This document shows positions 1 to 64,000 of a DNA stretch of 64,000 nt, piece after piece. Positions within the stretch are counted from its first letter, which is position 1. The number at the start of each line of letters is the position of its first letter. The DNA lies in NCBI GenBank assembly GCA_024401475.1, contig JAKSKZ010000011.1, positions 22,321-86,320 of the forward strand. Reading direction: 5' to 3'. The position numbers and the translations under genes are program-made. Below the pieces are notes generated by a model. That model saw only the letters and a list, made by a program, of their open reading frames with translations, made no database searches and was not told where the DNA came from. The stretch comes from Paludibacteraceae bacterium. Its GTDB lineage: Bacteria > Bacteroidota > Bacteroidia > Bacteroidales > Paludibacteraceae.

Positions 1-240
1 GTAGATAGAATAGATGAAAACACAACCAACAGAATATTTTTCGACGAGTACACCTATGGCTGGAATATGGAGAGCGGAGCCTTTCTACATGTTCTGATAG
101 GTAATAATCTCGCGCTAAGCTTAGCCTCAAACTATTGCAACACCAACGCCCGCTACGAATTCTTCGAATTTGGAGGCAACAAAACCAACACTCACAATTT
201 GACGGTTGAGATTGGCGTGAATGTGGCCTTAGGAAATTAA
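1..240 (+). CDS. Outer-membrane beta-barrel protein, C-terminal end (partial)
   Basis: Frame 1 is open from the window edge to TAA at 238-240, giving 79 residues of a protein whose start lies outside. Residues alternate polar and hydrophobic, with many aromatics (YEFFEFGGNK, then HNLTVEIGVNVALGN at the C-terminus). This is the look of the last strands of a small beta-barrel or OmpA/porin-like protein. The family cannot be named from this piece. The next gene converges on it from the other strand, and the 91-nt gap holds a weak GGCAC/GTGCC hairpin without a T-run. Confidence 0.55.
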   Translation, partial: VDRIDENTTNRIFFDEYTYGWNMESGAFLHVLIGNNLALSLASNYCNTNARYEFFEFGGNKTNTHNLTVEIGVNVALGN

Positions 241-331
241 ACTCAAAGAAGAGCAATGGGCACCGATTCCTATCAGTGCCATAAATTGCATCTCTTTACA
301 TCTACAAATCTAAACAAAATCCTCTACGGAC

Positions 332-1861
332 TTATTTTGTATGTCTAAACACATCCTTCCATGAAGTCGGGCGCTTATCCTCCTCCCACGAGAAATCACG
401 AAGGAACATATCACGCTTCTCCACTTTTTCCAACGGATACAAAACTCCCTTGGGTTGAGGCTTCATGACAATCTTCTCCAACTTCTTGTCCTTCAAGAAA
501 ATCTGCATCAAACTTCCTTGAGCCGTATTCATCATGGCATCACCACCACCCTTGTTTTCGGGGAAGTAGATAGAATTAGCCATTCCCATCATATCGATAC
601 GTCTGAGCTGATTGTTCTCCATATAGCCGATAGACTCCTTGCTGCTCAATTGGTTATAGCACTCAAAGTCTAACCCCTCCATACCTTCGCTCTTTGAGGC
701 GATCATTGCCTTATTGGTAATATGAATCTGCTTAGGTTTAGAACCATCCATGTGAACATTTATTTGCTCGCCGGAGAGTTGGTTTTGATCCGACCAGATA
801 ATCGGAGCATTGTGCATCTGCAAGATAGAATCGGCTGTTGAATAAAGCAACGAGTCGCACTTTCCTTGAATATCCTTGCGATAAAAACGAACATTATGGT
901 AAGCTCTCACTACCTTCTCCGTTGAATCAATCGCAACATATTTCAATGTGTCCGCATGAAGGTAAAGAGTATCCCCCTTAGGCGCATACTTCTTAACCAA
1001 AGGGGATCCTGAGACAATTGCCATTTGTGGTTCTTGCACAAAATATCCATAGTTGCCAGTCACCTCCATTCCTTTAACAGAGTCCGTCATCACCAAGTTG
1101 TGATAAGCCTTGGCCCAACCTCGGTTCTTGTCGAATTTGATACTATCCGCAGTCACCTTCATGCCAGATGAACTTGTAATAACAGAATAGTCATAAAGTG
1201 CACCATCGTTAGTCTTTGTGCCCGCCCATCCATTTTCAGTATAAACCGTATATTCCTTATAATAGACATGAGAAGGTCCCACCAAAGAGGCGATATCCCT
1301 TACTGAATTGTAATTCAACGTGTCACTCTTGATTGTGAAACTTGCGCTTACAAGATTTACATTGTTCTTAAATGTGACTTTTTTTGAAGAAGGATAATAA
1401 TACCCCTTGTCAGAAGTCAATTCGTATTGAGGATCTACAATTTTACCGCCATTGAAGTAAAGACCATAATTGGCATCTCTGTAGAAATCAAAATTCTCGG
1501 TGTACAATTTAAACTTGCGATTGTCCATGACCACATTTCCTCGAGCCCTTAGAAGCCGTGCATTGCCATCGTAAAACATCTTATCGCACAAAACCGTGAT
1601 AGAATCGCCTTGAACCACCTTCACACGCCCAAACGCATCGAAAGAGTTCTCCCCATCATAGAAATAGGCACTATCGCAATACATCACTGCATTGTCGTGC
1701 CTAAAACGGACATTACCCTTTAGCACCTGTATGGAAGCTCCTCGATTTTTATCAAAAGAGAGGGATTCACTGTTTTCCAAAATGACATTGGCCACTTTCT
1801 CTGCATTAGCCACACCGAAAAAGTTTACCAACAACAAGAATATAAACGTTATATGTCTCAT
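332..1861 (-). CDS. OstA/LptA-like outer-membrane biogenesis protein
   Basis: 509 residues with a signal peptide (MRHITFIFLLLVNFFGVANA). From about residue 25 there are repeated short beta-strand units of the OstA-like N-terminal/LptA type, for example FRHDNAVMYCDSAYFYDG and CDKMFYDGNARLLRARGNVV. Proteins of this family form a beta-jellyroll and in LPS export carry lipopolysaccharide across the periplasm. This one is longer than LptA (~180 residues) and lacks an obvious LptD barrel; Bacteroidota have such OstA-like proteins of ~500-600 residues. It is the last gene of a minus-strand run, 36 nt after the SurA-like gene, which supports a role in envelope assembly. The exact substrate is inferred only. 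Confidence 0.75.
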   Translation of the reverse strand: MRHITFIFLLLVNFFGVANAEKVANVILENSESLSFDKNRGASIQVLKGNVRFRHDNAVMYCDSAYFYDGENSFDAFGRVKVVQGDSITVLCDKMFYDGNARLLRARGNVVMDNRKFKLYTENFDFYRDANYGLYFNGGKIVDPQYELTSDKGYYYPSSKKVTFKNNVNLVSASFTIKSDTLNYNSVRDIASLVGPSHVYYKEYTVYTENGWAGTKTNDGALYDYSVITSSSGMKVTADSIKFDKNRGWAKAYHNLVMTDSVKGMEVTGNYGYFVQEPQMAIVSGSPLVKKYAPKGDTLYLHADTLKYVAIDSTEKVVRAYHNVRFYRKDIQGKCDSLLYSTADSILQMHNAPIIWSDQNQLSGEQINVHMDGSKPKQIHITNKAMIASKSEGMEGLDFECYNQLSSKESIGYMENNQLRRIDMMGMANSIYFPENKGGGDAMMNTAQGSLMQIFLKDKKLEKIVMKPQPKGVLYPLEKVEKRDMFLRDFSWEEDKRPTSWKDVFRHTK

Positions 1862-1897
1862 TAAATCTTCAAATTAAAACACATAGAAGAGACTTCA

Positions 1898-3250
1898 TCA
1901 CTCCTTCACCCAACCTGGATATTGGAACTCACAATTTCTCCATTTTTCGTCAATATGAACATAGACCGAAGCCTGCTTTGCTCGCACCCACTTTTCCAAT
2001 TTCTCCTCACGCTTCTTATCAACACACATCTCCTTCAACTCCAAGTAATCATCTACTATGTTCGCCTTATGAGCAGGCATGCTGGACTTCAATTTGGCTA
2101 TGGCAAAAACCTCCTTACCTTGAGAGTTAATCATAGAGAACGGCTCTGATATTTCGTTGTCCTTCAAGCCATAAACAACTTTTGCCACCTCCTGAGGCAG
2201 TTCTTGCAACTGGAACTTTGAAGTTCCCGTCTTTGGATTGTTCATCAATCCCAAGCTATTTTTCGTGTTCTTGTCATCAGAATAGAGAGAAACAGCCTGA
2301 TCAAAGTTTATGATTCCCTTACGAACTGTCGTTGCTATACTATCCAAACGTTTCTTAGCATTGTCCTTAGCCAACAAAGAGACCTTAGGCTTCATCAAAA
2401 TATGACGTGTATTCACTCTATCGCCTCTTCGCTCCACCAACTGAATAATATGGAAACCAAATTCTGATTCTACAATCTTGGAGACTTTCTTCGGATCTTG
2501 CAATGAATAGGCCACGTTCGCATATTCAGGCACCAACTGGCCCTTTCCCAAAAATCCAATCTCGCCACCTCGTTTAGCCGATTCAGTATCTTCCGAGTAA
2601 AGAATCGCCAAAGTTGAGAACTCCGACTCGCCCAACTCAACTCTACTTTGGAATTCACGCAAGCGAGACTTCACCTCTTCAACAGCCTCCTTCGAAACCT
2701 CGGGAGAAACTGTGATTAACTGAACTTCCACCTTCGTTGGTACTTCCGGAATACTATCGGATGGCAATTTAGAAAAGAAACGACTCACCTCGGCAGGCGT
2801 AACCTTAATATCACCCACGATCTTGCGTTGCATTTGAGAGATAACCTGCTGATTGGTGACCATCTCACGCAACTCTTCTTTCAATACAGGCATCGTCTTC
2901 TTGAAATACTCTTCGACTTTCTCTTTGGAGCCGATTTGAGAAATCAAGTAGTTGATACGCATATCTACTTGCGAAGACACAGATTTCTCATCTGCAGATA
3001 TACTATCTATCTTTGCCTGATCAAGATACAACTTCTGAAGGGCCAACTGCTCAGGAATATAACAATAAGGATCACCAACTACTTTCGTACCCTCATACTG
3101 ATAACGCATACGCATCTCCTCGACGTCGGAACGCAAAATGGCTTCATCACCTACAATCCAGGCTATTTCATCTACCACATTGTCTCCCACCGCCGCATAA
3201 GAACAAGCTGCAGACGCCAACAAGAATCCTGACAAAAACAATCTTCGCAT
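1898..3250 (-). CDS. SurA-like periplasmic peptidyl-prolyl cis-trans isomerase
   Basis: 450 residues. A signal peptide (MRRLFLSGFLLASAACSYA) is followed by a SurA-N-like helical chaperone region (about 25-165) and two parvulin (PpiC/rotamase) domains. The first is around 170-280, with SEDTESAKRGGEIGFLGKGQ and EFGFHIIQ; the second follows VNTRHILMKP. SurA-type proteins chaperone unfolded outer-membrane proteins across the periplasm and can isomerise X-Pro bonds. It starts 2 nt after the upstream PPIase-like lipoprotein gene, so the two are probably translationally coupled. The second parvulin domain is divergent (DDKNTKNSLGLM in place of the usual GGxLGW segment) and may serve only in binding. 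Confidence 0.85.
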   Translation of the reverse strand: MRRLFLSGFLLASAACSYAAVGDNVVDEIAWIVGDEAILRSDVEEMRMRYQYEGTKVVGDPYCYIPEQLALQKLYLDQAKIDSISADEKSVSSQVDMRINYLISQIGSKEKVEEYFKKTMPVLKEELREMVTNQQVISQMQRKIVGDIKVTPAEVSRFFSKLPSDSIPEVPTKVEVQLITVSPEVSKEAVEEVKSRLREFQSRVELGESEFSTLAILYSEDTESAKRGGEIGFLGKGQLVPEYANVAYSLQDPKKVSKIVESEFGFHIIQLVERRGDRVNTRHILMKPKVSLLAKDNAKKRLDSIATTVRKGIINFDQAVSLYSDDKNTKNSLGLMNNPKTGTSKFQLQELPQEVAKVVYGLKDNEISEPFSMINSQGKEVFAIAKLKSSMPAHKANIVDDYLELKEMCVDKKREEKLEKWVRAKQASVYVHIDEKWRNCEFQYPGWVKE

Positions 3251-3252
3251 AT

Positions 3253-4134
3253 CTATTTCTTATATATTTTCAAATCACCATTTTTAAGAGCATCATTATA
3301 CAAATCGCCCTCATATTTCTTTATCGTTGCAGACTTACGCTTTTCCGAAATCATCGCACGGACTCTCGGTTCTGCGTAAGCAAAAGGTTGCGTCTCTCCC
3401 TCTTTCAAAAACTCCTCGACATAAACAATAAATGCGAGTGTTGAATCTTTCGTCTCATACATGGAACGAGACCGCATCATGGAAGTCGAATTCAATGTCA
3501 AAGGAACGCTCTTTTGAATTTCAGATAAAGGCAACCAAGAGTCTTTAAAATATTCAAATTTAGCCGCATTCTTTATGCACAATGATTCCAAAATGTCCAT
3601 ACTTCCCTCGTCTGGACGACGACACAACATACGAAAAGCATCCATGTCTGCCGTCTTTGTTGAGACTAAGACATAAAATCCACGGAATAACGGTTCGCTT
3701 GACAAAAAGAGATCTTGGTGTTTCTCATAATAAGCACGGACCTCTTCTTCCGAAAGTTTATCTTGCGTGACACCATTCACCAACTGAAGTTGATATTCAT
3801 ATACCAGAAGTGACTGACGATATTTCTCCATCAACTCTTCAATCTCCTCATTGGCACCGACATTCTTTTCTGCCTCACGAACGACCAACTTTTCTGTTGC
3901 CCAAACTTTAATATATTTGTCGATAATCTTGGCACTATCCTGGGCTGTCAATCCATCGCCTGAAAGACCTGGGACATCGGCCAAATACAACTTATGTCCG
4001 TCCACAGTAGCCAATGGACGAGTAGTCAATTCCGACACCTTCTGACATCCCACCAGGGCCAAAACGCCCAAGAATGGCATCACACTTTTAAGTATGCGTT
4101 TATACAGTCTTTTTGACGACAATCCGTGAAACAT
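3253..4134 (-). CDS. PPIase/SurA-N-like lipoprotein
   Basis: 293 residues. The N-terminus is basic, then hydrophobic, with a lipobox (MPFLGVLALVGCQK), so the mature protein is probably lipid-anchored at Cys30. The body is mostly helical and resembles the SurA N-terminal chaperone region (KLSEEEVRAYYEKHQDLFLSSEPLFRGFYVLV) but has no recognisable parvulin active-site segment. It lies between two clear PPIases (88 nt after one, 2 nt before the next) and probably belongs to the same outer-membrane-protein folding system. An internal Met at residue 19 could also start a signal peptide; the longer form is kept because a basic stretch is expected before the hydrophobic core. Confidence 0.7.
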   Translation of the reverse strand: MFHGLSSKRLYKRILKSVMPFLGVLALVGCQKVSELTTRPLATVDGHKLYLADVPGLSGDGLTAQDSAKIIDKYIKVWATEKLVVREAEKNVGANEEIEELMEKYRQSLLVYEYQLQLVNGVTQDKLSEEEVRAYYEKHQDLFLSSEPLFRGFYVLVSTKTADMDAFRMLCRRPDEGSMDILESLCIKNAAKFEYFKDSWLPLSEIQKSVPLTLNSTSMMRSRSMYETKDSTLAFIVYVEEFLKEGETQPFAYAEPRVRAMISEKRKSATIKKYEGDLYNDALKNGDLKIYKK

Positions 4135-4222
4135 AAAAACTAATCCTTATAAACAAAGGAGGCCAAAATCCACAAAGGAAAATCCTTCATGAATTTTGGT
4201 ATCCTAAAAAATGTCCTATTTA

Positions 4223-6202
4223 TCAATTATTAGGCTTAACCGTCTTCAAAACTTCTTGGTTAATCTTAACATTATACTTAGTACGAAGATTGTTTACCCA
4301 ATCCTCCTCAAGCTTGTTTTGATAATCAGCAGTTAGAGGTCCTTTAACTTCCTTATAGTCGATCGGCGTATCCGTAAGTTCGCCCTCACAAACCACATAA
4401 GGGAAAGTATTATCGCTATAAACACCCTTCTCGCCAAAAATTTCTTGATCTACGGCCTTATTAGCACCCTTTTGGTACAAGCCCTTCTCCACTTTCACCT
4501 TGACTTCACCATTCTGATTGAATTTAGCCAAGAGTTTGCTTTCAAGCGATTCTGGATAAGTTGCCTTTACAAACTTCTTAACCTCATCTTGTGTCTTCTT
4601 ATCAGCACAAGAGATAATCATGCCTCTGAATCGAGGCGAATCAAACTTATACTTCGATTTATTAGCTTTAAAGAAGTTTGACATCTCTTCAACATTTGAA
4701 GTTGACCTTGACCATACCATCTTGTTACTGATATCAAAGAGAAGCAATCCATCGCTATACTCCTTCAAAAGATTTCTCAAATCAGAGTTTTCTTGCAACA
4801 ATGATTCTTTATACAAAGAAGTCAAGCCCTCGTTGATGTACTTATCATAAGCAAGATTGACAAATTCACGAGGAGACAACTGATAGTACTCTTTATACCT
4901 TGCAATTGTTTTGTGTGACTCTGTCGTGTTCTTCTTTGCAGCATCCTTTACTGAATCATATATATCTTTCTTTGATTTAAAGGATGAGACAAATGCTGAC
5001 TGAGGGTAATACTCGCCCGAAATTGTATATAACGGAGCATCCAAGCCTTGAAGTCTTTCTGAGACTTCCTTGTATGACAATGTTGTATCTTCGGCAATCG
5101 CATAGAAAGGTTCCAAACCTCCGTCAACCATAGCATACGCATATCTCAACTCCAAGTTTGCACGACTCCTCTCCACTACTGTCATTGCACGAGAATCCTT
5201 CAAGATACGCTTTTTCAAATCTGGAAGCATCTTCTCATAAGAATCCATTGAAGACATGTCCCTCACCATCAATATATGATAACCAAATGAGGTTGTCACG
5301 ACATCAGAGACTTCACCAATCTTATTCATTTTACGAGCGGCTCTTTCCAATTCATCCGGGAAACGGCCCGGGCTCAACCAACCCAACTCTCCCCCACGCA
5401 TGGCTCCCTCTCGGTCATCCGATTGTAATATCAAGCTATCAAACTTTGCACCACCGCGAATTGCTTGAAGTATAGAATCGATGGAAGCCTTTCCATTAGG
5501 ATTATTCTTGCGCTTGAAGATTTGTGCAACTCGAACAGATTTCTCAACATCCATAACAGAATGTACATATACGATGTGATATCCGAACTCTGTTCTAAAA
5601 GGACGACTGTAAGTGCCGACAGGAGTATTATAAGCCGCAGTTTCAAAAGGATATACAGTAGAGAATGGCTTGATGTAGTCAAGTCGCCCTCCCCTTTCTG
5701 AAGAAGGGCATTCAGAGTATTCCTTCGCCAAATCAGCGAAGTTGGCACCTTTCTCTATCTTGCTATAAATATCGTTGATTTTCTTATACGCAGCCGCCGT
5801 ATCTTGATTATTTGTCTTTATCAATATATGGGAAACATCAACTGCCTTCTTCAATCGTTCGTATGCTTCACGAGCCAATTTTTCTTCCGATTCTTGATCT
5901 ACCAAATATGGCAATAGCAATTGATCCTTATATGTTTTATATTCATTCAGATAGGATGGCAACTCGTCCAACTGACGCTCCTTTGCCTCCATCACCTTCA
6001 TCTTGAACTTTACAAAAAGGTCCACATATTCATCTAAACTCTTCTTGTCAAGAGAAGATGAACTATTTTTATTATAAATATATTCGAATTCAGACTTTAA
6101 GATAGGCTCACCGCCTATTGTCATAATGACGGGATCATTTTGTGCGGATACCGTCGCTGCCGAAGCCAACAACCCAGCAGCTAATGCCAATTTAAATTTC
6201 AT
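4223..6202 (-). CDS. Periplasmic peptidyl-prolyl isomerase with two parvulin domains
   Basis: 659 residues with a signal peptide (MKFKLALAAGLLASAATVSAQ). An N-terminal helical SurA-like segment is followed by two well-conserved PpiC domains. The first is about residues 118-215 (VSHILIKT, CPSSERGGRLDYI, FGYHIVYV). The second is about 220-320 (RVAQIF, REGAMRGGELGWLSPG, FGYHILMVRD). A long C-terminal region of about 330 residues has no family I recognise. The likely role is folding and quality control of outer-membrane or T9SS-exported proteins in the periplasm. It is the first gene of the envelope operon, behind a TATATTTG promoter box. The size is typical for Bacteroidota PPIases. Confidence 0.88.
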   Translation of the reverse strand: MKFKLALAAGLLASAATVSAQNDPVIMTIGGEPILKSEFEYIYNKNSSSSLDKKSLDEYVDLFVKFKMKVMEAKERQLDELPSYLNEYKTYKDQLLLPYLVDQESEEKLAREAYERLKKAVDVSHILIKTNNQDTAAAYKKINDIYSKIEKGANFADLAKEYSECPSSERGGRLDYIKPFSTVYPFETAAYNTPVGTYSRPFRTEFGYHIVYVHSVMDVEKSVRVAQIFKRKNNPNGKASIDSILQAIRGGAKFDSLILQSDDREGAMRGGELGWLSPGRFPDELERAARKMNKIGEVSDVVTTSFGYHILMVRDMSSMDSYEKMLPDLKKRILKDSRAMTVVERSRANLELRYAYAMVDGGLEPFYAIAEDTTLSYKEVSERLQGLDAPLYTISGEYYPQSAFVSSFKSKKDIYDSVKDAAKKNTTESHKTIARYKEYYQLSPREFVNLAYDKYINEGLTSLYKESLLQENSDLRNLLKEYSDGLLLFDISNKMVWSRSTSNVEEMSNFFKANKSKYKFDSPRFRGMIISCADKKTQDEVKKFVKATYPESLESKLLAKFNQNGEVKVKVEKGLYQKGANKAVDQEIFGEKGVYSDNTFPYVVCEGELTDTPIDYKEVKGPLTADYQNKLEEDWVNNLRTKYNVKINQEVLKTVKPNN

Positions 6203-6263
6203 ACATGTCTTTTTTTATCCAACGCAACAAAATCATATATATTGCGTAGTGTAATAGATATCG

Positions 6264-6271
6264 CAAATATA
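6264..6271 (-). promoter_or_regulatory. Promoter -7 box for the PPIase operon
   Basis: On the minus strand the box reads TATATTTG, matching the Bacteroidota -7 consensus TAnnTTTG, about 60 nt upstream of the first PPIase gene. No clear -33 TTG is visible at the expected 19-20 nt spacing. Confidence 0.5.
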
Positions 6272-6295
6272 TAAAAAAATATGACAATTTAAATG

Positions 6296-7207
6296 CTACA
6301 AGCCTCGCTTGACCTCTCGCAATTTTAAGGAAATAACACTCTCTCTATGATTACGCAACCACCGAAGCAATGTCTCATTAAACATTGCGGGTTGCTCCAT
6401 GTTCACCATGTGACCACAATCAGGGAAAGTCAACTGGTCGGCATCAGGCAAGCAATCCAACATTCGGCTACGTCCTGCACCCTCTTTTTCTCCGTAAATG
6501 ATCAGCGAGGGCACATTCGGTTTTATCTCATTCAACCTTGTCCAAGCATCCCTGCCGTAATAAACCCTACACGTAACATGCTGAGCTTGCCAAGCTCCCC
6601 ACTCTAAAATCATTGTAGTCAATGCCTGACGCATCTCTTCACCATGCGAACCTGCACGTTGCACTAATTGGTCTATCCTCTCAATTTTATAGGCCACCAA
6701 ACCACCTCGCAAAGCTTTTGCATTAGACTGACGCTGCTTTTCCTTTGCCTCTCTCGTTTTGGGCATAGTAGGACCCGGACGATTACATATTTCACCAGCA
6801 ACCATCATACAAGAGAGCAATCGTTTAGGATACATGGCCAACAAGTCACCAGCCACATAACCACCCATCGAAAGGCCAACGACATGCACTTTGGAGATGT
6901 TGAGAGAATCCAACATCTCTACCAAATCGTCGGCATAAGTGAACTGCTTCCCCTCTATCGGATCAGAAGACAAACCGTAGCCCCTAAAATCAGGGACGAT
7001 AACTCTAAAACTATCCTTTAAGACTTTTACCTGTTCCGCCCACATCCTTCTGTCTAAAGTATGACCATGAAGCAAGAGAACCACTTCCCCCGCACCATAG
7101 TCATCATAATAAATCTGAGCTCCATCATGCAATATCATCGTCTTCCCTTCTGCAAAAAGAGAAATGGAGAATAGCATGCTGAACAAAAAAGTCCAAAATC
7201 GTTTCAT
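6296..7207 (-). CDS. Secreted alpha/beta-fold hydrolase
   Basis: 303 residues. A signal peptide (MKRFWTFLFSMLFSISLFAEG) precedes an alpha/beta hydrolase fold: oxyanion-hole segment VVLLLHGHTLDRRMW, nucleophile elbow GLSMGG with Ser at about 118, acid-loop region around PSLIIYGEKEG, and catalytic His in CGHMVNMEQP near 268. Such enzymes are esterases, lipases, lactonases or C-C hydrolases; the substrate cannot be told from sequence. It follows the lipoprotein gene by 9 nt and so probably shares its transcript with the permease upstream. An export signal on this fold suggests action on a periplasmic or extracellular ester. Confidence 0.82.
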   Translation of the reverse strand: MKRFWTFLFSMLFSISLFAEGKTMILHDGAQIYYDDYGAGEVVLLLHGHTLDRRMWAEQVKVLKDSFRVIVPDFRGYGLSSDPIEGKQFTYADDLVEMLDSLNISKVHVVGLSMGGYVAGDLLAMYPKRLLSCMMVAGEICNRPGPTMPKTREAKEKQRQSNAKALRGGLVAYKIERIDQLVQRAGSHGEEMRQALTTMILEWGAWQAQHVTCRVYYGRDAWTRLNEIKPNVPSLIIYGEKEGAGRSRMLDCLPDADQLTFPDCGHMVNMEQPAMFNETLLRWLRNHRESVISLKLREVKRGL

Positions 7208-7216
7208 TATCGAACT

Positions 7217-8401
7217 TTACTTATTTTTCTTCCTTGCAATCATCCAGTTAGAAGGATTATTGTAACCTATACGAATAGGCAAATGCTTGATATCCTTACT
7301 TGTTGCGTATACTTGCTCCAAATCCTTTTGATATGCCACCTTGTTAAAGATGCTGATTGGATGAAGGTATTTTCCGTATAGAGACACATCCCAATCATCC
7401 TTAAAGAAACGATAAGGAATACCAGAATCATCTTCCAAAACGGCAAAAGAATAATCCAAGACGACATTACGAATCTTTGAGAAATAAGTTTCGTGCATCA
7501 AATATGAAGCCGCCTTCAAATATGTAACCACTTGGTATTTAGGAAGGGTTGCTTCTGCGTACTCTTTCATATTTTTAGGGAAACCTCCGTCATGCATATT
7601 TCCTGAAAAATAGTACAATGTCTGTAAATGAGTTGGAGTCTTCTCTTGGAAGAACTTGAGCTCAACCATACGACATTTTTTACCAGTAGCGTCAACAATA
7701 GCTCCATTTTCATCAATATCCACATTACGAATAGAAATCAATTGACACTCCTCCAAAGCCATCAACATAGAGATAACAGGAGCAATACCATCGATCTCTT
7801 CGCTATGCAAATCGTTCTTCATAGACAACGTACGGAAGAAGCTACTTCTCATATAAATCTTCAAAGAAGAGGTATATTTGTTGAAATAACGAGCATTCGC
7901 ATTGATTGTCGTATCTATATTTCCTGGAGCCTCCAAACCAGCCATGAAGTAATAGTCTGCATTAGGGAAAAGCGTGATAGGATATAAGAAATCAGGACCG
8001 CTAAAAGGATAGAAGACATAATTGCAACGTTCACGAACATCGCTCATATCTGCTACCACCAACGAATCTGCCTTTGACAAAGTAGCAAAACTCTTTCGTT
8101 TCAAACTACCAATTTGAGTGGAATAATTACTCCACGCCTTTTTCTCCTCATCGGTCAATTTGATTCCGTCACAACTCAATCCCGCATAAAATTTAGCGGC
8201 ACGATTTATTTGAGGATCACCGACCAATCGTTGCTTAACTGGCTCAGATTCTTGAACTGCCAGCGTATCACTTGCAACAGGCAAAGTGTCGTTTGCGGCA
8301 ACATTCGATTGATTTTCCGAATTTCCATTTCCATTTGCACAAGAAGCGGCAAACAGAGAAAACATCAAGGCATAAAAACCTTTCTTCATTTTTGTATTCA
8401 T
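7217..8401 (-). CDS. Uncharacterised lipoprotein
   Basis: 394 residues. The signal and lipobox (MKKGFYALMFSLFAASCANG) are followed by a Ser/Asn/Val-rich linker and a globular part of about 320 residues with no family I recognise. It contains FYPFSGPDFLYPITLFPNAD and a C-terminal YNNPSNWMIARKKNK. A second in-frame ATG at 8389 would give a more compact signal. It lies 4 nt after the amino-acid permease gene and 9 nt before the hydrolase gene, so the three probably form one transcript. No function is assigned. Confidence 0.75.
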   Translation of the reverse strand: MNTKMKKGFYALMFSLFAASCANGNGNSENQSNVAANDTLPVASDTLAVQESEPVKQRLVGDPQINRAAKFYAGLSCDGIKLTDEEKKAWSNYSTQIGSLKRKSFATLSKADSLVVADMSDVRERCNYVFYPFSGPDFLYPITLFPNADYYFMAGLEAPGNIDTTINANARYFNKYTSSLKIYMRSSFFRTLSMKNDLHSEEIDGIAPVISMLMALEECQLISIRNVDIDENGAIVDATGKKCRMVELKFFQEKTPTHLQTLYYFSGNMHDGGFPKNMKEYAEATLPKYQVVTYLKAASYLMHETYFSKIRNVVLDYSFAVLEDDSGIPYRFFKDDWDVSLYGKYLHPISIFNKVAYQKDLEQVYATSKDIKHLPIRIGYNNPSNWMIARKKNK

Positions 8402-8405
8402 ATTT

Positions 8406-9743
8406 TTACTTGTTTTTTTCCAATTTTTGATTCACCCAATAGAAGAAGAAACCCGTCAAAACAGTTCCAAAACTAAGAATCATCGTCCATGGAGCATCTT
8501 GCGTCTTATTTACAAACGTATCTACATAATCATTATACATCATATAAACAATCGACCATACGATAATAGCACAGAATAGAATTGCAGGTAATGGGTATGC
8601 CCATGTTTTATAAGGTCTCTCCACATTCGGGAAACGGTACCTGTGAACAATCACGCCGGCCACAGTAAGCAATGCGCAGAAAGACAAGACAATACCTGTA
8701 TATTGAGTTATCAATTTAAACGAACCTGTCAAAAGCATGATAGAACTAATCGCATATTGCATCCAAATAGCAATAGACGGACAGCCCTTCTTGTTTTTCT
8801 TTGTCAAAAAGCGAAACATTTTGTGGTCTTCGCCCATAGAAACCACAACTCTAGGACCGACATAGACCATCGAACTGATGCTCGACACCAACATAATCGT
8901 GATTAGAATACCCATGATTTCACCACCTTGAACTCCAAAAATATGTCGTGCACTTATCAAACCAATCTCGATTTGACCAGTCATCTCTTCCACAGGCGTA
9001 GTGCGCATAAAGACCATATTCAAGCATAGATAAAGCACAATAACAAATAAAGTACTCGACAACAATGCCAAGGGAACATTACGTTGAGGATTTTCTATAT
9101 CCCCAGAAATATAGGCTGCCGCATTCCAACCCGAATAGGCATAATATACCCAAATTAAAGAAACTGCAAACGCAGGAGTGAACACATCACTAAACTGAAA
9201 ATCTTGGACTACATCAAAATTAGCGGCTCCTTCTGGTGTGACAATCAATCCTGCCACAATAAATACAATTATAATGGCTATCTTGATACCGGTCAGCAGA
9301 TTCTGCATTTTCGTGCCAACATGTGCATCTATCGCATGAAATAACGTTATTATCGTCAGGACAACCATCGCAAAAACCTTCTGATCTAAAACTGGATAGA
9401 TATTGCACAAATAAGAACTCATCGCCATGCTCGACAAAGCGACCGGAGCCGCAAAACCGACTAACAACGAAGTCCACCCCGACATAAAACCGACTGAAGG
9501 ATGATAAATAACAGACAAGTAATGATATTCGCCACCCGAACGAGGCATTGCCGCACCCAACTCGCTATAAACAACGGCACCACACAAAGCGACCAATCCG
9601 CCCATGAGCCAAATCAAAGCAATACCTATTGGATTAGTCAACGACATCAATTGGAAGCCCAACGAAGTAAACACTCCCGTTCCAATCATATTTGCGATGA
9701 CAAACGTAGATGCAGTTTTTGTTCCTATTTTCTTAGAGGACAT
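8406..9743 (-). CDS. APC-family amino acid permease
   Basis: 445 residues, almost all hydrophobic, with about 12 predicted membrane helices. The N-terminal helix 1 carries the APC hallmark: IANMIGTGVFTSLGF, an unwound helix with GxG that binds the amino acid backbone. Further signs are the conserved GGLVALCGAVVYSELGAAMP in helix 2 and YAYSGWNAAAYISGDIENP in the helix 6 region. The family moves amino acids or amines across the inner membrane by proton symport or exchange; specificity cannot be read. It heads a three-gene transcript with a lipoprotein and a hydrolase, and the promoter box lies about 200 nt upstream. Confidence 0.88.
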   Translation of the reverse strand: MSSKKIGTKTASTFVIANMIGTGVFTSLGFQLMSLTNPIGIALIWLMGGLVALCGAVVYSELGAAMPRSGGEYHYLSVIYHPSVGFMSGWTSLLVGFAAPVALSSMAMSSYLCNIYPVLDQKVFAMVVLTIITLFHAIDAHVGTKMQNLLTGIKIAIIIVFIVAGLIVTPEGAANFDVVQDFQFSDVFTPAFAVSLIWVYYAYSGWNAAAYISGDIENPQRNVPLALLSSTLFVIVLYLCLNMVFMRTTPVEEMTGQIEIGLISARHIFGVQGGEIMGILITIMLVSSISSMVYVGPRVVVSMGEDHKMFRFLTKKNKKGCPSIAIWMQYAISSIMLLTGSFKLITQYTGIVLSFCALLTVAGVIVHRYRFPNVERPYKTWAYPLPAILFCAIIVWSIVYMMYNDYVDTFVNKTQDAPWTMILSFGTVLTGFFFYWVNQKLEKNK

Positions 9744-9948
9744 ATGATTTTAATATTTATTTTGTTCAGCGCAGAAGCATCCTTTAGTGAATCTTCATCT
9801 ATAATTCGTAGTTGATAGAGCCTTATTGCGATTAAAAAACCTCACTTCTGTAACAATGTAATAGTCCATTCAAGCCCCTTTATTCCAATTAGATGTCTTG
9901 AATTTTTCAACAAGTGATAATGAGGCTACCAAGCCTAACGACCAAGCA

Positions 9949-9956
9949 CAAAGGTA
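9949..9956 (-). promoter_or_regulatory. Promoter -7 box with a ~200-nt leader before the permease
   Basis: The box reads TACCTTTG on the minus strand, an exact Bacteroidota -7 match. The distance to the permease ATG (9743) leaves an untranslated leader of about 200 nt. I recognise no riboswitch class or peptide leader in it. Apart from this leader, the 343-nt gap between the permease and rplS holds only the rplS terminator. Confidence 0.5.
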
Positions 9957-10034
9957 TATATATTTTTCAGAAAAAAAAATATAGGAACGCTCACCAACAT
10001 AGGCCGTTTTTTTGTTTATACCTTTCATTTATGT

Positions 10035-10067
10035 AAAAAAAATAGAGGGAACCGAAGTTCCCTCTAT
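10035..10067 (-). terminator. Rho-independent terminator of rplS
   Basis: Read on the minus strand this is an 11-bp perfect stem (ATAGAGGGAAC / GTTCCCTCTAT) closed by a TTCG tetraloop and followed by seven T. It starts 20 nt past the rplS stop. Confidence 0.9.
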
Positions 10068-10086
10068 TTTTATCTCAAAAAGAGTA

Positions 10087-10434
10087 TTAACGTCTCTTTT
10101 CCTTAATCTTAGCCTTCTTACCAGTAAGACCACGCAAGTAGTAAAGTTTTGCTCTACGAACCTTACCAATCTTGTTAACTGTGATGCTCTCGATGAAAGG
10201 AGACTCCATTGGGAAAATTCTCTCTACACCTACACCGCTAGTAATCTTACGAACTGTGAAACGCTTCTTTTCACCTTGTCCGCTGATACGGATAACATCA
10301 CCCTTAAACATCTGGATACGCTCTTTGTTACCCTCAACGATCTTGTAAGCAATTGTAATTGAATCACCACTCTTGAAGCTTGGGTGCTTCTTCTCTGTAG
10401 CGAAAGCTTGCTCTGCAACTTTAATCAAGTCCAT
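10087..10434 (-). CDS. rplS: 50S ribosomal protein L19
   Basis: 115 residues, the usual bL19 length, starting [20 protein letters not shown]. Family features are [31 protein letters not shown] and the basic C-terminus [21 protein letters not shown]19 sits at the 30S-50S interface. A start 33 nt upstream exists in frame but adds an unrelated [11 protein letters not shown]; the Met at 10434 is chosen by family alignment. The gene has its own promoter and a strong terminator, so it appears monocistronic. Confidence 0.96.
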
Positions 10435-10516
10435 TTTTATACTTATTTTCATTAAACAATCGCGCAATATTACGAACTCCTTGATGTTTCATAAGAGATT
10501 ACGCAAATTCCGACTG

Positions 10517-10548
10517 CAAAGGTAATTCTTTTTTTATTATCCACCAAA
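10517..10548 (-). promoter_or_regulatory. rplS promoter (TTTG-N20-TACCTTTG)
   Basis: The minus strand has TTTG at 10548-10545, 20 nt of spacer and TACCTTTG at 10524-10517, matching the Bacteroidota -33/-7 consensus. The leader to the rplS start is about 75 nt. Confidence 0.7.
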
Positions 10549-10564
10549 TGCAGTTCGTTTTTTA

Positions 10565-13321
10565 TTAAAGCACAATATTTACAATCTTACCAGGGACAAC
10601 AATAACCTTCTTAGTTGGCTTGCCATCCATAATCTTAATGGTTTGCTCATTAGAAAGAACTGTCTTCTCCACATCTTCCTTAGACATATCGATTGGCAAC
10701 TCTACAGAGAAACGAACTTTTCCATTAAACGAAACTGCATATTTAGCTGCACTCTCTTTCAAATAGTCTTCATTGCACACTGGCCATTTTGCATCACAAA
10801 CAGTGGTTTGATTACCCAACGCATGATACAACTCTTCTGCCAAGTGAGGAGCGAACGGAGTCAAAAGGATTACTAACGGTTCCAAAATCGCCTTTTTATT
10901 ACACTTTTGGGAAGCCAACTCATTTACGCATATCATAAATGCAGCAACTGAAGTATTGAACGAGAAGTTGTCTATGTCGTAAGAAACCTTCTTAATCAAC
11001 TTATGCAAAGATTTCAATTCTTCTTTCGTAGGTTCAGCGTCAGACAACGACAACTCTTCTCGAGAATAGAACAATCCCCACAATTTCTTCAAGAAACGGT
11101 GAACGCCATCAATACCGTTAGTATCCCATGGCTTTGATTGTTCCAATGGGCCAAGGAACATTTCGTAGAAACGTAACGTGTCAGCACCATATCTCTCAAC
11201 GATGTCATCAGGATTAACAACATTGAACATTGACTTGGACATTTTTTCCACTGCCCAACCACAAATATATTTACCATCTTCAAGAATAAACTCTGCAGTC
11301 TTATAGTCTGGCATCCAATTCTTGAAACGCTCAATATCCAATACATCATTACTAACTATATTCACATCAACATGGATAGGAGTAACCTCATATTGATCTT
11401 TCAAATTGTAAGAAACGAAAGTATTGGTATCCTTGATTCGATAAACGAAGTTAGAACGTCCTTGAATCATGCCTTGATTAATCAACTTTTGGAATGGTTC
11501 ATCCTTGCAGATTACTCCGAGGTCAAACAAGAATTTATTCCAAAAACGGCTATAAATCAAGTGACCTGTTGCGTGTTCTGTACCGCCCAAATACAAGTCA
11601 ACATTTTGCCAATAATCATTTGCTTCCTTACATACAAGAGCCTTGTCATTGTGAGGATCCATGTATCTCAAGAAGTATGCTGAAGAACCAGCAAAACCTG
11701 GCATTGTATTCAATTCAAACGGATAACCCTCCTCTGTATTCCAATTTTTAGCATGACCCAATGGAGGTTCACCAGATGCAGTCGGCAAGAAATTCTCGAT
11801 TTCAGGCAACATCAAAGGAAGCTTGCTCTCATCCAAAACATAAGGAAGCCCATCCTTGTAATATACCGGGAATGGCTCTCCCCAATAACGTTGACGACTA
11901 AAAATAGCATCTCTCAAACGATAGTTAACCTTTACTTTTCCAATGCCGTGTTCCTTGACATACTTCTTAGTAGCAGCTATTGCTTCTTTGACTGTCAATC
12001 CATCAAGGAAACCGGAATTAGTCATAATGCCATCCTTTGCATCAAAACTCTCTTCACTTACATCACAACCCGCAATTACAGGAATGATAGGAAGATTGAA
12101 ATGTTTTGCGAAAGCATAGTCACGAGAATCGTGAGCAGGAACGGCCATGATTGCACCTGTTCCATAACCGGCCAAAACGTAGTCACTAATCCAAATAGGA
12201 ATCTCCTTATTGGTAACAGGATTTATTGCATATGCACCAGAGAAGACACCCGACACACGCCTATCTGAAATACGTTCGCGCTCTGTACGACGCTTCACCT
12301 GGTCCAAATACGCATCAACCTCTGCTCTTTGAACATCAGTTGTCACCATATTTACATATTCTGACTCAGGCGCAAGCACCATAAATGTCACACCGTGAAT
12401 AGTATCTGCTCGAGTTGTGAAAATTTCAAAATCAAAAGGTTTATCTTTGATTTTAAACTTCATCTCGGTACCCTCACTACGACCTATCCAGTTTTTCTGA
12501 GTCTCCTTCAATGAATCCGTCCAATCAATTTTCTCCAAGCCATCAAGCAAACGTTGAGCATACGCAGAAACACGCAAACTCCATTGACGCATAACTCTTT
12601 GCTCAACTGGATGCCCACCACGGATTGAAAGACCTTCACTAATCTCATCATTAGCCAAAACACAACCAAGTGCAGGACAGAAGTTAACTTTCGTATCAGC
12701 AAGATATGCGATACGATAATTCATCAAGACCTCTTGCTTCTTCTTCTCATCATAAGATTTCCAATCTTGAGAAGTAAAAGACAACTCATCTGTGCAGGCA
12801 GCATTCAAAGAAACTGTACCCTCCTTCTCAAATTTAGAAACCAAATCTGAAACAGGCATTGCCTTACACAAATCATTATCATAATAAGAGTTGAACATTT
12901 GAATAAATGCCCACTGCGTCCACTTATAATAATCTGGCTCGCAAGTACGAACTTCGCGAGACCAATCGTAACAAAATCCTATTTTATCCAATTGCTCCCT
13001 ATAGCGAGCAATGTTCTTTGCTGTAGTAACCGCTGGATGCTGACCAGTTTGGATAGCATATTGCTCAGCAGGCAAACCATAAGAGTCATAACCCATTGGG
13101 TGAAGAACGTTAAAACCTTGCAGACGTTTATAACGACTAAATATATCCGAAGCAATGTAACCAAGAGGATGTCCGACATGCAAACCCGCACCTGATGGAT
13201 AAGGGAACATATCCAAAACATAATATTTAGGTTTGTTTTTATCAATCTCGACTTTGTAGGTAGAGTTTTCTTTCCAATAACTCTGCCATTTGCTCTCAAT
13301 TTCTTTAAAGTTATATTCCAT
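10565..13321 (-). CDS. leuS: Leucyl-tRNA synthetase
   Basis: 918 residues. This class I synthetase charges tRNA-Leu. The ATP-binding HIGH-type motif is in [18 protein letters not shown] (about 39-56). The CP1 editing domain follows with [20 protein letters not shown] and [19 protein letters not shown]. The KMSKS loop is intact ([22 protein letters not shown], about 695). The anticodon-binding and C-terminal domains complete the protein. A Bacteroidota promoter lies just upstream. Confidence 0.97.
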
Positions 13322-13342
13322 ACTGAATCAAAATTAATGGGA

Positions 13343-13373
13343 CAAAGTTAGGAAAATATAAGGAAGAGACAAA
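13343..13373 (-). promoter_or_regulatory. leuS promoter (TTTG-N19-TAACTTTG)
   Basis: The minus strand carries TTTG at 13373-13370, a 19-nt spacer and TAACTTTG at 13350-13343, both consensus elements at ideal spacing, about 20 nt upstream of the leuS ATG. Confidence 0.75.
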
Positions 13374-13434
13374 GCAAAACGATTGAAGAACAAGAAGAAA
13401 TGGAGTTTAGTGAGCAAGAAACATCAGATAGAGA

Positions 13435-13466
13435 CAAAAAAAGGGCAGAACCCAAAGTCCTGCCCT
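13435..13466 (-). terminator. Terminator of the porP-gldKLMN operon
   Basis: Read on the minus strand: stem AGGGCAG / CTGCCCT with an 11-nt loop, followed by seven T. It lies 22 nt past the gldN stop. Confidence 0.8.
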
Positions 13467-13488
13467 AATTTCTCAAACGATACTTGGA

Positions 13489-14376
13489 TTAATATTCCCA
13501 CAAATCGTTTTCGTAGTTAACCAACAATGTTTTAACACGAGCTTGCTCTCTCTTCACATCCTCTGGAGTAATGTTATACTCAAGCAAGTTACGGTTTTGA
13601 ATGTTGGACTCCCTATAGATATAACTTGCGAAACGTCTCTTGATAAACAAGTCATCAAATGAAGGACGAGCACCGTTGTTCTTGTCAGTGATCAAAACTT
13701 CAGTTTGAGACAAGAAAGGTCTCAACTTATCAAATGGAATCCAGAACATTGGATACTTTTGAATACCAAGATCAGTTTCTCTAACCATGATAGGACAGAA
13801 CCCAATGATTCTCACATTGAAAGTAGAAGTGATTTTGTCGAAATACCAAACTTCCTTAACATAATACTTGATTACGTCACGGTTAGGTATATCAGACTCA
13901 TCAACTACATAAACAGAATCGTTAGTAATAGAATCAGCTTGAACAGTAAAGATCAACTCATACTTTTCAAGAAGATCCTTGAAATTAACCAAGTGCTCGT
14001 CGTTAAAGATTTCACGAGAATCAAGATACTCATATACCTTGATTTTACCATCCTGAATAAGTCTGAACATCAAAGAAAACAAACTTTGTCTGTTGTCTGA
14101 TGATTCTTCAGGATAATAGAACGGATAGTTCATCTTTTCACGCAAATCGACAGTTCTATAAACTACCTTTTGCCAATAAACATCATCCGCACGTGGATTT
14201 AACAACTCAATTGGTTCCAAACCTTCCTTCGGACCACTAGTTGGCAAGTTTGTTGCTACCTCTTCAGAAATGTCTCCTGTCTCGTCGAAGAAAGAGTTAT
14301 CCCCCTCTTGAGCGAAAGCAGAGGCCATACAAGACATTAAGCCACCAACAAACAATAATTTAAAATACTTACTCAT
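13489..14376 (-). CDS. gldN: Type IX secretion / gliding protein GldN (PorN)
   Basis: 295 residues with a signal peptide (MSKYFKLLFVGGLMSCMASAFAQ). The body matches the GldN/PorN family: DDVYWQKVVYRTVDLREKMNYPFYYP, YEYLDSREIFNDEH and KYYVKEVWYFDKITSTFNVRIIGFCPI. PorN is a periplasmic partner of PorK in the ring under the outer membrane and contacts PorM. It is the last gene of the cluster, 42 nt after gldM. An in-frame start 33 nt upstream would prepend METILILKFRI; the ATG at 14376 is preferred because it opens a normal signal peptide. Confidence 0.95.
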   Translation of the reverse strand: MSKYFKLLFVGGLMSCMASAFAQEGDNSFFDETGDISEEVATNLPTSGPKEGLEPIELLNPRADDVYWQKVVYRTVDLREKMNYPFYYPEESSDNRQSLFSLMFRLIQDGKIKVYEYLDSREIFNDEHLVNFKDLLEKYELIFTVQADSITNDSVYVVDESDIPNRDVIKYYVKEVWYFDKITSTFNVRIIGFCPIMVRETDLGIQKYPMFWIPFDKLRPFLSQTEVLITDKNNGARPSFDDLFIKRRFASYIYRESNIQNRNLLEYNITPEDVKREQARVKTLLVNYENDLWEY

Positions 14377-14418
14377 AATTCTAAACTTTAAAATCAGAAT
14401 AGTTTCCAATTATCTCAA

Positions 14419-16029
14419 TTACTTAATCTTAACCTCGACAGGAGGCAAAGTTCTCTCAACATTATCTGGACCCTTAGCCTTAACGTTAGACACGTAAACA
14501 GTCTTACCCTTTGTCAACTTACCAAACACTTGCTTTTGCTTAGCAGTCAACTCAGAACCTGTAGCCATATCGACCATAGTATTACCCATTGAGTCGAAAG
14601 AGTTCAAAGAGAATGACAACACCTTGTACTTAACATCCAAGTCAGCGTCATCCAACTCAGCGATGATACGGTTAGCAGTAATCAAAAGGTTCTTAGCAAT
14701 TGCAGTTCCTCCCTTATACTTCTCCTTAACACCTTGAGCATTTGTGTACTCGATCTTTGCCAATGGTGGTGGCAATGGCTTAACACGGAATTCCTTCTTA
14801 GCAACTACTGTTGACTTACCTTGCATATTAGCATAAACTGTTACAACAGCAGGAGTACCAACCTTGATAGGAGTGATATCCCAACCCTTAGCAGTTTGAA
14901 CTTGCTTTGCATTTGAAATGTCAATCTTAACGTCACGAGAAGCAACACCAGGAACTGAAACGCTCAATGGGTTCTTGATACCAGCATAGAACACGTTCAT
15001 CATATCTGCAGAAATTGTAGCAGATGGTTCACCTACGGTATAATCACTTGCGAAGTCATAGATAACCTCCTCGCCACTTGGCTTCTTCATCTTGATCTTA
15101 CCCTTGTAGTCGAACTTACCAGTTGCACCAGCACCGAACTCATAAACACCGTTAACGATTGGCTTACCATTAACCTCAATCTCCAAAGGACGAGTTGAGT
15201 CGGTAGCTGCCAAAACGATTTGAGCGTGGTATTTGCTACCCTTGATCAAATACTTTGAATCAGGAATAACCAAAGCCTCGATTTTGTTTACACGGAAGTC
15301 ACCTGCATCAATTTGGTTGATCAAATATTGCATGATTTCAGCCTCTGTGTTACGGATATCGTTTTGAACCTTAGACAACATTGTCAAAGTTGCAACAGCA
15401 GGCATACCCTCAAATACTGAATTCTCCCACAATACTCTCTCACCATCATGACCATGACCATCAGGAGTTGCAAAAGTCTCATCGATTGATCTAGCCTTCA
15501 TAGAATCAGTTACCATTGACTTAACAAAGTCTGCATAGCTTCTGATGCTATTCTTCAAATCCTTGCCGACTGGCTTAATAGACTTACCTTCACATTGGAA
15601 AGGAACTTCACCTACACCAACTGTACCTGTGATATCCAAGTTACCTCTTTTCTCCTCAGATACTTGAAGATAATTTTCTTTCTTAGGATCAATATTAGCT
15701 TCCTCACCATCAATAAGCACAACAATATATCTCTTGATAGTATTGATATAGTTGTACAAAGAGTCTGATTTAGTAGCCAACAAATCTGCCTTATCTTTCC
15801 ACTCTTTCGTCTTTGTTGGATTTTGAGAGGCAAGATCCTCAAACTTCTCTTTCATATTTACGTTTCGAGCATCCGCAATCTGAATACTCTTACGCAATGA
15901 CCCATCCACCAATGAATATCCATTCAAGATTTCTACTGACACGTTCAATGCAAGAAGGGCAGTATAAACCAAGTACATCATGGATATCATCTTTTGTCTC
16001 GGGGTTTCCGGACAGTTCGCTGCACTCAT
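14419..16029 (-). CDS. gldM: Type IX secretion motor protein GldM (PorM)
   Basis: 536 residues. A short cytoplasmic N-terminus (MSAANCPETPRQKM) is followed by one membrane helix (MMYLVYTALLALNVSVEIL) and a long periplasmic part of coiled and Ig-like domains, ending with KGPDNVERTLPPVEVKIK. GldM/PorM pairs with GldL to form the proton-driven inner-membrane motor of T9SS and gliding and reaches the outer-membrane ring through its C-terminal domains. The conserved PETPRQKMISMMYLVYTALL start fixes the ATG. Its place between gldL and gldN is the standard order. Confidence 0.96.
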   Translation of the reverse strand: MSAANCPETPRQKMISMMYLVYTALLALNVSVEILNGYSLVDGSLRKSIQIADARNVNMKEKFEDLASQNPTKTKEWKDKADLLATKSDSLYNYINTIKRYIVVLIDGEEANIDPKKENYLQVSEEKRGNLDITGTVGVGEVPFQCEGKSIKPVGKDLKNSIRSYADFVKSMVTDSMKARSIDETFATPDGHGHDGERVLWENSVFEGMPAVATLTMLSKVQNDIRNTEAEIMQYLINQIDAGDFRVNKIEALVIPDSKYLIKGSKYHAQIVLAATDSTRPLEIEVNGKPIVNGVYEFGAGATGKFDYKGKIKMKKPSGEEVIYDFASDYTVGEPSATISADMMNVFYAGIKNPLSVSVPGVASRDVKIDISNAKQVQTAKGWDITPIKVGTPAVVTVYANMQGKSTVVAKKEFRVKPLPPPLAKIEYTNAQGVKEKYKGGTAIAKNLLITANRIIAELDDADLDVKYKVLSFSLNSFDSMGNTMVDMATGSELTAKQKQVFGKLTKGKTVYVSNVKAKGPDNVERTLPPVEVKIK

Positions 16030-16077
16030 AATTTACTTTTAATTGTTAATAACTACTATAATTCTATATCAAAAGTA

Positions 16078-16914
16078 TTAGCCTCTGATAGTCATTGCGT
16101 TAAGCATATTGCCATAAACAGAGTTCAAGCTCTTCATTTGCTTTGACAACAAAGCGATTTGATCCTTGTAACCCTCTGCCTCTTGAGCTGAAGAGTTCAA
16201 AGAAGACTCGATCTTTGCTACTGCAGCAGCCAAAGTCTTCATAGCCTCGTTTTGCTCATTAACAGACTTAACTTGAAGCTCGAATACAGAGTTAATAGTA
16301 GAAATATTCTTGTTGATACCATCGATTTGATCAGCAAAGTTCTTAGAACCTTGAGAAGCGCTACCGATGCTAGCAGCAATGCTTTGATAAGAAGAAACCA
16401 AAGAATCAGAAGAATCCTTCAAGTTCTTTTGTGATGATGCGAATGCACCAGCAGCCTCGGAAGCCTTGCTCAAATTTGAAGTATAAGTATCAGAAATAGC
16501 AGCTGCGTTGCTCAAAGAACCAAGTTGACCTGCAGTCTCACCCAATCTTGAGATACCTTCACGCAATTTTTGCATTTCACCTTCGATCAAAGAAGGAACA
16601 TCCTCAACCTTAGCGATACCTTGTTGCTTCTTCTCCTCTTTCTTCTCTTTCTTCTTAGGCTCAGCACCCTCTTCGTTATCGCCCAACTGAGGGTAAACCA
16701 AGTTCCACTCCCACTCCTTGTGAGGTTTTTCAACAGCTGACAAAGCAAAAAGGATAGCCTCGATACCCATTCCGATCATCAACATCACACCAGCACCAGG
16801 ATAGTGCTGAATCTTAAACAACGCACCAATAATTACGATACTGGCTCCAAAACCATAAGCAATACCGCTTATCTTCTTCCCTTGTGGGGAAGCCAAAAAA
16901 TCTGAAAGTCCCAT
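16078..16914 (-). CDS. gldL: Type IX secretion motor protein GldL (PorL)
   Basis: 278 residues. Two membrane helices lie near the N-terminus (about 17-36 and 42-62: IAYGFGASIVIIGALFKIQH, then PGAGVMLMIGMGIEAILFAL). The Glu in the second helix (GMGIEAIL) is the position proposed to carry the proton-coupled step in GldL. A charged linker (EPKKKEKKEEKKQQ) and a long helical cytoplasmic tail follow. The loop HKEWEWNLVYPQL is a GldL hallmark. It works with GldM as the T9SS motor. Confidence 0.96.
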   Translation of the reverse strand: MGLSDFLASPQGKKISGIAYGFGASIVIIGALFKIQHYPGAGVMLMIGMGIEAILFALSAVEKPHKEWEWNLVYPQLGDNEEGAEPKKKEKKEEKKQQGIAKVEDVPSLIEGEMQKLREGISRLGETAGQLGSLSNAAAISDTYTSNLSKASEAAGAFASSQKNLKDSSDSLVSSYQSIAASIGSASQGSKNFADQIDGINKNISTINSVFELQVKSVNEQNEAMKTLAAAVAKIESSLNSSAQEAEGYKDQIALLSKQMKSLNSVYGNMLNAMTIRG

Positions 16915-16957
16915 TTTTTAAATTTATTTTTAAGGTTAATAATATTCTACTTTTTAA

Positions 16958-18367
16958 TTAATCCATGCCGATGTAACTACGTACACATCTGAAACCGATG
17001 AAAGAACGGTTCTCGTTTTGATATTCGTAAGTACGAACACCACATTGCAAGAAGATACCCACATCTTTCCAAGAACCACCTCTGATAACCTTACGTCTCA
17101 AAACGTCTGGATCAGAAGACTTAGCATTGTACTCGTAGTTAGGATTCATATCGTGTACAAAACTATAGTTTGACTCGTGATAAGCAGAAGAAGTCCACTC
17201 AGAAACGTTACCTGCCATATCATACAAACCAAATTCATTTGGTGGATAAGAAGCAACTCTTGCTGTAATCAAATAACCATCATCAGTATAGTTACCTCTT
17301 TGTGGCTTAAAGTTAGCCAAGAAACAACCCTTTGCTGTACGGATGTAGTTACCTCCCCAAGGATACATTGACAAGTCTTTGCGACCGCGAGCAGCGTACT
17401 CCCACTCAGCCTCGGTTGGAAGACGATAATCTTGAACCCTCACACCCTTGTTTCTAACTTGGTATGAGTTGAACAAATAAGATCTCCAGTGGCAGAATGC
17501 TTGAGCTTGCTCCCAAGACACACCAACAACAGGATATTCACCATAACCAGGGTGAGCAAAATACAATTTCATGTATGGCTCGTTGTATGCGTATGTAAAG
17601 TCACGAATCCAACACAAAGTATCAGGATAAATGTTCACACGCTTCATAGAGATAAAGTCAGAACGCTTCTTCAACTCTCTATAAACTGTTTGGTTGATGA
17701 TGTGACCTTCCTCGTTTGTGAATGAAGTATCCTTTCTAATCATAACATCTGCACTATCCTTAGTTTTACCCAAGCCAGCAATGCTACGATTGTAGCTACC
17801 TCTCAACACATCAAACTTGTTTTCCTTCTTAGCAGCTTGAACGTAGTCAATCCATCCGTACTTGTACATCAAGATCATACCATTCAATTGACGCTCGAAG
17901 TCGATTGCATCTTCATCCATATAGAACATACTATCCAATGCAGATTGCAAATCCTCGTTTGCCTTTGTCCAAGGAATTTTCTTCTTCCAGTTCAATACTG
18001 GAGTCTTCAATTCATTACCCTTCTTGTCTTGAGAAATCTTGTACGACTCATCAACAGCCGACAATTTCTCACGAGCAATTGAGTCACGAACCCAATGCAC
18101 GAACTGCTTGTACTCACCGTTTGTGATTTCTGTCTCATCCATCCAGAAAGCATCCAATGAAACAGTTCTTGACTGAGAAGTCATTGCCCAGTTGGCATCC
18201 TGGTCATTTTGACCCATTGTGAAAGAACCTCTCTTGATAAAGAGCATACCATAAGGTTTCGGCTCCTTCCATGACTTCGAATAAACACCTACCAGCTCAC
18301 CGTTTTCGCCTCCACCACAACTGGCGAGCAGTACTGCAATTAATGAAATAAATAACAGCTTCTTCAT
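16958..18367 (-). CDS. gldK: Type IX secretion outer-membrane ring lipoprotein GldK (PorK)
   Basis: 469 residues from the ATG at 18367. The signal and lipobox MKKLLFISLIAVLLASCGGG give a lipidated Cys17. The body is a formylglycine-generating-enzyme-like (sulfatase-modifying-factor) fold: FIKRGSFTMGQND, YRLPTEAEWEYAARG, NEFGLYDMAGNVSEWTSSAY and KVIRGGSWKD near the C-terminus. PorK/GldK forms the outer-membrane-associated ring with PorN. A longer start at 18403 overlaps the porP stop as ATGA but adds 12 residues before the signal peptide. The shorter start fits lipoprotein export better; the overlap leaves some doubt. Confidence 0.95.
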   Translation of the reverse strand: MKKLLFISLIAVLLASCGGGENGELVGVYSKSWKEPKPYGMLFIKRGSFTMGQNDQDANWAMTSQSRTVSLDAFWMDETEITNGEYKQFVHWVRDSIAREKLSAVDESYKISQDKKGNELKTPVLNWKKKIPWTKANEDLQSALDSMFYMDEDAIDFERQLNGMILMYKYGWIDYVQAAKKENKFDVLRGSYNRSIAGLGKTKDSADVMIRKDTSFTNEEGHIINQTVYRELKKRSDFISMKRVNIYPDTLCWIRDFTYAYNEPYMKLYFAHPGYGEYPVVGVSWEQAQAFCHWRSYLFNSYQVRNKGVRVQDYRLPTEAEWEYAARGRKDLSMYPWGGNYIRTAKGCFLANFKPQRGNYTDDGYLITARVASYPPNEFGLYDMAGNVSEWTSSAYHESNYSFVHDMNPNYEYNAKSSDPDVLRRKVIRGGSWKDVGIFLQCGVRTYEYQNENRSFIGFRCVRSYIGMD

Positions 18368-18399
18368 GATATCTAAATTACTTAAATTTTTTTCTTTGT

Positions 18400-19380
18400 T
18401 CATAATATTCGATCACTCTTGTATTTGTTCTTCTTCGAAAACTCGGGTTTAAAACTATATCTCAAGTAAATCTCATGACTACCCCCCGAAACAATCATTT
18501 TCGACACCGGCAAGTCATAAGAATAACCCAAGCGAAGACCCGAAAACAAGTCCATACCAACCAAAAAAACGAAAGCATCGCCCAACCTATAAGTTAAGCC
18601 GCCTCGTATTCTTTTATCGTATTCCAGCACACACGTCAAATCCATTTGAAAATCGGAGAAATCCGAACGAATCTGAGTCGATGGCTTTAATGTATAAAAC
18701 GCATTCGACTGCGGAATATTGTATCCACCCGTCAAATAAAACACGCGAGGTACATACATTTCTGCAGAATCCTTGCCAAAGTTAGTTGTTCCTGAATTCA
18801 AATGCGCCACTGACAAACCAACAAACATCTCATCATCACTGTAATATGCACCCACACCAGCATCAAAAGTCAATGCGTTATCATCTGCACCCTCGCCTGA
18901 GGAAGAATAAGGATCATCATTTTTATGATATTCATCGCCTTCTATCGGAGAACCTCCATTCCCCGTAAAGTCGACTCCAGAAAAATCAAATGTTTGACTC
19001 AGAAATCCAACATTCAACCCCAGCCCCACAACTCCCTTCCAGAGTTTCATCTTATAAGAATACTGTAAAAGAACGCTTTGGTCTTTAAATAAACCTATAT
19101 TTTCACTAGAAAAAACCAATCCAACGCCATGTTTAGTACCCGAAATGCTCAACGGCGTATTTACGGAAAAAAACATATCTACCGGCGCATCACTAAACCC
19201 AGCCCATTGCAAACGATACGCACCCAATAGGTTCATCATATCGTTTTGAGCAACAGCTCCTGCATTGTTCGTCTCCGGCAGCTCCATATAGTTGCTATAT
19301 ATGGCATCAAATTGAGCAGAAACTCTTGTAAATGAGAGCAACCACACACAAAAAAAGAGTAAAAGACGTCCTTTTTTCAT
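18400..19380 (-). CDS. porP: PorP/SprF-family type IX secretion outer-membrane protein
   Basis: 326 residues. A signal peptide (MKKGRLLLFFCVWLLSFTRVSAQ) precedes a PorP/SprF beta-barrel with FDAIYSNYMELPETNNAG, NDMMNLLGAYRLQWAGF, RGGLTYRLGDAFVFLVGMDL and GLRLGYSYDLPVSKM. The family sits in the outer membrane, is needed for T9SS or for cell-surface attachment of cargo, and classically opens the porPKLMN cluster. An in-frame GTG 12 nt upstream exists, but the ATG at 19380 gives a standard signal peptide. Confidence 0.92.
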   Translation of the reverse strand: MKKGRLLLFFCVWLLSFTRVSAQFDAIYSNYMELPETNNAGAVAQNDMMNLLGAYRLQWAGFSDAPVDMFFSVNTPLSISGTKHGVGLVFSSENIGLFKDQSVLLQYSYKMKLWKGVVGLGLNVGFLSQTFDFSGVDFTGNGGSPIEGDEYHKNDDPYSSSGEGADDNALTFDAGVGAYYSDDEMFVGLSVAHLNSGTTNFGKDSAEMYVPRVFYLTGGYNIPQSNAFYTLKPSTQIRSDFSDFQMDLTCVLEYDKRIRGGLTYRLGDAFVFLVGMDLFSGLRLGYSYDLPVSKMIVSGGSHEIYLRYSFKPEFSKKNKYKSDRIL

Positions 19381-19532
19381 ATAATTTGACACGCAGCCAT
19401 CGGAAAACCGACAACAATATTAGTGATTTTACAATAATTCACAATCAAATCAGAACTTTTTAACATTTCGGATTTGTCTAAAAGAGAGCAGTTCCCTGAT
19501 AAACAAAACTTTCCATAAAAGTCCCGAAAGCA

Positions 19533-19754
19533 TTAATATTCTTCCTCATTGAAGAAGAAATCCTCCTTACTTGGATAATCCGGCCAAATGTCCTCAATGC
19601 TCTCGTAGATATCGCCTTCATCCTCCATCTCCTGAAGATTTTCAATCACCTCCAATGGAGCTCCTGATCTCATTGCGAAATCTATCAACTCATCCTTTGT
19701 TGCTGGCCAAGGAGCATCCTCCAACTTCGAAGCCAATTCTAATGTCCAATACAT
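19533..19754 (-). CDS. DUF2795-type small acidic protein
   Basis: 73 residues, strongly acidic. MYWTLELASKLEDAPWPATK and MRSGAPLEVIENLQEMEDEG match the DUF2795 pattern, a small helical domain common as a stand-alone protein in Bacteroidota, followed by an acidic tail (KEDFFFNEEEY). The function is unknown. It has its own promoter and is separated from porP by about 150 nt with no clear terminator. Confidence 0.85.
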   Translation of the reverse strand: MYWTLELASKLEDAPWPATKDELIDFAMRSGAPLEVIENLQEMEDEGDIYESIEDIWPDYPSKEDFFFNEEEY

Positions 19755-19816
19755 AACAGCCTATAGAAAATTATAAAAGTTAATACATCATACACAATTC
19801 TCTACATAAAGGATTG

Positions 19817-19846
19817 CAAAAGTATGCTTTTTTTCATTAAAAACAA
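19817..19846 (-). promoter_or_regulatory. Promoter of the DUF2795 gene (TTG-N19-TACTTTTG)
   Basis: The minus strand has TTG at 19846-19844, a 19-nt spacer and TACTTTTG at 19824-19817. The leader to the ATG at 19754 is about 55 nt. Confidence 0.7.
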
Positions 19847-19961
19847 TCTTTAACAGACTTTTTTTATAATGCCAATACGCATTTTTGCTATATGGAGATT
19901 GCAATACGTGTTAAAAACAGATTCATATCTTACTCATAAACGTTAAGCAATCTGAATTATT

Positions 19962-20762
19962 CTATAGGCCCACCCTTTTTATAGAAGGAAAAAATCTAAG
20001 CACGTAATCCTCCTTCTGAAGTTCTGGACTGTAATAGACAATGCCGAAAGAAAAAACATCTATCGTCACCCTGATTTTTTCATCCGTCTTCAATTGCTCC
20101 CAAAATCTCTTCATGCTCGGCGTACGATGAATTCCATCTACGACAACAACACTTTTCTCATTAAGTTTCTGAGAACATTTAGCATACATATCAACCAAGG
20201 AACGAACCTCTGCCGAGTGTGGATCCGGATTAAAAAACAAGAAATCGATGCGTTCCATCTTGTGCAGAACTCTATCTAAACACTCCTCTGCAACACCCTC
20301 CTCTAAATGTATATTGGGAAAATTCGCATTTTGGAAACTCAGTTTTGCATATTTTGCCATATCTCCCTCCTCTATCGTCCACAATTGGGACTTAGAATCG
20401 GGGGCAGCCATATACATAGAGGACAAGCCAAACGAAGCCTTTAGTTCTAACAAGAATTTAGATTTGGAATGATTCACCAAACGAAATAAAAGTTGATCGT
20501 ACGACGGCATCTTCGAGGATTTTTTAGCCATGCCCGATATGTTTCGAACGACCAATTCTCCCCTTCCATCTTTAACCTGGATTTGTTTTTTCGTTTCGAA
20601 AAGGAGTTTCCTCACCTTTTCTATTAATTCATATTTATAATAGGGATACTTTTCTTCAATCACCTTAGTCACTAAATAAAAGACAAAAGGAGAATGGACT
20701 CCAAAGCCTCTTCTATGCTTGGAGCGAAAAAAATATGCTATCCATTCAATTATAGAATTCAC
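19962..20762 (-). CDS. Methyltransferase-like protein (SAM-dependent fold)
   Basis: 266 residues starting at GTG. The N-terminus IIEWIAYFFRSKHRRGFGVHSPFVFYLV is typical of a Bacteroidota family related to class I O-methyltransferases. The middle follows the Rossmann order: SKFLLELKASFGLSSMYMA (motif I region), LWTIEEGDMAKYAKLSF, then RIDFLFFNPDP and KSVVVVDGIHRTPSM. The glycine-rich SAM loop is degenerate (LKASFGLSS where ExGxGxG is expected), so catalysis is uncertain. No nearby ATG keeps the conserved N-terminus, so GTG is accepted. It follows efp by 93 nt on the same strand. Confidence 0.7.
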   Translation of the reverse strand: MNSIIEWIAYFFRSKHRRGFGVHSPFVFYLVTKVIEEKYPYYKYELIEKVRKLLFETKKQIQVKDGRGELVVRNISGMAKKSSKMPSYDQLLFRLVNHSKSKFLLELKASFGLSSMYMAAPDSKSQLWTIEEGDMAKYAKLSFQNANFPNIHLEEGVAEECLDRVLHKMERIDFLFFNPDPHSAEVRSLVDMYAKCSQKLNEKSVVVVDGIHRTPSMKRFWEQLKTDEKIRVTIDVFSFGIVYYSPELQKEDYVLRFFPSIKRVGL

Positions 20763-20855
20763 CTGCTTATAGAAATAGAATTATTACAAAAGGGGAAAAA
20801 ACAATGGAGAGAGTCAACAACCCTCCCCATTATATCTACAGACTAATATTTAGAA

Positions 20856-21422
20856 TTACTCCTTTACACGCTCGATGTAAGAACCGTCACGAGTATCAAC
20901 CAAAATCTTCTCACCCTCGTTGATGAACAAAGGCACGCGAACAGTGGCTCCAGTCTCAACAGTAGCAGGCTTCAATGTGTTTGTAGCAGTATCACCCTTC
21001 AAACCTGGCTCAGTGTAAGTGATTGTAAGAACAGTCTTAACTGGCATTTCAGCGAAAAGCACAGTCTCAGAAGATGCATCGAACACTACTTCAACGACAT
21101 CGCTCTCTTTCATGAAATCAACACCTGTGATCAAGTCATGTGCAATTGGCAATTGCTCAAAAGTCTCATTGTTCATGAAAATATAATCCTCACCTTCCTT
21201 GTACAAATATTGGTGCTCACGACGCTCAACACGAACATCCTCCAATTTCTCACCAATGTTGAAACGTTTCTCAACAACGAGGCCGTTTACTACATTCTTC
21301 AACTTTGTACGCATAAAAGTGTTACCCTTACCTGGCTTCACATGAAGGAACTCTACACAAAAATAAAGCTTGCCATCCATCTTGATGCAAGTTCCGTTCT
21401 TAATGTCTTGTGCATTAATCAT
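20856..21422 (-). CDS. efp: Translation elongation factor P
   Basis: 188 residues, the usual length, with a KOW-like N-domain and two OB domains. The tip loop [14 protein letters not shown] carries Lys32, the position modified in some bacteria; no modification enzyme is visible nearby. The C-terminal signature appears as [32 protein letters not shown] relieves ribosome stalling at polyproline. Its promoter is divergent from that of tyrS. Confidence 0.96.
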
Positions 21423-21466
21423 ATTACTCTTGTCTTAAATTAAAATTCGCTAATATATTCAGACTG

Positions 21467-21474
21467 CAAATTTA
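21467..21474 (-). promoter_or_regulatory. efp promoter -7 box
   Basis: TAAATTTG on the minus strand, 45 nt upstream of the efp ATG, with TTTTG about 18 nt further upstream. Confidence 0.55.
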
Positions 21475-21548
21475 CTGCAATTCCGTAAATTTCAAAATAG
21501 TATGTTTACAAAAAGCACTCTTTGAAAGAGAATAACCAAAAAGTTGAT

Positions 21549-21556
21549 TAACTTTG
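21549..21556 (+). promoter_or_regulatory. tyrS promoter -7 box
   Basis: TAACTTTG on the plus strand, 67 nt upstream of the tyrS ATG. The nearest upstream TTTG (21521-21524) is 24 nt away, longer than the usual spacing. Confidence 0.5.
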
Positions 21557-21623
21557 CACCTAAAATTACATCGTGGCAACGCCACAAATACCGAAAATTT
21601 TAATAATACTATAATATTTTACG

Positions 21624-22919
21624 ATGAACTTTGTTGAAGAACTCAAATGGCGTGGAATGATCCAAGACATGACGCCAGGAACAGAAGAACAACTCCAAAA
21701 AGAAATGACAACAGCCTACTTGGGTATTGACCCAACAGCTGACTCTCTTCATATTGGCCACTTGGTGGGTGTGATGATGCTTCGCCACTTCCAACGCAGC
21801 GGACACAAGCCTATCGCTTTAATCGGAGGCGCTACGGGTATGATTGGCGACCCATCCGGAAAATCTCAAGAACGCGTCCTCATCGACGAGGAAAGACTTC
21901 GCCACAACCAAGAAGGCATCAAAAAGCAGTTGGAGAAGTTTCTTGACTTCAACAGCAACGAACCAAACGCAGCCGAATTAGTCAACAACTACGACTGGAT
22001 GAAGGATTTCACTTTCCTTGATTTTATCCGTAACGTAGGTAAGCTCATTACGGTCAACTACATGATGTCTAAAGACTCTGTAAAACGCCGCTTCACCGGA
22101 GAAAACGGAGCAGACGGTATGTCTTTCACCGAATTCTCCTACCAACTTCTCCAAGGATACGACTTCGTTCACCTCAACAGCAACAAAAACTGCAAATTAC
22201 AATTAGGTGGTGCCGACCAATGGGGAAACATCACTACAGGTACCGAAATGATTAGAAAAGTGACAGGAAACGAGGCTTTCGCCCTCACTTGCCCTCTTAT
22301 CACAAAAGCCGACGGAAAGAAATTTGGCAAAACAGAATCTGGTAATGTTTGGCTGGACAGAAGATATACATCTCCTTACAAGTTCTATCAGTTCTGGCTG
22401 AACGTGTCTGACGATGACGCCGCTAAATACATCAAAATCTTCACAAGCCTTCCAAAAGAAGAGATTGACGGACTTATCAAAGAGCAAACTGACGCGCCTC
22501 ACTTGCGCCCTCTCCAAAAGAGATTGGCTCAAGAACTCACCGTCATGGTCCACTCTCAAGAGGATTACGAAGCTGCGGTAGAAGCATCCAACATCCTATT
22601 CGGAAACGCAACATCCGATGCCTTGCGTAAACTTGACGAGGAGACACTTCTTTCCGTGTTTGACGGCGTTCCTCAATTCGACATCAACAAAGACGAATTG
22701 GCTGCCGGCATCAAGGCAAGCGACCTTCTTGCCGAAAAGGCAAAAGTATTCACTTCAAAAGGTGAAATGAGAAAACTTGTACAAGGCGGCGGAGTTTCCA
22801 TCAACAAGACAAAATTGACAGAGGCAGATGGCATCATCGACAACTCATACCTCTTGAACGGAAAGTATATTCTCGTACAAAAAGGCAAAAAGAACTACTT
22901 TTTGCTAACTGCGAAATAA
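21624..22919 (+). CDS. tyrS: Tyrosyl-tRNA synthetase
   Basis: 431 residues. This class I synthetase carries the HIGH motif in [18 protein letters not shown] (about 37-54) and a KMSKS equivalent [13 protein letters not shown] (about 232). Tyrosine-binding signatures include [12 protein letters not shown] and [16 protein letters not shown]. The C-terminal S4-like domain is present ([11 protein letters not shown]). It is the last chromosomal gene before the tRNA-Gln and the island. Confidence 0.97.
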
Positions 22920-22935
22920 ATTTCTTCGAAAAGAC

Positions 22936-22966
22936 TTGCAGAATTCCAAAATTGTTCATACTTTTG
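22936..22966 (+). promoter_or_regulatory. Promoter of the first tRNA-Gln (TTGC-N19-TACTTTTG)
   Basis: TTGC at 22936-22939, a 19-nt spacer, and TACTTTTG at 22959-22966. The second tRNA-Gln has the same TTGC-N19-TAnnTTTG arrangement, which supports both. Confidence 0.7.
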
Positions 22967-22998
22967 CATCGCTTTTGAAAAACAAGGCAACTGAGGAT

Positions 22999-23069
22999 TG
23001 TCTCATGGTGTAATGGTAGCACTACAGTTTTTGGTTCTGTCTGTCGAGGTTCGAATCCTCGTGAGACAA
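22999..23069 (+). tRNA. tRNA-Gln (TTG anticodon), island integration target
   Basis: 71 nt without encoded CCA. Acceptor stem TGTCTCA/TGAGACA, D-stem GTGT/GCAC, anticodon loop TTTTGGT with anticodon TTG, T-arm CGAGG-TTCGAAT-CCTCG fully paired, discriminator A. Its last 14 nt belong to the 18-bp att repeat, so the 3' end is probably supplied by the island. The sequence immediately downstream differs from that after the second tRNA-Gln and carries a different terminator. Confidence 0.95.
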
Positions 23070-23073
23070 CAAT
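23056..23073 (+). other. Left attachment-site repeat (tRNA-Gln 3' end)
   Basis: TCCTCGTGAGACAACAAT here is repeated exactly at 34949-34966. It covers the end of the T-arm, the acceptor 3' strand and four bases beyond the discriminator, the usual location of a tRNA-targeting integrase core. Confidence 0.8.
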
Positions 23074-23083
23074 TCGACAAATT

Positions 23084-23110
23084 AAAGCCCTGATTTTCAG
23101 GGCTTTTTTG
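23084..23110 (+). terminator. Terminator after the first tRNA-Gln (island-borne)
   Basis: Stem AAAGCCCTGA / TCAGGGCTTT with a TTT loop, continued by T residues. It differs from the terminator of the second tRNA-Gln, consistent with island DNA starting just after the att repeat. Confidence 0.88.
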
Positions 23111-23194
23111 TTTTGCATCTACCTCATTTATCATTTCATGGGTAAAAAAAACGTAATCCATACAAAAACCCCGAACAGAAGACAAAACGCCATT

Positions 23195-23212
23195 CTACCA
23201 CAAACATGGTAG
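23195..23212. promoter_or_regulatory. Island operator 1 (upstream of the cysteine synthase/regulator operon)
   Basis: C-TACCACAAACATGGTA-G is an inverted repeat TACCA-N6-TGGTA, shared with three other island promoters. Two extra TGGTA half-sites follow at 23229-23233 and 23239-23243, close to the probable promoter: a weak -7-like TTGATTTG at 23257-23264 with TTG about 20 nt upstream. The 16-bp layout equals the 7-2-7 heptamer arrangement known for NarL-type regulators. Confidence 0.65.
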
Positions 23213-23287
23213 TTCATTGCCTATACGATGGTATTGTATGGTAGAGGATTTATTTGTTGATTTGCACAATAATAATCAGTAGGAAAA

Positions 23288-24256
23288 ATGGCGAAAAACA
23301 TAGCAACAGACATCACAAAACTAATTGGCAGAACGCCAATGCTTTCGATGTCAAGGATAGAAGCCGATTTGAAACTCAAAGCCCACCTGTGGGCTAAGTT
23401 GGAGATGTTCAACCCAGCGGGTAGCGCCAAGGACCGTGTAGCATTGGCCATGATCGAGGATGCCGAGAGAAAACATTTGATAGACAAGGACTCAGTCATC
23501 ATCGAACCCACTAGTGGCAACACAGGAATCGGATTGGCATACATCGCGGCAGTAAGAGGTTATAAGGTAATCATCACAATGCCAGACTCCATGAGCATGG
23601 AGCGTCGCTTACTCCTGACGCTATACGGTGCGAAGTTAGAATTGACTCCCGCCCATAAAGGCATGAACGGAGCCATAGAAAGAGCGAAGGAGTTAGCCCA
23701 AGAGATAATAGACAAAGCACCTCAAGGAAAAAAGGCGACAGCCGCATATATTCCTCAACAATTCAAAAATAATGCAAACTCTGACATTCATTATCTCACC
23801 ACAGCCAAGGAGATATGTGAAGACACGGATGGCGAAGTGGATTATTTTGTAGCGGGAATCGGCACAGGAGGCACCATCACAGGTGTAAGTCATAAGTTAA
23901 AGGAACTGAATCCCCTAATCAAGGTGATAGGCGTTGAACCTGCAACTTCCGCGGTCCTATCCGGCGGAAGGCCTGGTCCTCATAAATTGCAAGGCATTGG
24001 AGCTGGCTTTATTCCTGATGTCTTAGACACAAAATCGTATGATGAAATCATCGCCGTCGGCAACAAGGACGCCATAGATAGGATGGGTTATTTAGCAAAG
24101 AAGGAAGGCGTATTGGCTGGCATATCCTCGGGTGCGGCATTACAGGCGGCCATAGAATTGGCCCAACGTCCAGAAGCGGAGGGAAAGAATATTGTGGTAT
24201 TATTCCCAGACACGGGAGAGCGTTACCTCTCAGTGTTACCTTTCCTCCAGAGATAA
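23288..24256 (+). CDS. cysK: Cysteine synthase (O-acetylserine sulfhydrylase), first island copy
   Basis: 322 residues of fold-type II PLP enzyme. The Schiff-base Lys49 lies in FNPAGSAKDRVALAM, the substrate loop is TSGNTGIG, and the phosphate loop is GIGTGGTITGV. SSGAALQAA and LFPDTGERYLS follow near the C-terminus. It would make cysteine from O-acetylserine and sulfide. It differs from the second island copy in the Lys loop (SAKDR against SVKDR) and in a longer insert (IIDKAPQGKKATAAY). The luxR-type regulator follows 35 nt downstream, so both are probably co-transcribed behind operator 1. Use of another acceptor such as O-phosphoserine or a protein thiocarboxylate donor cannot be excluded. 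Confidence 0.88.
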   Translation: MAKNIATDITKLIGRTPMLSMSRIEADLKLKAHLWAKLEMFNPAGSAKDRVALAMIEDAERKHLIDKDSVIIEPTSGNTGIGLAYIAAVRGYKVIITMPDSMSMERRLLLTLYGAKLELTPAHKGMNGAIERAKELAQEIIDKAPQGKKATAAYIPQQFKNNANSDIHYLTTAKEICEDTDGEVDYFVAGIGTGGTITGVSHKLKELNPLIKVIGVEPATSAVLSGGRPGPHKLQGIGAGFIPDVLDTKSYDEIIAVGNKDAIDRMGYLAKKEGVLAGISSGAALQAAIELAQRPEAEGKNIVVLFPDTGERYLSVLPFLQR

Positions 24257-24291
24257 GACAACAAATCATTAACTTAAAAATGGTTTAGTAG

Positions 24292-24927
24292 ATGGCAACA
24301 TTCATATTGGCAGACAACCAAGACCTTACACGTTATGGTTTTGTATATATCATCGACCATTTCTTCCCCAATCACTCAATCGTGCGCACAGAAGACCGCA
24401 TCGAGTTGGAGGACGAGTTAAAGAAGGCGGACGAGTCCATCGTGTTGGTGGATCCGGAGCTGTTCGACATCGACACGCTGGAGGATTTGGAAGTTTTGGC
24501 CTCAAGATACATTCACTCTCAGTGGATACTCGTCAGCAACGATTTTGACGACACAACCATCCGTAATATGAGTGCTAGGCAAGAGGTGAGTATTCTCTTG
24601 AAAGAGAGCGGGAAGGAAGAGATCCGCAGTGCGATAAAGTGCGCCTTGAAACAGGACCGCTTTATCTGCCACCAGATTACCAACCGACTCCTCTCCATGC
24701 AAATCAGTTCTGACAGCGAATTGCTCACACCGACGGAGGTGGAGGTACTAAGACTGATTGCCCAAGGGAAGTCCGTGAAGGAGATCGCGTCCATCCGATT
24801 CTCCTCCTCCCACACCATCGTTTCGCACAAGAAGAACATATTCCGGAAAATCGGAGTGAACAGCGTGCATGAGGCAACCCGTTACGCATTGAAATCAGGA
24901 TTGGTTGATATAGACTACTATATCTAA
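24292..24927 (+). CDS. NarL/FixJ-type response regulator (REC + LuxR HTH)
   Basis: 211 residues. The receiver-like N-domain (1-118) has probable phospho-acceptor Asp54 in IVLVDPELF and the conserved Lys104 (LLKESG), but a degenerate acidic pocket (ADNQD in place of DD). The LuxR-type HTH spans about 144-206: LLTPTEVEVLRLIAQGKSVK, FSSSHTIVSHKKNIFRKIGV. No histidine kinase gene is in the island. Two cysteines (117, 126) lie in the linker helix and could be redox-sensitive, which is speculation. As the only regulator in the island, it is the natural candidate for binding the four TACCA-N6-TGGTA palindromes, one of which precedes its own operon. Confidence 0.9.
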   Translation: MATFILADNQDLTRYGFVYIIDHFFPNHSIVRTEDRIELEDELKKADESIVLVDPELFDIDTLEDLEVLASRYIHSQWILVSNDFDDTTIRNMSARQEVSILLKESGKEEIRSAIKCALKQDRFICHQITNRLLSMQISSDSELLTPTEVEVLRLIAQGKSVKEIASIRFSSSHTIVSHKKNIFRKIGVNSVHEATRYALKSGLVDIDYYI

Positions 24928-24947
24928 CCTACGCCTTTCGCATAGAC

Positions 24948-24979
24948 AACTCGCGGATCAACTGTTTCGCGAGTTTTTT
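24948..24979 (+). terminator. Terminator of the cysteine synthase/regulator operon
   Basis: Stem AACTCGCG / CGCGAGTT with a 12-nt loop, followed by TTTT, 21 nt after the regulator stop. Confidence 0.8.
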
Positions 24980-24981
24980 CT

Positions 24982-25461
24982 CTATAAATCCTTTATCATG
25001 TGAATCGTCGTCGCCGCATGGCCCGAATTGCCCAAACGATGAGGCAGATACCGAAACCCTTCCTTCTCATACAACGTGACGGCTTTCGAGAACTCAGGGA
25101 AGGATTCTATGTAGAGTTGTTTATATCCCTCCTCCCGCGCCTTCTCCTCCACACGGCGAAGTAATTGCTTGCCCAATCCTTTTCCACGCAGATTGGGGGA
25201 GAAATAGAATTTCACCACCTCGGCAATGCCCTCTTCCAATCCCTCTGTCGGGTAAAAGCCACAACCACCCAAAACGGTTCCGTTCTCTTCGACGACAAAG
25301 TATGCCGCATCGTCTCTTCCCGCAAAGGTTTCATACATCTGATCAGTCCTTGGGTCGTCATAAACCGTATATACTAACGGAGCGTCCAATTCCACAAAGG
25401 CATTTCTGACAATGACGGCAATCATCCCATTATCCTGGGGTTCTATATTTCGTATCTTCAT
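24982..25461 (-). CDS. GNAT-family N-acetyltransferase
   Basis: 159 residues with the GNAT core: N-terminal MKIRNIEPQDNGMIAVIVR, acetyl-CoA loop FYFSPNLRGKGLGKQLLRRV (R/Q-x-x-G-x-G/A form, about 88-107), and C-terminal ESFPEFSKAVTLYEKEGFRYLPHRLG. The substrate is unknown. It lies behind the terminator of the homocysteine operon, so it may be expressed separately, and I see no palindrome in front of it. Its link to sulfur metabolism rests only on location. Confidence 0.85.
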   Translation of the reverse strand: MKIRNIEPQDNGMIAVIVRNAFVELDAPLVYTVYDDPRTDQMYETFAGRDDAAYFVVEENGTVLGGCGFYPTEGLEEGIAEVVKFYFSPNLRGKGLGKQLLRRVEEKAREEGYKQLYIESFPEFSKAVTLYEKEGFRYLPHRLGNSGHAATTIHMIKDL

Positions 25462-25470
25462 GCTATGTAT

Positions 25471-25494
25471 AAAAAAAGACGCAGTTGCCTGCGC
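25471..25494 (-). terminator. Terminator of the carrier/homocysteine operon
   Basis: Read on the minus strand: stem GGCGCAG / CTGCGTC with loop GCAA, followed by seven T, just past the stop of the PLP enzyme. Confidence 0.8.
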
Positions 25495-25496
25495 CT

Positions 25497-26675
25497 TTAC
25501 TCTGCCTCTAAAGCCTGTTTGACATCTTCATATAGGTCATCTACATCTTCCAGTCCTATACTAAGTCGTATGGTAGTATCCTTCACATCCATCGCTCTTC
25601 GTTGAGAGCCTGAGAATGGTCCGAAAATGGTGGAAGCCGGATGGATGGCCAATGACTTATTATCGAACAGATTGGTCGCCCTTCGAATCAATTTCAGATG
25701 GTTGATGAAGTTAAAGCATGCCTGCTTATCCGCCAAATCAATGGTAATCATTCCTCCAGCGGTAGGGCCAAACTGCTTCAACGAAATCTCATGAAAAGGG
25801 TTGTCCTCCAAACCCGTATAATTCACATACGTGATCTGCGGCAATGATCGTAGCCGCTTCGCCAAATCCAAGGCATTTTGCGCCTGCACACGGTAACGTG
25901 CGTCCAGCGTCTCCAGTCCAATCGTCTGCATATAGGCAGCATGTGGGGTCATGATGGCACCCAAGTTACTGATCAGCTCATATCGGATCACGCGGTTCAC
26001 ATTGGGGAAGCGGCCATAGTCAATCACCAAACCTCCCAATGAAGTGGCTCCTCCGGATATGTACTTGGTACTGGAAACCACTTCGACATCCACACCCAAA
26101 TCCTTGGCACTGAACACCGTGAAAGGGATCATTGTCGTATCCGCAATAAGAGGGATATTATGCTCGTGGGCGATTTCAGACAAACCGTGTAGATCCGCCA
26201 CCTCCATCTGGGGATTGGTGATAATCTCTAGATAGATGCATGCTGTTTGCTCGTCCACCGAAGCCTTGACACGCTCCAAATCCAACAAATCGACACTTCT
26301 CGTCTCTAGTCCGAAACGCCCCAAGGTACCTTTCATCAAGGCCACCGTATTACCGAAAAGGTGGTTGGATGTAACCACATTTTTTCCTGCGGCAGTCACT
26401 GCCATCAGCGCATTGGTGATGGCAGCCATACCCGTATTGAAGGCAAAGACATTGGCTGCACAGGTCAATGCCTTCACCTTGTTTTCGAAATAGGTCACAG
26501 AGGGATTACCCAATCTGGAATAGTCGGGATCTTGCGTTCTGCCGCAAAAAGCGTCGGCCATGGCCTTGGCGTTAGGAAACTCATAGGCAGCCGTATGATA
26601 GACGGGAAAACCCAGAGCCCCGTAGGCATCCTCTCGTTGGAAGGATGTATGAATGGCTAAAGTTTGATTCTTCAT
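25497..26675 (-). CDS. Cys/Met-metabolism PLP enzyme, probable O-acetylhomoserine sulfhydrylase (MetY-like)
   Basis: 392 residues of the gamma-family of fold-type I PLP enzymes. YSRLGNPSV (52-60) and FNTGMAAI (79-86) bind cofactor phosphate, IADTTM (177-182) holds the pyridine-binding Asp, and Lys204 in SSTKYISGG is the Schiff-base lysine. The family covers cystathionine synthase/lyase and O-acyl-homoserine sulfhydrylase. Adjacency to a ThiS-like carrier, a MoeB-like enzyme and a JAMM peptidase (3-nt gap) fits the Wolinella-type pathway, where the protein thiocarboxylate donates sulfur to O-acetylhomoserine and yields homocysteine. Substrate choice is inferred from context. Confidence 0.85.
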   Translation of the reverse strand: MKNQTLAIHTSFQREDAYGALGFPVYHTAAYEFPNAKAMADAFCGRTQDPDYSRLGNPSVTYFENKVKALTCAANVFAFNTGMAAITNALMAVTAAGKNVVTSNHLFGNTVALMKGTLGRFGLETRSVDLLDLERVKASVDEQTACIYLEIITNPQMEVADLHGLSEIAHEHNIPLIADTTMIPFTVFSAKDLGVDVEVVSSTKYISGGATSLGGLVIDYGRFPNVNRVIRYELISNLGAIMTPHAAYMQTIGLETLDARYRVQAQNALDLAKRLRSLPQITYVNYTGLEDNPFHEISLKQFGPTAGGMITIDLADKQACFNFINHLKLIRRATNLFDNKSLAIHPASTIFGPFSGSQRRAMDVKDTTIRLSIGLEDVDDLYEDVKQALEAE

Positions 26676-26678
26676 CGA

Positions 26679-27077
26679 TTATCTCAAATTAATCCTCTCC
26701 ACAACTTCATTGTCCTTGATTCGGAACGCATTGAAAACCGGATACTTTCCGGCAAGCGACAAGATGGCGTAAAGCGCATTGGGGTCATAGGCCAATCGTT
26801 TGTCCTCCTCTGATGGACGGCTGGGAGATGCGGGGTGGCTATGCCAGTTACCCACTACCTTCAACCCATTTTTCTTCGCGTAATTGATCGCCGCGAACTG
26901 CTCTTTGGGATCAAAACTGAAATGCTCCTCGGAGTGGTCGATATTGGTCATCTTGTAGTTGAAAGAGACCGTCTCCTTGTCGGGACCCAAAAGGTAACCG
27001 CAGGATTCAACCGGAGCATCCTCCTGTGCCTGTCGCAGAATGGATTGATAAGCCTCTTCCGTTATTGTAAATGCCAT
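26679..27077 (-). CDS. JAMM/Mov34 zinc metallopeptidase acting on a sulfur carrier (HcyD/Mec+-like)
   Basis: 132 residues from the ATG at 27077 (MAFTITEEAYQSI), 7 nt after the upstream gene's stop; a longer frame adds 18 unrelated residues overlapping that gene. The JAMM motif is complete: Glu in PVESCGYLLG, then GNWHSHPASPSRPSEED, giving two His and an Asp for zinc. Bacterial relatives (Mec+ and HcyD) trim or release amino acids from ThiS-like carriers. Here the carrier ends GGG-QF, so this enzyme probably removes the terminal dipeptide to expose the glycine, or frees the product, or both. Confidence 0.9.
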   Translation of the reverse strand: MAFTITEEAYQSILRQAQEDAPVESCGYLLGPDKETVSFNYKMTNIDHSEEHFSFDPKEQFAAINYAKKNGLKVVGNWHSHPASPSRPSEEDKRLAYDPNALYAILSLAGKYPVFNAFRIKDNEVVERINLR

Positions 27078-27084
27078 AAGCGTA

Positions 27085-27900
27085 TTATTTTTTATGGGAA
27101 GCCAAATCGCAAGTGGCTTGTTCGTAGTCAATCAAACTGGTCACAGTCGGGTGTGAACCGCAAATAGGACATGCGCCTGTCTTCTTCACATTGAACTTGC
27201 GGAAGTTCATCGTCTTGGCGTCGAAGGTGAGCAATTTATTGGTCAACAGCTCGCCGACACCTGTGAAATACTTCAATGTCTCCGCAGCTTGGATGGTTCC
27301 TAGCATGCCTGCTATGGCACCCAGCACACCTGCCTGCGAACAAGTTGGAACAGCACCTGCGGGAGGTGGTGTCTTGAACATACAACGATAGCAAGCGGAA
27401 CCTGGCACATGGGTAAATGTTTGTCCCTCAAAACGAAGGATACCACCATGAGAGAAGGGTTTCCCCGCCATGACACACGCATCGTTAATCAAAAACTTCA
27501 CTGGGAAATTATCTGTACCATCCACCACGAAATCATACTCCTTAATGATGTCCAAAGCATTAGATGCCTCCAAAAACTCCTTGTAGGTCTTGACGTTTAC
27601 GTGAGGATTGATCGCTTGGATCGTCTCCTTGGCGGATTCAGCTTTCCAACGATCCACATCCGCTGTGGTGTGAATAATCTGGCGTTGCAAATTGCTCACA
27701 TCCACCACATCGCCATCCACGATTCCAATCGTTCCGATACCAGCCGCGGCAAGGTACATTCCCACAGGAGCGCCCAAACCACCGGCTCCAACGATCAACA
27801 CCTTTGCGTTACGGATCTTCTCCTGACCCTCCACACCCACATCCTGCAATAAGATGTGGCGTGAATATCTATTTAGCTCTTCTTCTGTAAAATCAAACAT
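27085..27900 (-). CDS. MoeB/ThiF-family adenylyltransferase (HcyF-like)
   Basis: 271 residues of E1-like enzyme. ATP-binding GAGGLGAPVG (38-47), acidic DGDVVDVSNLQRQ with the arginine finger, DGTDNFPVKFLIND, the Cys in AVPTCSQAG, and two CxxC zinc pairs (CYRC and CPIC). There is no rhodanese domain, so it resembles MoeB/ThiF rather than MoeZ. The family adenylates the C-terminal glycine of ThiS/MoaD-like carriers before sulfur loading. It lies 38 nt after the carrier gene and 7 nt before the JAMM gene. Confidence 0.93.
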   Translation of the reverse strand: MFDFTEEELNRYSRHILLQDVGVEGQEKIRNAKVLIVGAGGLGAPVGMYLAAAGIGTIGIVDGDVVDVSNLQRQIIHTTADVDRWKAESAKETIQAINPHVNVKTYKEFLEASNALDIIKEYDFVVDGTDNFPVKFLINDACVMAGKPFSHGGILRFEGQTFTHVPGSACYRCMFKTPPPAGAVPTCSQAGVLGAIAGMLGTIQAAETLKYFTGVGELLTNKLLTFDAKTMNFRKFNVKKTGACPICGSHPTVTSLIDYEQATCDLASHKK

Positions 27901-27901
27901 C

Positions 27902-27938
27902 TTAATTCACAATTCTTAATTCATAATTCTTAATTAAC
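27902..27938. repeat. AT-rich direct repeat between carrier and adenylyltransferase genes
   Basis: The spacer consists of near-repeats of AATTCTTAATTCATAATTC-type units, three imperfect copies of about 11-12 nt. I see no coding or hairpin role. Such strings may mark slipped-strand expansion. Confidence 0.5.
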
Positions 27939-28151
27939 TCAGAATTGTCCTCCGCCCATGAAATAAAGGAAATCCACCTCATCATTCTCCTTTAGTTCAG
28001 TAGTAGCGAAATAATCTCTGTCCAAGAACTCTTCGTTCACTTGTACGCTCACCATCTCGGGTTGCGCGATATTGTTCAACTGTATCAATCCTGAAACTGT
28101 CAATGGAAGGGTTACCTCCTGTTTCTCTCCGTTCACTATTATCTGTGCCAT
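27939..28151 (-). CDS. ThiS-like sulfur carrier protein with C-terminal extension (HcyS/CysO-like)
   Basis: 70 residues with a beta-grasp pattern: MAQIIVNGEKQEV, LPLTVSGLIQLN, VSVQVNEEFLDRDYF, ENDEVDFLYFMGGGQF. The C-terminus is GGG followed by Gln-Phe rather than ending at the diglycine, so it must be cleaved before adenylation and thiocarboxylation. The JAMM peptidase two genes downstream is suited to that. Known carriers of this kind are CysO (cysteine) and HcyS (homocysteine); the PLP partner in this operon points to HcyS. No other thiamine gene (thiG, thiE) is near, which argues against a role in thiamine synthesis. Confidence 0.9.
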   Translation of the reverse strand: MAQIIVNGEKQEVTLPLTVSGLIQLNNIAQPEMVSVQVNEEFLDRDYFATTELKENDEVDFLYFMGGGQF

Positions 28152-28198
28152 GTCTCTTTATTTTTTAGCTAAACATTACTTATTTTCTTTTGTCAATG

Positions 28199-28206
28199 CA
28201 AAGGTA
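28199..28206 (-). promoter_or_regulatory. Promoter -7 box of the carrier/homocysteine operon
   Basis: TACCTTTG on the minus strand, 48 nt upstream of the carrier ATG. There is no TTG at the -33 position. Instead the NarL-type half-site TACCTAT (minus strand, 28245-28239) is about 50 nt upstream of the start point, suggesting activator dependence. Confidence 0.6.
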
Positions 28207-28267
28207 AACACGCATATCCACAATAACCCACCAAACCAATAGGTAATTACATAAAGAAGTACATAAA

Positions 28268-28283
28268 TACCAAATGTATGGTA
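28268..28283. promoter_or_regulatory. Island operator 2 (upstream of the carrier operon)
   Basis: TACCAAATGTATGGTA is a perfect TACCA-N6-TGGTA palindrome, centred about 84 bp upstream of the predicted start point. Confidence 0.65.
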
Positions 28284-28355
28284 GGTGGACATCCCCATTT
28301 CAACACCAAATATGGGAGATAATCCACTTGTCAAAGTGGTACACAAAAGGGGAAG

Positions 28356-28377
28356 CACCTCGCCGAATAGGGAGGTG
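28356..28377 (-). terminator. Possible terminator of the encapsulin/desulfurase operon
   Basis: Hairpin CACCTC / GAGGTG with a 10-nt loop, 31 nt past the desulfurase stop. It is followed on the minus strand only by CTTCCCCTTTT, so termination is uncertain. Confidence 0.4.
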
Positions 28378-28407
28378 TTTTCCAAACTTGCAAAAAACGT
28401 AAAATTT

Positions 28408-30009
28408 CTATTTGTTGTTCGCTATGATCTTCTTCACAGCCACAACGAGTTTGTCGATTTCCTCTCTTGTGTTGTAGAAGGAGAAGGTAGGTCGCACACT
28501 CATCTCATAACCTAACGAACGAAGTGCAGGTTGGGCGCAGTGGTGACCAGCACGCACTGCGATACCCTCTTTGTCAAGCAACTGGCCAGTTTCGGGACCC
28601 CCCAACTTGTCAATCACAAAGGAGACCACGCTAACCCTATTCTTGGGATTTCCCAATACCGTTACACCAGGTATCTGCTGCAACTGCGTGCGGGCATACT
28701 CCGTCAGCCGATGCTCATACTTCTCAATCGCCTCAATGCCAACACGTTGCACATACTTCAAAGCGGCTCCCAAACCAATGGCATCCGCCACATTAGGGGT
28801 ACCCGCCTCAAAACGGGCAGGTGGTGCATTGAATTGCGTTTCCTCGATAGTAACATCCTTAATCATGTTTCCTCCGCCTTGCCATGGTGGCAATAGTTCC
28901 AACCATCTTTTCTTGCCATAGACAGCGCCAATTCCGTTCGGTCCATAAATCTTATGGCCAGAGAAGACGAAGAAATCGGCATCGAGTGCTTGCACGTCAA
29001 CCGGACTATGAGCGATGCTTTGAGCTCCATCGATCAAGACTGGCACATTGTAACGGTGGGCAATTTCTATGATCTGCTTCACGTCGTTGATGGTACCGAA
29101 GGTGTTATTGACATGTCCCACAGAAACGAATTTCGTATTGGGTCCAATCATACGGTCAAAATCGTCTAAAAGGAGGTCGCCATCTTTGCTCGCGGGAATG
29201 GCTTTGAGAATCGCGCCACGCTCCTTGCAGACTTGCTGCCAAGGAACAATATTCGCATGATGATCCAGCGTGGAGACAATTACCTCGTCTCCTGGATTCA
29301 AAAACTTTCTGCCGAATGTTTGCGCAATCAGGTTGATACCCTCCGTCGTTCCCCTCACGAAGACAATCTCTTCGGGACTTTGCGCATGAATGAAGTCCGC
29401 AATGGTCTGACGAGCCTCTTCGTATGCGTCCGTCGCCTCCGCCGCTAACGTATGGGCTCCTCTATGAATATTACTATTGTAATTTGTGTAATAGTCCGTA
29501 AGCGCATCTATCACCACCTGTGGTTTTTGCGTAGTAGCACCATTATCGAACCACACCAAATCCTTTCCATTCACCTTGCGTTTCAGGATAGGGAAATCCT
29601 TTCGGATGGCTTGGACATTTAACGTGTCATTATCCACATAATGGAGCGACTGAAGACTCTCTTTCTCTGGGCTACCGATACCAAATCCATCTTCGCTGAC
29701 CACACCCGTTTGGAAAGAAGAAGGGACTTGGAAATCCCCTCTTCCGTATGGGATGTTAGAACTTGCGAAATTAGGATTGGAGGAGAGTACAGGAACGCCT
29801 CCGTTAGGGAAACCATTGTCTCCGCGAAGAATTCTCATGAACCCCTCCTTGATATCCTCCAAGTTGAGTTGATCAACTTCGTCTGGAACAAATTGAGAGA
29901 CCTCTTGCTTAAGTTCCTCAGGACAAAAATTGCCAGCGGCTTGACGTAGGTACCCTATGTCACCGAGATTCGCACTGAAATTTGTATTATCTAAATCGGA
30001 AGTGATCAT
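28408..30009 (-). CDS. Encapsulin-associated cysteine desulfurase (SufS-like, extended N-terminus)
   Basis: 533 residues. Residues 133-533 are a SufS-type desulfurase: GTTEGINLIA, STLDHHANIVPW, the Schiff-base Lys353 in FSGHKIYGPNG, and active-site Cys491 in RAGHHCAQPALRS. It converts cysteine to alanine and enzyme-bound persulfide. Residues 1-132 are extra: a helical part (1-62), then a Gly/Ser/Asn/Pro-rich stretch (63-125, with IPYGRGDFQVPSSFQ) typical of a disordered tail. In family 2 encapsulin systems such an N-terminal domain directs the desulfurase into the shell. The encapsulin gene ends 9 nt upstream. Cargo loading is inferred from this match and from gene order. Confidence 0.92.
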   Translation of the reverse strand: MITSDLDNTNFSANLGDIGYLRQAAGNFCPEELKQEVSQFVPDEVDQLNLEDIKEGFMRILRGDNGFPNGGVPVLSSNPNFASSNIPYGRGDFQVPSSFQTGVVSEDGFGIGSPEKESLQSLHYVDNDTLNVQAIRKDFPILKRKVNGKDLVWFDNGATTQKPQVVIDALTDYYTNYNSNIHRGAHTLAAEATDAYEEARQTIADFIHAQSPEEIVFVRGTTEGINLIAQTFGRKFLNPGDEVIVSTLDHHANIVPWQQVCKERGAILKAIPASKDGDLLLDDFDRMIGPNTKFVSVGHVNNTFGTINDVKQIIEIAHRYNVPVLIDGAQSIAHSPVDVQALDADFFVFSGHKIYGPNGIGAVYGKKRWLELLPPWQGGGNMIKDVTIEETQFNAPPARFEAGTPNVADAIGLGAALKYVQRVGIEAIEKYEHRLTEYARTQLQQIPGVTVLGNPKNRVSVVSFVIDKLGGPETGQLLDKEGIAVRAGHHCAQPALRSLGYEMSVRPTFSFYNTREEIDKLVVAVKKIIANNK

Positions 30010-30018
30010 GATTCAATA

Positions 30019-31467
30019 TTATTTTTCTACTGTATTACGGTGTTGATAATCGTGATAGAATCCGACCTCAACATTGTCTAACACGGCAATAGCGTCGTCC
30101 GTAAGAGGAGCAAGGCTAAAGTATTTGGTCAAAAGGTAAGATGCCACACCAAAGTGGTCAAGACCCATCAAACGAGCGGATAGGGATGGAGAAATCTCGC
30201 CTGGAATACCAGTTTGATGAAGGCCAACCACACCTTGATTCTTTTCGCCCACACGCACAAGGATGAAGCTGGTGGTACCCACACCACTGTTAGTCAAATA
30301 TTGACCCTTCACCTCCACCTTATCGCTTGGGATGATTGGCACACCACGCCAAAGGATAATCTTTTGTCCATAAAGCTCTGTCGTGACAGGTGGCACACCA
30401 CGCCAAGTACATTCACGTTCAAAAGCCGCGATGGCACGAGGGTTGGCGATAAAGAAAGATGGTTCCTTCCAGACAAGAGACAAAAGTTCATCCAAATCGT
30501 CTGGCGTAGGAGATCCATAACGCGTGGTGATGCGATATGCCGGATTCACGCTTGCCAACAAGCCAAAATATTTATTGTTGATCAACTCCCACTCCTGACG
30601 CTCCTTGATACTCTCGATACTTAGTCGCAACTGTTCCTCCAATTGGTTGAAAGGATTGTTGTACAAGTCGCTGACACGAGTATGGACACGAACCACGGTT
30701 TGGAGCGTATTCAAGGAGTACTCCTTGGGTTTCTCCTCATAGTCGATATATGTTTCAGGGATGATATTATCCTCCTCATGTCCACTGACCAAATCGATGT
30801 GGCGCTCTCCATGCTCATTGAGGGTAGCCTTTAGTCTCAACTGCTTGTCAACGGCCTGTTGGAATTGGCTGCGGAAATCAGGGATGTCCTTGATGATGCT
30901 TCCCAACTCACTGCTTTTTAGAACGAGGAACACGGAAGGAGTCACCGCTCTGACGGTAACAGAAGCGAGGTTGTCGCTCAAAAGATCCGCCTCACCGAAA
31001 TACTCGCCGACACCGAGCAACGAGATACGAAGATCCTCACCATGAGGTCCCTTATGGCTCACCTCAGCCTGTCCATTGGCTACAATAAAGAATTTCTGCT
31101 CGTCATTTGCCTCCGTGATGAGTTCCGAGTTGATTCCCACCTCAACAGTTTCAAAAAGGCGGGCCAAACGTACCACAACCTCTTCATCGAAATGGGAGAA
31201 CAATGGAATTTGTTTGAGGCTCTCAGCCTTAAAGCTTGGGACACCATTGAAATATTCAATGGCGATGCGTCCGCCTCTCTTCAACTCCACCTTTGTACTG
31301 TTCACCCTGAATGTTCCGCTATCGACTTGTACCCATGGCAGCAATTTGAGCAAAAGACGAGGCGAAATCGCACCCATCTGAGGGTTGGTCTTGGTGGTGT
31401 TAGCCAAATTTCTGGCCGATGCAGTGGTCACACTGCGTTGTGCATTGTCCAAAATGTTTTCTGACAT
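30019..31467 (-). CDS. Family 2 encapsulin shell protein with inserted cyclic-nucleotide-binding-like domain (2B type)
   Basis: 482 residues from the ATG at 31467; a TTG two codons earlier is less likely. The ends match family 2 (SrpI-like) encapsulins of HK97 fold: ISPRLLLKLLPWVQVDSGTF and TRVSDLYNNPFNQLEEQLRL, then NPRAIAAFERECTWRGVPP and HQTGIPGEISPSLSARLMGL. Residues ~81-205 form a cNMP-binding-type insert (IPLFSHFDEEVV, FIVANGQAEV, GVGEYFGEADLL). The phosphate-cassette Arg is replaced: DNLASVTVRA where RxAxVxA is usual. The protein should assemble a compartment around the downstream desulfurase. Family 2A relatives with a desulfurase are linked to sulfur storage and starvation. Ligand binding by the insert is doubtful. 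Confidence 0.92.
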   Translation of the reverse strand: MSENILDNAQRSVTTASARNLANTTKTNPQMGAISPRLLLKLLPWVQVDSGTFRVNSTKVELKRGGRIAIEYFNGVPSFKAESLKQIPLFSHFDEEVVVRLARLFETVEVGINSELITEANDEQKFFIVANGQAEVSHKGPHGEDLRISLLGVGEYFGEADLLSDNLASVTVRAVTPSVFLVLKSSELGSIIKDIPDFRSQFQQAVDKQLRLKATLNEHGERHIDLVSGHEEDNIIPETYIDYEEKPKEYSLNTLQTVVRVHTRVSDLYNNPFNQLEEQLRLSIESIKERQEWELINNKYFGLLASVNPAYRITTRYGSPTPDDLDELLSLVWKEPSFFIANPRAIAAFERECTWRGVPPVTTELYGQKIILWRGVPIIPSDKVEVKGQYLTNSGVGTTSFILVRVGEKNQGVVGLHQTGIPGEISPSLSARLMGLDHFGVASYLLTKYFSLAPLTDDAIAVLDNVEVGFYHDYQHRNTVEK

Positions 31468-31484
31468 AATCAAATATTTTTAGT

Positions 31485-31706
31485 TTATTTTTTAATTGTT
31501 ACTTTATGAGTGGTGCCTTCCACATGCTCAATCGACAGCACTTCAAACCCCTGTTCTGTCGCACTTCTTGGCACATTATTAAGCGGTTCTCCTTCGCTGA
31601 GAAGAACTTCAAGAATCTCGCCCTTCTGTAATTTAGCCAACTCCAACTTCGTTTTCACAAAGGTCATTGGGCAATGTTCTTTTGTAATATCAAGTGTATG
31701 ATTCAT
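31485..31706 (-). CDS. TusA/SirA-family sulfur carrier
   Basis: 73 residues. Cys12 lies in KEHCPMTFVKTKLELAKL, the TusA active-site pattern with CPMT in place of CPxP, followed by GEILEVLLSEGEPLNNVPRS and a final strand. TusA proteins receive persulfide sulfur from a desulfurase and pass it on. It lies 18 nt after the DsrE gene and 17 nt before the encapsulin gene, so it probably relays sulfur to or from the encapsulated desulfurase. Confidence 0.9.
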   Translation of the reverse strand: MNHTLDITKEHCPMTFVKTKLELAKLQKGEILEVLLSEGEPLNNVPRSATEQGFEVLSIEHVEGTTHKVTIKK

Positions 31707-31724
31707 ATTTTGAGTACTAATTTG

Positions 31725-32222
31725 TTAAATGAATAATGTCTGTCCGCCTTTGCTGATGTCCAAGAAGGTTGAGACGCCAAGGACATCCTTTAATTCATGA
31801 ATAAAGTCACCCTTCTGCAGTCCGAGAATGTGCATGGCCATTTCACAAGCATAAATGTTGACATTCAAGGCGATGGCCGCATCCACGAGTTCCTCCAAAG
31901 TCGCCACGTTATTCTTTTTCATCAAGTAGCGAAAAATTTTAGGGCCGATACCAAAGAAGTTGAAACGGCTATTAGGTGCCTTGGAAATGCCACCCATCAT
32001 GAAACCGAAGATTTTAGTGAGCCAATTACCTCCAATGAAGCTACGTCCCTTCTTCTGTTTGATGGCATCAAGGCCCCAAAACGTGAAGAAGATGTTCACC
32101 TCGTAACCGACAGCGGCAGCACCTGTAGCAAGTGTGAAAACAGCTGTCAACTTGTCGAAATCGCCGCTAAAAGCGATCAACGACAATTTTTTCTGATTGT
32201 CCAAAGAATTTATTTCCGCCAT
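31725..32222 (-). CDS. DsrE/DsrF/DrsH-like peroxiredoxin-fold sulfur-relay protein
   Basis: 165 residues. KKLSLIAFSGDFDKLTAVFT and AAAVGYEVNIFFTFWGLDAI form the DsrE core, FGFMMGG lies at about 72-78, and Cys126 is in NIYACEMAMHILGL. Members bind sulfur as persulfide on this cysteine and exchange it with TusA-type carriers. It is the second gene of the encapsulin operon, 21 nt after the cysteine synthase gene. DsrE-TusA pairing next to a desulfurase is a known sulfur-trafficking arrangement. Confidence 0.88.
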   Translation of the reverse strand: MAEINSLDNQKKLSLIAFSGDFDKLTAVFTLATGAAAVGYEVNIFFTFWGLDAIKQKKGRSFIGGNWLTKIFGFMMGGISKAPNSRFNFFGIGPKIFRYLMKKNNVATLEELVDAAIALNVNIYACEMAMHILGLQKGDFIHELKDVLGVSTFLDISKGGQTLFI

Positions 32223-32243
32223 ATAATCGAATTTTATTATTTA

Positions 32244-33170
32244 CTAATTAAATATTCCAGTAGATAGGTAACGTTCTCCCGTATCAGGGAAGATGGCCAC
32301 AATCAGTTTTCCTTCGTTCTCAGGTCTATTGGCCAATTGTATGGCTGAACAAAGCGCCGCACCACTGGAAACACCAGCCAAGATTCCCTCCTTTTTAGCC
32401 AAGAGGCGAGTATAATGGATCGCCTGTTCGTTTTTCACCTTCACAATTTCGTCAATCACCGATAAATCAAGGATTTTAGGAATAAATCCAGCTCCAATTC
32501 CCTGTATGGAATGTGGTCCCGCAGATTCACCGGACAAGACGGCCGAGCCAAAAGGTTCCACGGCGACCACCTGCAACTTCTTTCTCTTTTTCAGTTCCCT
32601 TCCGATACCTGTGATGGTACCGCCGGTTCCGACCCCGGCCACTAGTACATCAATTTTACCATCCGTATCCTCCCATATTTCCTTTGCCGTGGAGACTTGA
32701 TGAATCGCACTATTCGCATAATTGGTGAATTGTTGCGGAATGAAGGTATCTCCGATAGACATGGACAACTCCTTCGCCTTCTCAATAGCACCTCCCATAC
32801 CCTCATGGGCAGGTGTAAGACATATCTTCGCACCCAAAGCCTTTAACATGGAACGACGCTCCACGCTCATACTATCTGGCATTGTCAAAATAAGATTATA
32901 CCCCTTTACGGCAGCGGCTATCGCTAATCCAATACCTGTATTCCCGCTTGTAGGCTCTATGATGGTCGTACTCTTGTTCAGCAATCCCCTGCGTTCCGCA
33001 TCCTCTATAAGTGCGAATCCTACACGATCCTTGACGCTTCTGCCTGGGTTCAGAAATTCCAGTTTGGCCACGACCTTCGCCTTCAGACCCAACTCCTGCT
33101 CCAAGTTGGTCAACTCCAACAAAGGGGTATTCCCCACAAGATCAATCACACTATTCGCTATTTTTGCCAT
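32244..33170 (-). CDS. cysK: Cysteine synthase (O-acetylserine sulfhydrylase), second island copy
   Basis: 308 residues. Lys47 in NPGRSVKDRVGFALI forms the PLP Schiff base; TSGNTGIGLA and GVGTGGTITGIG bind substrate and phosphate; EIWEDTDG is typical of CysK, and SSGAALCSA and IFPDTGERYLSTGIF close it. The partner serine O-acetyltransferase is the next gene upstream. It opens the encapsulin operon, so cysteine made here could feed the desulfurase cargo, or sulfide leaving the compartment could be recaptured. The region before it has its own promoter and operator 3. Confidence 0.93.
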   Translation of the reverse strand: MAKIANSVIDLVGNTPLLELTNLEQELGLKAKVVAKLEFLNPGRSVKDRVGFALIEDAERRGLLNKSTTIIEPTSGNTGIGLAIAAAVKGYNLILTMPDSMSVERRSMLKALGAKICLTPAHEGMGGAIEKAKELSMSIGDTFIPQQFTNYANSAIHQVSTAKEIWEDTDGKIDVLVAGVGTGGTITGIGRELKKRKKLQVVAVEPFGSAVLSGESAGPHSIQGIGAGFIPKILDLSVIDEIVKVKNEQAIHYTRLLAKKEGILAGVSSGAALCSAIQLANRPENEGKLIVAIFPDTGERYLSTGIFN

Positions 33171-33195
33171 ATATATTCTCCCGTTTATTTACATA

Positions 33196-33226
33196 CAAAA
33201 TTAGACCTTGCGGGAACCTAATTCAA
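33196..33226 (-). promoter_or_regulatory. Promoter of the encapsulin operon
   Basis: TAATTTTG on the minus strand at 33203-33196, with TTG (33226-33224) 20 nt upstream. It lies 26 nt upstream of the cysteine synthase start. Confidence 0.6.
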
Positions 33227-33258
33227 TAGCGTTTGTGTGGCATTTTACGAAATGGTTG

Positions 33259-33274
33259 TACCACAATAATGGTA
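33259..33274. promoter_or_regulatory. Island operator 3 (upstream of the encapsulin operon)
   Basis: TACCACAATAATGGTA is TACCA-N6-TGGTA, centred about 78 bp upstream of the predicted start point of the cysK-dsrE-tusA-encapsulin-desulfurase operon. Confidence 0.65.
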
Positions 33275-33368
33275 GGTGTATCAAACAAAAAAGGGGTCAG
33301 CCACAAATGGGCCTTTCCCCTTCAAAGACATGGTAACTTGAGATTCTTTTCTCTTTGTAGAATAGTTA

Positions 33369-34253
33369 TTAAATACCAGCACCATCACTGAATGTAGTAG
33401 CGATGGCCTTTTGCTGCAACACTTTAGAATAGGGAGAAACACTATTCGTCAACCAAACATTACCTCCAACAATGGTGTGATGACCTATTGTAATTCGACC
33501 TAAGATAGATGTGTTCGAATAAATGGTGACATGATCTTCTATGATAGGATGACGAGGTGTGTTCAACGGAACGCCATTATCATCAAAGGAGAAACTTTTG
33601 GCACCCAACGTAACGCCCTGATATAACGTCACATGATCCCCTATAATACAAGTTTCGCCAATCACCACACCCGTACCATGGTCAATAGAGAAATATTCTC
33701 CAATCTGCGCACCAGGATGTATATCAATGCCAGTTTTAGAATGAGCCATTTCAGTGATGATGCGAGGCAAGACAGGCACTCCCAACTTATGAAGCGCATG
33801 AGCTATCCGATAATGAATCATCACCTGCATGATCGGATAGCAAAAAATGATTTCGCTATAAGAAGTAACCGCAGGATCGGAATGAAACATAGCATCCACA
33901 TCCGTATAGAGCACCCTTTTTATTTCAGGAAGTTCACAAAGAAATTTTGCGGAAAGTTCGTCAATGTCATCCTCCAACATCTCAGTCTTCTTAAACGCCG
34001 AAAAACTCAAAAAAATCTGCTTTCTTAACAGATCATAAAGCTGATCCATACAGACGCCTATATAGTAACATCTGTTCTCATAGTTAATCTCGTCCGACGT
34101 AAAGTATTCGGGAAAAATCACCTGTTTAGAGAGTTCCACCATCTTCTGTACCATCTCTATTGCAGGAAGATTCCTAGTTCCCAACCGACTCTCAACATCT
34201 GACACTGCGGATAATTTCGACACATTTTCGGCTATTACCTGACTTCTATTCAT
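33369..34253 (-). CDS. Serine O-acetyltransferase (EpsC/CysE type)
   Basis: 294 residues. A helical N-terminal part of about 160 residues is followed by left-handed beta-helix hexapeptide repeats: GIDIHPGAQIGEYFSIDHGT, GVVIGETCIIGDHVTLYQGV, TLGAKSF, TPRHPIIEDHVTIYSNTSIL and GRITIGHHTIVGGNVWL. The catalytic-type His pair (IDHGT and RHP) is present. It makes O-acetylserine for cysteine synthase. It starts 9 nt after the thioredoxin stop. Serine acetyltransferases also occur in other encapsulin-desulfurase operons, which supports joint function. Confidence 0.93.
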   Translation of the reverse strand: MNRSQVIAENVSKLSAVSDVESRLGTRNLPAIEMVQKMVELSKQVIFPEYFTSDEINYENRCYYIGVCMDQLYDLLRKQIFLSFSAFKKTEMLEDDIDELSAKFLCELPEIKRVLYTDVDAMFHSDPAVTSYSEIIFCYPIMQVMIHYRIAHALHKLGVPVLPRIITEMAHSKTGIDIHPGAQIGEYFSIDHGTGVVIGETCIIGDHVTLYQGVTLGAKSFSFDDNGVPLNTPRHPIIEDHVTIYSNTSILGRITIGHHTIVGGNVWLTNSVSPYSKVLQQKAIATTFSDGAGI

Positions 34254-34262
34254 ATAAAACCT

Positions 34263-34577
34263 TTACTTATATAGCTCTATCAACTCCTTAATTTTCGCTT
34301 TAGTGACATCACCAAGCAACTTATCGATTACAGTTCCATTCTTCACAAAATAGATGGCAGGAATATTTCGGATGCCATATTGCGCCACCATTTTTTCCTC
34401 TTCATCCACATTGTACTTTCCAATGTTGACACTCTCTCCGTATTCCTCGAACAAAGTCTCTATAACCGGAGTTAATCTTTTACAATGAGCACACCATGAT
34501 GCCCAGAAATCTATAACCACCAATTTATCTTGTGAAAAATAAGTTTCTATATTACCGTCTGAAAATTTTAAAGCCAT
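34263..34577 (-). CDS. Thioredoxin-like protein with CAHC active site
   Basis: 104 residues with the classic thioredoxin layout: VVIDFWASWCAHCKRLTPVI (active Cys29 and Cys32), YNVDEEEKMVAQYGIRNIPAIYFVKNG with the cis-Pro, and a C-terminal helix. The active site reads CAHC where thioredoxin has CGPC; a His before the second Cys recalls DsbA-like sites (CPHC) and usually makes the disulfide more oxidising. It has no signal peptide. It is the first gene of the trx-cysE transcript, so it may reduce persulfides from the desulfurase or carriers. Confidence 0.9.
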   Translation of the reverse strand: MALKFSDGNIETYFSQDKLVVIDFWASWCAHCKRLTPVIETLFEEYGESVNIGKYNVDEEEKMVAQYGIRNIPAIYFVKNGTVIDKLLGDVTKAKIKELIELYK

Positions 34578-34621
34578 AGTACTTTACTAATTAGATAATT
34601 TCTATTTTTCTTTTGACAGCA

Positions 34622-34667
34622 CAAAAATAAGAAGCCACCCAATATCTACCTATCAATTCAATAGGTA
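34622..34667 (-). promoter_or_regulatory. Promoter region of the thioredoxin-serine acetyltransferase operon
   Basis: TATTTTTG on the minus strand (34629-34622) is the -7 box, with no TTG at -33. At 34647-34667 an inverted pair TACCTAT-N7-ATAGGTA lies about -42. TACCTAT fits the NarL heptamer consensus TACYYMT, so the promoter looks activator-dependent. Confidence 0.55.
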
Positions 34668-34690
34668 AATATCGTGTCACAACACAGAAA

Positions 34691-34706
34691 TACCATATCT
34701 ATGGTA
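34691..34706. promoter_or_regulatory. Island operator 4 (upstream of thioredoxin)
   Basis: TACCATATCTATGGTA is TACCA-N6-TGGTA, centred about 84 bp upstream of the predicted start point, the same offset as operator 2. Confidence 0.65.
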
Positions 34707-34760
34707 GTCCACATACATTATGATACATTTTGTATGGGATAATTTTTCACACAAACCGAC

Positions 34761-34835
34761 TTGTATCAGAATCCTAGTTTTACTACATTTGCAATTACTC
34801 AGGATGCGGTAAAAAATGGGGGCAAGGTTGCCCCC
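34761..34835 (+). promoter_or_regulatory. Possible promoter and GC-rich hairpin near the right island end
   Basis: TTG at 34761-34763 and TACATTTG at 34784-34791 (20-nt spacer) form a good plus-strand promoter. A GC-rich palindrome, GGGGGCAA-GG-TTGCCCCC, lies at 34818-34835, about 20 nt past the likely start point. No credible reading frame follows. A small RNA or a recombination-site structure are both possible. The rest of 34707-34948 shows only short TGACA/TGTCA repeats. Confidence 0.35.
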
Positions 34836-34948
34836 TCTCATGATAGTCCGTGGGTTTTCTTGACATTTCATGACACTTCGTTTCTTGAAATATACCTAAT
34901 AACCAAGTATTTAAAATTCATAAAATGTCATAAAAAGTCAAAAAACAC

Positions 34949-35013
34949 TCCTCGTGAGACAACAATCCACAAGGCTAATCAACTATGTTGGTTGGCCTTT
35001 TTTCTTTTTCCCA
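34949..35013 (+). other. Right attachment repeat and displaced tRNA-Gln tail
   Basis: 34949-34966 repeats the 18-bp tRNA end exactly. The rest, up to CTTTTTCCCA at 35013, is the same sequence as follows the intact second tRNA-Gln, including its terminator hairpin. This is the original 3' end and tail of the first tRNA-Gln, now separated from it by the island. Confidence 0.85.
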
Positions 35014-35057
35014 GACATAAAAAGCATAACATTTTTTCAAGTCTATCGTCAGAACTA

Positions 35058-35088
35058 TTGCAAGATTAAAAAAGTGTTCTTACCTTTG
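35058..35088 (+). promoter_or_regulatory. Promoter of the second tRNA-Gln (TTGC-N19-TACCTTTG)
   Basis: TTGC at 35058-35061, a 19-nt spacer, and TACCTTTG at 35081-35088; the 5' leader before the tRNA is nearly identical to that of the first copy. Confidence 0.72.
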
Positions 35089-35120
35089 CACCGCCTTTGA
35101 AAAACAAGGCAACTGAGGAT

Positions 35121-35191
35121 TGTCTCATGGTGTAATGGTAGCACTACAGTTTTTGGTTCTGTCTGTCGAGGTTCGAATCCCCGTGAGACAA
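35121..35191 (+). tRNA. tRNA-Gln (TTG anticodon), second copy
   Basis: Same as the first copy apart from one base in the T-arm: CGAGG-TTCGAAT-CCCCG, which gives an A-C mismatch at 51-63 where the first copy pairs A-T. All other stems and the TTG anticodon are intact. The displaced tail at 34949 keeps the normal CCTCG, so the mismatch is specific to this copy. Confidence 0.93.
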
Positions 35192-35199
35192 CAATCCAC

Positions 35200-35232
35200 A
35201 AGGCTAATCAACTATGTTGGTTGGCCTTTTTT
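35200..35232 (+). terminator. Terminator of the second tRNA-Gln
   Basis: AAGGCTAATCAAC pairs with GTTGGTTGGCCTT through G-T wobbles and a short loop, followed by a T-rich run. An identical copy lies in the displaced tail at about 34971-35003. Confidence 0.75.
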
Positions 35233-35248
35233 CTTTTTCCCATAGCAC

Positions 35249-35286
35249 AAAAAAGTAGGAATCGCCCGATACGGCAATCCCTACTT
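35249..35286 (-). terminator. Terminator of the small basic-protein gene
   Basis: Read on the minus strand: stem AAGTAGG / CCTACTT extended by ATTGCC-type pairing, then six T. It overlaps the stop codon of the small gene. Confidence 0.65.
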
Positions 35287-35433
35287 CTGAACTCGCTTGT
35301 TCAATTGATTGTTAGCCTTCTCCGGCTTAGACTTCCCTATTCGTTTGCCAGAGGTTTTAGGTTTACCTGCAGGTTTGAAACGAAAAGGATTTTTAGGATT
35401 TCCACCCACCGATTTCTTTCGTGTACTTCTCAT
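35281..35433 (-). CDS. Small, very basic protein (50 residues)
   Basis: ATG at 35433 to TAG at 35281 encodes 50 residues starting MRSTRKKSVGGNPKNPFRFK, with 16 Lys/Arg and no acidic residue except one Glu. A consensus promoter lies 20 nt upstream and a terminator at the stop, so the gene is well framed by signals despite its size. The composition suggests an RNA- or ribosome-associated protein, but I do not recognise the family. It sits between the second tRNA-Gln and metH and points away from metH. Confidence 0.6.
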   Translation of the reverse strand: MRSTRKKSVGGNPKNPFRFKPAGKPKTSGKRIGKSKPEKANNQLNKRVQK

Positions 35434-35452
35434 ACCTTAATTTCTTTTGCCA

Positions 35453-35483
35453 CAAAGGTAAATATTTGAAGAAACAAATCCAA
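35453..35483 (-). promoter_or_regulatory. Promoter of the small basic-protein gene
   Basis: TTG at 35483-35481, a 20-nt spacer and TACCTTTG at 35460-35453 on the minus strand; the predicted leader is about 12 nt. Confidence 0.65.
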
Positions 35484-35568
35484 GAACTCACTAAAGGGCT
35501 CCCTCGACCCTATCCATGCCAATCCCTTAGATTTCTTTCCAAAGAAAGTTTCTTTCCTTATTTTTTAA

Positions 35569-35576
35569 TACCTTTG
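35569..35576 (+). promoter_or_regulatory. metH promoter -7 box
   Basis: TACCTTTG on the plus strand, 28 nt upstream of the metH ATG. No clear -33 element is present. No B12-riboswitch-like structure is evident in the short upstream region. Confidence 0.6.
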
Positions 35577-35604
35577 TAAACAATTAAAAGAGAGATTCAA
35601 TAGT

Positions 35605-38379
35605 ATGAAATACGATTTAAAAGAAGAGTTATCTCACAGAACGTTAATCCTTGATGGAGGTATGGGTACAATGGTACAAAAATACCATTTGACAGAAGAA
35701 GATTATAGGGGCAAAGAATTTGCAGACTCGCCATTAATCCAAAAAGGAAACAACGACCTACTTTGCTTGACTCAACCCAACGTCATACGAGAAATTCACG
35801 AGAAATATCTCCAAGCAGGAGCCGACATCATCGAAACCTGCTCGTTCAACTCTCAACGCATATCCATGTCCGACTACGGCATGGAAAATCAGATCAGACG
35901 ATTCAACACAGAAGCAGCCAAGATTGCACGTTCGATAGCGGATGAATACACGAAAAAAGATCCATCCAGACCTCGATTCGTAGCTGGTTCCGTCGGGCCA
36001 ACTAACAAAACAGCTTCCATTTCTCCAGATGTGAACAACCCCGCACTAAGAGGCATCACATTTTCCGAACTTGTAGATGCCTACAAAGAACAGATGGAGG
36101 CTCTTATCGAAGGAGGCGTGGACGCTTTGCTCATCGAAACCATTTTCGACACGCTCAATGCCAAAGCTGCCATCTTTGCAGCAGAAGAGGCTATGTTGGA
36201 AGTGGGTCGGAAAGTATATATAATGCTATCCGCTACAGTAGCCGACATCAGCGGCCGTACTCTATCGGGGCAAACCATCAAAGCATTCTTGAATTCTGTC
36301 GCTCACGCAGACATCCTCTCCGTCGGTCTCAACTGCTCTTTCGGAGCGAAGGATTTGAAACCCTATTTGAAAGAAATCAGCGACTGCGCACCTTGGTATG
36401 TCAGTGCATACCCCAACGCAGGTCTCCCTAATCAATTTGGAGAATACGACGAGACCCCTGAAATGATGGGCGTTCAAGTTAAAGATTATATAGACGAGAA
36501 TTTGGTCAACATCATCGGCGGTTGCTGCGGAACCACCCCCGACCACATTGCCCAATACGCGAAACTCATAGAGAACGCTACTACCCGCGAGCCGAAAAAG
36601 AGGAATCGCAACATGAAGCTCTCCGGGTTGGAAGATCTTACGATTACTTCTCGAGACAACGAGAATCCCAAACCATCGCCTCGTTCTCTTTTCGTCAACA
36701 TTGGAGAACGATGCAATGTGGCAGGTTCAAAGAAATTCTTACGCCTAATCAGCGAGAAGAAATACGACGAAGCGCTCTCTATCGCCAGACAGCAGGTGGA
36801 AGACGGCGCCCAAATTATCGATGTCAATATGGATGACGCCATGCTCGATGCGAAGCAAGAGATGGTCACATTCCTCAACCTCATCGCTTCCGAGCCCGAA
36901 ATTGCAAAATTGCCAATCATGATAGACTCTTCCAAATGGGAGGTCATCGAAGCTGGCTTGCAGTGCGTACAAGGAAAGTGCATCGTAAACTCTATCTCCT
37001 TGAAGGAAGGCGAAGCGAAATTTTTAGAGAAGGCTCGACTCATCAAACGATACGGGGCTGCCACTGTAGTGATGGCTTTCGATGAAAAAGGACAAGCCGA
37101 CTCTTACGAGCGAAAAATAGAAATTTGTGGCAGGGCCTATCGCCTTTTAGTGGAGACGGTCGGATTCCCTCCTGAAGATATAATCTTCGACCCTAACGTA
37201 TTGGCAGTTGCAACCGGTATTGAAGAACACAATAACTACGGCGTAGATTTCATCCGTGCCACTAAATGGATCAGCGAAAATTTGCCATGTGCAAAGATCA
37301 GCGGCGGCGTCAGCAACTTGTCCTTCTCCTTCAGAGGAAACAATCCAATCAGAGAAGCCATGCACTCCGTATTCCTCTATCATGCCTACAAGGTAGGCAT
37401 GGATATGGGTATCGTAAACGCCGGTATGCTTCAAATTTACGAAGACATTCCTGCCGACCTTCTTGTAAAAGTGGAGGACGTAGTGCTTAACCGACGCCCT
37501 GACGCAACAGAGATACTCATCGAAGCGGCCGAAGAGATCAAGAAGCAACAAGCGGGCAACGACAAACAAAGTCATACCGAAGAGTGGCGTACGAAATCAT
37601 TGGAAGAGAGAATCGAATATTGTCTAATCAAAGGTATCGGAGACCACCTCGAAGAAGATTTGGCTGAAGCTCGTGAGATTTACAAAAACCCTGTGGAAAT
37701 CATAGAGAAACCTTTGATGAACGGAATGAATAAAGTCGGGGAACTATTCGGCGCCGGAAAAATGTTCCTTCCTCAAGTGGTAAAAACGGCCAGAACCATG
37801 AAAAAGGCTGTAGCCATACTACAACCATTCATCGAGGCTCAAAGGGATGGCAAAAATCAAAAGGCAGGAAAAATCCTTATCGCCACCGTTAAAGGCGACG
37901 TCCATGACATCGGAAAAAATATCGTAGCCGTCATCTTAGCTTGCAACAATTTCGAGGTGATTGACCTTGGTGTCATGGTTCCTTCTGAACAAATCATACA
38001 AACTGCCATCAAGGAGAATGTCGATATCGTCTGCCTCAGCGGACTCATCACCCCTTCGCTGGAGGAGATGTGCCATGTGGCAAGCGAAATGCAACAAAAT
38101 GGCTTGTCTATTCCTTTGATGATCGGAGGAGCTACAACCTCCCCTATTCACACCGCAGTAAAAATTGCTCCTCTATACGATGCTCCCGTCATGCACATGA
38201 AGGATGCATCCCAAAACACTTACGCAGCCAGTCAAATCCTCAACCCTAAGACAAGAGATGAATACGCTCGCAAGATCAGGGAAGAGCAACAGGCTCTACG
38301 GGCAGTACAAAAGAAGAAAGAAGAAGATATCCTCTCCGTCAATGAAGCACGAGAGAAGAAACCTGATTTTTTCAATTAA
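35605..38379 (+). CDS. metH: Cobalamin-dependent methionine synthase (without activation domain)
   Basis: 924 residues. The homocysteine-binding barrel (1-~325) has zinc cysteines 244 (LNCSFGA), 307 and 308 ([11 protein letters not shown]). The methyl-THF domain starts near 350 ([20 protein letters not shown]). The cap and B12 domain (~660-900) carries [10 protein letters not shown] with axial His767, then [12 protein letters not shown] and [15 protein letters not shown]. The ~330-residue AdoMet-binding reactivation domain of E. coli MetH (1227 residues) is absent: the protein ends in a charged helix. Reactivation must use another protein or another way. It would methylate homocysteine made by the adjacent island pathway. 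Confidence 0.95.
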
Positions 38380-38385
38380 TGTAAG

Positions 38386-38575
38386 GTGACCTCTATAAAT
38401 TCACCTTTCTAAAATTTTTAGCGTCAAGTGATTCTTTATAAACTTTTCGGTGCTTTTTGATTTTTTGGGCATATTGCTGTTTGTCAGTCAGTCACAGTGC
38501 TTGCACTGCTCCTCTCGTCGCCAAACAAATTCAAAAATCCCTCGAAATTAATTTATAGAGGCCATCTGAATAACA
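38386..38575. repeat. MITE-like element with imperfect terminal inverted repeats
   Basis: This non-coding gap holds CCTCTATAAATT near its left edge and its inverse AATTTATAGAGG near the right. Inside, the left arm (about 38428-38475, TTTTCGGTGCTTTTTGATTT) resembles the reverse complement of the right arm (about 38520-38557). A CAGTGC-TT-GCACTG hairpin lies near the centre. A miniature inverted-repeat element or REP-like sequence is likely. A shorter hairpin with the same GACCTCTATAAA end lies at 49837-49873. Confidence 0.45.
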
Positions 38576-38623
38576 AGCCAAGAGCATTCGTTTGACATAA
38601 CATATTCGAAAAGAAAAAACATT

Positions 38624-39742
38624 ATGATACAAGTTAAACCAGTCGAATCCAAAAAGGATTTAAAGAAGTTCATCCAATTTCCCCACGAGCTTTATAAAGG
38701 AAACGCTTATTGGGTACCGCCTTTAAACATGGACGAGATGAACTTGCTATCCAAAGACAAAAACCCCGCTTTCGAGCATTGCACTTCTAAGTATTGGCTA
38801 GCCTACAAAGACGACAAAATCGTCGGCCGTATTGCAGGCATCATCAACCATACGGCTAATGAGAAATGGGGAAACAAAGTGAGATTCGGTTGGATTGACT
38901 TCATCGAAGACATTGAAGTTGCCAAAGTCTTGCTAAATGCTGTTGAAACGTGGGGAAAAGAGCAAGGCATGGTCAACATACAAGGTCCGCTTGGATTCAA
39001 CGACATGGACAACGAGGGAATGTTGGTGGAAGGATTCGACAAGCTGCCAACCATTTCCAACATCTACAACTACCCTTACTACCCTAAATTCATGGAGGAG
39101 TTGGGCTACCAGCGCGACGAAGATTGGCTTCAGTTCAAATTCAACGCATCGCAACCTATCCCCGAGAAGATGGATAGAATCAACAAACTTATCGCAGAAA
39201 AGTATAAATTGAGGGTACTGACGTTCACCAACAAGAAGGAGATAATGAAATATGCCCATTCCTTCTTCAACACGTTGAACCTTGCATTCTCCAATCTGTA
39301 TGGGTACTCCACATTGACAGAGGGAGAGATAAACGGACTTATCAAGAGCTACTTCTCTTTTATAAATCCTAAACTCGTTTGCTTCGTTGTTGACGAGAAC
39401 GACGAAGTGGTGGCATTCGGACTCTCCATCCCATCACTTTCAAGAGCCTTCCAAAAGGCCAAGGGCAAACTTTTCCCATTCGGATTCATTCACATTCTTC
39501 GTGCTTTGAAAAAGATGGATTCTATCGACCTACTTCTCAATGGGGTTCATCCAGATTGGCAAAAGAAAGGCATCCACTCACTCTATTACGTGGAACTCAA
39601 CAAGGCTTATATTGCCAACAATGTGAAGGTGGCAATCTCCAACCAACAATTGGAAAGCAATGTCAACGCAGTTAACGTCTGGAACAATTACGAAAAGGAG
39701 CCTTACATCCGAAGAAGATGTTACTCTAAAAACTTGGATTGA
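38624..39742 (+). CDS. GNAT-like acyltransferase family protein
   Basis: 372 residues. The N-terminal part (KFIQFPHELYKGNAYWVPPL, then YKDDKIVGRIAGIINHTAN) and the C-terminal part (FGLSIPSLSRAF, LLLNGVHPDWQKKGIHSLYY, NVWNNYEKEPYIRRRCY) match a Bacteroidota family annotated as GNAT N-acetyltransferase-like, here with two tandem acetyltransferase-like halves. The cofactor loop HPDWQKKGI is only a loose match to the acetyl-CoA loop. The substrate is unknown. Two more genes follow at 12- and 9-nt gaps. Confidence 0.75.
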   Translation: MIQVKPVESKKDLKKFIQFPHELYKGNAYWVPPLNMDEMNLLSKDKNPAFEHCTSKYWLAYKDDKIVGRIAGIINHTANEKWGNKVRFGWIDFIEDIEVAKVLLNAVETWGKEQGMVNIQGPLGFNDMDNEGMLVEGFDKLPTISNIYNYPYYPKFMEELGYQRDEDWLQFKFNASQPIPEKMDRINKLIAEKYKLRVLTFTNKKEIMKYAHSFFNTLNLAFSNLYGYSTLTEGEINGLIKSYFSFINPKLVCFVVDENDEVVAFGLSIPSLSRAFQKAKGKLFPFGFIHILRALKKMDSIDLLLNGVHPDWQKKGIHSLYYVELNKAYIANNVKVAISNQQLESNVNAVNVWNNYEKEPYIRRRCYSKNLD

Positions 39743-39754
39743 AATTCAACAACA

Positions 39755-40492
39755 ATGCGCTACATACCCTTCCTCTTTCTCCTTTTATTAATCAGTTGCA
39801 ATTCAAAGGATAACAAAATCGAACGCAAACCGATAGAAGAAATCCATGTGATTAATTGCGACACTATTCCATTATATGAGGAGTATCGAGGGAAGGGAAT
39901 CACCGCTGCCACTTGCGAATATTTCGAAAGCATTGAGCCGACGACGAAACTCAAAGACAAGAACACTACACATCTGCTTTTCGCCCAACGCATCGGATTA
40001 GAGTATGGGTATAAAAAAGACAAGGCCTTCTTAGAGGCAAAAGATTCGTTAGTAAGAAATGGATTGCTTGTCCCTATTGAAGATTGCCAATATTACAAGG
40101 TCAAGGAGATGGAACACTCCTTTCCTTATCTAACACCAGAAGCAGCAAGTCTCTTGGAGGAAATTGGCATACGCTTCAACGACAACCTGAAAGCCAATCG
40201 TCAAAAAGAGCACGCCATTTTCGTCACTTCCGCCCTTCGTACAGATGAGAGCCAACGTAAACTCTTCCGCCGGAACAAGAACGCAACCCGTTCCACCACA
40301 TCGCACCTTTACGGTACGACTTTCGACATCTCCTACGTAGAGTTTTTTAGAAACGAGGACGAAACAATCACGCAATACAAAACCACCAAAGACATCCTAG
40401 TCCAGACCATGCGTGAAATGCGTACGGAAAAGTGTTGCCTCGTCATGCACGAGTACAAGCAACATTGCTTTCATATCACAGTCATTCAATAA
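39755..40492 (+). CDS. DUF5715/peptidase M15-like lipoprotein
   Basis: 245 residues. The signal and lipobox MRYIPFLFLLLLISCNSKD give Cys15. The C-terminal half resembles VanY/M15 D-alanyl-D-alanine peptidases: FVTSALRTDESQRKLFRRN, then STTSHLYGTTFDISYVEF with the His and Asp of the zinc site, and a later His in MHEYKQHCFHITV. It may trim peptidoglycan peptides in the periplasm; activity is inferred from these residues. It sits between the GNAT-like gene and recO in a tight operon. Confidence 0.8.
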   Translation: MRYIPFLFLLLLISCNSKDNKIERKPIEEIHVINCDTIPLYEEYRGKGITAATCEYFESIEPTTKLKDKNTTHLLFAQRIGLEYGYKKDKAFLEAKDSLVRNGLLVPIEDCQYYKVKEMEHSFPYLTPEAASLLEEIGIRFNDNLKANRQKEHAIFVTSALRTDESQRKLFRRNKNATRSTTSHLYGTTFDISYVEFFRNEDETITQYKTTKDILVQTMREMRTEKCCLVMHEYKQHCFHITVIQ

Positions 40493-40501
40493 CCCGCCAC
40501 G

Positions 40502-41227
40502 ATGCTGACCAAAACGAAAGCCATTGTTTTAAGTAGTATAAAGGTTAAGGACAACACCCTCATTCTTCATCTTTACACAGAAGAATTCGGAAGGTGCAAC
40601 TACTTATTGTTCGGAGCACAAAGCAAACGCGGCGGAAAGAAACTTGCATTCATACAACCGCTCTCGCTGGTCGAGATAGAAGCAGAGCATCACCCCAACA
40701 AAGACTTACAGAAGATAAAGGAGATAAAGGTCGATTGCCCCACAAGCGGCATCCTTTTCAATCCATACAAGAACTCCATCGCTTTTTTCTTGTCTGAAAT
40801 TTTAACCAACATTCTAAAAACAAGCGAGAAAGACGAAACATTGTTCCTGTTCATCCACAACTCCATCCGTTATTTGGATACAACAGAGTCTGGAATCAGC
40901 AACTTCCACATCACCTTCTTAGTCAAACTATCCTATTTCCTGGGGCTGTGGCCCGACATTGATCGAATGAAGGATTATCCTTATTTCGACCTTAAACAAG
41001 CGTCATTTGTCCTAAACAAACCTTTTCACAATTTTTATTTGGAGACAAAGAGATCGCCCATCCTGCAACACATCACCCGAATCAACTATAGGAATATGCA
41101 TGTTTTTCGTTTCAGCAGGAATGAAAGAAACGAAATAATAGAAAAGATGCTCGATTACTACCGACTACACATGCAAGGCATTGGTGATTTGAAATCGCTC
41201 AGCGTACTAAAAGAAGTCTTTGATTAA
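40502..41227 (+). CDS. recO: DNA repair protein RecO
   Basis: 241 residues. The N-terminal OB-fold begins MLTKTKAIVLSSIKVKDNTL and HLYTEEFGRCNYLLFGAQSK; a helical C-terminal region follows, with LYFSEIL-type family patterns (AFFLSEILTNIL, LVKLSYFLGLWPD). RecO works with RecR/RecF to load RecA on SSB-coated gaps. It lies 9 nt after the M15-like gene. The four-cysteine zinc site found in many RecO proteins is absent. Confidence 0.9.
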   Translation: MLTKTKAIVLSSIKVKDNTLILHLYTEEFGRCNYLLFGAQSKRGGKKLAFIQPLSLVEIEAEHHPNKDLQKIKEIKVDCPTSGILFNPYKNSIAFFLSEILTNILKTSEKDETLFLFIHNSIRYLDTTESGISNFHITFLVKLSYFLGLWPDIDRMKDYPYFDLKQASFVLNKPFHNFYLETKRSPILQHITRINYRNMHVFRFSRNERNEIIEKMLDYYRLHMQGIGDLKSLSVLKEVFD

Positions 41228-41341
41228 GGTTCAAATCACAAAAAAACACCCCTCTATTCAGTCATTTTGGGAAATCGTAAATAAAAGCCTTCATCGGACT
41301 ACAAAATTGTAATCCAAAGATAACAAAATGAAGTTTTTTTT

Positions 41342-41349
41342 TAATTTTG
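41342..41349 (+). promoter_or_regulatory. pta-ackA promoter -7 box
   Basis: TAATTTTG on the plus strand, 40 nt upstream of the pta ATG, after a run of T. Confidence 0.55.
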
Positions 41350-41389
41350 CATTATTATATACTAAAATTCAAAGAAAACGATTATCGAT

Positions 41390-42400
41390 ATGGATTTAAT
41401 TGAAAGCATCATTGCACGTGCGCAGGCTAATCCTCAACGCATCGTTCTCCCAGAAGGAACTGAGGAGAGAACTCTAAAGGCTGCAGACGCAGTTCTTGAA
41501 CAAAAAATTTCTAAGATTATCCTTTTGGGTAACAAGGAGAAAATCAATGCGATGGCAAAAGAATATGGTTTGAAGAACATCAACCAAGCTACCATCATCG
41601 ATCCTGAAAACAACCCAGATGCACAAAAATATGCAGACCTTCTTTTCCAATTGAGACAAAAGAAGGGTATGACTCCAGAAAAGGCAGCTGAGACAATTAA
41701 AGATCCTCTATATCTTTCTTGCCTTATGATCAAGGCTGGCGATGCTGACGGTGAAGTTAGTGGTGCAGGGTCTCCAACTGGCGACACTCTTCGTCCTGCC
41801 TTCCAAATCATCAAGACTGAGCCAGGAATCTCTTGCGTATCAGGTGTTTTCTTGATGATCTTGAAAGATAAGACATACGGTTATGACGGCAAGATGTTGT
41901 TCGCAGACTGTGCTGCAACGCCATGCCCTGACGCTGACCAATTGGCCCAAATCGCAGTATGTAGTGCAAAAACTGCAACTAACGTATTCGGTTTCCCTGA
42001 GGCTCGCGTTGCAATGCTTAGCTTCTCAACTAAGGGAAGTGCAAAGCACGAAATGGTTGACAAGGTAGTTGAGGCAACTGCAAAGGCTCACGAAATGGCT
42101 CCTGAATTGAAGTTGGACGGCGAGTTGCAAGCAGATGCAGCTTTGGTTCCAAAGGTAGCACAATTGAAGGCACCTAACAGCGACGTTGCTGGAACTGCAA
42201 ACATCTTGGTATTCCCTGATTTGAACACAGGAAACATCTCTTACAAGCTCGTTCAACGTTTGGCTGGAGCCACAGCTCTTGGTCCATTCCTTCAAGGTTT
42301 GGCTGCCCCTGTTAACGACTTGTCTCGTGGTTGCTCTGTTGACGACATCGTTAAGACAGTTGCCATCACTGCTAATCAAGCAATCTCTGCTAAGAAATAA
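41390..42400 (+). CDS. pta: Phosphate acetyltransferase
   Basis: 336 residues, the length of the short single-domain Pta. It begins [20 protein letters not shown] and carries [20 protein letters not shown] and [20 protein letters not shown]. It converts acetyl-CoA and phosphate to acetyl phosphate. The acetate kinase gene follows after 10 nt. Codon use is strongly biased, as in highly expressed genes. Confidence 0.96.
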
Positions 42401-42410
42401 TTTTTAAAAT

Positions 42411-43610
42411 ATGAAGATATTAGTATTGAACTGTGGTAGCTCTTCTATCAAGTATAAATTGATAGAGATGCCTGCCAACAACGTCTTGGCTCAAGGTGGT
42501 GTTGAGAAGGTTGGTTTGAAAGACTCCTTCCTTAAACTCACAAAGCCCAATGGCGAGAAGGAAATCTTGGAGAAGGAGATTCCTGAGCATACAGTCGGTA
42601 TCGAATTCATCTTGGAGACTATCACTTCTGCAGAAAGAGGTGCCATCAAGTCTTTGGACGAAATCGACGCAGTTGGTCACCGTGTAGTACACGGAGGTGA
42701 GAAGTTCAACAAGAGCGTTCTCATCACCGACGAAGTAATCAAAAACATCGAAGAGTGCATCAAAGTCGCTCCTCTTCACAATCCACCTAACTTGAAGGGT
42801 ATCGCAGCTGTAACAAAGTTGATGCCTAACAAGCCTCAAGTTGCCGTATTCGACACTGCATTCCACCAAACAATGCCTCAAAAGGCATTCATGTATGCAT
42901 TGCCATACGAGCTTTACAAGGAAAACGGCGTTCGTCGCTATGGTTTCCACGGAACAAGCCACAGATACGTATCACAACGCGCCTTGGAGATTTTGGGTAT
43001 GAAAGCAGAGGGCACAAAGATGATCACTTGCCACATCGGTAACGGTGGTTCCATCACAGCCATCAAGGACGGAAAGTCTGTTGACACATCAATGGGTATG
43101 ACGCCATTGGAAGGATTGGTGATGGGAACTCGTGCAGGCGATGTTGACGCAGGTGCCGTTACTTTCTTGATGGAGGCAAAGGGTTACGACGTGGCTACAA
43201 TGTCAAGCATCTTGAACAAGAAGAGTGGTTTGATGGGTGTTTCCGGAGCATCTTCAGATATGCGTGACGTTCGTGCAGCCATTGCCGCAGGCAATGAGCA
43301 AGCCAAATTAGCCTTGGATATGTTCTGCTATCGTGCAAAGAAGTATGTAGGCTCTTACGTAGCCGTTTTGGGCGGCTTGGATGTCCTCGTCTTCACTGGT
43401 GGTATTGGTGAGAACGTTGAGGTGGTCAGAGAGGCTATCTGCAAAGATATGGAGTGCTTCGGCATCAAGATCGACAAGTCCATCAACGACCAAATTCACG
43501 GAGATGAGAAGGTAATCAGCACAAGCGACTCAAAGGTAAAGGTCATCATCGTACCTACCGACGAGGAGTATATGATTGCTTCTGACACGTTGGAGATTGT
43601 TAGCAAATAA
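42411..43610 (+). CDS. ackA: Acetate kinase
   Basis: 399 residues, standard length. Family signatures are MKILVLNCGSSSIKYKLIEM, the catalytic segment RRYGFHGTSHRYV, THIGNGGS-type ATP loop (ITCHIGNGGSITAIKDGKS) and GGIGENVEVVREAI. It makes ATP and acetate from acetyl phosphate, forming the acetate overflow and energy pathway with pta. A strong terminator follows. Confidence 0.97.
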   Translation: MKILVLNCGSSSIKYKLIEMPANNVLAQGGVEKVGLKDSFLKLTKPNGEKEILEKEIPEHTVGIEFILETITSAERGAIKSLDEIDAVGHRVVHGGEKFNKSVLITDEVIKNIEECIKVAPLHNPPNLKGIAAVTKLMPNKPQVAVFDTAFHQTMPQKAFMYALPYELYKENGVRRYGFHGTSHRYVSQRALEILGMKAEGTKMITCHIGNGGSITAIKDGKSVDTSMGMTPLEGLVMGTRAGDVDAGAVTFLMEAKGYDVATMSSILNKKSGLMGVSGASSDMRDVRAAIAAGNEQAKLALDMFCYRAKKYVGSYVAVLGGLDVLVFTGGIGENVEVVREAICKDMECFGIKIDKSINDQIHGDEKVISTSDSKVKVIIVPTDEEYMIASDTLEIVSK

Positions 43611-43633
43611 ATTAGCTACCATACAAAACTTTG

Positions 43634-43663
43634 AGCCCTAACCATTAAGGTTGGGGCTTTTTG
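43634..43663 (+). terminator. Terminator of pta-ackA
   Basis: Stem AGCCCTAACC / GGTTGGGGCT with loop ATTAA (one G-T pair), followed by five T. Confidence 0.88.
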
Positions 43664-43766
43664 TTTGAAAGATAATTTTAGGGAAATCAATATTTAACTA
43701 TTTGGGCGAGACACTCTTTCAAAATTAGTCCCAAAACTATTAGACGCATTGAGAGGACTTTTATCC

Positions 43767-44900
43767 CTACTCCACCCACATCAAATCAGACATGATTCCG
43801 TCGGAAACAAAAATGCCCGATTCTGATAGACGAAGAAATCCGTTTTCTTGTACCAATAATCCTTCCTTGATATATTTCAAAGCATTGGACAAACAATAGT
43901 CATATAATTTTGTAGTGAACCTACTTTTTAGAAGATTCAATTCCATGCCCTTCATAGTTCGAAGAGTGGTCAGTACAAAGTCGTTGTAGCGCGTCTCCAA
44001 ATCCAAATCCTCCAATTCGTAATAGCCGTCAACGCCATGCATCATCTTGTCAATATAGATGCGAGAATTGGCCACATTCCATTGGCGAGAGAGACCATTA
44101 AAAGAATGGGCAGAAGCACCCACTCCCAGATAAGGAGTGCCATCCCAATAAGATGAATTATGCTTGGATTCCTTGCCCTCCTTCGCAAAATTAGAAATCT
44201 CATATTGTGCAAATCCCGCCTTTTGCAAATCGGAACGTAACAATGCAAACATCTCGGCACATTCATCTTCCTCAACGGGCTGAATAGCACCCGAACGGGC
44301 CAAACGGGAGAGCTTGGAACCTTCTTCGTATGTCAAGCTATAGGCTGATATGTGCTGAACATCTAATGCTACCGCCTTAGAAACATTATCTCGCCACGCA
44401 TTCAATGTCTGCCCCGGCAACCCATAAATCAAATCAATGCTTATATTCTCAATGCCAGCCCTACGGATAGCCTCAACTGCTTGATAGACCTGCTTTACTG
44501 AATGTCGGCGCCCCATCACCCGCAAATCTTCATCGTGAAAACTCTGCACACCCATGCTAATACGATTCACGCCCATGGCTGCGAGCTGCCTCATATACTC
44601 TTGCGTAACATCATCGGGATTCACCTCTACCGTAAACTCCTCCAATGACGAGAGATCATAAAAACGATTGAGACAATCTATCAATAAGGAATAATCCTCG
44701 ACAGAAAGCAACGAAGGTGTTCCGCCCCCAAAATAAAGAGTACGAATAGACGCCCCCGACAAATAATCTCGCCTCAACTCCAATTCTCGGCATAGAGCAG
44801 ACAGATAGCCATCCTTATTTCCTCGATAGGTAGAAGAATAGAAGGCACAATATGCACATCGGCTTTCACAAAAAGGGATATGAATATAAATCGATGCCAT
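43767..44900 (-). CDS. hemW: Radical SAM heme chaperone HemW
   Basis: 377 residues. The radical SAM cluster motif Cys11-x3-Cys15-x2-Cys18 is in HIPFCESRCAYCAFYSS. YFGGGTPSLL, VEVNPDD and GVQSFHDEDLRVMGR are HemW/HemN family segments, and the C-terminal HemN domain follows. The CxxxCxxCxF form and length (~375) match HemW, which binds heme, rather than the coproporphyrinogen dehydrogenase HemN (~450). It lies 12 nt after the cyclo-ligase gene. Confidence 0.93.
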   Translation of the reverse strand: MASIYIHIPFCESRCAYCAFYSSTYRGNKDGYLSALCRELELRRDYLSGASIRTLYFGGGTPSLLSVEDYSLLIDCLNRFYDLSSLEEFTVEVNPDDVTQEYMRQLAAMGVNRISMGVQSFHDEDLRVMGRRHSVKQVYQAVEAIRRAGIENISIDLIYGLPGQTLNAWRDNVSKAVALDVQHISAYSLTYEEGSKLSRLARSGAIQPVEEDECAEMFALLRSDLQKAGFAQYEISNFAKEGKESKHNSSYWDGTPYLGVGASAHSFNGLSRQWNVANSRIYIDKMMHGVDGYYELEDLDLETRYNDFVLTTLRTMKGMELNLLKSRFTTKLYDYCLSNALKYIKEGLLVQENGFLRLSESGIFVSDGIMSDLMWVE

Positions 44901-44912
44901 AGGATTTCATAT

Positions 44913-45440
44913 TTAGCAAAGCACTTTATCCATAGGCACATCCCATTCATCATGAGGCAGTTCTTGCTCAAACTGACAAGGAAAACAAAATCCCACCGTA
45001 GTGGCTGTTGCCAAACGAGGTAAAAGACGATCATAATACCCCTTCCCTCTTCCTAAACGATAGCCATAGGTATCGAAAGAGAGGCCTGGCACAATCACCA
45101 AATCTACCTTGCCGTAGTCTGAAAACACTTCACCAACAGGTTCTTTTATATTGAACGGCCCGACAGCAAGGTCGTCATCGCCCTTATACCTACGAAGTTC
45201 CAAATCATCACCAATGACGGCTGGCAAAAGAATCTCCTTCTCCGCCCTCCATTTTGAAAGAACTTCATGAGAATTCGGTTCATCGGGCAATGACCAATAG
45301 GCCAAGACACAACGAGCTTGCTGAAATTCAACAAGTTGCTCCAATCGAGCAAACAAGTCGTCCGAAAGCCTTTTCTTTTCCGCGTCGTTCATTGCCAATA
45401 TTCGGCCTTTCATCTGTTTTCTCAGTGCCTTTTTATCCAT
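44913..45440 (-). CDS. 5-formyltetrahydrofolate cyclo-ligase
   Basis: 175 residues from the ATG at 45440; a TTG two codons upstream is less likely. N-terminal MDKKALRKQMKGRILAM, then LSFDTYGYRLGRGKGYYDRL, the ATP-binding GRGKGYYDR motif of the family. It converts 5-formyl-THF to 5,10-methenyl-THF and so returns stored folate to one-carbon metabolism. It sits between the T9SS-cargo protease gene (9 nt) and hemW (12 nt) in one transcript. Confidence 0.93.
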   Translation of the reverse strand: MDKKALRKQMKGRILAMNDAEKKRLSDDLFARLEQLVEFQQARCVLAYWSLPDEPNSHEVLSKWRAEKEILLPAVIGDDLELRRYKGDDDLAVGPFNIKEPVGEVFSDYGKVDLVIVPGLSFDTYGYRLGRGKGYYDRLLPRLATATTVGFCFPCQFEQELPHDEWDVPMDKVLC

Positions 45441-45449
45441 ACCCAATTA

Positions 45450-47687
45450 TCAACGGACAAGTTTCAATGTGTCTGAATAATCTTCGTAGATGACACGAAT
45501 CATAACGATGCCATGAGGAGCCTCCATCCTACACCAATCATTTTCTACCTTTTTGTCTTCCAACAATCGTCCATACATATCATACATCAATACTTGCTTG
45601 CCACCTTTGCCTATTTCAAAAAAGAGATAAACCTCACCATCTTCGCCCATAGTGGCAGATGTCCTTCTCTTTTGGGCAACATCAACTTGTGAAGCATCGA
45701 CCGAACATTGGCAAACCACATCCACCATCAAAGAAGATCCTTTCTTCACCAACTCATTCTCTCTAAAGGTATGCCAAGCTCCATCATGGAAGAAATATGC
45801 AGTGTTCACGTCATCCAACCGCTCATCTGCATAACGTAGGGCAAACTTATGTTCAAACTTCTCTGGCAAGTCAAAAACCACAAAGAAGTTTCCCTCTACA
45901 GAGACAACCGAGTCTAAACGCAAATAGTTCTCCTTGTTCACCCAAGATTTAGCCAAAGAGGTACTGATTTTTTGGGTTGAATATGAATATTCCGTATTCG
46001 AGATTTTAACTACCTGTTCGTGCAAAAGATTGGTAGGTTCATCCTTGCCCGAATAAATGGATAATTTCACTGGACTATCTTCTGAATAAGAGCCACTAAA
46101 AGGAACAAAATAGACACCATAAATTCTACTCAATCCTTCCGACACAAACTTCTCTGCATAACGCAAATAGCCGTATGAATTATGACCTGACGCATATCCA
46201 TCTTTGCTCTCTTCTGAAGGCAACAAATGGTCTGTTGAACGAATGTTAGAGATACGCACACAAGGATTTCCATTGGCCTCCTTTCCATCCAAAAGCAACG
46301 TACCTTTCTGCATAGGATCCAACCAAGTAGATATCTTCTGATCGTCAGCCTTCGGATTGTTCCAAGGCAATAGCAACTTATAGAAATTATCATAACCACG
46401 CTGCGTACAACTGATGCCAGGATCTCCGCCTGACAAGGCTCCTACAATACGATTGTCTGCGTCAAACAACGGAGAGCCCGACGAACCGCCCTCTGAGATG
46501 CCCGACTCCCACAAATCGACGTGCCAGTGACTGTTGGCCAAGAACTCTGTCGTATAAAAACTGGCTGTATAGACCATATTCTTCTCCACAGAGATTTTCT
46601 TCAAATCGCCCGATGGGTGGTGAATCATATAGAACGGCGGACGAAGTTCATCCGAGACATTCCAACCCGAATAGTAAGGTCTATAGTCCACAGGCACAGA
46701 CTCGCTAAGTCTGAAGAGCAACATATCATACTTGTAATTGCTGACAGCCACCGAAGCTCCAGCTACAGTCTGTTCCATCGTGCCCTTTACATCCGAATAA
46801 CAGAAAGGGGTCTCATAATTGAAGAAGAAGACGCAAGTCTCCGCCAAACTCTCATCGACAGGATGATGGGAACCATCGGCAAAGAGGCAATGCGAAGCCG
46901 ACAAGACATATGGAGCGTCATCCTCAGCCGTATTGTTCACCAACGCCCCCGAGCAATAGTAGGTACCCGAGATAGTAATCAAACAGACGCTTCTTTTTTG
47001 AGGAAGAGAGGATCTCTCGTCACAATTCACGTCCACCTCGCACTCTTTCGATTGCAATTTTGAAGGCAGAAGACGAAGGCCTACATAATCGTGGTTCACT
47101 TCTCCCACCCTCAAACGTCCTTCAAAATCAGCGCCAGCAGGCTCCACATACTCTACAATCAAAGAATCACCCTCGATTGGGGCAATGGGCAATATGCCGC
47201 TCTTTTGTCGATTCTGAGCCGTAAACGAGCCCAAAATAGTAGAACGATCCGGAGAATAAACAAAGACTTTCGCTTGCGAAGGAATCTCGTATTCCGTAAA
47301 CAACAAATTCAGAGAGAGGGCATCTTTAGAGGTGATGCCGACACGCCAAACTTTAGTGCCATCTTCCAAATAGGAGATAGTTCCTGAATTTTCCATGTCT
47401 ATGGAAACCTTGAACTTATTGGCAAAACGCTGTGCGCCAAAACTCGACAACAAATCTTCACGAAGCAAAGAGTCCACACTGAAAGAGGGCATCTCGACAT
47501 ATGGCAATTGAGAAGAAACACGAGCATCAGAAGAATGCCCAGGACTTGGTCGATGCAAACTCGCTTTTAACAAACGTTCTGGACAAGGCATCCCGCCGTG
47601 ACTAACTTGAGCTGAGGAAATAGAAAAGCTCAAAACTTCAAACAACAAGAAAACTACGAACAATCTGATCCAACTTTTCAATCTCAT
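45450..47687 (-). CDS. Secreted trypsin-like serine protease with T9SS C-terminal domain
   Basis: 745 residues from the ATG at 47687; a longer frame adds 45 residues with no signal character. The signal peptide is RLFVVFLLFEVLSFSISSAQ. A propeptide-like region reaches about 225, followed by an S1-type domain resembling lysyl endopeptidases: His266 (VLSASHCLF), Asp321 (YKYDMLLF), Ser403 (SEGGSSGSPLF). After a beta-rich region it ends with a T9SS type A-like sorting domain (VLMYDMYGRLLEDKKV, GIVMIRVIYEDYSDTLKLVR). It is likely exported by the porPKLMN machinery and attached to or released from the surface. Specificity is uncertain. Confidence 0.88.
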   Translation of the reverse strand: MRLKSWIRLFVVFLLFEVLSFSISSAQVSHGGMPCPERLLKASLHRPSPGHSSDARVSSQLPYVEMPSFSVDSLLREDLLSSFGAQRFANKFKVSIDMENSGTISYLEDGTKVWRVGITSKDALSLNLLFTEYEIPSQAKVFVYSPDRSTILGSFTAQNRQKSGILPIAPIEGDSLIVEYVEPAGADFEGRLRVGEVNHDYVGLRLLPSKLQSKECEVDVNCDERSSLPQKRSVCLITISGTYYCSGALVNNTAEDDAPYVLSASHCLFADGSHHPVDESLAETCVFFFNYETPFCYSDVKGTMEQTVAGASVAVSNYKYDMLLFRLSESVPVDYRPYYSGWNVSDELRPPFYMIHHPSGDLKKISVEKNMVYTASFYTTEFLANSHWHVDLWESGISEGGSSGSPLFDADNRIVGALSGGDPGISCTQRGYDNFYKLLLPWNNPKADDQKISTWLDPMQKGTLLLDGKEANGNPCVRISNIRSTDHLLPSEESKDGYASGHNSYGYLRYAEKFVSEGLSRIYGVYFVPFSGSYSEDSPVKLSIYSGKDEPTNLLHEQVVKISNTEYSYSTQKISTSLAKSWVNKENYLRLDSVVSVEGNFFVVFDLPEKFEHKFALRYADERLDDVNTAYFFHDGAWHTFRENELVKKGSSLMVDVVCQCSVDASQVDVAQKRRTSATMGEDGEVYLFFEIGKGGKQVLMYDMYGRLLEDKKVENDWCRMEAPHGIVMIRVIYEDYSDTLKLVR

Positions 47688-47778
47688 TTTTCTCTTTTTT
47701 AGTGTTTTAATCAACAGACATTCGATTTGTTGAAAACATATAAAAGGGGAACTTTTAGAGTCCACCTTGATTTTTTTA

Positions 47779-47800
47779 CAAAAATAAGTTTTTAATTTTG
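47779..47800. promoter_or_regulatory. Divergent promoter boxes for the protease and CYTH genes
   Basis: TATTTTTG on the minus strand (47786-47779) and TAATTTTG on the plus strand (47793-47800) lie 6 bp apart. The minus start point would be near 47772, which supports the protease start at 47687 rather than at 47822. -33 elements are not clear. Confidence 0.5.
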
Positions 47801-47875
47801 TAATGTTATGGTTCCAATCCACAAATTCAAGATGTTTTTGAATTTGCGAAACAAAAAAAAATCAAAATAGGGAAT

Positions 47876-48340
47876 ATGAATTTAGAAATAGAACGTAAAT
47901 TCCTTTTAAAGGATAATTCTTGGAAAGCCGGCAATAAGGGCATCCACTATAAACAAGCCTATCTCAACGAACCTGGGGGCAACACCGTCCGAGTGAGAAT
48001 CGAAGGTGACGTTGCCAAACTGACTATCAAAAGCAAGGCGACAGGCATATCCCGCCAAGAATTCGAATATACTATTCCCATAGAAGATGCGGAAGCCCTT
48101 TTCCTCCTTTGCAAAACACCCATTGTGGAAAAATATCGATATAAGATACCCTTTGCTGGAAACATTTGGGAGGTAGATGAATTCGTCGGATTGAACGAAG
48201 GTTTGGTCGTTGCTGAAATCGAACTAAAAGACGAAAATCAAACTTTTGAAAAACCATCTTGGATTGGCAATGAGGTGACAGGAGACAAGCGATACTACAA
48301 CTCACATTTAGCTCGCCACCCATACGCCGAATGGAAATAA
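47876..48340 (+). CDS. CYTH-domain phosphatase-like protein
   Basis: 154 residues starting with the CYTH signature MNLEIERKFLL (ExExK). Further charged strands follow: VRVRIEGDVAKLTIKSK, VEKYRYKIPFAGNIWEVDEF and VAEIELKDENQTF. This tunnel-fold family binds triphosphates; bacterial short forms are often tripolyphosphatases or have unknown roles. It overlaps the MATE gene by 10 nt, so the two are coupled. Confidence 0.9.
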   Translation: MNLEIERKFLLKDNSWKAGNKGIHYKQAYLNEPGGNTVRVRIEGDVAKLTIKSKATGISRQEFEYTIPIEDAEALFLLCKTPIVEKYRYKIPFAGNIWEVDEFVGLNEGLVVAEIELKDENQTFEKPSWIGNEVTGDKRYYNSHLARHPYAEWK

Positions 48341-49662
48341 GTTTCGACAGACATTTTAGATACAAAGATATCCTACGAACGGTGACCCCTGCCATCTTGA
48401 TGATGATTGTGACCTCCATCTACAGCATCATCGACGGCTATTTCGTCTCCAACTACGTAGGAACAACTGCGTTTGCCGCCATCAACTTGGTGGCACCCGT
48501 TGCTATGATCATCGGATCGGTTGGATTCATGGTTGGAACAGGAGGCGGTGCTCTTATCGCCAAGACGCTCGGAAGGAAAAAAGAGGAGGACGCCAAGCGA
48601 ATCTTTTCGATGCTGCTGCAATTCATCCTGACCATCGGTATTCCCCTGAGTCTTTTCCTTGGACTATTTGCCAAATATTTTTGTCAAGCACTTGGTGCGG
48701 AAGGGGACCTTTTGAACAACAGCATCCTATACACTCGACTTCTGTCGATTTCTCTGCCTGCCTTCATGATGCAGATTGCCTTTCAATCCTTTTACATGGT
48801 AGCTGGCCGCCCCCTTCTCGGCACAATCATGTCTGTTGTCTGCGGCATTACGAATGTGCTGTTGGACATACTTTTCGTGGTTCATCTACAAATGGGGATT
48901 GAAGGAGCTGGCATAGCCACCATCGGTGCCGAACTTATTGGCGGACTATTCCCCATCTACTATTTCTCCAAACAACGCGACCATTCAAGCCTAAAAATTG
49001 TACGGACTAAATGGGTGTGGAGATATATTGCCAAGACATGCATCAACGGTTCATCAGAATACGTCGGCAACATAGCCTTCTCCATTGTTTGCATCTGTTA
49101 CAACATACAACTCATCAAATTTCTTGGTGAAAGTGGCATAGCCGCCTATGGCATCATCATGTATGTAGGGTTCATCTTCGCTGCCATCATAGAGGGATAC
49201 AATATTGCCATCACGCCTATCATAGGATATCAATATGGGGCAGACAATAGAAAAGAACTGCACAGCATTTTCAAGAAAAGCATCGTGATAATGTCAATCC
49301 TCGGTATCACACTTACGTTCTTGTCCGAACTTACCAGTCATCCTTTGGCGGTCATCTTCGTAGGGTATGATGCAAATTTAACCGAACTATCAACCCATGC
49401 CTTCCGCATATACATGCTCAGCTTCGTTCTCTGTGGTGTAAACCTTTTCATTTCAACACTCTTCACGGGCCTCAACAACGGAGGCATTTCAGCCTTCATA
49501 GCCATCGTCCGTTCACTCGTATTCGAGACCGGAGCCGTATTTCTCCTTCCCTTGCTCTTCGGAGCCAGTGGAATTTGGTATGCCGTCAACGTGGCAGAGG
49601 TGCTATCATTTTGCGTAGCCTTGTTTTTTGTGAGAAAATATCGAAGGAGATATGGGTATTAA
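48331..49662 (+). CDS. MATE-family efflux transporter
   Basis: 443 residues with 12 predicted membrane helices in two halves. The first half begins YKDILRTVTPAILMMIVTSIYSIIDGYFVSNYVG, with GTGGGALIAKTLGRKKEEDA after the second helix. The repeat half has AITPIIGYQYGADNRKE. MATE proteins export drugs or metabolites using Na+ or H+. The ATG at 48331 lies inside the end of the CYTH gene. Confidence 0.92.
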   Translation: MEISFDRHFRYKDILRTVTPAILMMIVTSIYSIIDGYFVSNYVGTTAFAAINLVAPVAMIIGSVGFMVGTGGGALIAKTLGRKKEEDAKRIFSMLLQFILTIGIPLSLFLGLFAKYFCQALGAEGDLLNNSILYTRLLSISLPAFMMQIAFQSFYMVAGRPLLGTIMSVVCGITNVLLDILFVVHLQMGIEGAGIATIGAELIGGLFPIYYFSKQRDHSSLKIVRTKWVWRYIAKTCINGSSEYVGNIAFSIVCICYNIQLIKFLGESGIAAYGIIMYVGFIFAAIIEGYNIAITPIIGYQYGADNRKELHSIFKKSIVIMSILGITLTFLSELTSHPLAVIFVGYDANLTELSTHAFRIYMLSFVLCGVNLFISTLFTGLNNGGISAFIAIVRSLVFETGAVFLLPLLFGASGIWYAVNVAEVLSFCVALFFVRKYRRRYGY

Positions 49663-49836
49663 AGAATCGACCAAAAAGGGATGTTATCAAAACACTCCTG
49701 CATAGACCCATAGCCAACACAAACTCCTCGAAATTCATCGGATAGATTCTAATCATGTCAACCTTCCCAACCGGAAAGGACTTTCCGCACTACCAATTTA
49801 TCAAGTGCAAATCGATGGTTTTCTTATAAAAATGAA

Positions 49837-49873
49837 TTGACCTCTATAAACTTTTACAATCTATAGAGGTCAA
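49837..49873. repeat. Perfect 12-bp inverted repeat (possible terminator or repeat remnant)
   Basis: TTGACCTCTATA / TATAGAGGTCAA with a 13-nt spacer, 20 nt past the argS stop. There is no clean T-run, so termination is uncertain. Its GACCTCTATAAA end matches the element at 38386-38575. The rest of the 231-nt gap 49663-49893 shows no gene. Confidence 0.55.
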
Positions 49874-49893
49874 CTTTTATCGATAAACTCCGA

Positions 49894-51687
49894 TTACATT
49901 CTCTCTGGCACCTCGATACCAAGCAAGCCCATACCTGTCTTGATCACCTTAGCTACGTTCTTTGAGAGCAACAAACGGAATGCCTTCTTTTGGTCATCTG
50001 CTTCCTTCAAGATGGAGAAGTCGTGATAGAATTGATTATACTCCTTCACCAATTCATAAACATAGTTGGCAATCAAAGCCGGGCTATATTCCTTACCTGC
50101 CTGACGAACAACATCTGGGAAAGATGCCAAGTTTTGGATAAGGTTAGACTCTCTATCGGCCACTTCCATATCCTCTGGCAAAGCATTTGGCAATTGGACG
50201 CCAGACTCTTGTGCTTTACGAAGTACGGAGCAGATACGAGCGTGCGTATATTGAATGAACGGGCCTGTATTTCCATTGAAGTCGATAGACTCTTTAGGGT
50301 TGAACGTCATATTCTTGCGAGGATCGACCTTCAAGATGAAATACTTCAAAGCGCCCAATCCACAAATGCGGGCAATGTTGGCAATCTCCTCTTCGGTACA
50401 ACCGTCCAATTTGCCAAGTTCGTCTGAAGTCTCACGAGCCGTAGATATCATCTCCTCCATCAAATCGTCGGCATCAACCACAGTTCCTTCGCGAGACTTC
50501 ATCTTACCCTCAGGCAACTCCACCATTCCGTAAGAGAAGTGAACCAAATCCTTACCCCAAGAGAAGCCAAGACGGTCCAACAAGATGGAAAGCACCTGGA
50601 AGTGGTAGTTTTGCTCGTTACCCACTACATAAATCATCTTATCGATGGCAAACTCACGGAAGCGTTGTTGAGCCGTACCGATATCTTGCGTCATATAGAC
50701 AGAAGTACCATCCGAACGAAGAAGCAACTTCTCGTCCAAGCCATCTTTCGTCAAATCGGCCCATACCGAACCATCCTCTCGACGATAGAACAACCCTTTC
50801 TCCAAGCCTTCGTTCACCTTAGCCTTACCATCAAGATAAGTCTGTGACTCATAATATATCTTGTCAAAACCTACACCCAAACGGTTGTATGTCTCATCAA
50901 ATCCTTTATAAACCCAGCTGTTCATCATGTTCCAAAGGGCACGAACATCGGCGTCGCCCTCCTCCCACTTCTTCAACATTGTCTGAGCCTCAACCATCAA
51001 CGGAGCTTGTTTCTTTGCCTCCTCCTCGCTCATGCCTTGAGCCATCAAGTCTTTCACTTGATTCTTATATTCTTTATCGAAACGAACATAGTAGTCGCCC
51101 ACCAAATGGTCGCCCTTTTTGCCTGTTGATTCAGGAGTTTCTCCATTACCAAATTTCTGCCAAGCCAACATAGACTTACAGATGTGAATACCACGATCGT
51201 TTACAATATTCGTCTTAACAACGCGATAACCATTCGCCTTCAAAATCTGGCAAAGGCTATAGCCCAACAAATTGTTACGGATGTGTCCCAAGTGAAGCGG
51301 CTTGTTTGTATTCGGAGAAGAGTACTCAACCATGTACAACGGTGATTTTTCCGTCACAGCAACCGTTCCATAATTATCATCGGCAACGATAGCGTTGAGC
51401 GTACCAATCCAGTGATTTTGAGCGATAGAGAGATTCAAGAAACCTTTTATCACATTAAACTTAGAGACAAGCGGTTCTACGCGTTGCAACTCCGCACCAA
51501 TCTCCTGAGCCGTTACTTCCGGCGATTTTTTTGATATTTTCAGGAAAGGAAACACTACCAATGTGAGGTCGCCCTCAAACTCCTTTCTTGTAGCCTGCAA
51601 CTGAACCGTCTTTTCATCTACAGACTGTCCGTAGAGGCTTTCCACCACCTTGCATACGGACTGAGCCAATGTATTCTCTAATGCCAT
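49894..51687 (-). CDS. argS: Arginyl-tRNA synthetase
   Basis: 597 residues. N-terminal Add-1 domain, then the HIGH-type motif in SSPNTNKPLHLGHIRNNLLG (about 124-143). KMKSREGTVVDADDLMEEM provides the KMSK-like region, and DFNGNTGPFIQYTHARICSV leads into the anticodon-binding domain. The C-terminus VIKTGMGLLGIEVPERM is typical. Class I synthetase for tRNA-Arg. A TATCTTTG box at 51776-51769 (minus) is the likely promoter. Confidence 0.97.
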   Translation of the reverse strand: MALENTLAQSVCKVVESLYGQSVDEKTVQLQATRKEFEGDLTLVVFPFLKISKKSPEVTAQEIGAELQRVEPLVSKFNVIKGFLNLSIAQNHWIGTLNAIVADDNYGTVAVTEKSPLYMVEYSSPNTNKPLHLGHIRNNLLGYSLCQILKANGYRVVKTNIVNDRGIHICKSMLAWQKFGNGETPESTGKKGDHLVGDYYVRFDKEYKNQVKDLMAQGMSEEEAKKQAPLMVEAQTMLKKWEEGDADVRALWNMMNSWVYKGFDETYNRLGVGFDKIYYESQTYLDGKAKVNEGLEKGLFYRREDGSVWADLTKDGLDEKLLLRSDGTSVYMTQDIGTAQQRFREFAIDKMIYVVGNEQNYHFQVLSILLDRLGFSWGKDLVHFSYGMVELPEGKMKSREGTVVDADDLMEEMISTARETSDELGKLDGCTEEEIANIARICGLGALKYFILKVDPRKNMTFNPKESIDFNGNTGPFIQYTHARICSVLRKAQESGVQLPNALPEDMEVADRESNLIQNLASFPDVVRQAGKEYSPALIANYVYELVKEYNQFYHDFSILKEADDQKKAFRLLLSKNVAKVIKTGMGLLGIEVPERM

Positions 51688-51831
51688 TTCTCTCTATATT
51701 AGGGTATTCTATATAATCCTATTCGCGGAACTTCACACTTTCATCAGAAAGTGCTCCAAACTAATACGCAAAGATAATGCTTTTGAGGAAATTACGAAAG
51801 TCTTTTTCGTGTACCCGTTGACCAAAACTAA

Positions 51832-51865
51832 AAACGGGCACCCGAATCGAATCAGATGCCCGTTT
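51832..51865 (-). terminator. Terminator of the AICAR transformylase gene
   Basis: Stem AAACGGGCA / TGCCCGTTT, with a minus-strand T-run, 36 nt past the stop. The remaining gap to argS holds only the argS promoter. Confidence 0.82.
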
Positions 51866-51900
51866 AGCTTACGAACGGAACCCGCTAAGCGAGTCGATTA

Positions 51901-53079
51901 TTAATGGTGGAACAAACGAATGCCAGTGAATGACATCGTGATTCCATACTTGTTACAAGTCTCAATAACATTATCATCACGGACAGAACCGCCTGGTTGT
52001 GCGATGTACTTCACACCACTCTTGTGAGCACGCTCTACATTATCGCCAAATGGGAAGAATGCGTCAGAGCCCAAAGCCACATCCGTATTCTTGCTCAACC
52101 AAGCTTTCTTCTCCTCAGCAGTGAAGACAGCTGGCTTTACTTTGAAGATCTTTTGCCAAGTTCCCTCAGCCAAAACGTCCATATACTCCTCGCCCATGTA
52201 GATGTCAATAGCATTATCACGATCTGCACGCCCGATACCATCTACGAATTGCAAGCCAAGAACTTGTGGAGATTGACGCAACCACCAGTTGTCTGCCTTA
52301 GAACCAGCCAAACGAGTACAGTGGATACGAGATTGTTGACCTGCACCAATACCGATAGCCTGACCACCCTTCACATAGCAAACTGAATTTGATTGAGTAT
52401 ATTTCAATGTAATCATTGCAATTGCAAGGTCAATTTTAGCTTGCTCAGTATAAGTCTTGCTCTCTGTAACAATGTTGTCGAAGAAATGCTCGTCGATATT
52501 CAACTCGTTACGACCTTGCTCGAAAGTGACACCGAACACTTGCTTTTGCTCGATAGGAGCAGGCTCGTAAGTTGGATCAATTTCGATTACACAATAATTA
52601 CCCTTCTTCTTTGCACTAAGGATTTCCAAAGCTTCTGGAGTAAATCCTGGAGCAATCACACCATCCGAAACCTCACGCTTGATAACAAGAGCCGTAGCCT
52701 TGTCACAAACATCAGAAAGAGAGATGAAATCACCGAATGAAGACATACGGTCTGCACCACGAGCGCGAATGTAAGCGTTAGAAAGTGGTGAAAACTCTTC
52801 GATATCCTCTACCCAGTAAATCTTCTTCTCTACATCAGAAAGAGGCAAGCCAACAGCTGCACCAGCAGGTGAAACATGCTTGAAAGATGTTGCAGCAGGA
52901 AGTCCTGTAGCCTTTTTCAACTCGCGTACCAACTGCCAACCATTGAAAGCATCCAAAAGGTTGATGTAACCTGCACGGCCATTCAAAACCTTGATAGGCA
53001 ACTCACCCTCTTGCATGAAAATGCGTGAAGGCTTTTGGTTCGGATTGCATCCGTACTTTAATTCTAATTCTTTTGCCAT
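51901..53079 (-). CDS. Stand-alone AICAR transformylase (PurH-like, no IMP cyclohydrolase domain)
   Basis: 392 residues. It begins LELKYGCNPNQKPSRIF and has TSFKHVSPAGAAVGLPLSD, the KH pair of the AICAR formyltransferase site, then GQQSRIHCTRLAGSKADNW and DAFFPFGDNVERAHKSGVKY. Bifunctional PurH is ~510-530 residues with an N-terminal MGS-like IMP cyclohydrolase; that domain is absent here. The enzyme adds a formyl group from 10-formyl-THF to AICAR in purine synthesis; another protein must close the ring. A TATTTTTG box lies at 53144-53137 (minus). Confidence 0.93.
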   Translation of the reverse strand: MAKELELKYGCNPNQKPSRIFMQEGELPIKVLNGRAGYINLLDAFNGWQLVRELKKATGLPAATSFKHVSPAGAAVGLPLSDVEKKIYWVEDIEEFSPLSNAYIRARGADRMSSFGDFISLSDVCDKATALVIKREVSDGVIAPGFTPEALEILSAKKKGNYCVIEIDPTYEPAPIEQKQVFGVTFEQGRNELNIDEHFFDNIVTESKTYTEQAKIDLAIAMITLKYTQSNSVCYVKGGQAIGIGAGQQSRIHCTRLAGSKADNWWLRQSPQVLGLQFVDGIGRADRDNAIDIYMGEEYMDVLAEGTWQKIFKVKPAVFTAEEKKAWLSKNTDVALGSDAFFPFGDNVERAHKSGVKYIAQPGGSVRDDNVIETCNKYGITMSFTGIRLFHH

Positions 53080-53189
53080 ATTATAATTATGTATGTTTCT
53101 ATATAATAGAACCGAAGTCCAACACTTCTTCGCCTACAAAAATAGTAACTTTTTTTTATTTAGTGATTGACTATTTACAATTTGCGATT

Positions 53190-55040
53190 TTACTTATAGA
53201 ACATATTCAATTTTGAAATTGCTTGATTCAACTCCTTCGAATTGACCTTATACCCTTCGATTGGATTCAATTTCGCGTCTGTTATTTCCAAATAGCCAGA
53301 AGGTTTCTTTTCGATAATTATGTTATCTTCTACGATGAAGGCATAATTCAAATTATCGCCCGAGACATGCCAATTCCTGAATGTGGTATCCGTCAAGAGT
53401 CGCCCCATACTATAGTCACTCACGTCATTGGTCACACCCAAGACATCGTGCAAGAGCGTTGGGGAGAAATCATAATGCGTCGTACGGTGAGTATAGACTT
53501 GCGGCTCCTTGTTAGGCATGTGCATAATAAATGGTATGTGAATCTGAGGATAGGTGTAATTACCTCCATGTCCCCAATAATTCTTCTTGTTTTCATTAAA
53601 TTCTTGGCTATGGTCACCCGTAATGACAACTTCCGTATTCTCCATCAAATGCTTTTCCTCCAACTTAGACAACACCATACCTATTAAAGAATCCACCATA
53701 TTGGTACAATTCTGATATAGGTTCCAAAAAGGCGTAGGATCGGAATCATTGTCCAAACTTGGATAGTCGGCAAAATCCCAACTAGGAAGGAATTTTTTCG
53801 CCCTTCCCTTTGGATAATCTATGGCATGCATCATGTCGTAGAATAGGAAAGAAAAGAACGGTCCATCCGATTCCTCATTTCGAGCATCCAAATAGTTGAT
53901 AAAATCCTTCGTCAGCTGCTCATCTCTCAGATAAGCACTCTCCCCCTCCGTATTGGGATTGATTGTATTCACCTTGTAAAACAACAACTTAGCGAAATTC
54001 GGATTATTCAACGTAGAACTTGCATACGTACGAATATCATAATGTTTAGCTTGCAATTCATCCACCAACACTGGCGTGACGCCTGACACATCAAAATCGT
54101 TCCAATAATAGGAAGAGACGCCGTAGAAAAGACCAAAGATGCTTCCTCGAGTTCCATTGCTGCTACTCAAATGGTCTTCAAACACAAGATTCTTTTTAGC
54201 AAAATCGACTATGTTAGGGGTCACCTCGGAAGTAAACGTGCGATAATTCCACGAATCAAGGACAATCAACACTATATTTTTCAATGCGACAGGATCAGAA
54301 ACCAACGGTTGCTTTGGATAACACAAACTGGAATTTCCTTGCTGTCCAAAATCTGCCGTCACCAAATCTTCAGGAGCAACCACTCCCATCCTTATCATGA
54401 AACGATTAGCCGTCAACGGGAAATAGTAAGGCAAATGCGTTGCACTCTTCCTTATCGGCTGATTTTGAGCAACTGCAGCATAGGCATGCATGAAATTCGA
54501 GACGAGCAACAACACTACTAATGTTAAGACAGAGGGCAAAACATAGGCCTTTTTCTTCCTTTCATACCCAAATCCACTCAACCACCTCAAAAAGAAATTC
54601 AAGCCCAAAAAAAAGGCAATCACAGCTATAGCAAAAACATAAATGGATGTGTCAAATGTAAAGATCTCATTCCCTCCTTCTCCGAAATAGAGGCTCAAAA
54701 CGAATCCATTGATATGAAACTTATAGAGACTAAATACATAACCATTCAAACATGCCAGCACATTCATAAAAGAGGCCAACAAAACATGAACGACAGAAGG
54801 GATTCTCTCCTTTCCTGTCAACAATACTAACGGTATATATACCAACAAATATGGCACAAGGGCAAATGTAGCCGCATGAGAAATAGACGCTGCCAAATAG
54901 AAAATCCAACCACCAACAGTCATCAAGTCCAATTGAGGACTTTTATACATATAGTGCAAGAACTGAATCGCCAACACTATAGTAGAAAACAGGTAATACC
55001 CAAACGACCGTTTTATTATTACACTTTTCGAGTTCAACAT
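53190..55040 (-). CDS. YejM/PbgA-like inner-membrane sulfatase-fold protein (DUF3413 type)
   Basis: 616 residues. Five N-terminal membrane helices (about 12-190) resemble the DUF3413 region of YejM/PbgA, followed by HLPYYFPLTANRFMIRMG. The alkaline-phosphatase/sulfatase domain has VLDSWNYRTF, the nucleophile region SSSNGTRGSIFGLFYG, and metal residues in ITGDHSQEFNE and WGHGGNYTYPQIHIPF. Enterobacterial YejM senses LPS and tunes LpxC; its catalytic site is partly degraded, whereas here the metal ligands look complete, so an enzyme acting on envelope lipids is possible. The start overlaps the upstream stop by one base (TGATG), implying coupling. Confidence 0.85.
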   Translation of the reverse strand: MLNSKSVIIKRSFGYYLFSTIVLAIQFLHYMYKSPQLDLMTVGGWIFYLAASISHAATFALVPYLLVYIPLVLLTGKERIPSVVHVLLASFMNVLACLNGYVFSLYKFHINGFVLSLYFGEGGNEIFTFDTSIYVFAIAVIAFFLGLNFFLRWLSGFGYERKKKAYVLPSVLTLVVLLLVSNFMHAYAAVAQNQPIRKSATHLPYYFPLTANRFMIRMGVVAPEDLVTADFGQQGNSSLCYPKQPLVSDPVALKNIVLIVLDSWNYRTFTSEVTPNIVDFAKKNLVFEDHLSSSNGTRGSIFGLFYGVSSYYWNDFDVSGVTPVLVDELQAKHYDIRTYASSTLNNPNFAKLLFYKVNTINPNTEGESAYLRDEQLTKDFINYLDARNEESDGPFFSFLFYDMMHAIDYPKGRAKKFLPSWDFADYPSLDNDSDPTPFWNLYQNCTNMVDSLIGMVLSKLEEKHLMENTEVVITGDHSQEFNENKKNYWGHGGNYTYPQIHIPFIMHMPNKEPQVYTHRTTHYDFSPTLLHDVLGVTNDVSDYSMGRLLTDTTFRNWHVSGDNLNYAFIVEDNIIIEKKPSGYLEITDAKLNPIEGYKVNSKELNQAISKLNMFYK

Positions 55041-56971
55041 CACTTAACCACCAAATCATTATTTATCATCCGCACGAAATATTGCTGCAAATTGGCTTTC
55101 AACAGCAATTCCATAGAGTCTTGCTCTGCCACCTTGCCTTTCAAGTTGTTTTGAAGCATCCGGTCTGCCTTGAAATCGTAAACAGCCTTCACCTGCTCGC
55201 CATCGAATTGCAACAAGTAATTGTCTCGGTAAATCTGATAAATCTGATTACTATAATTGACATCATATTTCAAACTATCGGATGATGTTATTACATCATT
55301 ACCAAACGCCATATAGGGTTTGTCATAATTCAAATAACCCAAAATACTAGGCATGATGTCCATTTGCTGCACCAATTCAGGCTTTCTGCCCTTCAAAGAA
55401 CTTCCTGGATGATAGAAGAAAATCGGTACGGAATAAATCTCCGCGTCTGTCGTATATTCCTGATGAGAGACTTGATTGGTATGGTCTGCCGAGAACACAA
55501 ACAAGGTATTGTTATACCAGTCATATTTCGACATCGTATCGAAGAATTTACGAAGAGCATTATCGGAATAACCTATACATTGATGGATTGGCTGATCTCC
55601 CTTCGGAAATTTACCCTCATATCGAGCCGGAACCTGGAATGGGTGATGGGACGTGGCAGAGAAGATCGAGGTCACAAACGGTTGCTTGAACTCGCCCATC
55701 TTCTTCGCATAGAATTGGAAGAACTCTTCATCCCAAATAGCCCAATAGCCATCATAGTCATCATCGTTATTATACTCATCCTTTCCGAAATAGTCTTGAA
55801 ATTTCGCCGCCTTGGCAAAAGCCTGAAATCCCATGGATCCATTCGGCGCCCCATGGAAGAATGCAGAATAGTAGCCCTTCTCGCCCAACAACGAAGCCAA
55901 ACTCGAAATTTCGTTCACCGAATAAGGAGTCAACACATACGGTTCTTTAAACATCGGAATGCTCGACAAGATCGACGGCATCGCATCGATAGACTTTCTT
56001 CCATTACAGAAAGAGTAGTCAAACGTCAAACTCTCGGCCAAAAGAGAATCAAGGAACGGAGTGTAGCCTTTATAGGTTCCATTATCCAAGTCGTGATTAA
56101 AAAAGCCCGTATATTCTTTTCCGAAACTCTCCATAATAATCACCACCACGTTCAATGGCCTGAACTCACCCGATGGCTTTGGCGTGTGAACCGGAGAGAA
56201 TAACTTCTCCATCTCCTTCTCATCCGAGAAATAGCCAGGGTTCTTATAGGCGGCCTTTCCTATGGTACGATAAATACAGAAAGGCGTATTCAACACTATA
56301 GCCGACTCGGTTGTCTTATTCACATACTTGTTCGCATTACTCAATGTAATTGGACGCACAAAAGCTCCGACTCCTCCACGAACGCCAATCACAGCAAGGT
56401 AAACAAACGAAGCGAAAAGAACGGCATGCAAAGCATAATACCTCCAAGATGAAAGGTTCGTCGGTTGGGAGCCTGGACGGCGATACAACTTATAGATAGC
56501 ATATATCAACAATGCCGCAAAAAGAGTTACATACCAATATTCCAAAGCCGAAGTCGCAATGATGCTGCCCACATTGTTGTCATTTCCAAACTCATTAAAA
56601 ATACTGAATGTCGTACGCCTGTTCGTAAATCGGAAATAAACCACATCCATATTCGTAATAATGATGGCAATGGCGTTTGTGACCATAAAAATCCACTTGG
56701 CCACCTTCTGATAGCGTTCGTCATGACGGAATTTGAAGGGCAAAATCATCATCACCAAATACAAAGCATTGGTATATATAAACGCCGATATGTCAAATTG
56801 CACGCCTCCGCGCATCATTTCCAACAGATGCGAAGTCGTGACGCCAGGGAAAAGATCCTTATTGACAAAAAAGAAAAAAAGTCTGCAAAAGAGACAGACC
56901 ACCATCACAATTAGGAAATTCAAAAAAACGGCCGAAAGAGGCTCCTTTAAAATCCTTTTTAATCTTTCCAT
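55040..56971 (-). CDS. LTA synthase-family membrane sulfatase-fold transferase
   Basis: 643 residues from the ATG at 56971, supported by a promoter box 23 nt upstream; a longer in-frame start at 57100 would lie upstream of that promoter. Five membrane helices span about 10-200. The extracytoplasmic domain has VVIIMESFGKEYTGFFNHDL, the nucleophile region FCNGRKSIDAMPSILSSIP, YFGKDEYNNDDDYDGYWAIW and FSADHTNQ. The family (LtaS, OpgB, EptA relatives) transfers phosphoglycerol or similar headgroups to surface glycans or lipids. It is co-transcribed with the YejM-like gene. Confidence 0.88.
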   Translation of the reverse strand: MERLKRILKEPLSAVFLNFLIVMVVCLFCRLFFFFVNKDLFPGVTTSHLLEMMRGGVQFDISAFIYTNALYLVMMILPFKFRHDERYQKVAKWIFMVTNAIAIIITNMDVVYFRFTNRRTTFSIFNEFGNDNNVGSIIATSALEYWYVTLFAALLIYAIYKLYRRPGSQPTNLSSWRYYALHAVLFASFVYLAVIGVRGGVGAFVRPITLSNANKYVNKTTESAIVLNTPFCIYRTIGKAAYKNPGYFSDEKEMEKLFSPVHTPKPSGEFRPLNVVVIIMESFGKEYTGFFNHDLDNGTYKGYTPFLDSLLAESLTFDYSFCNGRKSIDAMPSILSSIPMFKEPYVLTPYSVNEISSLASLLGEKGYYSAFFHGAPNGSMGFQAFAKAAKFQDYFGKDEYNNDDDYDGYWAIWDEEFFQFYAKKMGEFKQPFVTSIFSATSHHPFQVPARYEGKFPKGDQPIHQCIGYSDNALRKFFDTMSKYDWYNNTLFVFSADHTNQVSHQEYTTDAEIYSVPIFFYHPGSSLKGRKPELVQQMDIMPSILGYLNYDKPYMAFGNDVITSSDSLKYDVNYSNQIYQIYRDNYLLQFDGEQVKAVYDFKADRMLQNNLKGKVAEQDSMELLLKANLQQYFVRMINNDLVVK

Positions 56972-56993
56972 AAAAAAATCATTGTTAGCACCG

Positions 56994-57001
56994 CAAAGGT
57001 A
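56994..57001 (-). promoter_or_regulatory. Promoter -7 box of the LTA synthase-like/YejM-like operon
   Basis: TACCTTTG on the minus strand, with a start point near 56987, fixing the downstream ATG at 56971. Confidence 0.6.
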
Positions 57002-57195
57002 ACAATAAATAAATTGATTTGGAGACATTTCGAGAAACAACACCAGTACAACACACACAGCCACAAGCCTTTGCAACCCGACAAAACCAAAATAAGCCAC
57101 TATTAATCAAACACTTATTTATGTTTCAATTTTACACCTCTATTCTTAACAAAAATCAAAAGAGTGTGGCCGAGGCTTAAAAAGCTCCTTTTTCG

Positions 57196-57228
57196 TTTGC
57201 TTTTCAACAAAGAGAACTCTTATATTTG
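57196..57228 (+). promoter_or_regulatory. Promoter of the 116-residue gene
   Basis: TTTG at 57196-57199 (or TTGC one base later) and TATATTTG at 57221-57228, 27 nt upstream of the ATG. Confidence 0.6.
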
Positions 57229-57255
57229 CCGTACTGGTAATTTATTAATCATATC

Positions 57256-57606
57256 ATGGAAAGACAAGAACTGGAAAAATGGATTGCCAAAATTGAAAAG
57301 AAAGGAATCTCATCTATCGACAATGATGACTTATCCTATTTGTATGGCGAGCAATCCGTCGAAGCAACTGAAATGAACTACACAAGGGAAAAGAGTCAAC
57401 TGCAGGAAATCAAATTCCTCTTGAAAACAAAATTCTCACAGTGCAAACGTTTCATCCTAAATGTCAAAGGCAACGGTGCCACCGTAAAGGACGTGAACGA
57501 TTTGTGTAATTGTTTCAACCCCATGGAGGGCAAAGAGGTCATGTGGGGCTATGGCGAAGATCCCAACAAAACACAGCCAACGGTTCTTATCGTGGGAAGT
57601 TATTAG
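57256..57606 (+). CDS. Small protein resembling the FtsZ C-terminal subdomain
   Basis: 116 residues. A helical N-terminus (ELEKWIAKIEKKGISSIDND) precedes CKRFILNVKGNGATVKDVND and EGKEVMWGYGEDPNK, ending PTVLIVGSY. The pattern (ILxN...G, then a helix, then x-V-x-WGxGxD... and a final V-x-V-x-x-x-G strand) recalls the C-terminal subdomain of FtsZ, without any GTPase domain. This is my reading of the pattern, not a proven homology. It has a clear promoter and terminator and looks intact. Its 3' two-thirds are duplicated at 58498. Confidence 0.6.
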   Translation: MERQELEKWIAKIEKKGISSIDNDDLSYLYGEQSVEATEMNYTREKSQLQEIKFLLKTKFSQCKRFILNVKGNGATVKDVNDLCNCFNPMEGKEVMWGYGEDPNKTQPTVLIVGSY

Positions 57607-57766
57607 CAGAGGCGGGTAATCCCGCCTCTTTTTATCTTAAGGTGACCTTAATCATTGAAATTCAACTCTGCCGTCGCCTCAAATCGCTTTCCGCCCGTCA
57701 CAAAGGTGAATGTGACATGATGGAATTGTGCCAAAGTGGGCTTAGGGAAATCAAGGCGGAAAGGAG
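57364..57766. repeat. 403-bp direct repeat, copy A
   Basis: Identical to 58498-58900 apart from one base (A at 57725, G at 58859), offset 1134. It covers the 3' part of the 116-residue gene, its terminator and the 3' end of the first lipoprotein gene. Confidence 0.95.
57608..57634 (+). terminator. Terminator of the 116-residue gene
   Basis: Stem AGAGGCGGG / CCCGCCTCT with loop TAAT, then five T. A 13-bp palindrome TAAGGTGACCTTA follows at 57638-57650 and includes the stop of the opposing gene. A second copy of the terminator is at 58742-58768. Confidence 0.85.
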
Positions 57767-58343
57767 TATGCCCCCACAAGCAGTATTCCTCCGATCGAAA
57801 ATCAGACAAGCGTTTATTTATATAGAAATTGCCTTCGTCGTAATACTCAACGTATTTTTCATCTTCAAAATAGCCATGAAAGACATAAGAACCATAAACC
57901 TTTCCATAGAATTTTACAATATCAGACAAATCCTTTCCCGCCGCATGCCTTTCGTCAAAATCGGCATCAGAGACAATAGATATGCTGTCAATAGGATTCG
58001 CCAACGCCTTGTTTCCTTCGATATAGACTTCCCTATTATAGGTGGTATCTGCATAACGCCTCATCAAAGAGTCAAACAACAGTCCCTCCTCCTCGCCATT
58101 ATTCAAATGGCTTCCCGAGGTTGATGAACAATAAGAACCACGGAAACGAAACTTAACAAACACAGAATCATTGTACCCCCAAACTTCCTCGCATACCAGT
58201 GTGTCTGGAATGCAATAATCCGTTATGAAAGATTTAGAGAAAAACGAATCGCCATACCCTTCTCCCTTCTCACAACTCCAATTCAAAATTGTTACCATCA
58301 TAAAAAACAGCAACAACGATACACATTTAATTTTTTTACCCAT
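57648..58343 (-). CDS. Lipoprotein paralogue 1 downstream of a C10-peptidase remnant
   Basis: 231 residues. The signal and lipobox (LLLFFMMVTILNWSCEKG) are followed by a small domain with SFITDYCIPDTLVCEEVWGY, YADTTYNREVYIEGNKALA and DSISIVSDADFDERHAAGKD, ending RFEATAELNFND. The family is unknown to me. It starts 2 nt after the stop of a C10-peptidase C-terminal remnant, so the two were once an operon; such partners can be inhibitors or accessory proteins, which is only an inference. Its last ~40 residues are shared almost exactly with paralogue 2 because of the 403-bp repeat. Confidence 0.75.
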   Translation of the reverse strand: MGKKIKCVSLLLFFMMVTILNWSCEKGEGYGDSFFSKSFITDYCIPDTLVCEEVWGYNDSVFVKFRFRGSYCSSTSGSHLNNGEEEGLLFDSLMRRYADTTYNREVYIEGNKALANPIDSISIVSDADFDERHAAGKDLSDIVKFYGKVYGSYVFHGYFEDEKYVEYYDEGNFYINKRLSDFRSEEYCLWGHTPFRLDFPKPTLAQFHHVTFTFVTGGKRFEATAELNFND

Positions 58344-58345
58344 AT

Positions 58346-58498
58346 TTAATCTGCTAATATCAAAATCTCTTGATCATATTGATAGTTATAATTCACTACT
58401 CCGTCCTTGGGGTCATCAAAGTATTCCGAATCGGAAGAGTTAAAACACCCTTGCACAAAATACCCATTACTTGCTCCATCCCAACCCCAATTTATATG
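58346..58498 (-). pseudogene. C10 (streptopain) peptidase, C-terminal remnant
   Basis: The minus-strand frame encodes HINWGWDGASNGYFVQGCFN and continues to VVNYNYQYDQEILILAD before TAA. NWGWxGxxNGYF is the hallmark after the catalytic His of C10 cysteine peptidases (SpeB, Bacteroides Bfp/Btp). Everything upstream, including the catalytic Cys, is replaced by repeat copy B at 58498. It is too short to be functional. Confidence 0.75.
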
Positions 58499-58740
58499 CA
58501 ACTGAAATGAACTACACAAGGGAAAAGAGTCAACTGCAGGAAATCAAATTCCTCTTGAAAACAAAATTCTCACAGTGCAAACGTTTCATCCTAAATGTCA
58601 AAGGCAACGGTGCCACCGTAAAGGACGTGAACGATTTGTGTAATTGTTTCAACCCCATGGAGGGCAAAGAGGTCATGTGGGGCTATGGCGAAGATCCCAA
58701 CAAAACACAGCCAACGGTTCTTATCGTGGGAAGTTATTAG
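58498..58740 (+). pseudogene. Truncated copy of the FtsZ-C-like gene
   Basis: This carries the last ~80 codons of the 116-residue gene without its promoter or first ~36 codons. An in-frame ATG at 58471 would add nine residues from unrelated sequence (MLHPNPNLY). The terminator copy follows. It is probably not expressed. Confidence 0.75.
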
Positions 58741-58900
58741 CAGAGGCGGGTAATCCCGCCTCTTTTTATCTTAAGGTGACCTTAATCATTGAAATTCAAC
58801 TCTGCCGTCGCCTCAAATCGCTTTCCGCCCGTCACAAAGGTGAATGTGACATGATGGAGTTGTGCCAAAGTGGGCTTAGGGAAATCAAGGCGGAAAGGAG
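58498..58900. repeat. 403-bp direct repeat, copy B
   Basis: Near-identical copy of 57364-57766. Its left edge cuts into the C10-peptidase remnant, and its right edge lies inside the second lipoprotein gene, where the two paralogues diverge again. Confidence 0.95.
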
Positions 58901-59471
58901 ACTTACTCCACAAATGAAAATCCTCAGGACGGAATTCTGAAAGATGCTTTTTTACTTCAAAATCCGGACCATCATAATAGTTTTGATACTCAGCGTCAGA
59001 GTAGTGACTGATGACATAGCCGCCAAAAATCACCCCATCAAACACCACTAGATCAGCCAAATCCGTGCCTGCCCTATGAGAAACATCGTAATCAGCATCG
59101 GAAATTATGGAAACAGAATCGATAGAAGTTGCCAACGCCTTGTGTCCCCCTATATAAGTCTTCCTGTTATACGTTGTGTCTGCATAATGGGTCACAATAG
59201 AATCAAACAGCCACTCTCGTCTTTCCCAATCTTCAAAACAACGATGATCGACCTTTTCTGCAACATAATAAGAACCATGTAGATCTAAGGCAACCGGTAT
59301 CGTATCAGAATCCAATTCAAGACAAAAGACCTCCAATGTGTCTGGAAAATAACATTGGGTGATAAAAGACCTTGTATATGTGACTTCACCCCCATCATCA
59401 TCACTACAACCTACCATAACTATAAAAAGAATTGACAGTATCCGAAAAACATTTTTTAACTTCATAATCAT
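58782..59471 (-). CDS. Lipoprotein paralogue 2 downstream of a second peptidase remnant
   Basis: 229 residues. The lipobox is LSILFIVMVGCSDDDGG. It is related to paralogue 1 over the whole length: YTRSFITQCYFPDTLEVFCL, ADTTYNRKTYIGGHKALAT and SIDSVSIISDADYDVSHRAG. The N-terminal 190 residues have clearly diverged, while the last ~40 are nearly identical through the repeat. A second ATG two codons in (59465) is possible. The function is unknown. Confidence 0.75.
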   Translation of the reverse strand: MIMKLKNVFRILSILFIVMVGCSDDDGGEVTYTRSFITQCYFPDTLEVFCLELDSDTIPVALDLHGSYYVAEKVDHRCFEDWERREWLFDSIVTHYADTTYNRKTYIGGHKALATSIDSVSIISDADYDVSHRAGTDLADLVVFDGVIFGGYVISHYSDAEYQNYYDGPDFEVKKHLSEFRPEDFHLWSKSPFRLDFPKPTLAQLHHVTFTFVTGGKRFEATAELNFND

Positions 59472-59591
59472 ATAAAAAGTGAATTCTCCAATAAAATTGT
59501 TAATTATTCAACATTTAAACAACGAAGACTCAAGTCATTTCTAATCAATGAAATACAAAGAGTTTTTTTCTAATATATAATATTAAACTCA

Positions 59592-59735
59592 TTAGTCGGC
59601 CAGCAACAATATTTCTTGTTCGTATCTATAATTATAATCACCAATCATAACCGAACCATCATCCAAACTTTCATAAGCCGAAGCATCAAAACATCCTTCA
59701 GCAGAATGCACTCCTCCTCTAAAAACATTACGAAT
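59592..59735 (-). pseudogene. Second C10-peptidase-like C-terminal remnant
   Basis: The frame ends SVMIGDYNYRYEQEILLLAD before TAA, paralogous to the remnant at 58346 (VVNYNYQYDQEILILAD), and both share GCF(N/D)(S/A)S. An in-frame TAG at 59736-59738 and loss of the NWGW segment show it is broken. The rest of 59472-59919 is AT-rich and holds only the ftsX promoter. Confidence 0.6.
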
Positions 59736-59852
59736 CTACAACAAAAAAAATAAAATGCAAACATTTTCAAAGTAATAAATTTCTACAAACAAGATTTCCC
59801 AAACAATAAATTTATTTTCTCGTCATATTTTTCATTCTTATCTAACTTTTAC

Positions 59853-59860
59853 TATTTTTG
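59853..59860 (+). promoter_or_regulatory. ftsX operon promoter -7 box
   Basis: TATTTTTG on the plus strand, 59 nt upstream of the ftsX ATG; no clear -33 element. Confidence 0.5.
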
Positions 59861-59919
59861 CATCAATTTTGGCATAATATTCCCTTTTCTGAATGATTTT
59901 GGGGAGAGATTGATTAGCA

Positions 59920-60792
59920 ATGGCAAAAAACATAGCAAAATATAAAATATTTAATTCACGGTTGACCTCCACGGTCAGCATCTCCATGGTGCTTTTCCTT
60001 TTAGGCCTCATCTCCATGTTTATGTATATTGGCGAGAAATTGTCAACTCACATCAAGGAGAATCTCACAATCACCGTTGAAATCAAAGATTTTGCCAAAC
60101 CAGAAGAGACTGCCACATTTGGTGACTACATCAAAAAAATGCCGTATGCTAAAAAAGTGACATTCACCAGCAAAGAAACCGCTCTTGAACGTTTGAAAGA
60201 GGAAATGGGCGAAGACCCGATGGACCTCATCAGCCACAACCCTCTGCCCGACACATACGACATCTACCTCCACTCGCCATACGCCAACAACGATAGCATT
60301 CTATTCATAGCCAAATCTTTGAAGAATGTCCATATCGTCAACAAGGTGGATTACCAAAAGAATCTTATTCACGAGCTGAACTACAACCTGACTCGTGTTT
60401 CTGCAGTGTTTATGATCATCGCTATCACACTGCTATTGATTTCGTTCGTATTGATTAACAACACGATGCGACTCCTTATCTACTCCAACCGATTCATTAT
60501 CAATACAATGAAACTGGTCGGCGCCACCAAATGGTTCATCAGAAGGCCATATCTTTGGCAAGGCATTCTAATTGGCCTTAGTGCTTCTGTCCTGGCAACC
60601 CTCTACATGGTGGCCTTCTTCTATTTCGCTTATCCAAACATAAGCCTTTACATCGACTTAAACGACAATAGCCTTTACACGGTCATTGTCGCCACTATAT
60701 TCTTGTCTGGTATTGTCATCACGACGTTTGCGACACTTTTTGCCACAAACAAATACCTCAGACACGAAACTAACGACTTGTATTTTATTTAA
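59920..60792 (+). CDS. ftsX: Cell division protein FtsX
   Basis: 290 residues. One N-terminal membrane helix (TSTVSISMVLFLLGLISMFMYIG) and a periplasmic domain (KKVTFTSKETALERLKEEMG) are followed by three C-terminal membrane helices (about 160-285), the FtsX/permease layout. FtsX works with the ATPase FtsE to activate peptidoglycan hydrolases at the division site. ftsE is not adjacent, as is common in Bacteroidota. It heads an operon with DUF3098, uppP, truB and queA. Confidence 0.93.
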   Translation: MAKNIAKYKIFNSRLTSTVSISMVLFLLGLISMFMYIGEKLSTHIKENLTITVEIKDFAKPEETATFGDYIKKMPYAKKVTFTSKETALERLKEEMGEDPMDLISHNPLPDTYDIYLHSPYANNDSILFIAKSLKNVHIVNKVDYQKNLIHELNYNLTRVSAVFMIIAITLLLISFVLINNTMRLLIYSNRFIINTMKLVGATKWFIRRPYLWQGILIGLSASVLATLYMVAFFYFAYPNISLYIDLNDNSLYTVIVATIFLSGIVITTFATLFATNKYLRHETNDLYFI

Positions 60793-60801
60793 AGAAAAAA
60801 T

Positions 60802-61038
60802 ATGGAAAACAAAACAGGTTTGGCATTGCCAACAAAGAATTTAAAGCTTCTCGCAATCGGATTGGTCATCATCGTCATCGGATTCATCTGCATGATTGGA
60901 GGTAACAACGACGGTACATTCGACCCTGAAATTTTCAGCACGATGAGAATCACCATCGGCCCTATGATTGCATTGTTCGGCTTTTTCTTCGAGATTTTCG
61001 CCATTGTATGGATGCCTAAAAACGAAAGAGAGGATTAA
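60802..61038 (+). CDS. DUF3098 small membrane protein
   Basis: 78 residues with two membrane helices (LLAIGLVIIVIGFICMIGG and IGPMIALFGFFFEIFAIVWM) separated by a conserved loop (DPEIFSTMRITIGP). This is the DUF3098 pattern, which in Bacteroidota lies between ftsX and uppP. The role is unknown; its position suggests cell-envelope work. Gaps are 9 nt before and 3 nt after. Confidence 0.92.
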   Translation: MENKTGLALPTKNLKLLAIGLVIIVIGFICMIGGNNDGTFDPEIFSTMRITIGPMIALFGFFFEIFAIVWMPKNERED

Positions 61039-61041
61039 TAT

Positions 61042-61899
61042 ATGGATAGCATACAAGCTTTAATTTTAGGATTAGTCCAAGGACTGACTGAATATTTGCC
61101 CGTGTCAAGTAGCGGACACCTCGAAATTGGAAAAGTGATTTTGGGGGAAGGGGCTGAAGCCGGAGGTTTGACATTCGACATCGTCGTTCACGTTGCCACC
61201 GTTCTATCCACCTTGGTCATCCTCAACAAAGAAATCGTTTGGCTATTTAAGGGACTTTTCAAGCCATTGGCTCCTGCGGATGGTGCAACATCCCTCTACA
61301 AACGTTTGAGCGACGAACAGAGATACGTCCTCAACATTCTCGTTTCTATGATTCCGGTTGGAGTGGTAGGTCTTTGTTTCAAAGACTCCATCGAGGCCCT
61401 CTATGCAGACAACATTTTACCTGTCGTAGGAGGATGTCTCCTAGTCACAGCTGCTCTTTTGGCCATGACTCATTTCTACAAGCCACAAGAGAAGGAGAAC
61501 ATCTCGCCTATCCATGCTTTCATCATCGGTATTGCACAAGCGATTGCCGTTTTGCCAGGACTTTCACGTTCAGGCTCAACAATTGGAACAGGTCTATTGT
61601 TAGGAAACAATCGCCAATCATTGGCTCAGTTCTCGTTCTTGATGGTCATTCCTCCAATTTTGGGAGAGGCACTACTCGACTTCAAGCACATTGTTTCCCC
61701 TTCGGCTGAATATTTGGCAGAGCACGGAATAGAACAACCCATCGAGACGCTGCCATTGATAGTTGGCTTCATCGCCGCGTTCATCAGTGGTTGCATAGCA
61801 TGCAAATGGATGATTGCATTGGTAAAACGCTGCAAACTCATCTATTTCTCCATCTATTGCGCAATTGCAGGATGCATTGCCCTATATTTCTCATTTTAA
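61042..61899 (+). CDS. uppP: Undecaprenyl-diphosphatase
   Basis: 285 residues, multi-pass membrane protein of the UppP/BacA family. The conserved regions are [20 protein letters not shown] near the N-terminus and [16 protein letters not shown] in the second half. It dephosphorylates undecaprenyl diphosphate, recycling the lipid carrier for peptidoglycan and surface glycans. Confidence 0.96.
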
Positions 61900-61911
61900 A
61901 CAAATTATAGC

Positions 61912-62619
61912 ATGAACTTTACGGAAGGCGAAGTTCTCTATTTCAACAAGCCATTGCATTGGACGTCGTTCGACTTGGTCAACAAAGCTCGGACTATGAT
62001 AAAGCATACGCTCGGCATAAAGAAGATAAAAATCGGACATGCCGGCACTTTGGATCCTTTGGCAACAGGCGTTTTAATTGTCTGCACAGGCAAATGCACT
62101 AAACGCATCGAGGAACTACAATACCATACGAAAGAGTATATCGCCACAATGCGATTGGGTGCAACAACGCCCTCTTTCGACCTTGAGACAGAGATAGATG
62201 CGACTTACCCGACTGATCACATCACCCGTGAATTAGTCGAGAATGTCTTGCAACAATTTCTCGGAGAGATTAAACAAATCCCTCCTACCTTTTCTGCGGT
62301 AAAAGTCAATGGCAAAAGAGCTTACGAATATGCCCGCAAAGGAGACGAGGTGGAAATCAAGGCCAAAACGCTCGTCATTGACGAAATCGAGTTGCTTGAA
62401 TACGACATGCCGACCATCAAGGTCAGAGTGGTCTGTAGCAAAGGCACTTATATCCGTGCATTAGCAAGAGACATTGGGCAAGCCCTTAACAGCGGAGCCC
62501 ATCTGACGGCTCTCGAGCGCACTCGCATCGGAGATATCAAAGTCGAAGATTGCATCTCGATTGATGATTTCAGAGCCAAAATCGACGAGATGAAGGCTCA
62601 GATGCCCATCGCTGAATAA
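61912..62619 (+). CDS. truB: tRNA pseudouridine(55) synthase
   Basis: 235 residues. The catalytic Asp48 is in KIGHAGTLDPLATGVLIVC; KEYIATMRLGATTPSFD and CSKGTYIRALARDIGQAL complete the TruB signature. It makes pseudouridine 55 in the tRNA T-loop. It lies 12 nt after uppP. It lacks a C-terminal PUA-like extension, giving a compact form. Confidence 0.96.
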   Translation: MNFTEGEVLYFNKPLHWTSFDLVNKARTMIKHTLGIKKIKIGHAGTLDPLATGVLIVCTGKCTKRIEELQYHTKEYIATMRLGATTPSFDLETEIDATYPTDHITRELVENVLQQFLGEIKQIPPTFSAVKVNGKRAYEYARKGDEVEIKAKTLVIDEIELLEYDMPTIKVRVVCSKGTYIRALARDIGQALNSGAHLTALERTRIGDIKVEDCISIDDFRAKIDEMKAQMPIAE

Positions 62620-62655
62620 CATTTTAAGAAGATTAGAAACATAAACAGATACGGT

Positions 62656-63705
62656 ATGAAACTGTCAAAATTCAAATTCACATTGCCGGAAGAGCAGTTG
62701 GCTCTTTACCCTACAAAACACAGGGACGAGTCTAGACTTCTAATTCTCAACAGAAAGACAGGTGCTATCGAGCACAAAGTCTTCAAAGATATTCTTGAAT
62801 ATTTTGACGAAGGTGACGTTTTCATCTTCAACGACACTAAAGTATTCCCTGCAAAACTCTACGGCAACAAGGAAAAGACAGGTGCAAAAATCGAAGTTTT
62901 CCTTTTGAGAGAGCTAAACCACGAACTTAGATTCTGGGACGTACTTGTTGACCCTGCTAGAAAGATTAGAATTGGTAACAAATTATATTTTGGCGAAGAC
63001 GACTCTATGGTTGCCGAAGTAATCGACAACACAACTTCAAGAGGCCGTACTCTTCGTTTCCTCTTCGATGGAAATCACGAAGAGTTCAAAAAAGCGCTCT
63101 ACGACCTTGGCCAAACTCCTTTGCCACCAAGCATCAACAGACCTTCGGAGCCTGAGGATGCAGAACGCTATCAGACTATCTTCGCCAAGAACGAAGGCGC
63201 AGTTGCCGCTCCTACCGCTGGTATGCACTTCAGCCGCGAATTGATGAAGAGAATGGAAATCAAAGGTTGCGATTTCTCATTCATTACTCTTCATGCCGGA
63301 TTGGGCAACTTCCGCGAAATTGACGTAGAAGACCTCACTAAGCATAAGATGGACTCCGAGCAAATGGAGATTACTGAGGCAAACGCAAACATTATCAACG
63401 CTGCCAAGGACAAGAAAAAAAATGTCTGCGCAGTTGGAACAACCGTGATGAGAACCATCGAAAGCAGCGTGGGAACAGATGGATATGTAAAGCCATTCGA
63501 GGGTTGGACAAACAAATTCATCTTCCCTCCTTACGATTTCAGCGTTGCCAATAGAATGATCAGCAACTTCCACATGCCACTCTCAACATTGTTGATGATG
63601 GTTGCCGCTTTTGGTGGCTACGATGAGGTCATGAACGCCTACGACGAAGCCTTGAAAGAGGGTTACCGCTTTGGCCCTTACGGCGATGCTATGCTTATCA
63701 TCTAA
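62656..63705 (+). CDS. queA: S-adenosylmethionine:tRNA ribosyltransferase-isomerase
   Basis: 349 residues. It begins [19 protein letters not shown] and has [46 protein letters not shown] and [20 protein letters not shown]. QueA moves the ribosyl part of SAM onto preQ1 in tRNA to give epoxyqueuosine. It is the last gene of the operon, 36 nt after truB, followed by a terminator. Confidence 0.96.
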
Positions 63706-63765
63706 AATATGCTTACTAAAAATTTGGAAACGGTGAATTTAGGTCATCATATACATTCACTCAAG

Positions 63766-63796
63766 AAAAAGGATTTCAGAAATGGAATCCTTTTTT
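63766..63796 (+). terminator. Terminator of the ftsX-queA operon
   Basis: Hairpin AAAAAGGATTTC / GGAATCCTTTTT with a short loop and T-run, 60 nt past queA. Confidence 0.8.
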
Positions 63797-63894
63797 GCTA
63801 CCCATCCACAACGAAATTCAACATATTCCTCTATCAGTCAATTCATGACGACAGACATCGTAAATGTAAAAATCAGAAACTGCGAAAATCTTGC

Positions 63895-63902
63895 TATATT
63901 TG
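63895..63902 (+). promoter_or_regulatory. Possible promoter -7 box at the right window edge
   Basis: TATATTTG followed by GC, the Bacteroidota form. No reading frame long enough to judge follows before the edge; 63797-64000 holds nothing else I can name. Confidence 0.4.
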
Positions 63903-64000
63903 CACATCAACCAAAGCTATAGATTATGGGCTTATAAATTATTGGTGTCCGCTAAAAATTAAAAAGCATAAAACTCCAGTCCGCTAGGCCTATAAATACG

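Follow-up and report, generated by a model that had tools for sequence, protein, structure and literature searches.

Our analysis suggests that a Bacteroidales genome, in which one 12-kb block is made up of sulfur genes, encodes there a compartment that draws sulfur from cysteine and passes it via TusA and DsrE2 to a ubiquitin-like carrier for homocysteine synthesis, a reading to which we give about even odds (probability roughly 0.5). It is the best explanation for genes, families and a repeated co-location that are themselves plain to see, co-location in itself telling neither whether sulfur is handed on between shell and carrier nor which way it would go.

The island comprises 14 genes within the window (the whole 64,000-nt stretch of DNA analysed; island features are on the minus strand unless stated). 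Its edges are marked by two plus-strand tRNA-Gln (TTG) genes, on the left at 22999..23070 and on the right at 35121..35192 (138-nt repeat, 93%), and an Rfam search of 20000-40000 returned these two tRNAs and nothing else. A first-pass annotation had described an operon of five genes inside a tRNA island; tRNAs do flank it, but the set is larger and ThiS-ThiF-JAMM-MetY had been missed. The order and 9-21 nt spacing of those five genes agree with the list of minus-strand open reading frames (gaps cysK1/DsrE2/TusA/shell/desulfurase of 21, 18, 11 [17 from the shell ATG] and 9 nt), and the minus-strand run extends beyond them on both sides, from 34577 to 24982. Thioredoxin (Trx; 34263..34577; PF00085, 91.7 bits), the first gene of the set, and a cysE/epsC-like serine O-acetyltransferase (SAT; 33369..34253; TIGR01172, 156 bits, below the cut-off of 210.65; EpsC model, 145.6 of 150) precede the cysteine synthase gene cysK1 (32244..33170; TIGR01139, 429.5 bits, cut-off 351). 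ThiS, ThiF, JAMM, MetY and a GNAT acetyltransferase (24982..25461; PF00583, 72 bits) follow the desulfurase on the same strand. A second cysK-like gene, cysK2 (23288..24256; PF00291, 253 bits), lies on the plus strand, and a methionine synthase gene adjoins the island at 35605-38379.

By its profile matches, the shell protein (30019..31473) is a family 2B encapsulin. The 2B layout proposed in the first-pass annotation, a cNMP-like insert between family 2 ends, was found in the comparison with family 2 encapsulin profiles that the annotation had called for: the 2B model NF041163 matched residues 14-471 at 541.8 bits (cut-off 400), the SrpI-like profile PF19307 matched residues 214-471 at 369 bits, and the cNMP-binding insert PF00027 fell at residues 117-195. 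The open reading frame starts with TTG, and an in-frame ATG at 31467 is the likelier start. Matches to solved chains (2B shells 9bje, 371 bits, and 9bhu, 336 bits; SrpI 6x8m, 335 bits) argue strongly for homology to solved HK97 shells. The AlphaFold2 model, built from 28 close sequences, was confident in the cNMP insert only (mean pLDDT 47), and the top Foldseek match of this poor model was a 2B shell with an E-value of 7e-21 yet a TM-score of 0.26. Inspected by eye, 28/28 shells lack the phosphate-binding arginine of the cNMP cassette at the place that we take to be canonical. Inserts of 2B shells are reported not to bind cyclic nucleotides.

The gene next to the shell encodes a SufS-type cysteine desulfurase (28408..30009; TIGR01979, 550 bits, cut-off 475), which is likely the shell's cargo. 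Its SufS match begins near residue 130, leaving an N-terminal extension of ~127 residues, modelled as short N-terminal helices followed by a low-confidence linker (70-127). This extension, together with a desulfurase directly after the shell in 25/25 loci, supports the earlier suggestion of an N-terminally extended, probable cargo enzyme. Assignment to the 2A cargo model NF041166 was rejected: the score of 705.7 bits falls short of the cut-off of 800, and only the catalytic part was matched. No clear copy of the two targeting motifs of the family 2A desulfurase of Synechococcus was found in the island desulfurase, in which LRQAAGNFCPEE is vaguely like LARLANEFFS in a post hoc comparison. A targeting-motif pattern, composed after viewing the sequences and thus a lead only, occurred in 10/22 desulfurases.

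Two putative sulfur carriers are encoded upstream of the shell. The DsrE2-like protein (31725..32222; PF13686, 128 bits) scored 67 bits with the DsrE2 model NF047629, below its cut-off of 210; its conserved Cys lies in a CEMAM motif present in 35/35 homologues, two duplicate contigs being counted. TusA (31485..31706; PF01206, 77.6 bits) carries the motif CPMTFVKTK, of which CPMTFV is common to all 26 TusA sequences listed.

Downstream of the desulfurase, the island holds the parts, as assigned by profile and homology, of a protein-thiocarboxylate route to homocysteine. The ThiS-like ubiquitin-fold carrier (27939..28151; TIGR01683, 59 bits, cut-off 37) ends in FMGGG-QF, a masked C-terminus; one to 14 variable residues follow FMGGG in 35/35 carriers, and exactly two in 28/35. 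In the ThiF/MoeB-type E1 (27085..27900), PF00899 (280 bits) is the only domain in 271 aa and there is no rhodanese domain. The JAMM peptidase (26679..27131; PF14464, 86 bits) probably starts at an internal ATG near 27077, and its motif is intact in 39/39 loci. A MetY-type O-acetylhomoserine sulfhydrylase (25497..26675) matches best the solved chain 3ri6 (339 bits; runner-up, 238 bits), which we take to be the Wolinella MetY enzyme. Since two ordinary O-acetylhomoserine sulfhydrylases are encoded elsewhere in the genome, the thiocarboxylate route would not be its only route to homocysteine. With ThiS, ThiF, JAMM and MetY present, the compartment need no longer be read as a store only: it may store sulfur or supply it to a protein-thiocarboxylate pathway.

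This arrangement recurs across 25 loci (the window, 17 other shell genomes and seven named contigs; L002 and L003, by length on the same contigs as L042 and L028, and L011-L015, from other phyla, were kept out), and such recurrence of the same set indicates co-location beyond chance. DsrE2 and TusA lie upstream of the shell on its strand in all 25, in keeping with the first-pass view of them as carriers of the system. The proposition that they always touch the shell was rejected on recount: TusA is directly beside it in 14/25, and JAMM or JAMM and SAT intervene in 11/25. ThiS, ThiF and JAMM lie within ~10 kb of the shell in 21/25 loci, or 21 of the 24 where they would be visible (the L038 contig ends after the desulfurase). 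MetY is at the locus in 16/25 only; this MetY type was found somewhere in 11 of the 12 shell genomes searched genome-wide, its frame being interrupted in G006. The same gene set is kept in three gene orders, and MetY to SAT (L007, L009) or MetY to JAMM (L008) can form a single co-directional run of touching genes. ThiS-ThiF-JAMM occurred in 15/18 shell-bearing versus 15/232 shell-less genomes (p 2e-13, the genomes being related and not independent; p 6e-14 without two shell-less module genomes seen partly, at contig ends). By genus, 9/9 shell genera fall within JAMM genera, whereas of the 24 remaining genera only two or three do. In the shell genomes G006 and G490, JAMM occurs solely at a distance from the shell, with no ThiS beside it, so shell and carrier module are separable.

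We read TusA and DsrE2 as a probable connector between shell and carrier module: they remain with the shell where the module is not adjacent (L028, L034, L042), and go with the module or its JAMM where no shell was found (L057-L059, L061-L064, L066; the L059 and L066 contigs break off at points beyond which a shell might lie, their genomes being 88 and 55% complete). In the mechanism we favour, the N-terminal extension would anchor the desulfurase within the shell in the manner of family 2A, and the enzyme would convert cysteine (from SAT and cysK) to alanine and a persulfide that stays on the enzyme or is stored in the shell. TusA and DsrE2 would pick up this sulfane sulfur, either at the shell or through it. 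JAMM would cut back the tail of ThiS until Gly-Gly is exposed, ThiF, which has no rhodanese domain, would adenylate the trimmed ThiS, and sulfur from TusA would yield the thiocarboxylate. MetY would then put the ThiS thiocarboxylate on O-acetylhomoserine, JAMM would free homocysteine, and the methionine synthase encoded next door could methylate it. Cysteine sulfur would in this way reach methionine by a kind of trans-sulfuration, with no free sulfide and with the shell as a buffer.

Relatives may feed the same carrier differently. In 13 genomes (nine Pfam-confirmed, four by motif) the carrier module is accompanied by a sulfite reductase-TusA fusion, present in 12/33 JAMM genomes versus 1/217 others. 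Sulfite reductases L086, L087, L090, L091 and L095 have no TusA motif at the end that could be seen, and the gene end of L093 is missing. No sulfite reductase was found in the island's own genome, nor in 15/18 shell genomes; in our reading the encapsulated desulfurase may offer the carrier another source of sulfur. A strict swap, shell or sulfite reductase but never both, was rejected, as three shell genomes (G004, G441, G478) also carry the fusion. Among JAMM genomes the fusion occurred in 3/17 with a shell versus 9/16 without (p 0.025, one partial gene uncounted), a contrast that phylogeny alone might be enough to produce. We put forward more tentatively the fuller proposal that the encapsulin is a sulfur battery discharging via TusA/DsrE2 onto JAMM-trimmed, E1-activated ThiS for homocysteine, wholly protein-bound and with no free sulfide, and that in this lineage shell and desulfurase replace the sulfite reductase-TusA fusion of relatives.

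Sulfur could also flow inward. TusA and DsrE2 would then bring the carrier sulfane sulfur from elsewhere, to be built into cysteine or homocysteine, the encapsulated desulfurase would only divert surplus cysteine into storage, and the two halves would have regulation and cysteine in common but no protein relay. We consider this rather unlikely, though several observations fit it. Because the shell-less ThiS-ThiF-DsrE2-TusA-JAMM clusters L057-L059, L061, L063 and L066 have no desulfurase beside them, TusA/DsrE2 can presumably supply the carrier with sulfur of a different origin. In the 11 loci with JAMM between TusA and shell, DsrE2-TusA lie within the carrier module, SAT is found in 13/25 loci and cysK in 19/25, and the role given for desulfurase encapsulins in the available text of PMC12407261 is sulfur storage. 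Against inward flow, DsrE2-TusA precede shell and desulfurase on the same strand at every locus, remaining by the shell even in the three with the carrier module elsewhere (L028, L034, L042).

Less likely still is a sulfur-limitation regulon that gathers independent sulfur genes, compartment and carrier not being physically coupled. The palindrome CTACCATNNNNNTGGTA occurs without mismatch four times in the 3.6-Mb genome, each copy operator-like and ahead of one of four units of the island: upstream of Trx (34691..34707), between SAT and cysK1 (33259..33275), between desulfurase and ThiS (28268..28284) and upstream of cysK2 (23196..23212). We count this placement in favour of the relay reading as well. 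A LuxR/GerE-type protein (24292..24927, plus strand; PF00196, 59.6 bits) is a candidate regulator. A shortened form of the palindrome occurred in 2/70 loci, a dyad scan for an operator common to related loci yielded low-complexity or scattered repeats only, and sigma-70-type promoters showed no excess (22 versus 22.6 in shuffles). Also on the side of mere co-regulation, cysK1-DsrE2-TusA-shell-desulfurase are 79-97% identical to those of another genus whose locus is without ThiS-ThiF-JAMM, so the island's parts were apparently joined by exchange. Yet the same parts have been re-joined in three gene orders, some touching and co-directional, which exceeds what regulation needs. Very improbable is a desulfurase-fed carrier that serves thiamine, molybdenum cofactor, tRNA or siderophore: siderophore pathways also use ThiS/JAB pairs, according to the part of PMC1779556 available, but the genome has a separate ThiS with a bare GG end adjoining a thiamine synthase gene elsewhere, and the island holds MetY, cysK and SAT and, among its 14 genes, no ThiG, MoaE or siderophore gene.

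The pairing of a 2B shell with a desulfurase, part of a combination (with DsrE and TusA in a Bacteroidales-type host) that the first-pass annotation had thought undescribed, is already on record: the available text of Andreas and Giessen 2021 (PMC8346489) tallies 199 cysteine desulfurase operons of Family 2B across nine phyla, with serine O-acetyltransferase among their most enriched accessories. The island resembles these, as there described, in the cNMP-like insert of the shell, a desulfurase with a disordered N-terminal region and SAT nearby. It differs in that the accessories named in the main text are SAT and rhodanese, without the word TusA, and in its carrier/E1/JAMM module, none being found in the text available. 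DsrE2/TusA probably do not belong to 2B-desulfurase systems in general, since they occurred in 0/4 loci opened (L044-L047, of which L044 is cut by a contig end) in f35, a different family of the phylum in which 54 genomes gave a match. The family 2A system SrpI-CyD of Synechococcus also has a desulfurase with an N-terminal extension, and the sections of PMC8049743 available describe a mostly disordered N-terminal domain that loads the cargo and induction by sulfur starvation; unlike the island shell, its 2A shell has no cNMP insert. Encapsulins joined with TusA or thiocarboxylates were not found in the literature searched, within which our proposal, if true, would be the first joining of encapsulins to ubiquitin-like sulfur-carrier systems. 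The locus points to acceptors (TusA, DsrE2) and a product (carrier thiocarboxylate leading to homocysteine) that can be put to the test, and encodes the whole set side by side. Natural controls exist among relatives, some of which have this carrier beside a sulfite reductase-TusA fusion and others DsrE2/TusA where no shell was found.

The methionine pathway of Wolinella reportedly comprises a ubiquitin-like carrier, an E1, a JAMM peptidase and MetY, and the island has all four, its MetY being closest to 3ri6; we know of no encapsulin or desulfurase in that pathway. It is the protein-thiocarboxylate pathway of Krishnamoorthy and Begley 2011, as cited in the available parts of PMC6225789 and PMC6271081. 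Type 4e of Iyer et al. 2006 (PMC1779556), as far as the accessible text describes it, shares with the island ThiS, a rhodanese-less E1, a JAB peptidase, SirA (=TusA), there proposed as a substitute for rhodanese, and O-acetylhomoserine sulfhydrylase. Type 4e accompanies sulfate/sulfite reduction in that text, whereas here, in a genome with no sulfite reductase found, the shell-desulfurase pair and DsrE2 stand in its place.

The five-gene set of the first-pass annotation was borne out by an ORF listing, which places cysK1, DsrE2, TusA, the shell and the desulfurase on the minus strand at 28408–33170 with spacings of 9–21 nt; profile searches named the cysteine synthase, TusA, shell and desulfurase, and the DsrE-like protein is a DsrE2-type carrier. 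The gene set extends further in both directions. On the same minus strand, genes for SAT (33369–34253) and thioredoxin (34263–34577) lie upstream, and 256 nt downstream begin genes for a carrier resembling ThiS, a ThiF/MoeB-like E1 in which profile searches show no rhodanese domain, a JAMM peptidase, a MetY-type enzyme (O-acetylhomoserine sulfhydrylase) and a GNAT protein. The opposite strand carries a second cysK-like gene (cysK2) and a LuxR-type regulator. This sulfur gene island fills the whole 12 kb between two tRNA-Gln genes, and a cobalamin-type methionine synthase gene lies past the right-hand one. Each flank has its tRNA-Gln gene along with a copy of a 138-nt repeat (93%), the stretches concerned being 22936–23073, 34949–35013 and 35058–35195; on the right, the island is closed by 18 nt that repeat the 3' end of the tRNA (34949–34966). 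This arrangement resembles that of a tRNA-integrated element; no integrase was found among the island genes, and tRNA-Gln was present at 0/21 related loci scanned.

The island also shares a palindrome, CTACCATNNNNNTGGTA, on the minus strand at 23196–23212, 28268–28284, 33259–33275 and 34691–34707, in each case before a presumed transcription unit. It was first noticed by eye in three gaps, and a search added the fourth place, before cysK2. With up to one mismatch allowed, six readings of these four places were found, where 0.18 would be expected and none of 100 shuffles gave more than 2. The 3.6-Mb genome holds no perfect site beyond these four, all of which lie in the island, and none at all for a reversed control. 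In the three minus-strand gaps, the palindrome is followed (by eye) by TAnnTTTG, which we take to be a Bacteroidetes-type -7 box.

The 2B layout claimed for the shell agrees with its score on the family 2B encapsulin model (541.8 bits against a cut-off of 400). Sequence matches included the solved 2B shells 9bje (371 bits) and 9bhu (336 bits) and the 2A shell SrpI (6x8m, 335 bits). Structure prediction, used as a test of the HK97 fold, modeled little but the insert well (mean pLDDT 47), so the shell fold rests on homology. The arginine expected in a cyclic-nucleotide-binding cassette is absent from the insert in 28/28 aligned shells (by eye). Profile searches likewise recovered the predicted N-terminal extension: the desulfurase is of the SufS type and carries roughly 127 additional residues, modeled as short helices followed by a low-confidence linker (70–127). 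SGHK and GHHC, which we assume to be the PLP lysine and active-site cysteine motifs, are kept in 22/22 aligned desulfurases. Assignment as 2A cargo was rejected because the protein scored 705.7 bits on the 2A cargo model, below its cut-off of 800. Elsewhere, a Planctomycetota contig (L011, 8483–13133) holds a desulfurase gene together with two 2B shell genes in tandem, a desulfurase system with two shells.

Shell and carrier genes are coupled at most of the related loci compared. We compared 25 loci: the window, 17 other shell genomes among 250 of the family (18/250 have the shell), and seven further contigs titled Prevotella, Prevotellaceae or Bacteroidales, which are placed by title. At all 25, the desulfurase lies directly downstream of the shell, with DsrE2 and TusA upstream on the same strand (counts that include two small genes recovered by hand); TusA adjoins the shell in 14, and JAMM or JAMM plus SAT intervene in 11. 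The module of ThiS, ThiF and JAMM is nearby in 21/25. Among the others, one contig ends (L038), one genome has the module on another contig (L034, with L070), and two (L028 and L042) have JAMM elsewhere in the genome with no ThiS beside it. MetY was present at 16 loci, cysK at 19 and SAT at 13. A JAMM match occurred in 17/18 shell genomes versus 16/232 shell-less ones (one of the 16 weak), and the module was visible at the fetched locus in 15/18 versus 15/232 (two of the latter, G448 and G611, seen in part only). Because the genomes are related, p-values for this association overstate it; by genus, JAMM was found in 9/9 shell genera versus 2–3 of 24 others.

In a wider search, 54 of the 61 genomes with a shell match belong to another Bacteroidota family (f35); at the four loci opened there (L044–L047), the 2B shell and desulfurase genes are accompanied by SAT or cysK, with no DsrE2 or TusA in view. 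At one acidobacterial locus (L014, 9959–16706), genes for a 2A encapsulin and a desulfurase face a set of ThiS, E1-rhodanese, JAMM and cysteine synthase genes; encapsulin and carrier may have been paired independently here, the only locus where this was seen.

The island appears to be a mosaic. Its cysK1, DsrE2, TusA, shell and desulfurase are 79–97% identical to those of another genus (L028, L042) and 65–83% identical to those of two same-genus genomes (L030, L031). Its ThiS, ThiF and JAMM are 76–85% identical to those of L030/L031 and are absent from the L028 and L042 loci. Judging by these identities, the five-gene cassette was probably exchanged.

Module genomes lacking the shell are mainly of two kinds. 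The first carries ThiS-ThiF-DsrE2-TusA-JAMM with no shell or desulfurase in view, and in two cases (L059, L066) a shell gene could lie just past the contig end. In the second, the genome encodes a sulfite reductase that ends in a TusA domain, neighbored by siroheme genes in L055 (17599–19899) and by PAPS reductase and a CysN-like GTPase in L065 (7482–9893). Nineteen sulfite reductases of the family were checked: five lack TusA, one is incomplete, and 13, each from a different genome, have it, as recognized by Pfam in L055, L065 and L079–L085 and by motif in L077, L078, L092 and L094. One of these domains shares 44% identity with the TusA of the island. Of the relatives with the fusion, 10 lack a detected shell and three have one; the fusion occurs in 12/33 JAMM genomes versus 1/217 others. 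No sulfite reductase was found in the window's genome, nor in 15/18 shell genomes; the other three have both shell and fusion. Among JAMM genomes, the fusion is present in 3/17 with the shell versus 9/16 without (p 0.025). Given this distribution, including the genomes with both, shell and desulfurase together appear to be an alternative sulfur source and not an exclusive one.

The island carrier is masked, ending in FMGGG-QF, and the genome's other ThiS, encoded just before a thiamine synthase gene, has a bare GG end. Among 35 carriers of the island type (window plus 34 loci, one row read by hand), all have 1–14 residues beyond FMGGG, with two residues in 28/35 and 20 different tails; the JAMM motif is intact in 39/39 loci with a JAMM gene. 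The solved chain nearest the island MetY is 3ri6 (339 bits; next 238 bits), which we take to be the Wolinella MetY enzyme. In one genome (G006:C10:55695-56912), an island-type MetY about 14 kb from the shell is broken by a stop, and no carrier module is adjacent. The most likely function of the island is one in which a shell loaded with desulfurase would draw sulfur from cysteine and may store it, TusA and DsrE2 would pass it to the carrier, and MetY would use it for homocysteine synthesis; transfer out of the shell is the weakest link of this proposal.

Desulfurase operons with 2B shells were already known, with 199 noted in PMC8346489. Full-text searches, with most subscription papers and supplements outside their scope, returned no paper on encapsulin together with TusA, thiocarboxylate or a sulfur carrier, and only papers with unrelated titles for encapsulin with DsrE or Prevotella; a literature search of the same coverage found none combining sulfite reductase, TusA, fusion and thiocarboxylate. 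Within the searchable literature, no report of encapsulin-carrier coupling was found. The missing cassette arginine agrees with the 2B insert being reported in PMC12407261 not to bind cyclic nucleotides. According to PMC6225789, PMC6271081 and PMC5764234, the Wolinella pathway uses a protein thiocarboxylate instead of sulfide; PMC6271081 also cites a structure paper on the Wolinella enzyme. Type 4e of Iyer et al. 2006 (PMC1779556) combines a ThiS/MoaD-like protein, JAB, rhodanese-less E1, SirA (TusA) and O-acetylhomoserine sulfhydrylase with genes for sulfate and sulfite reduction.
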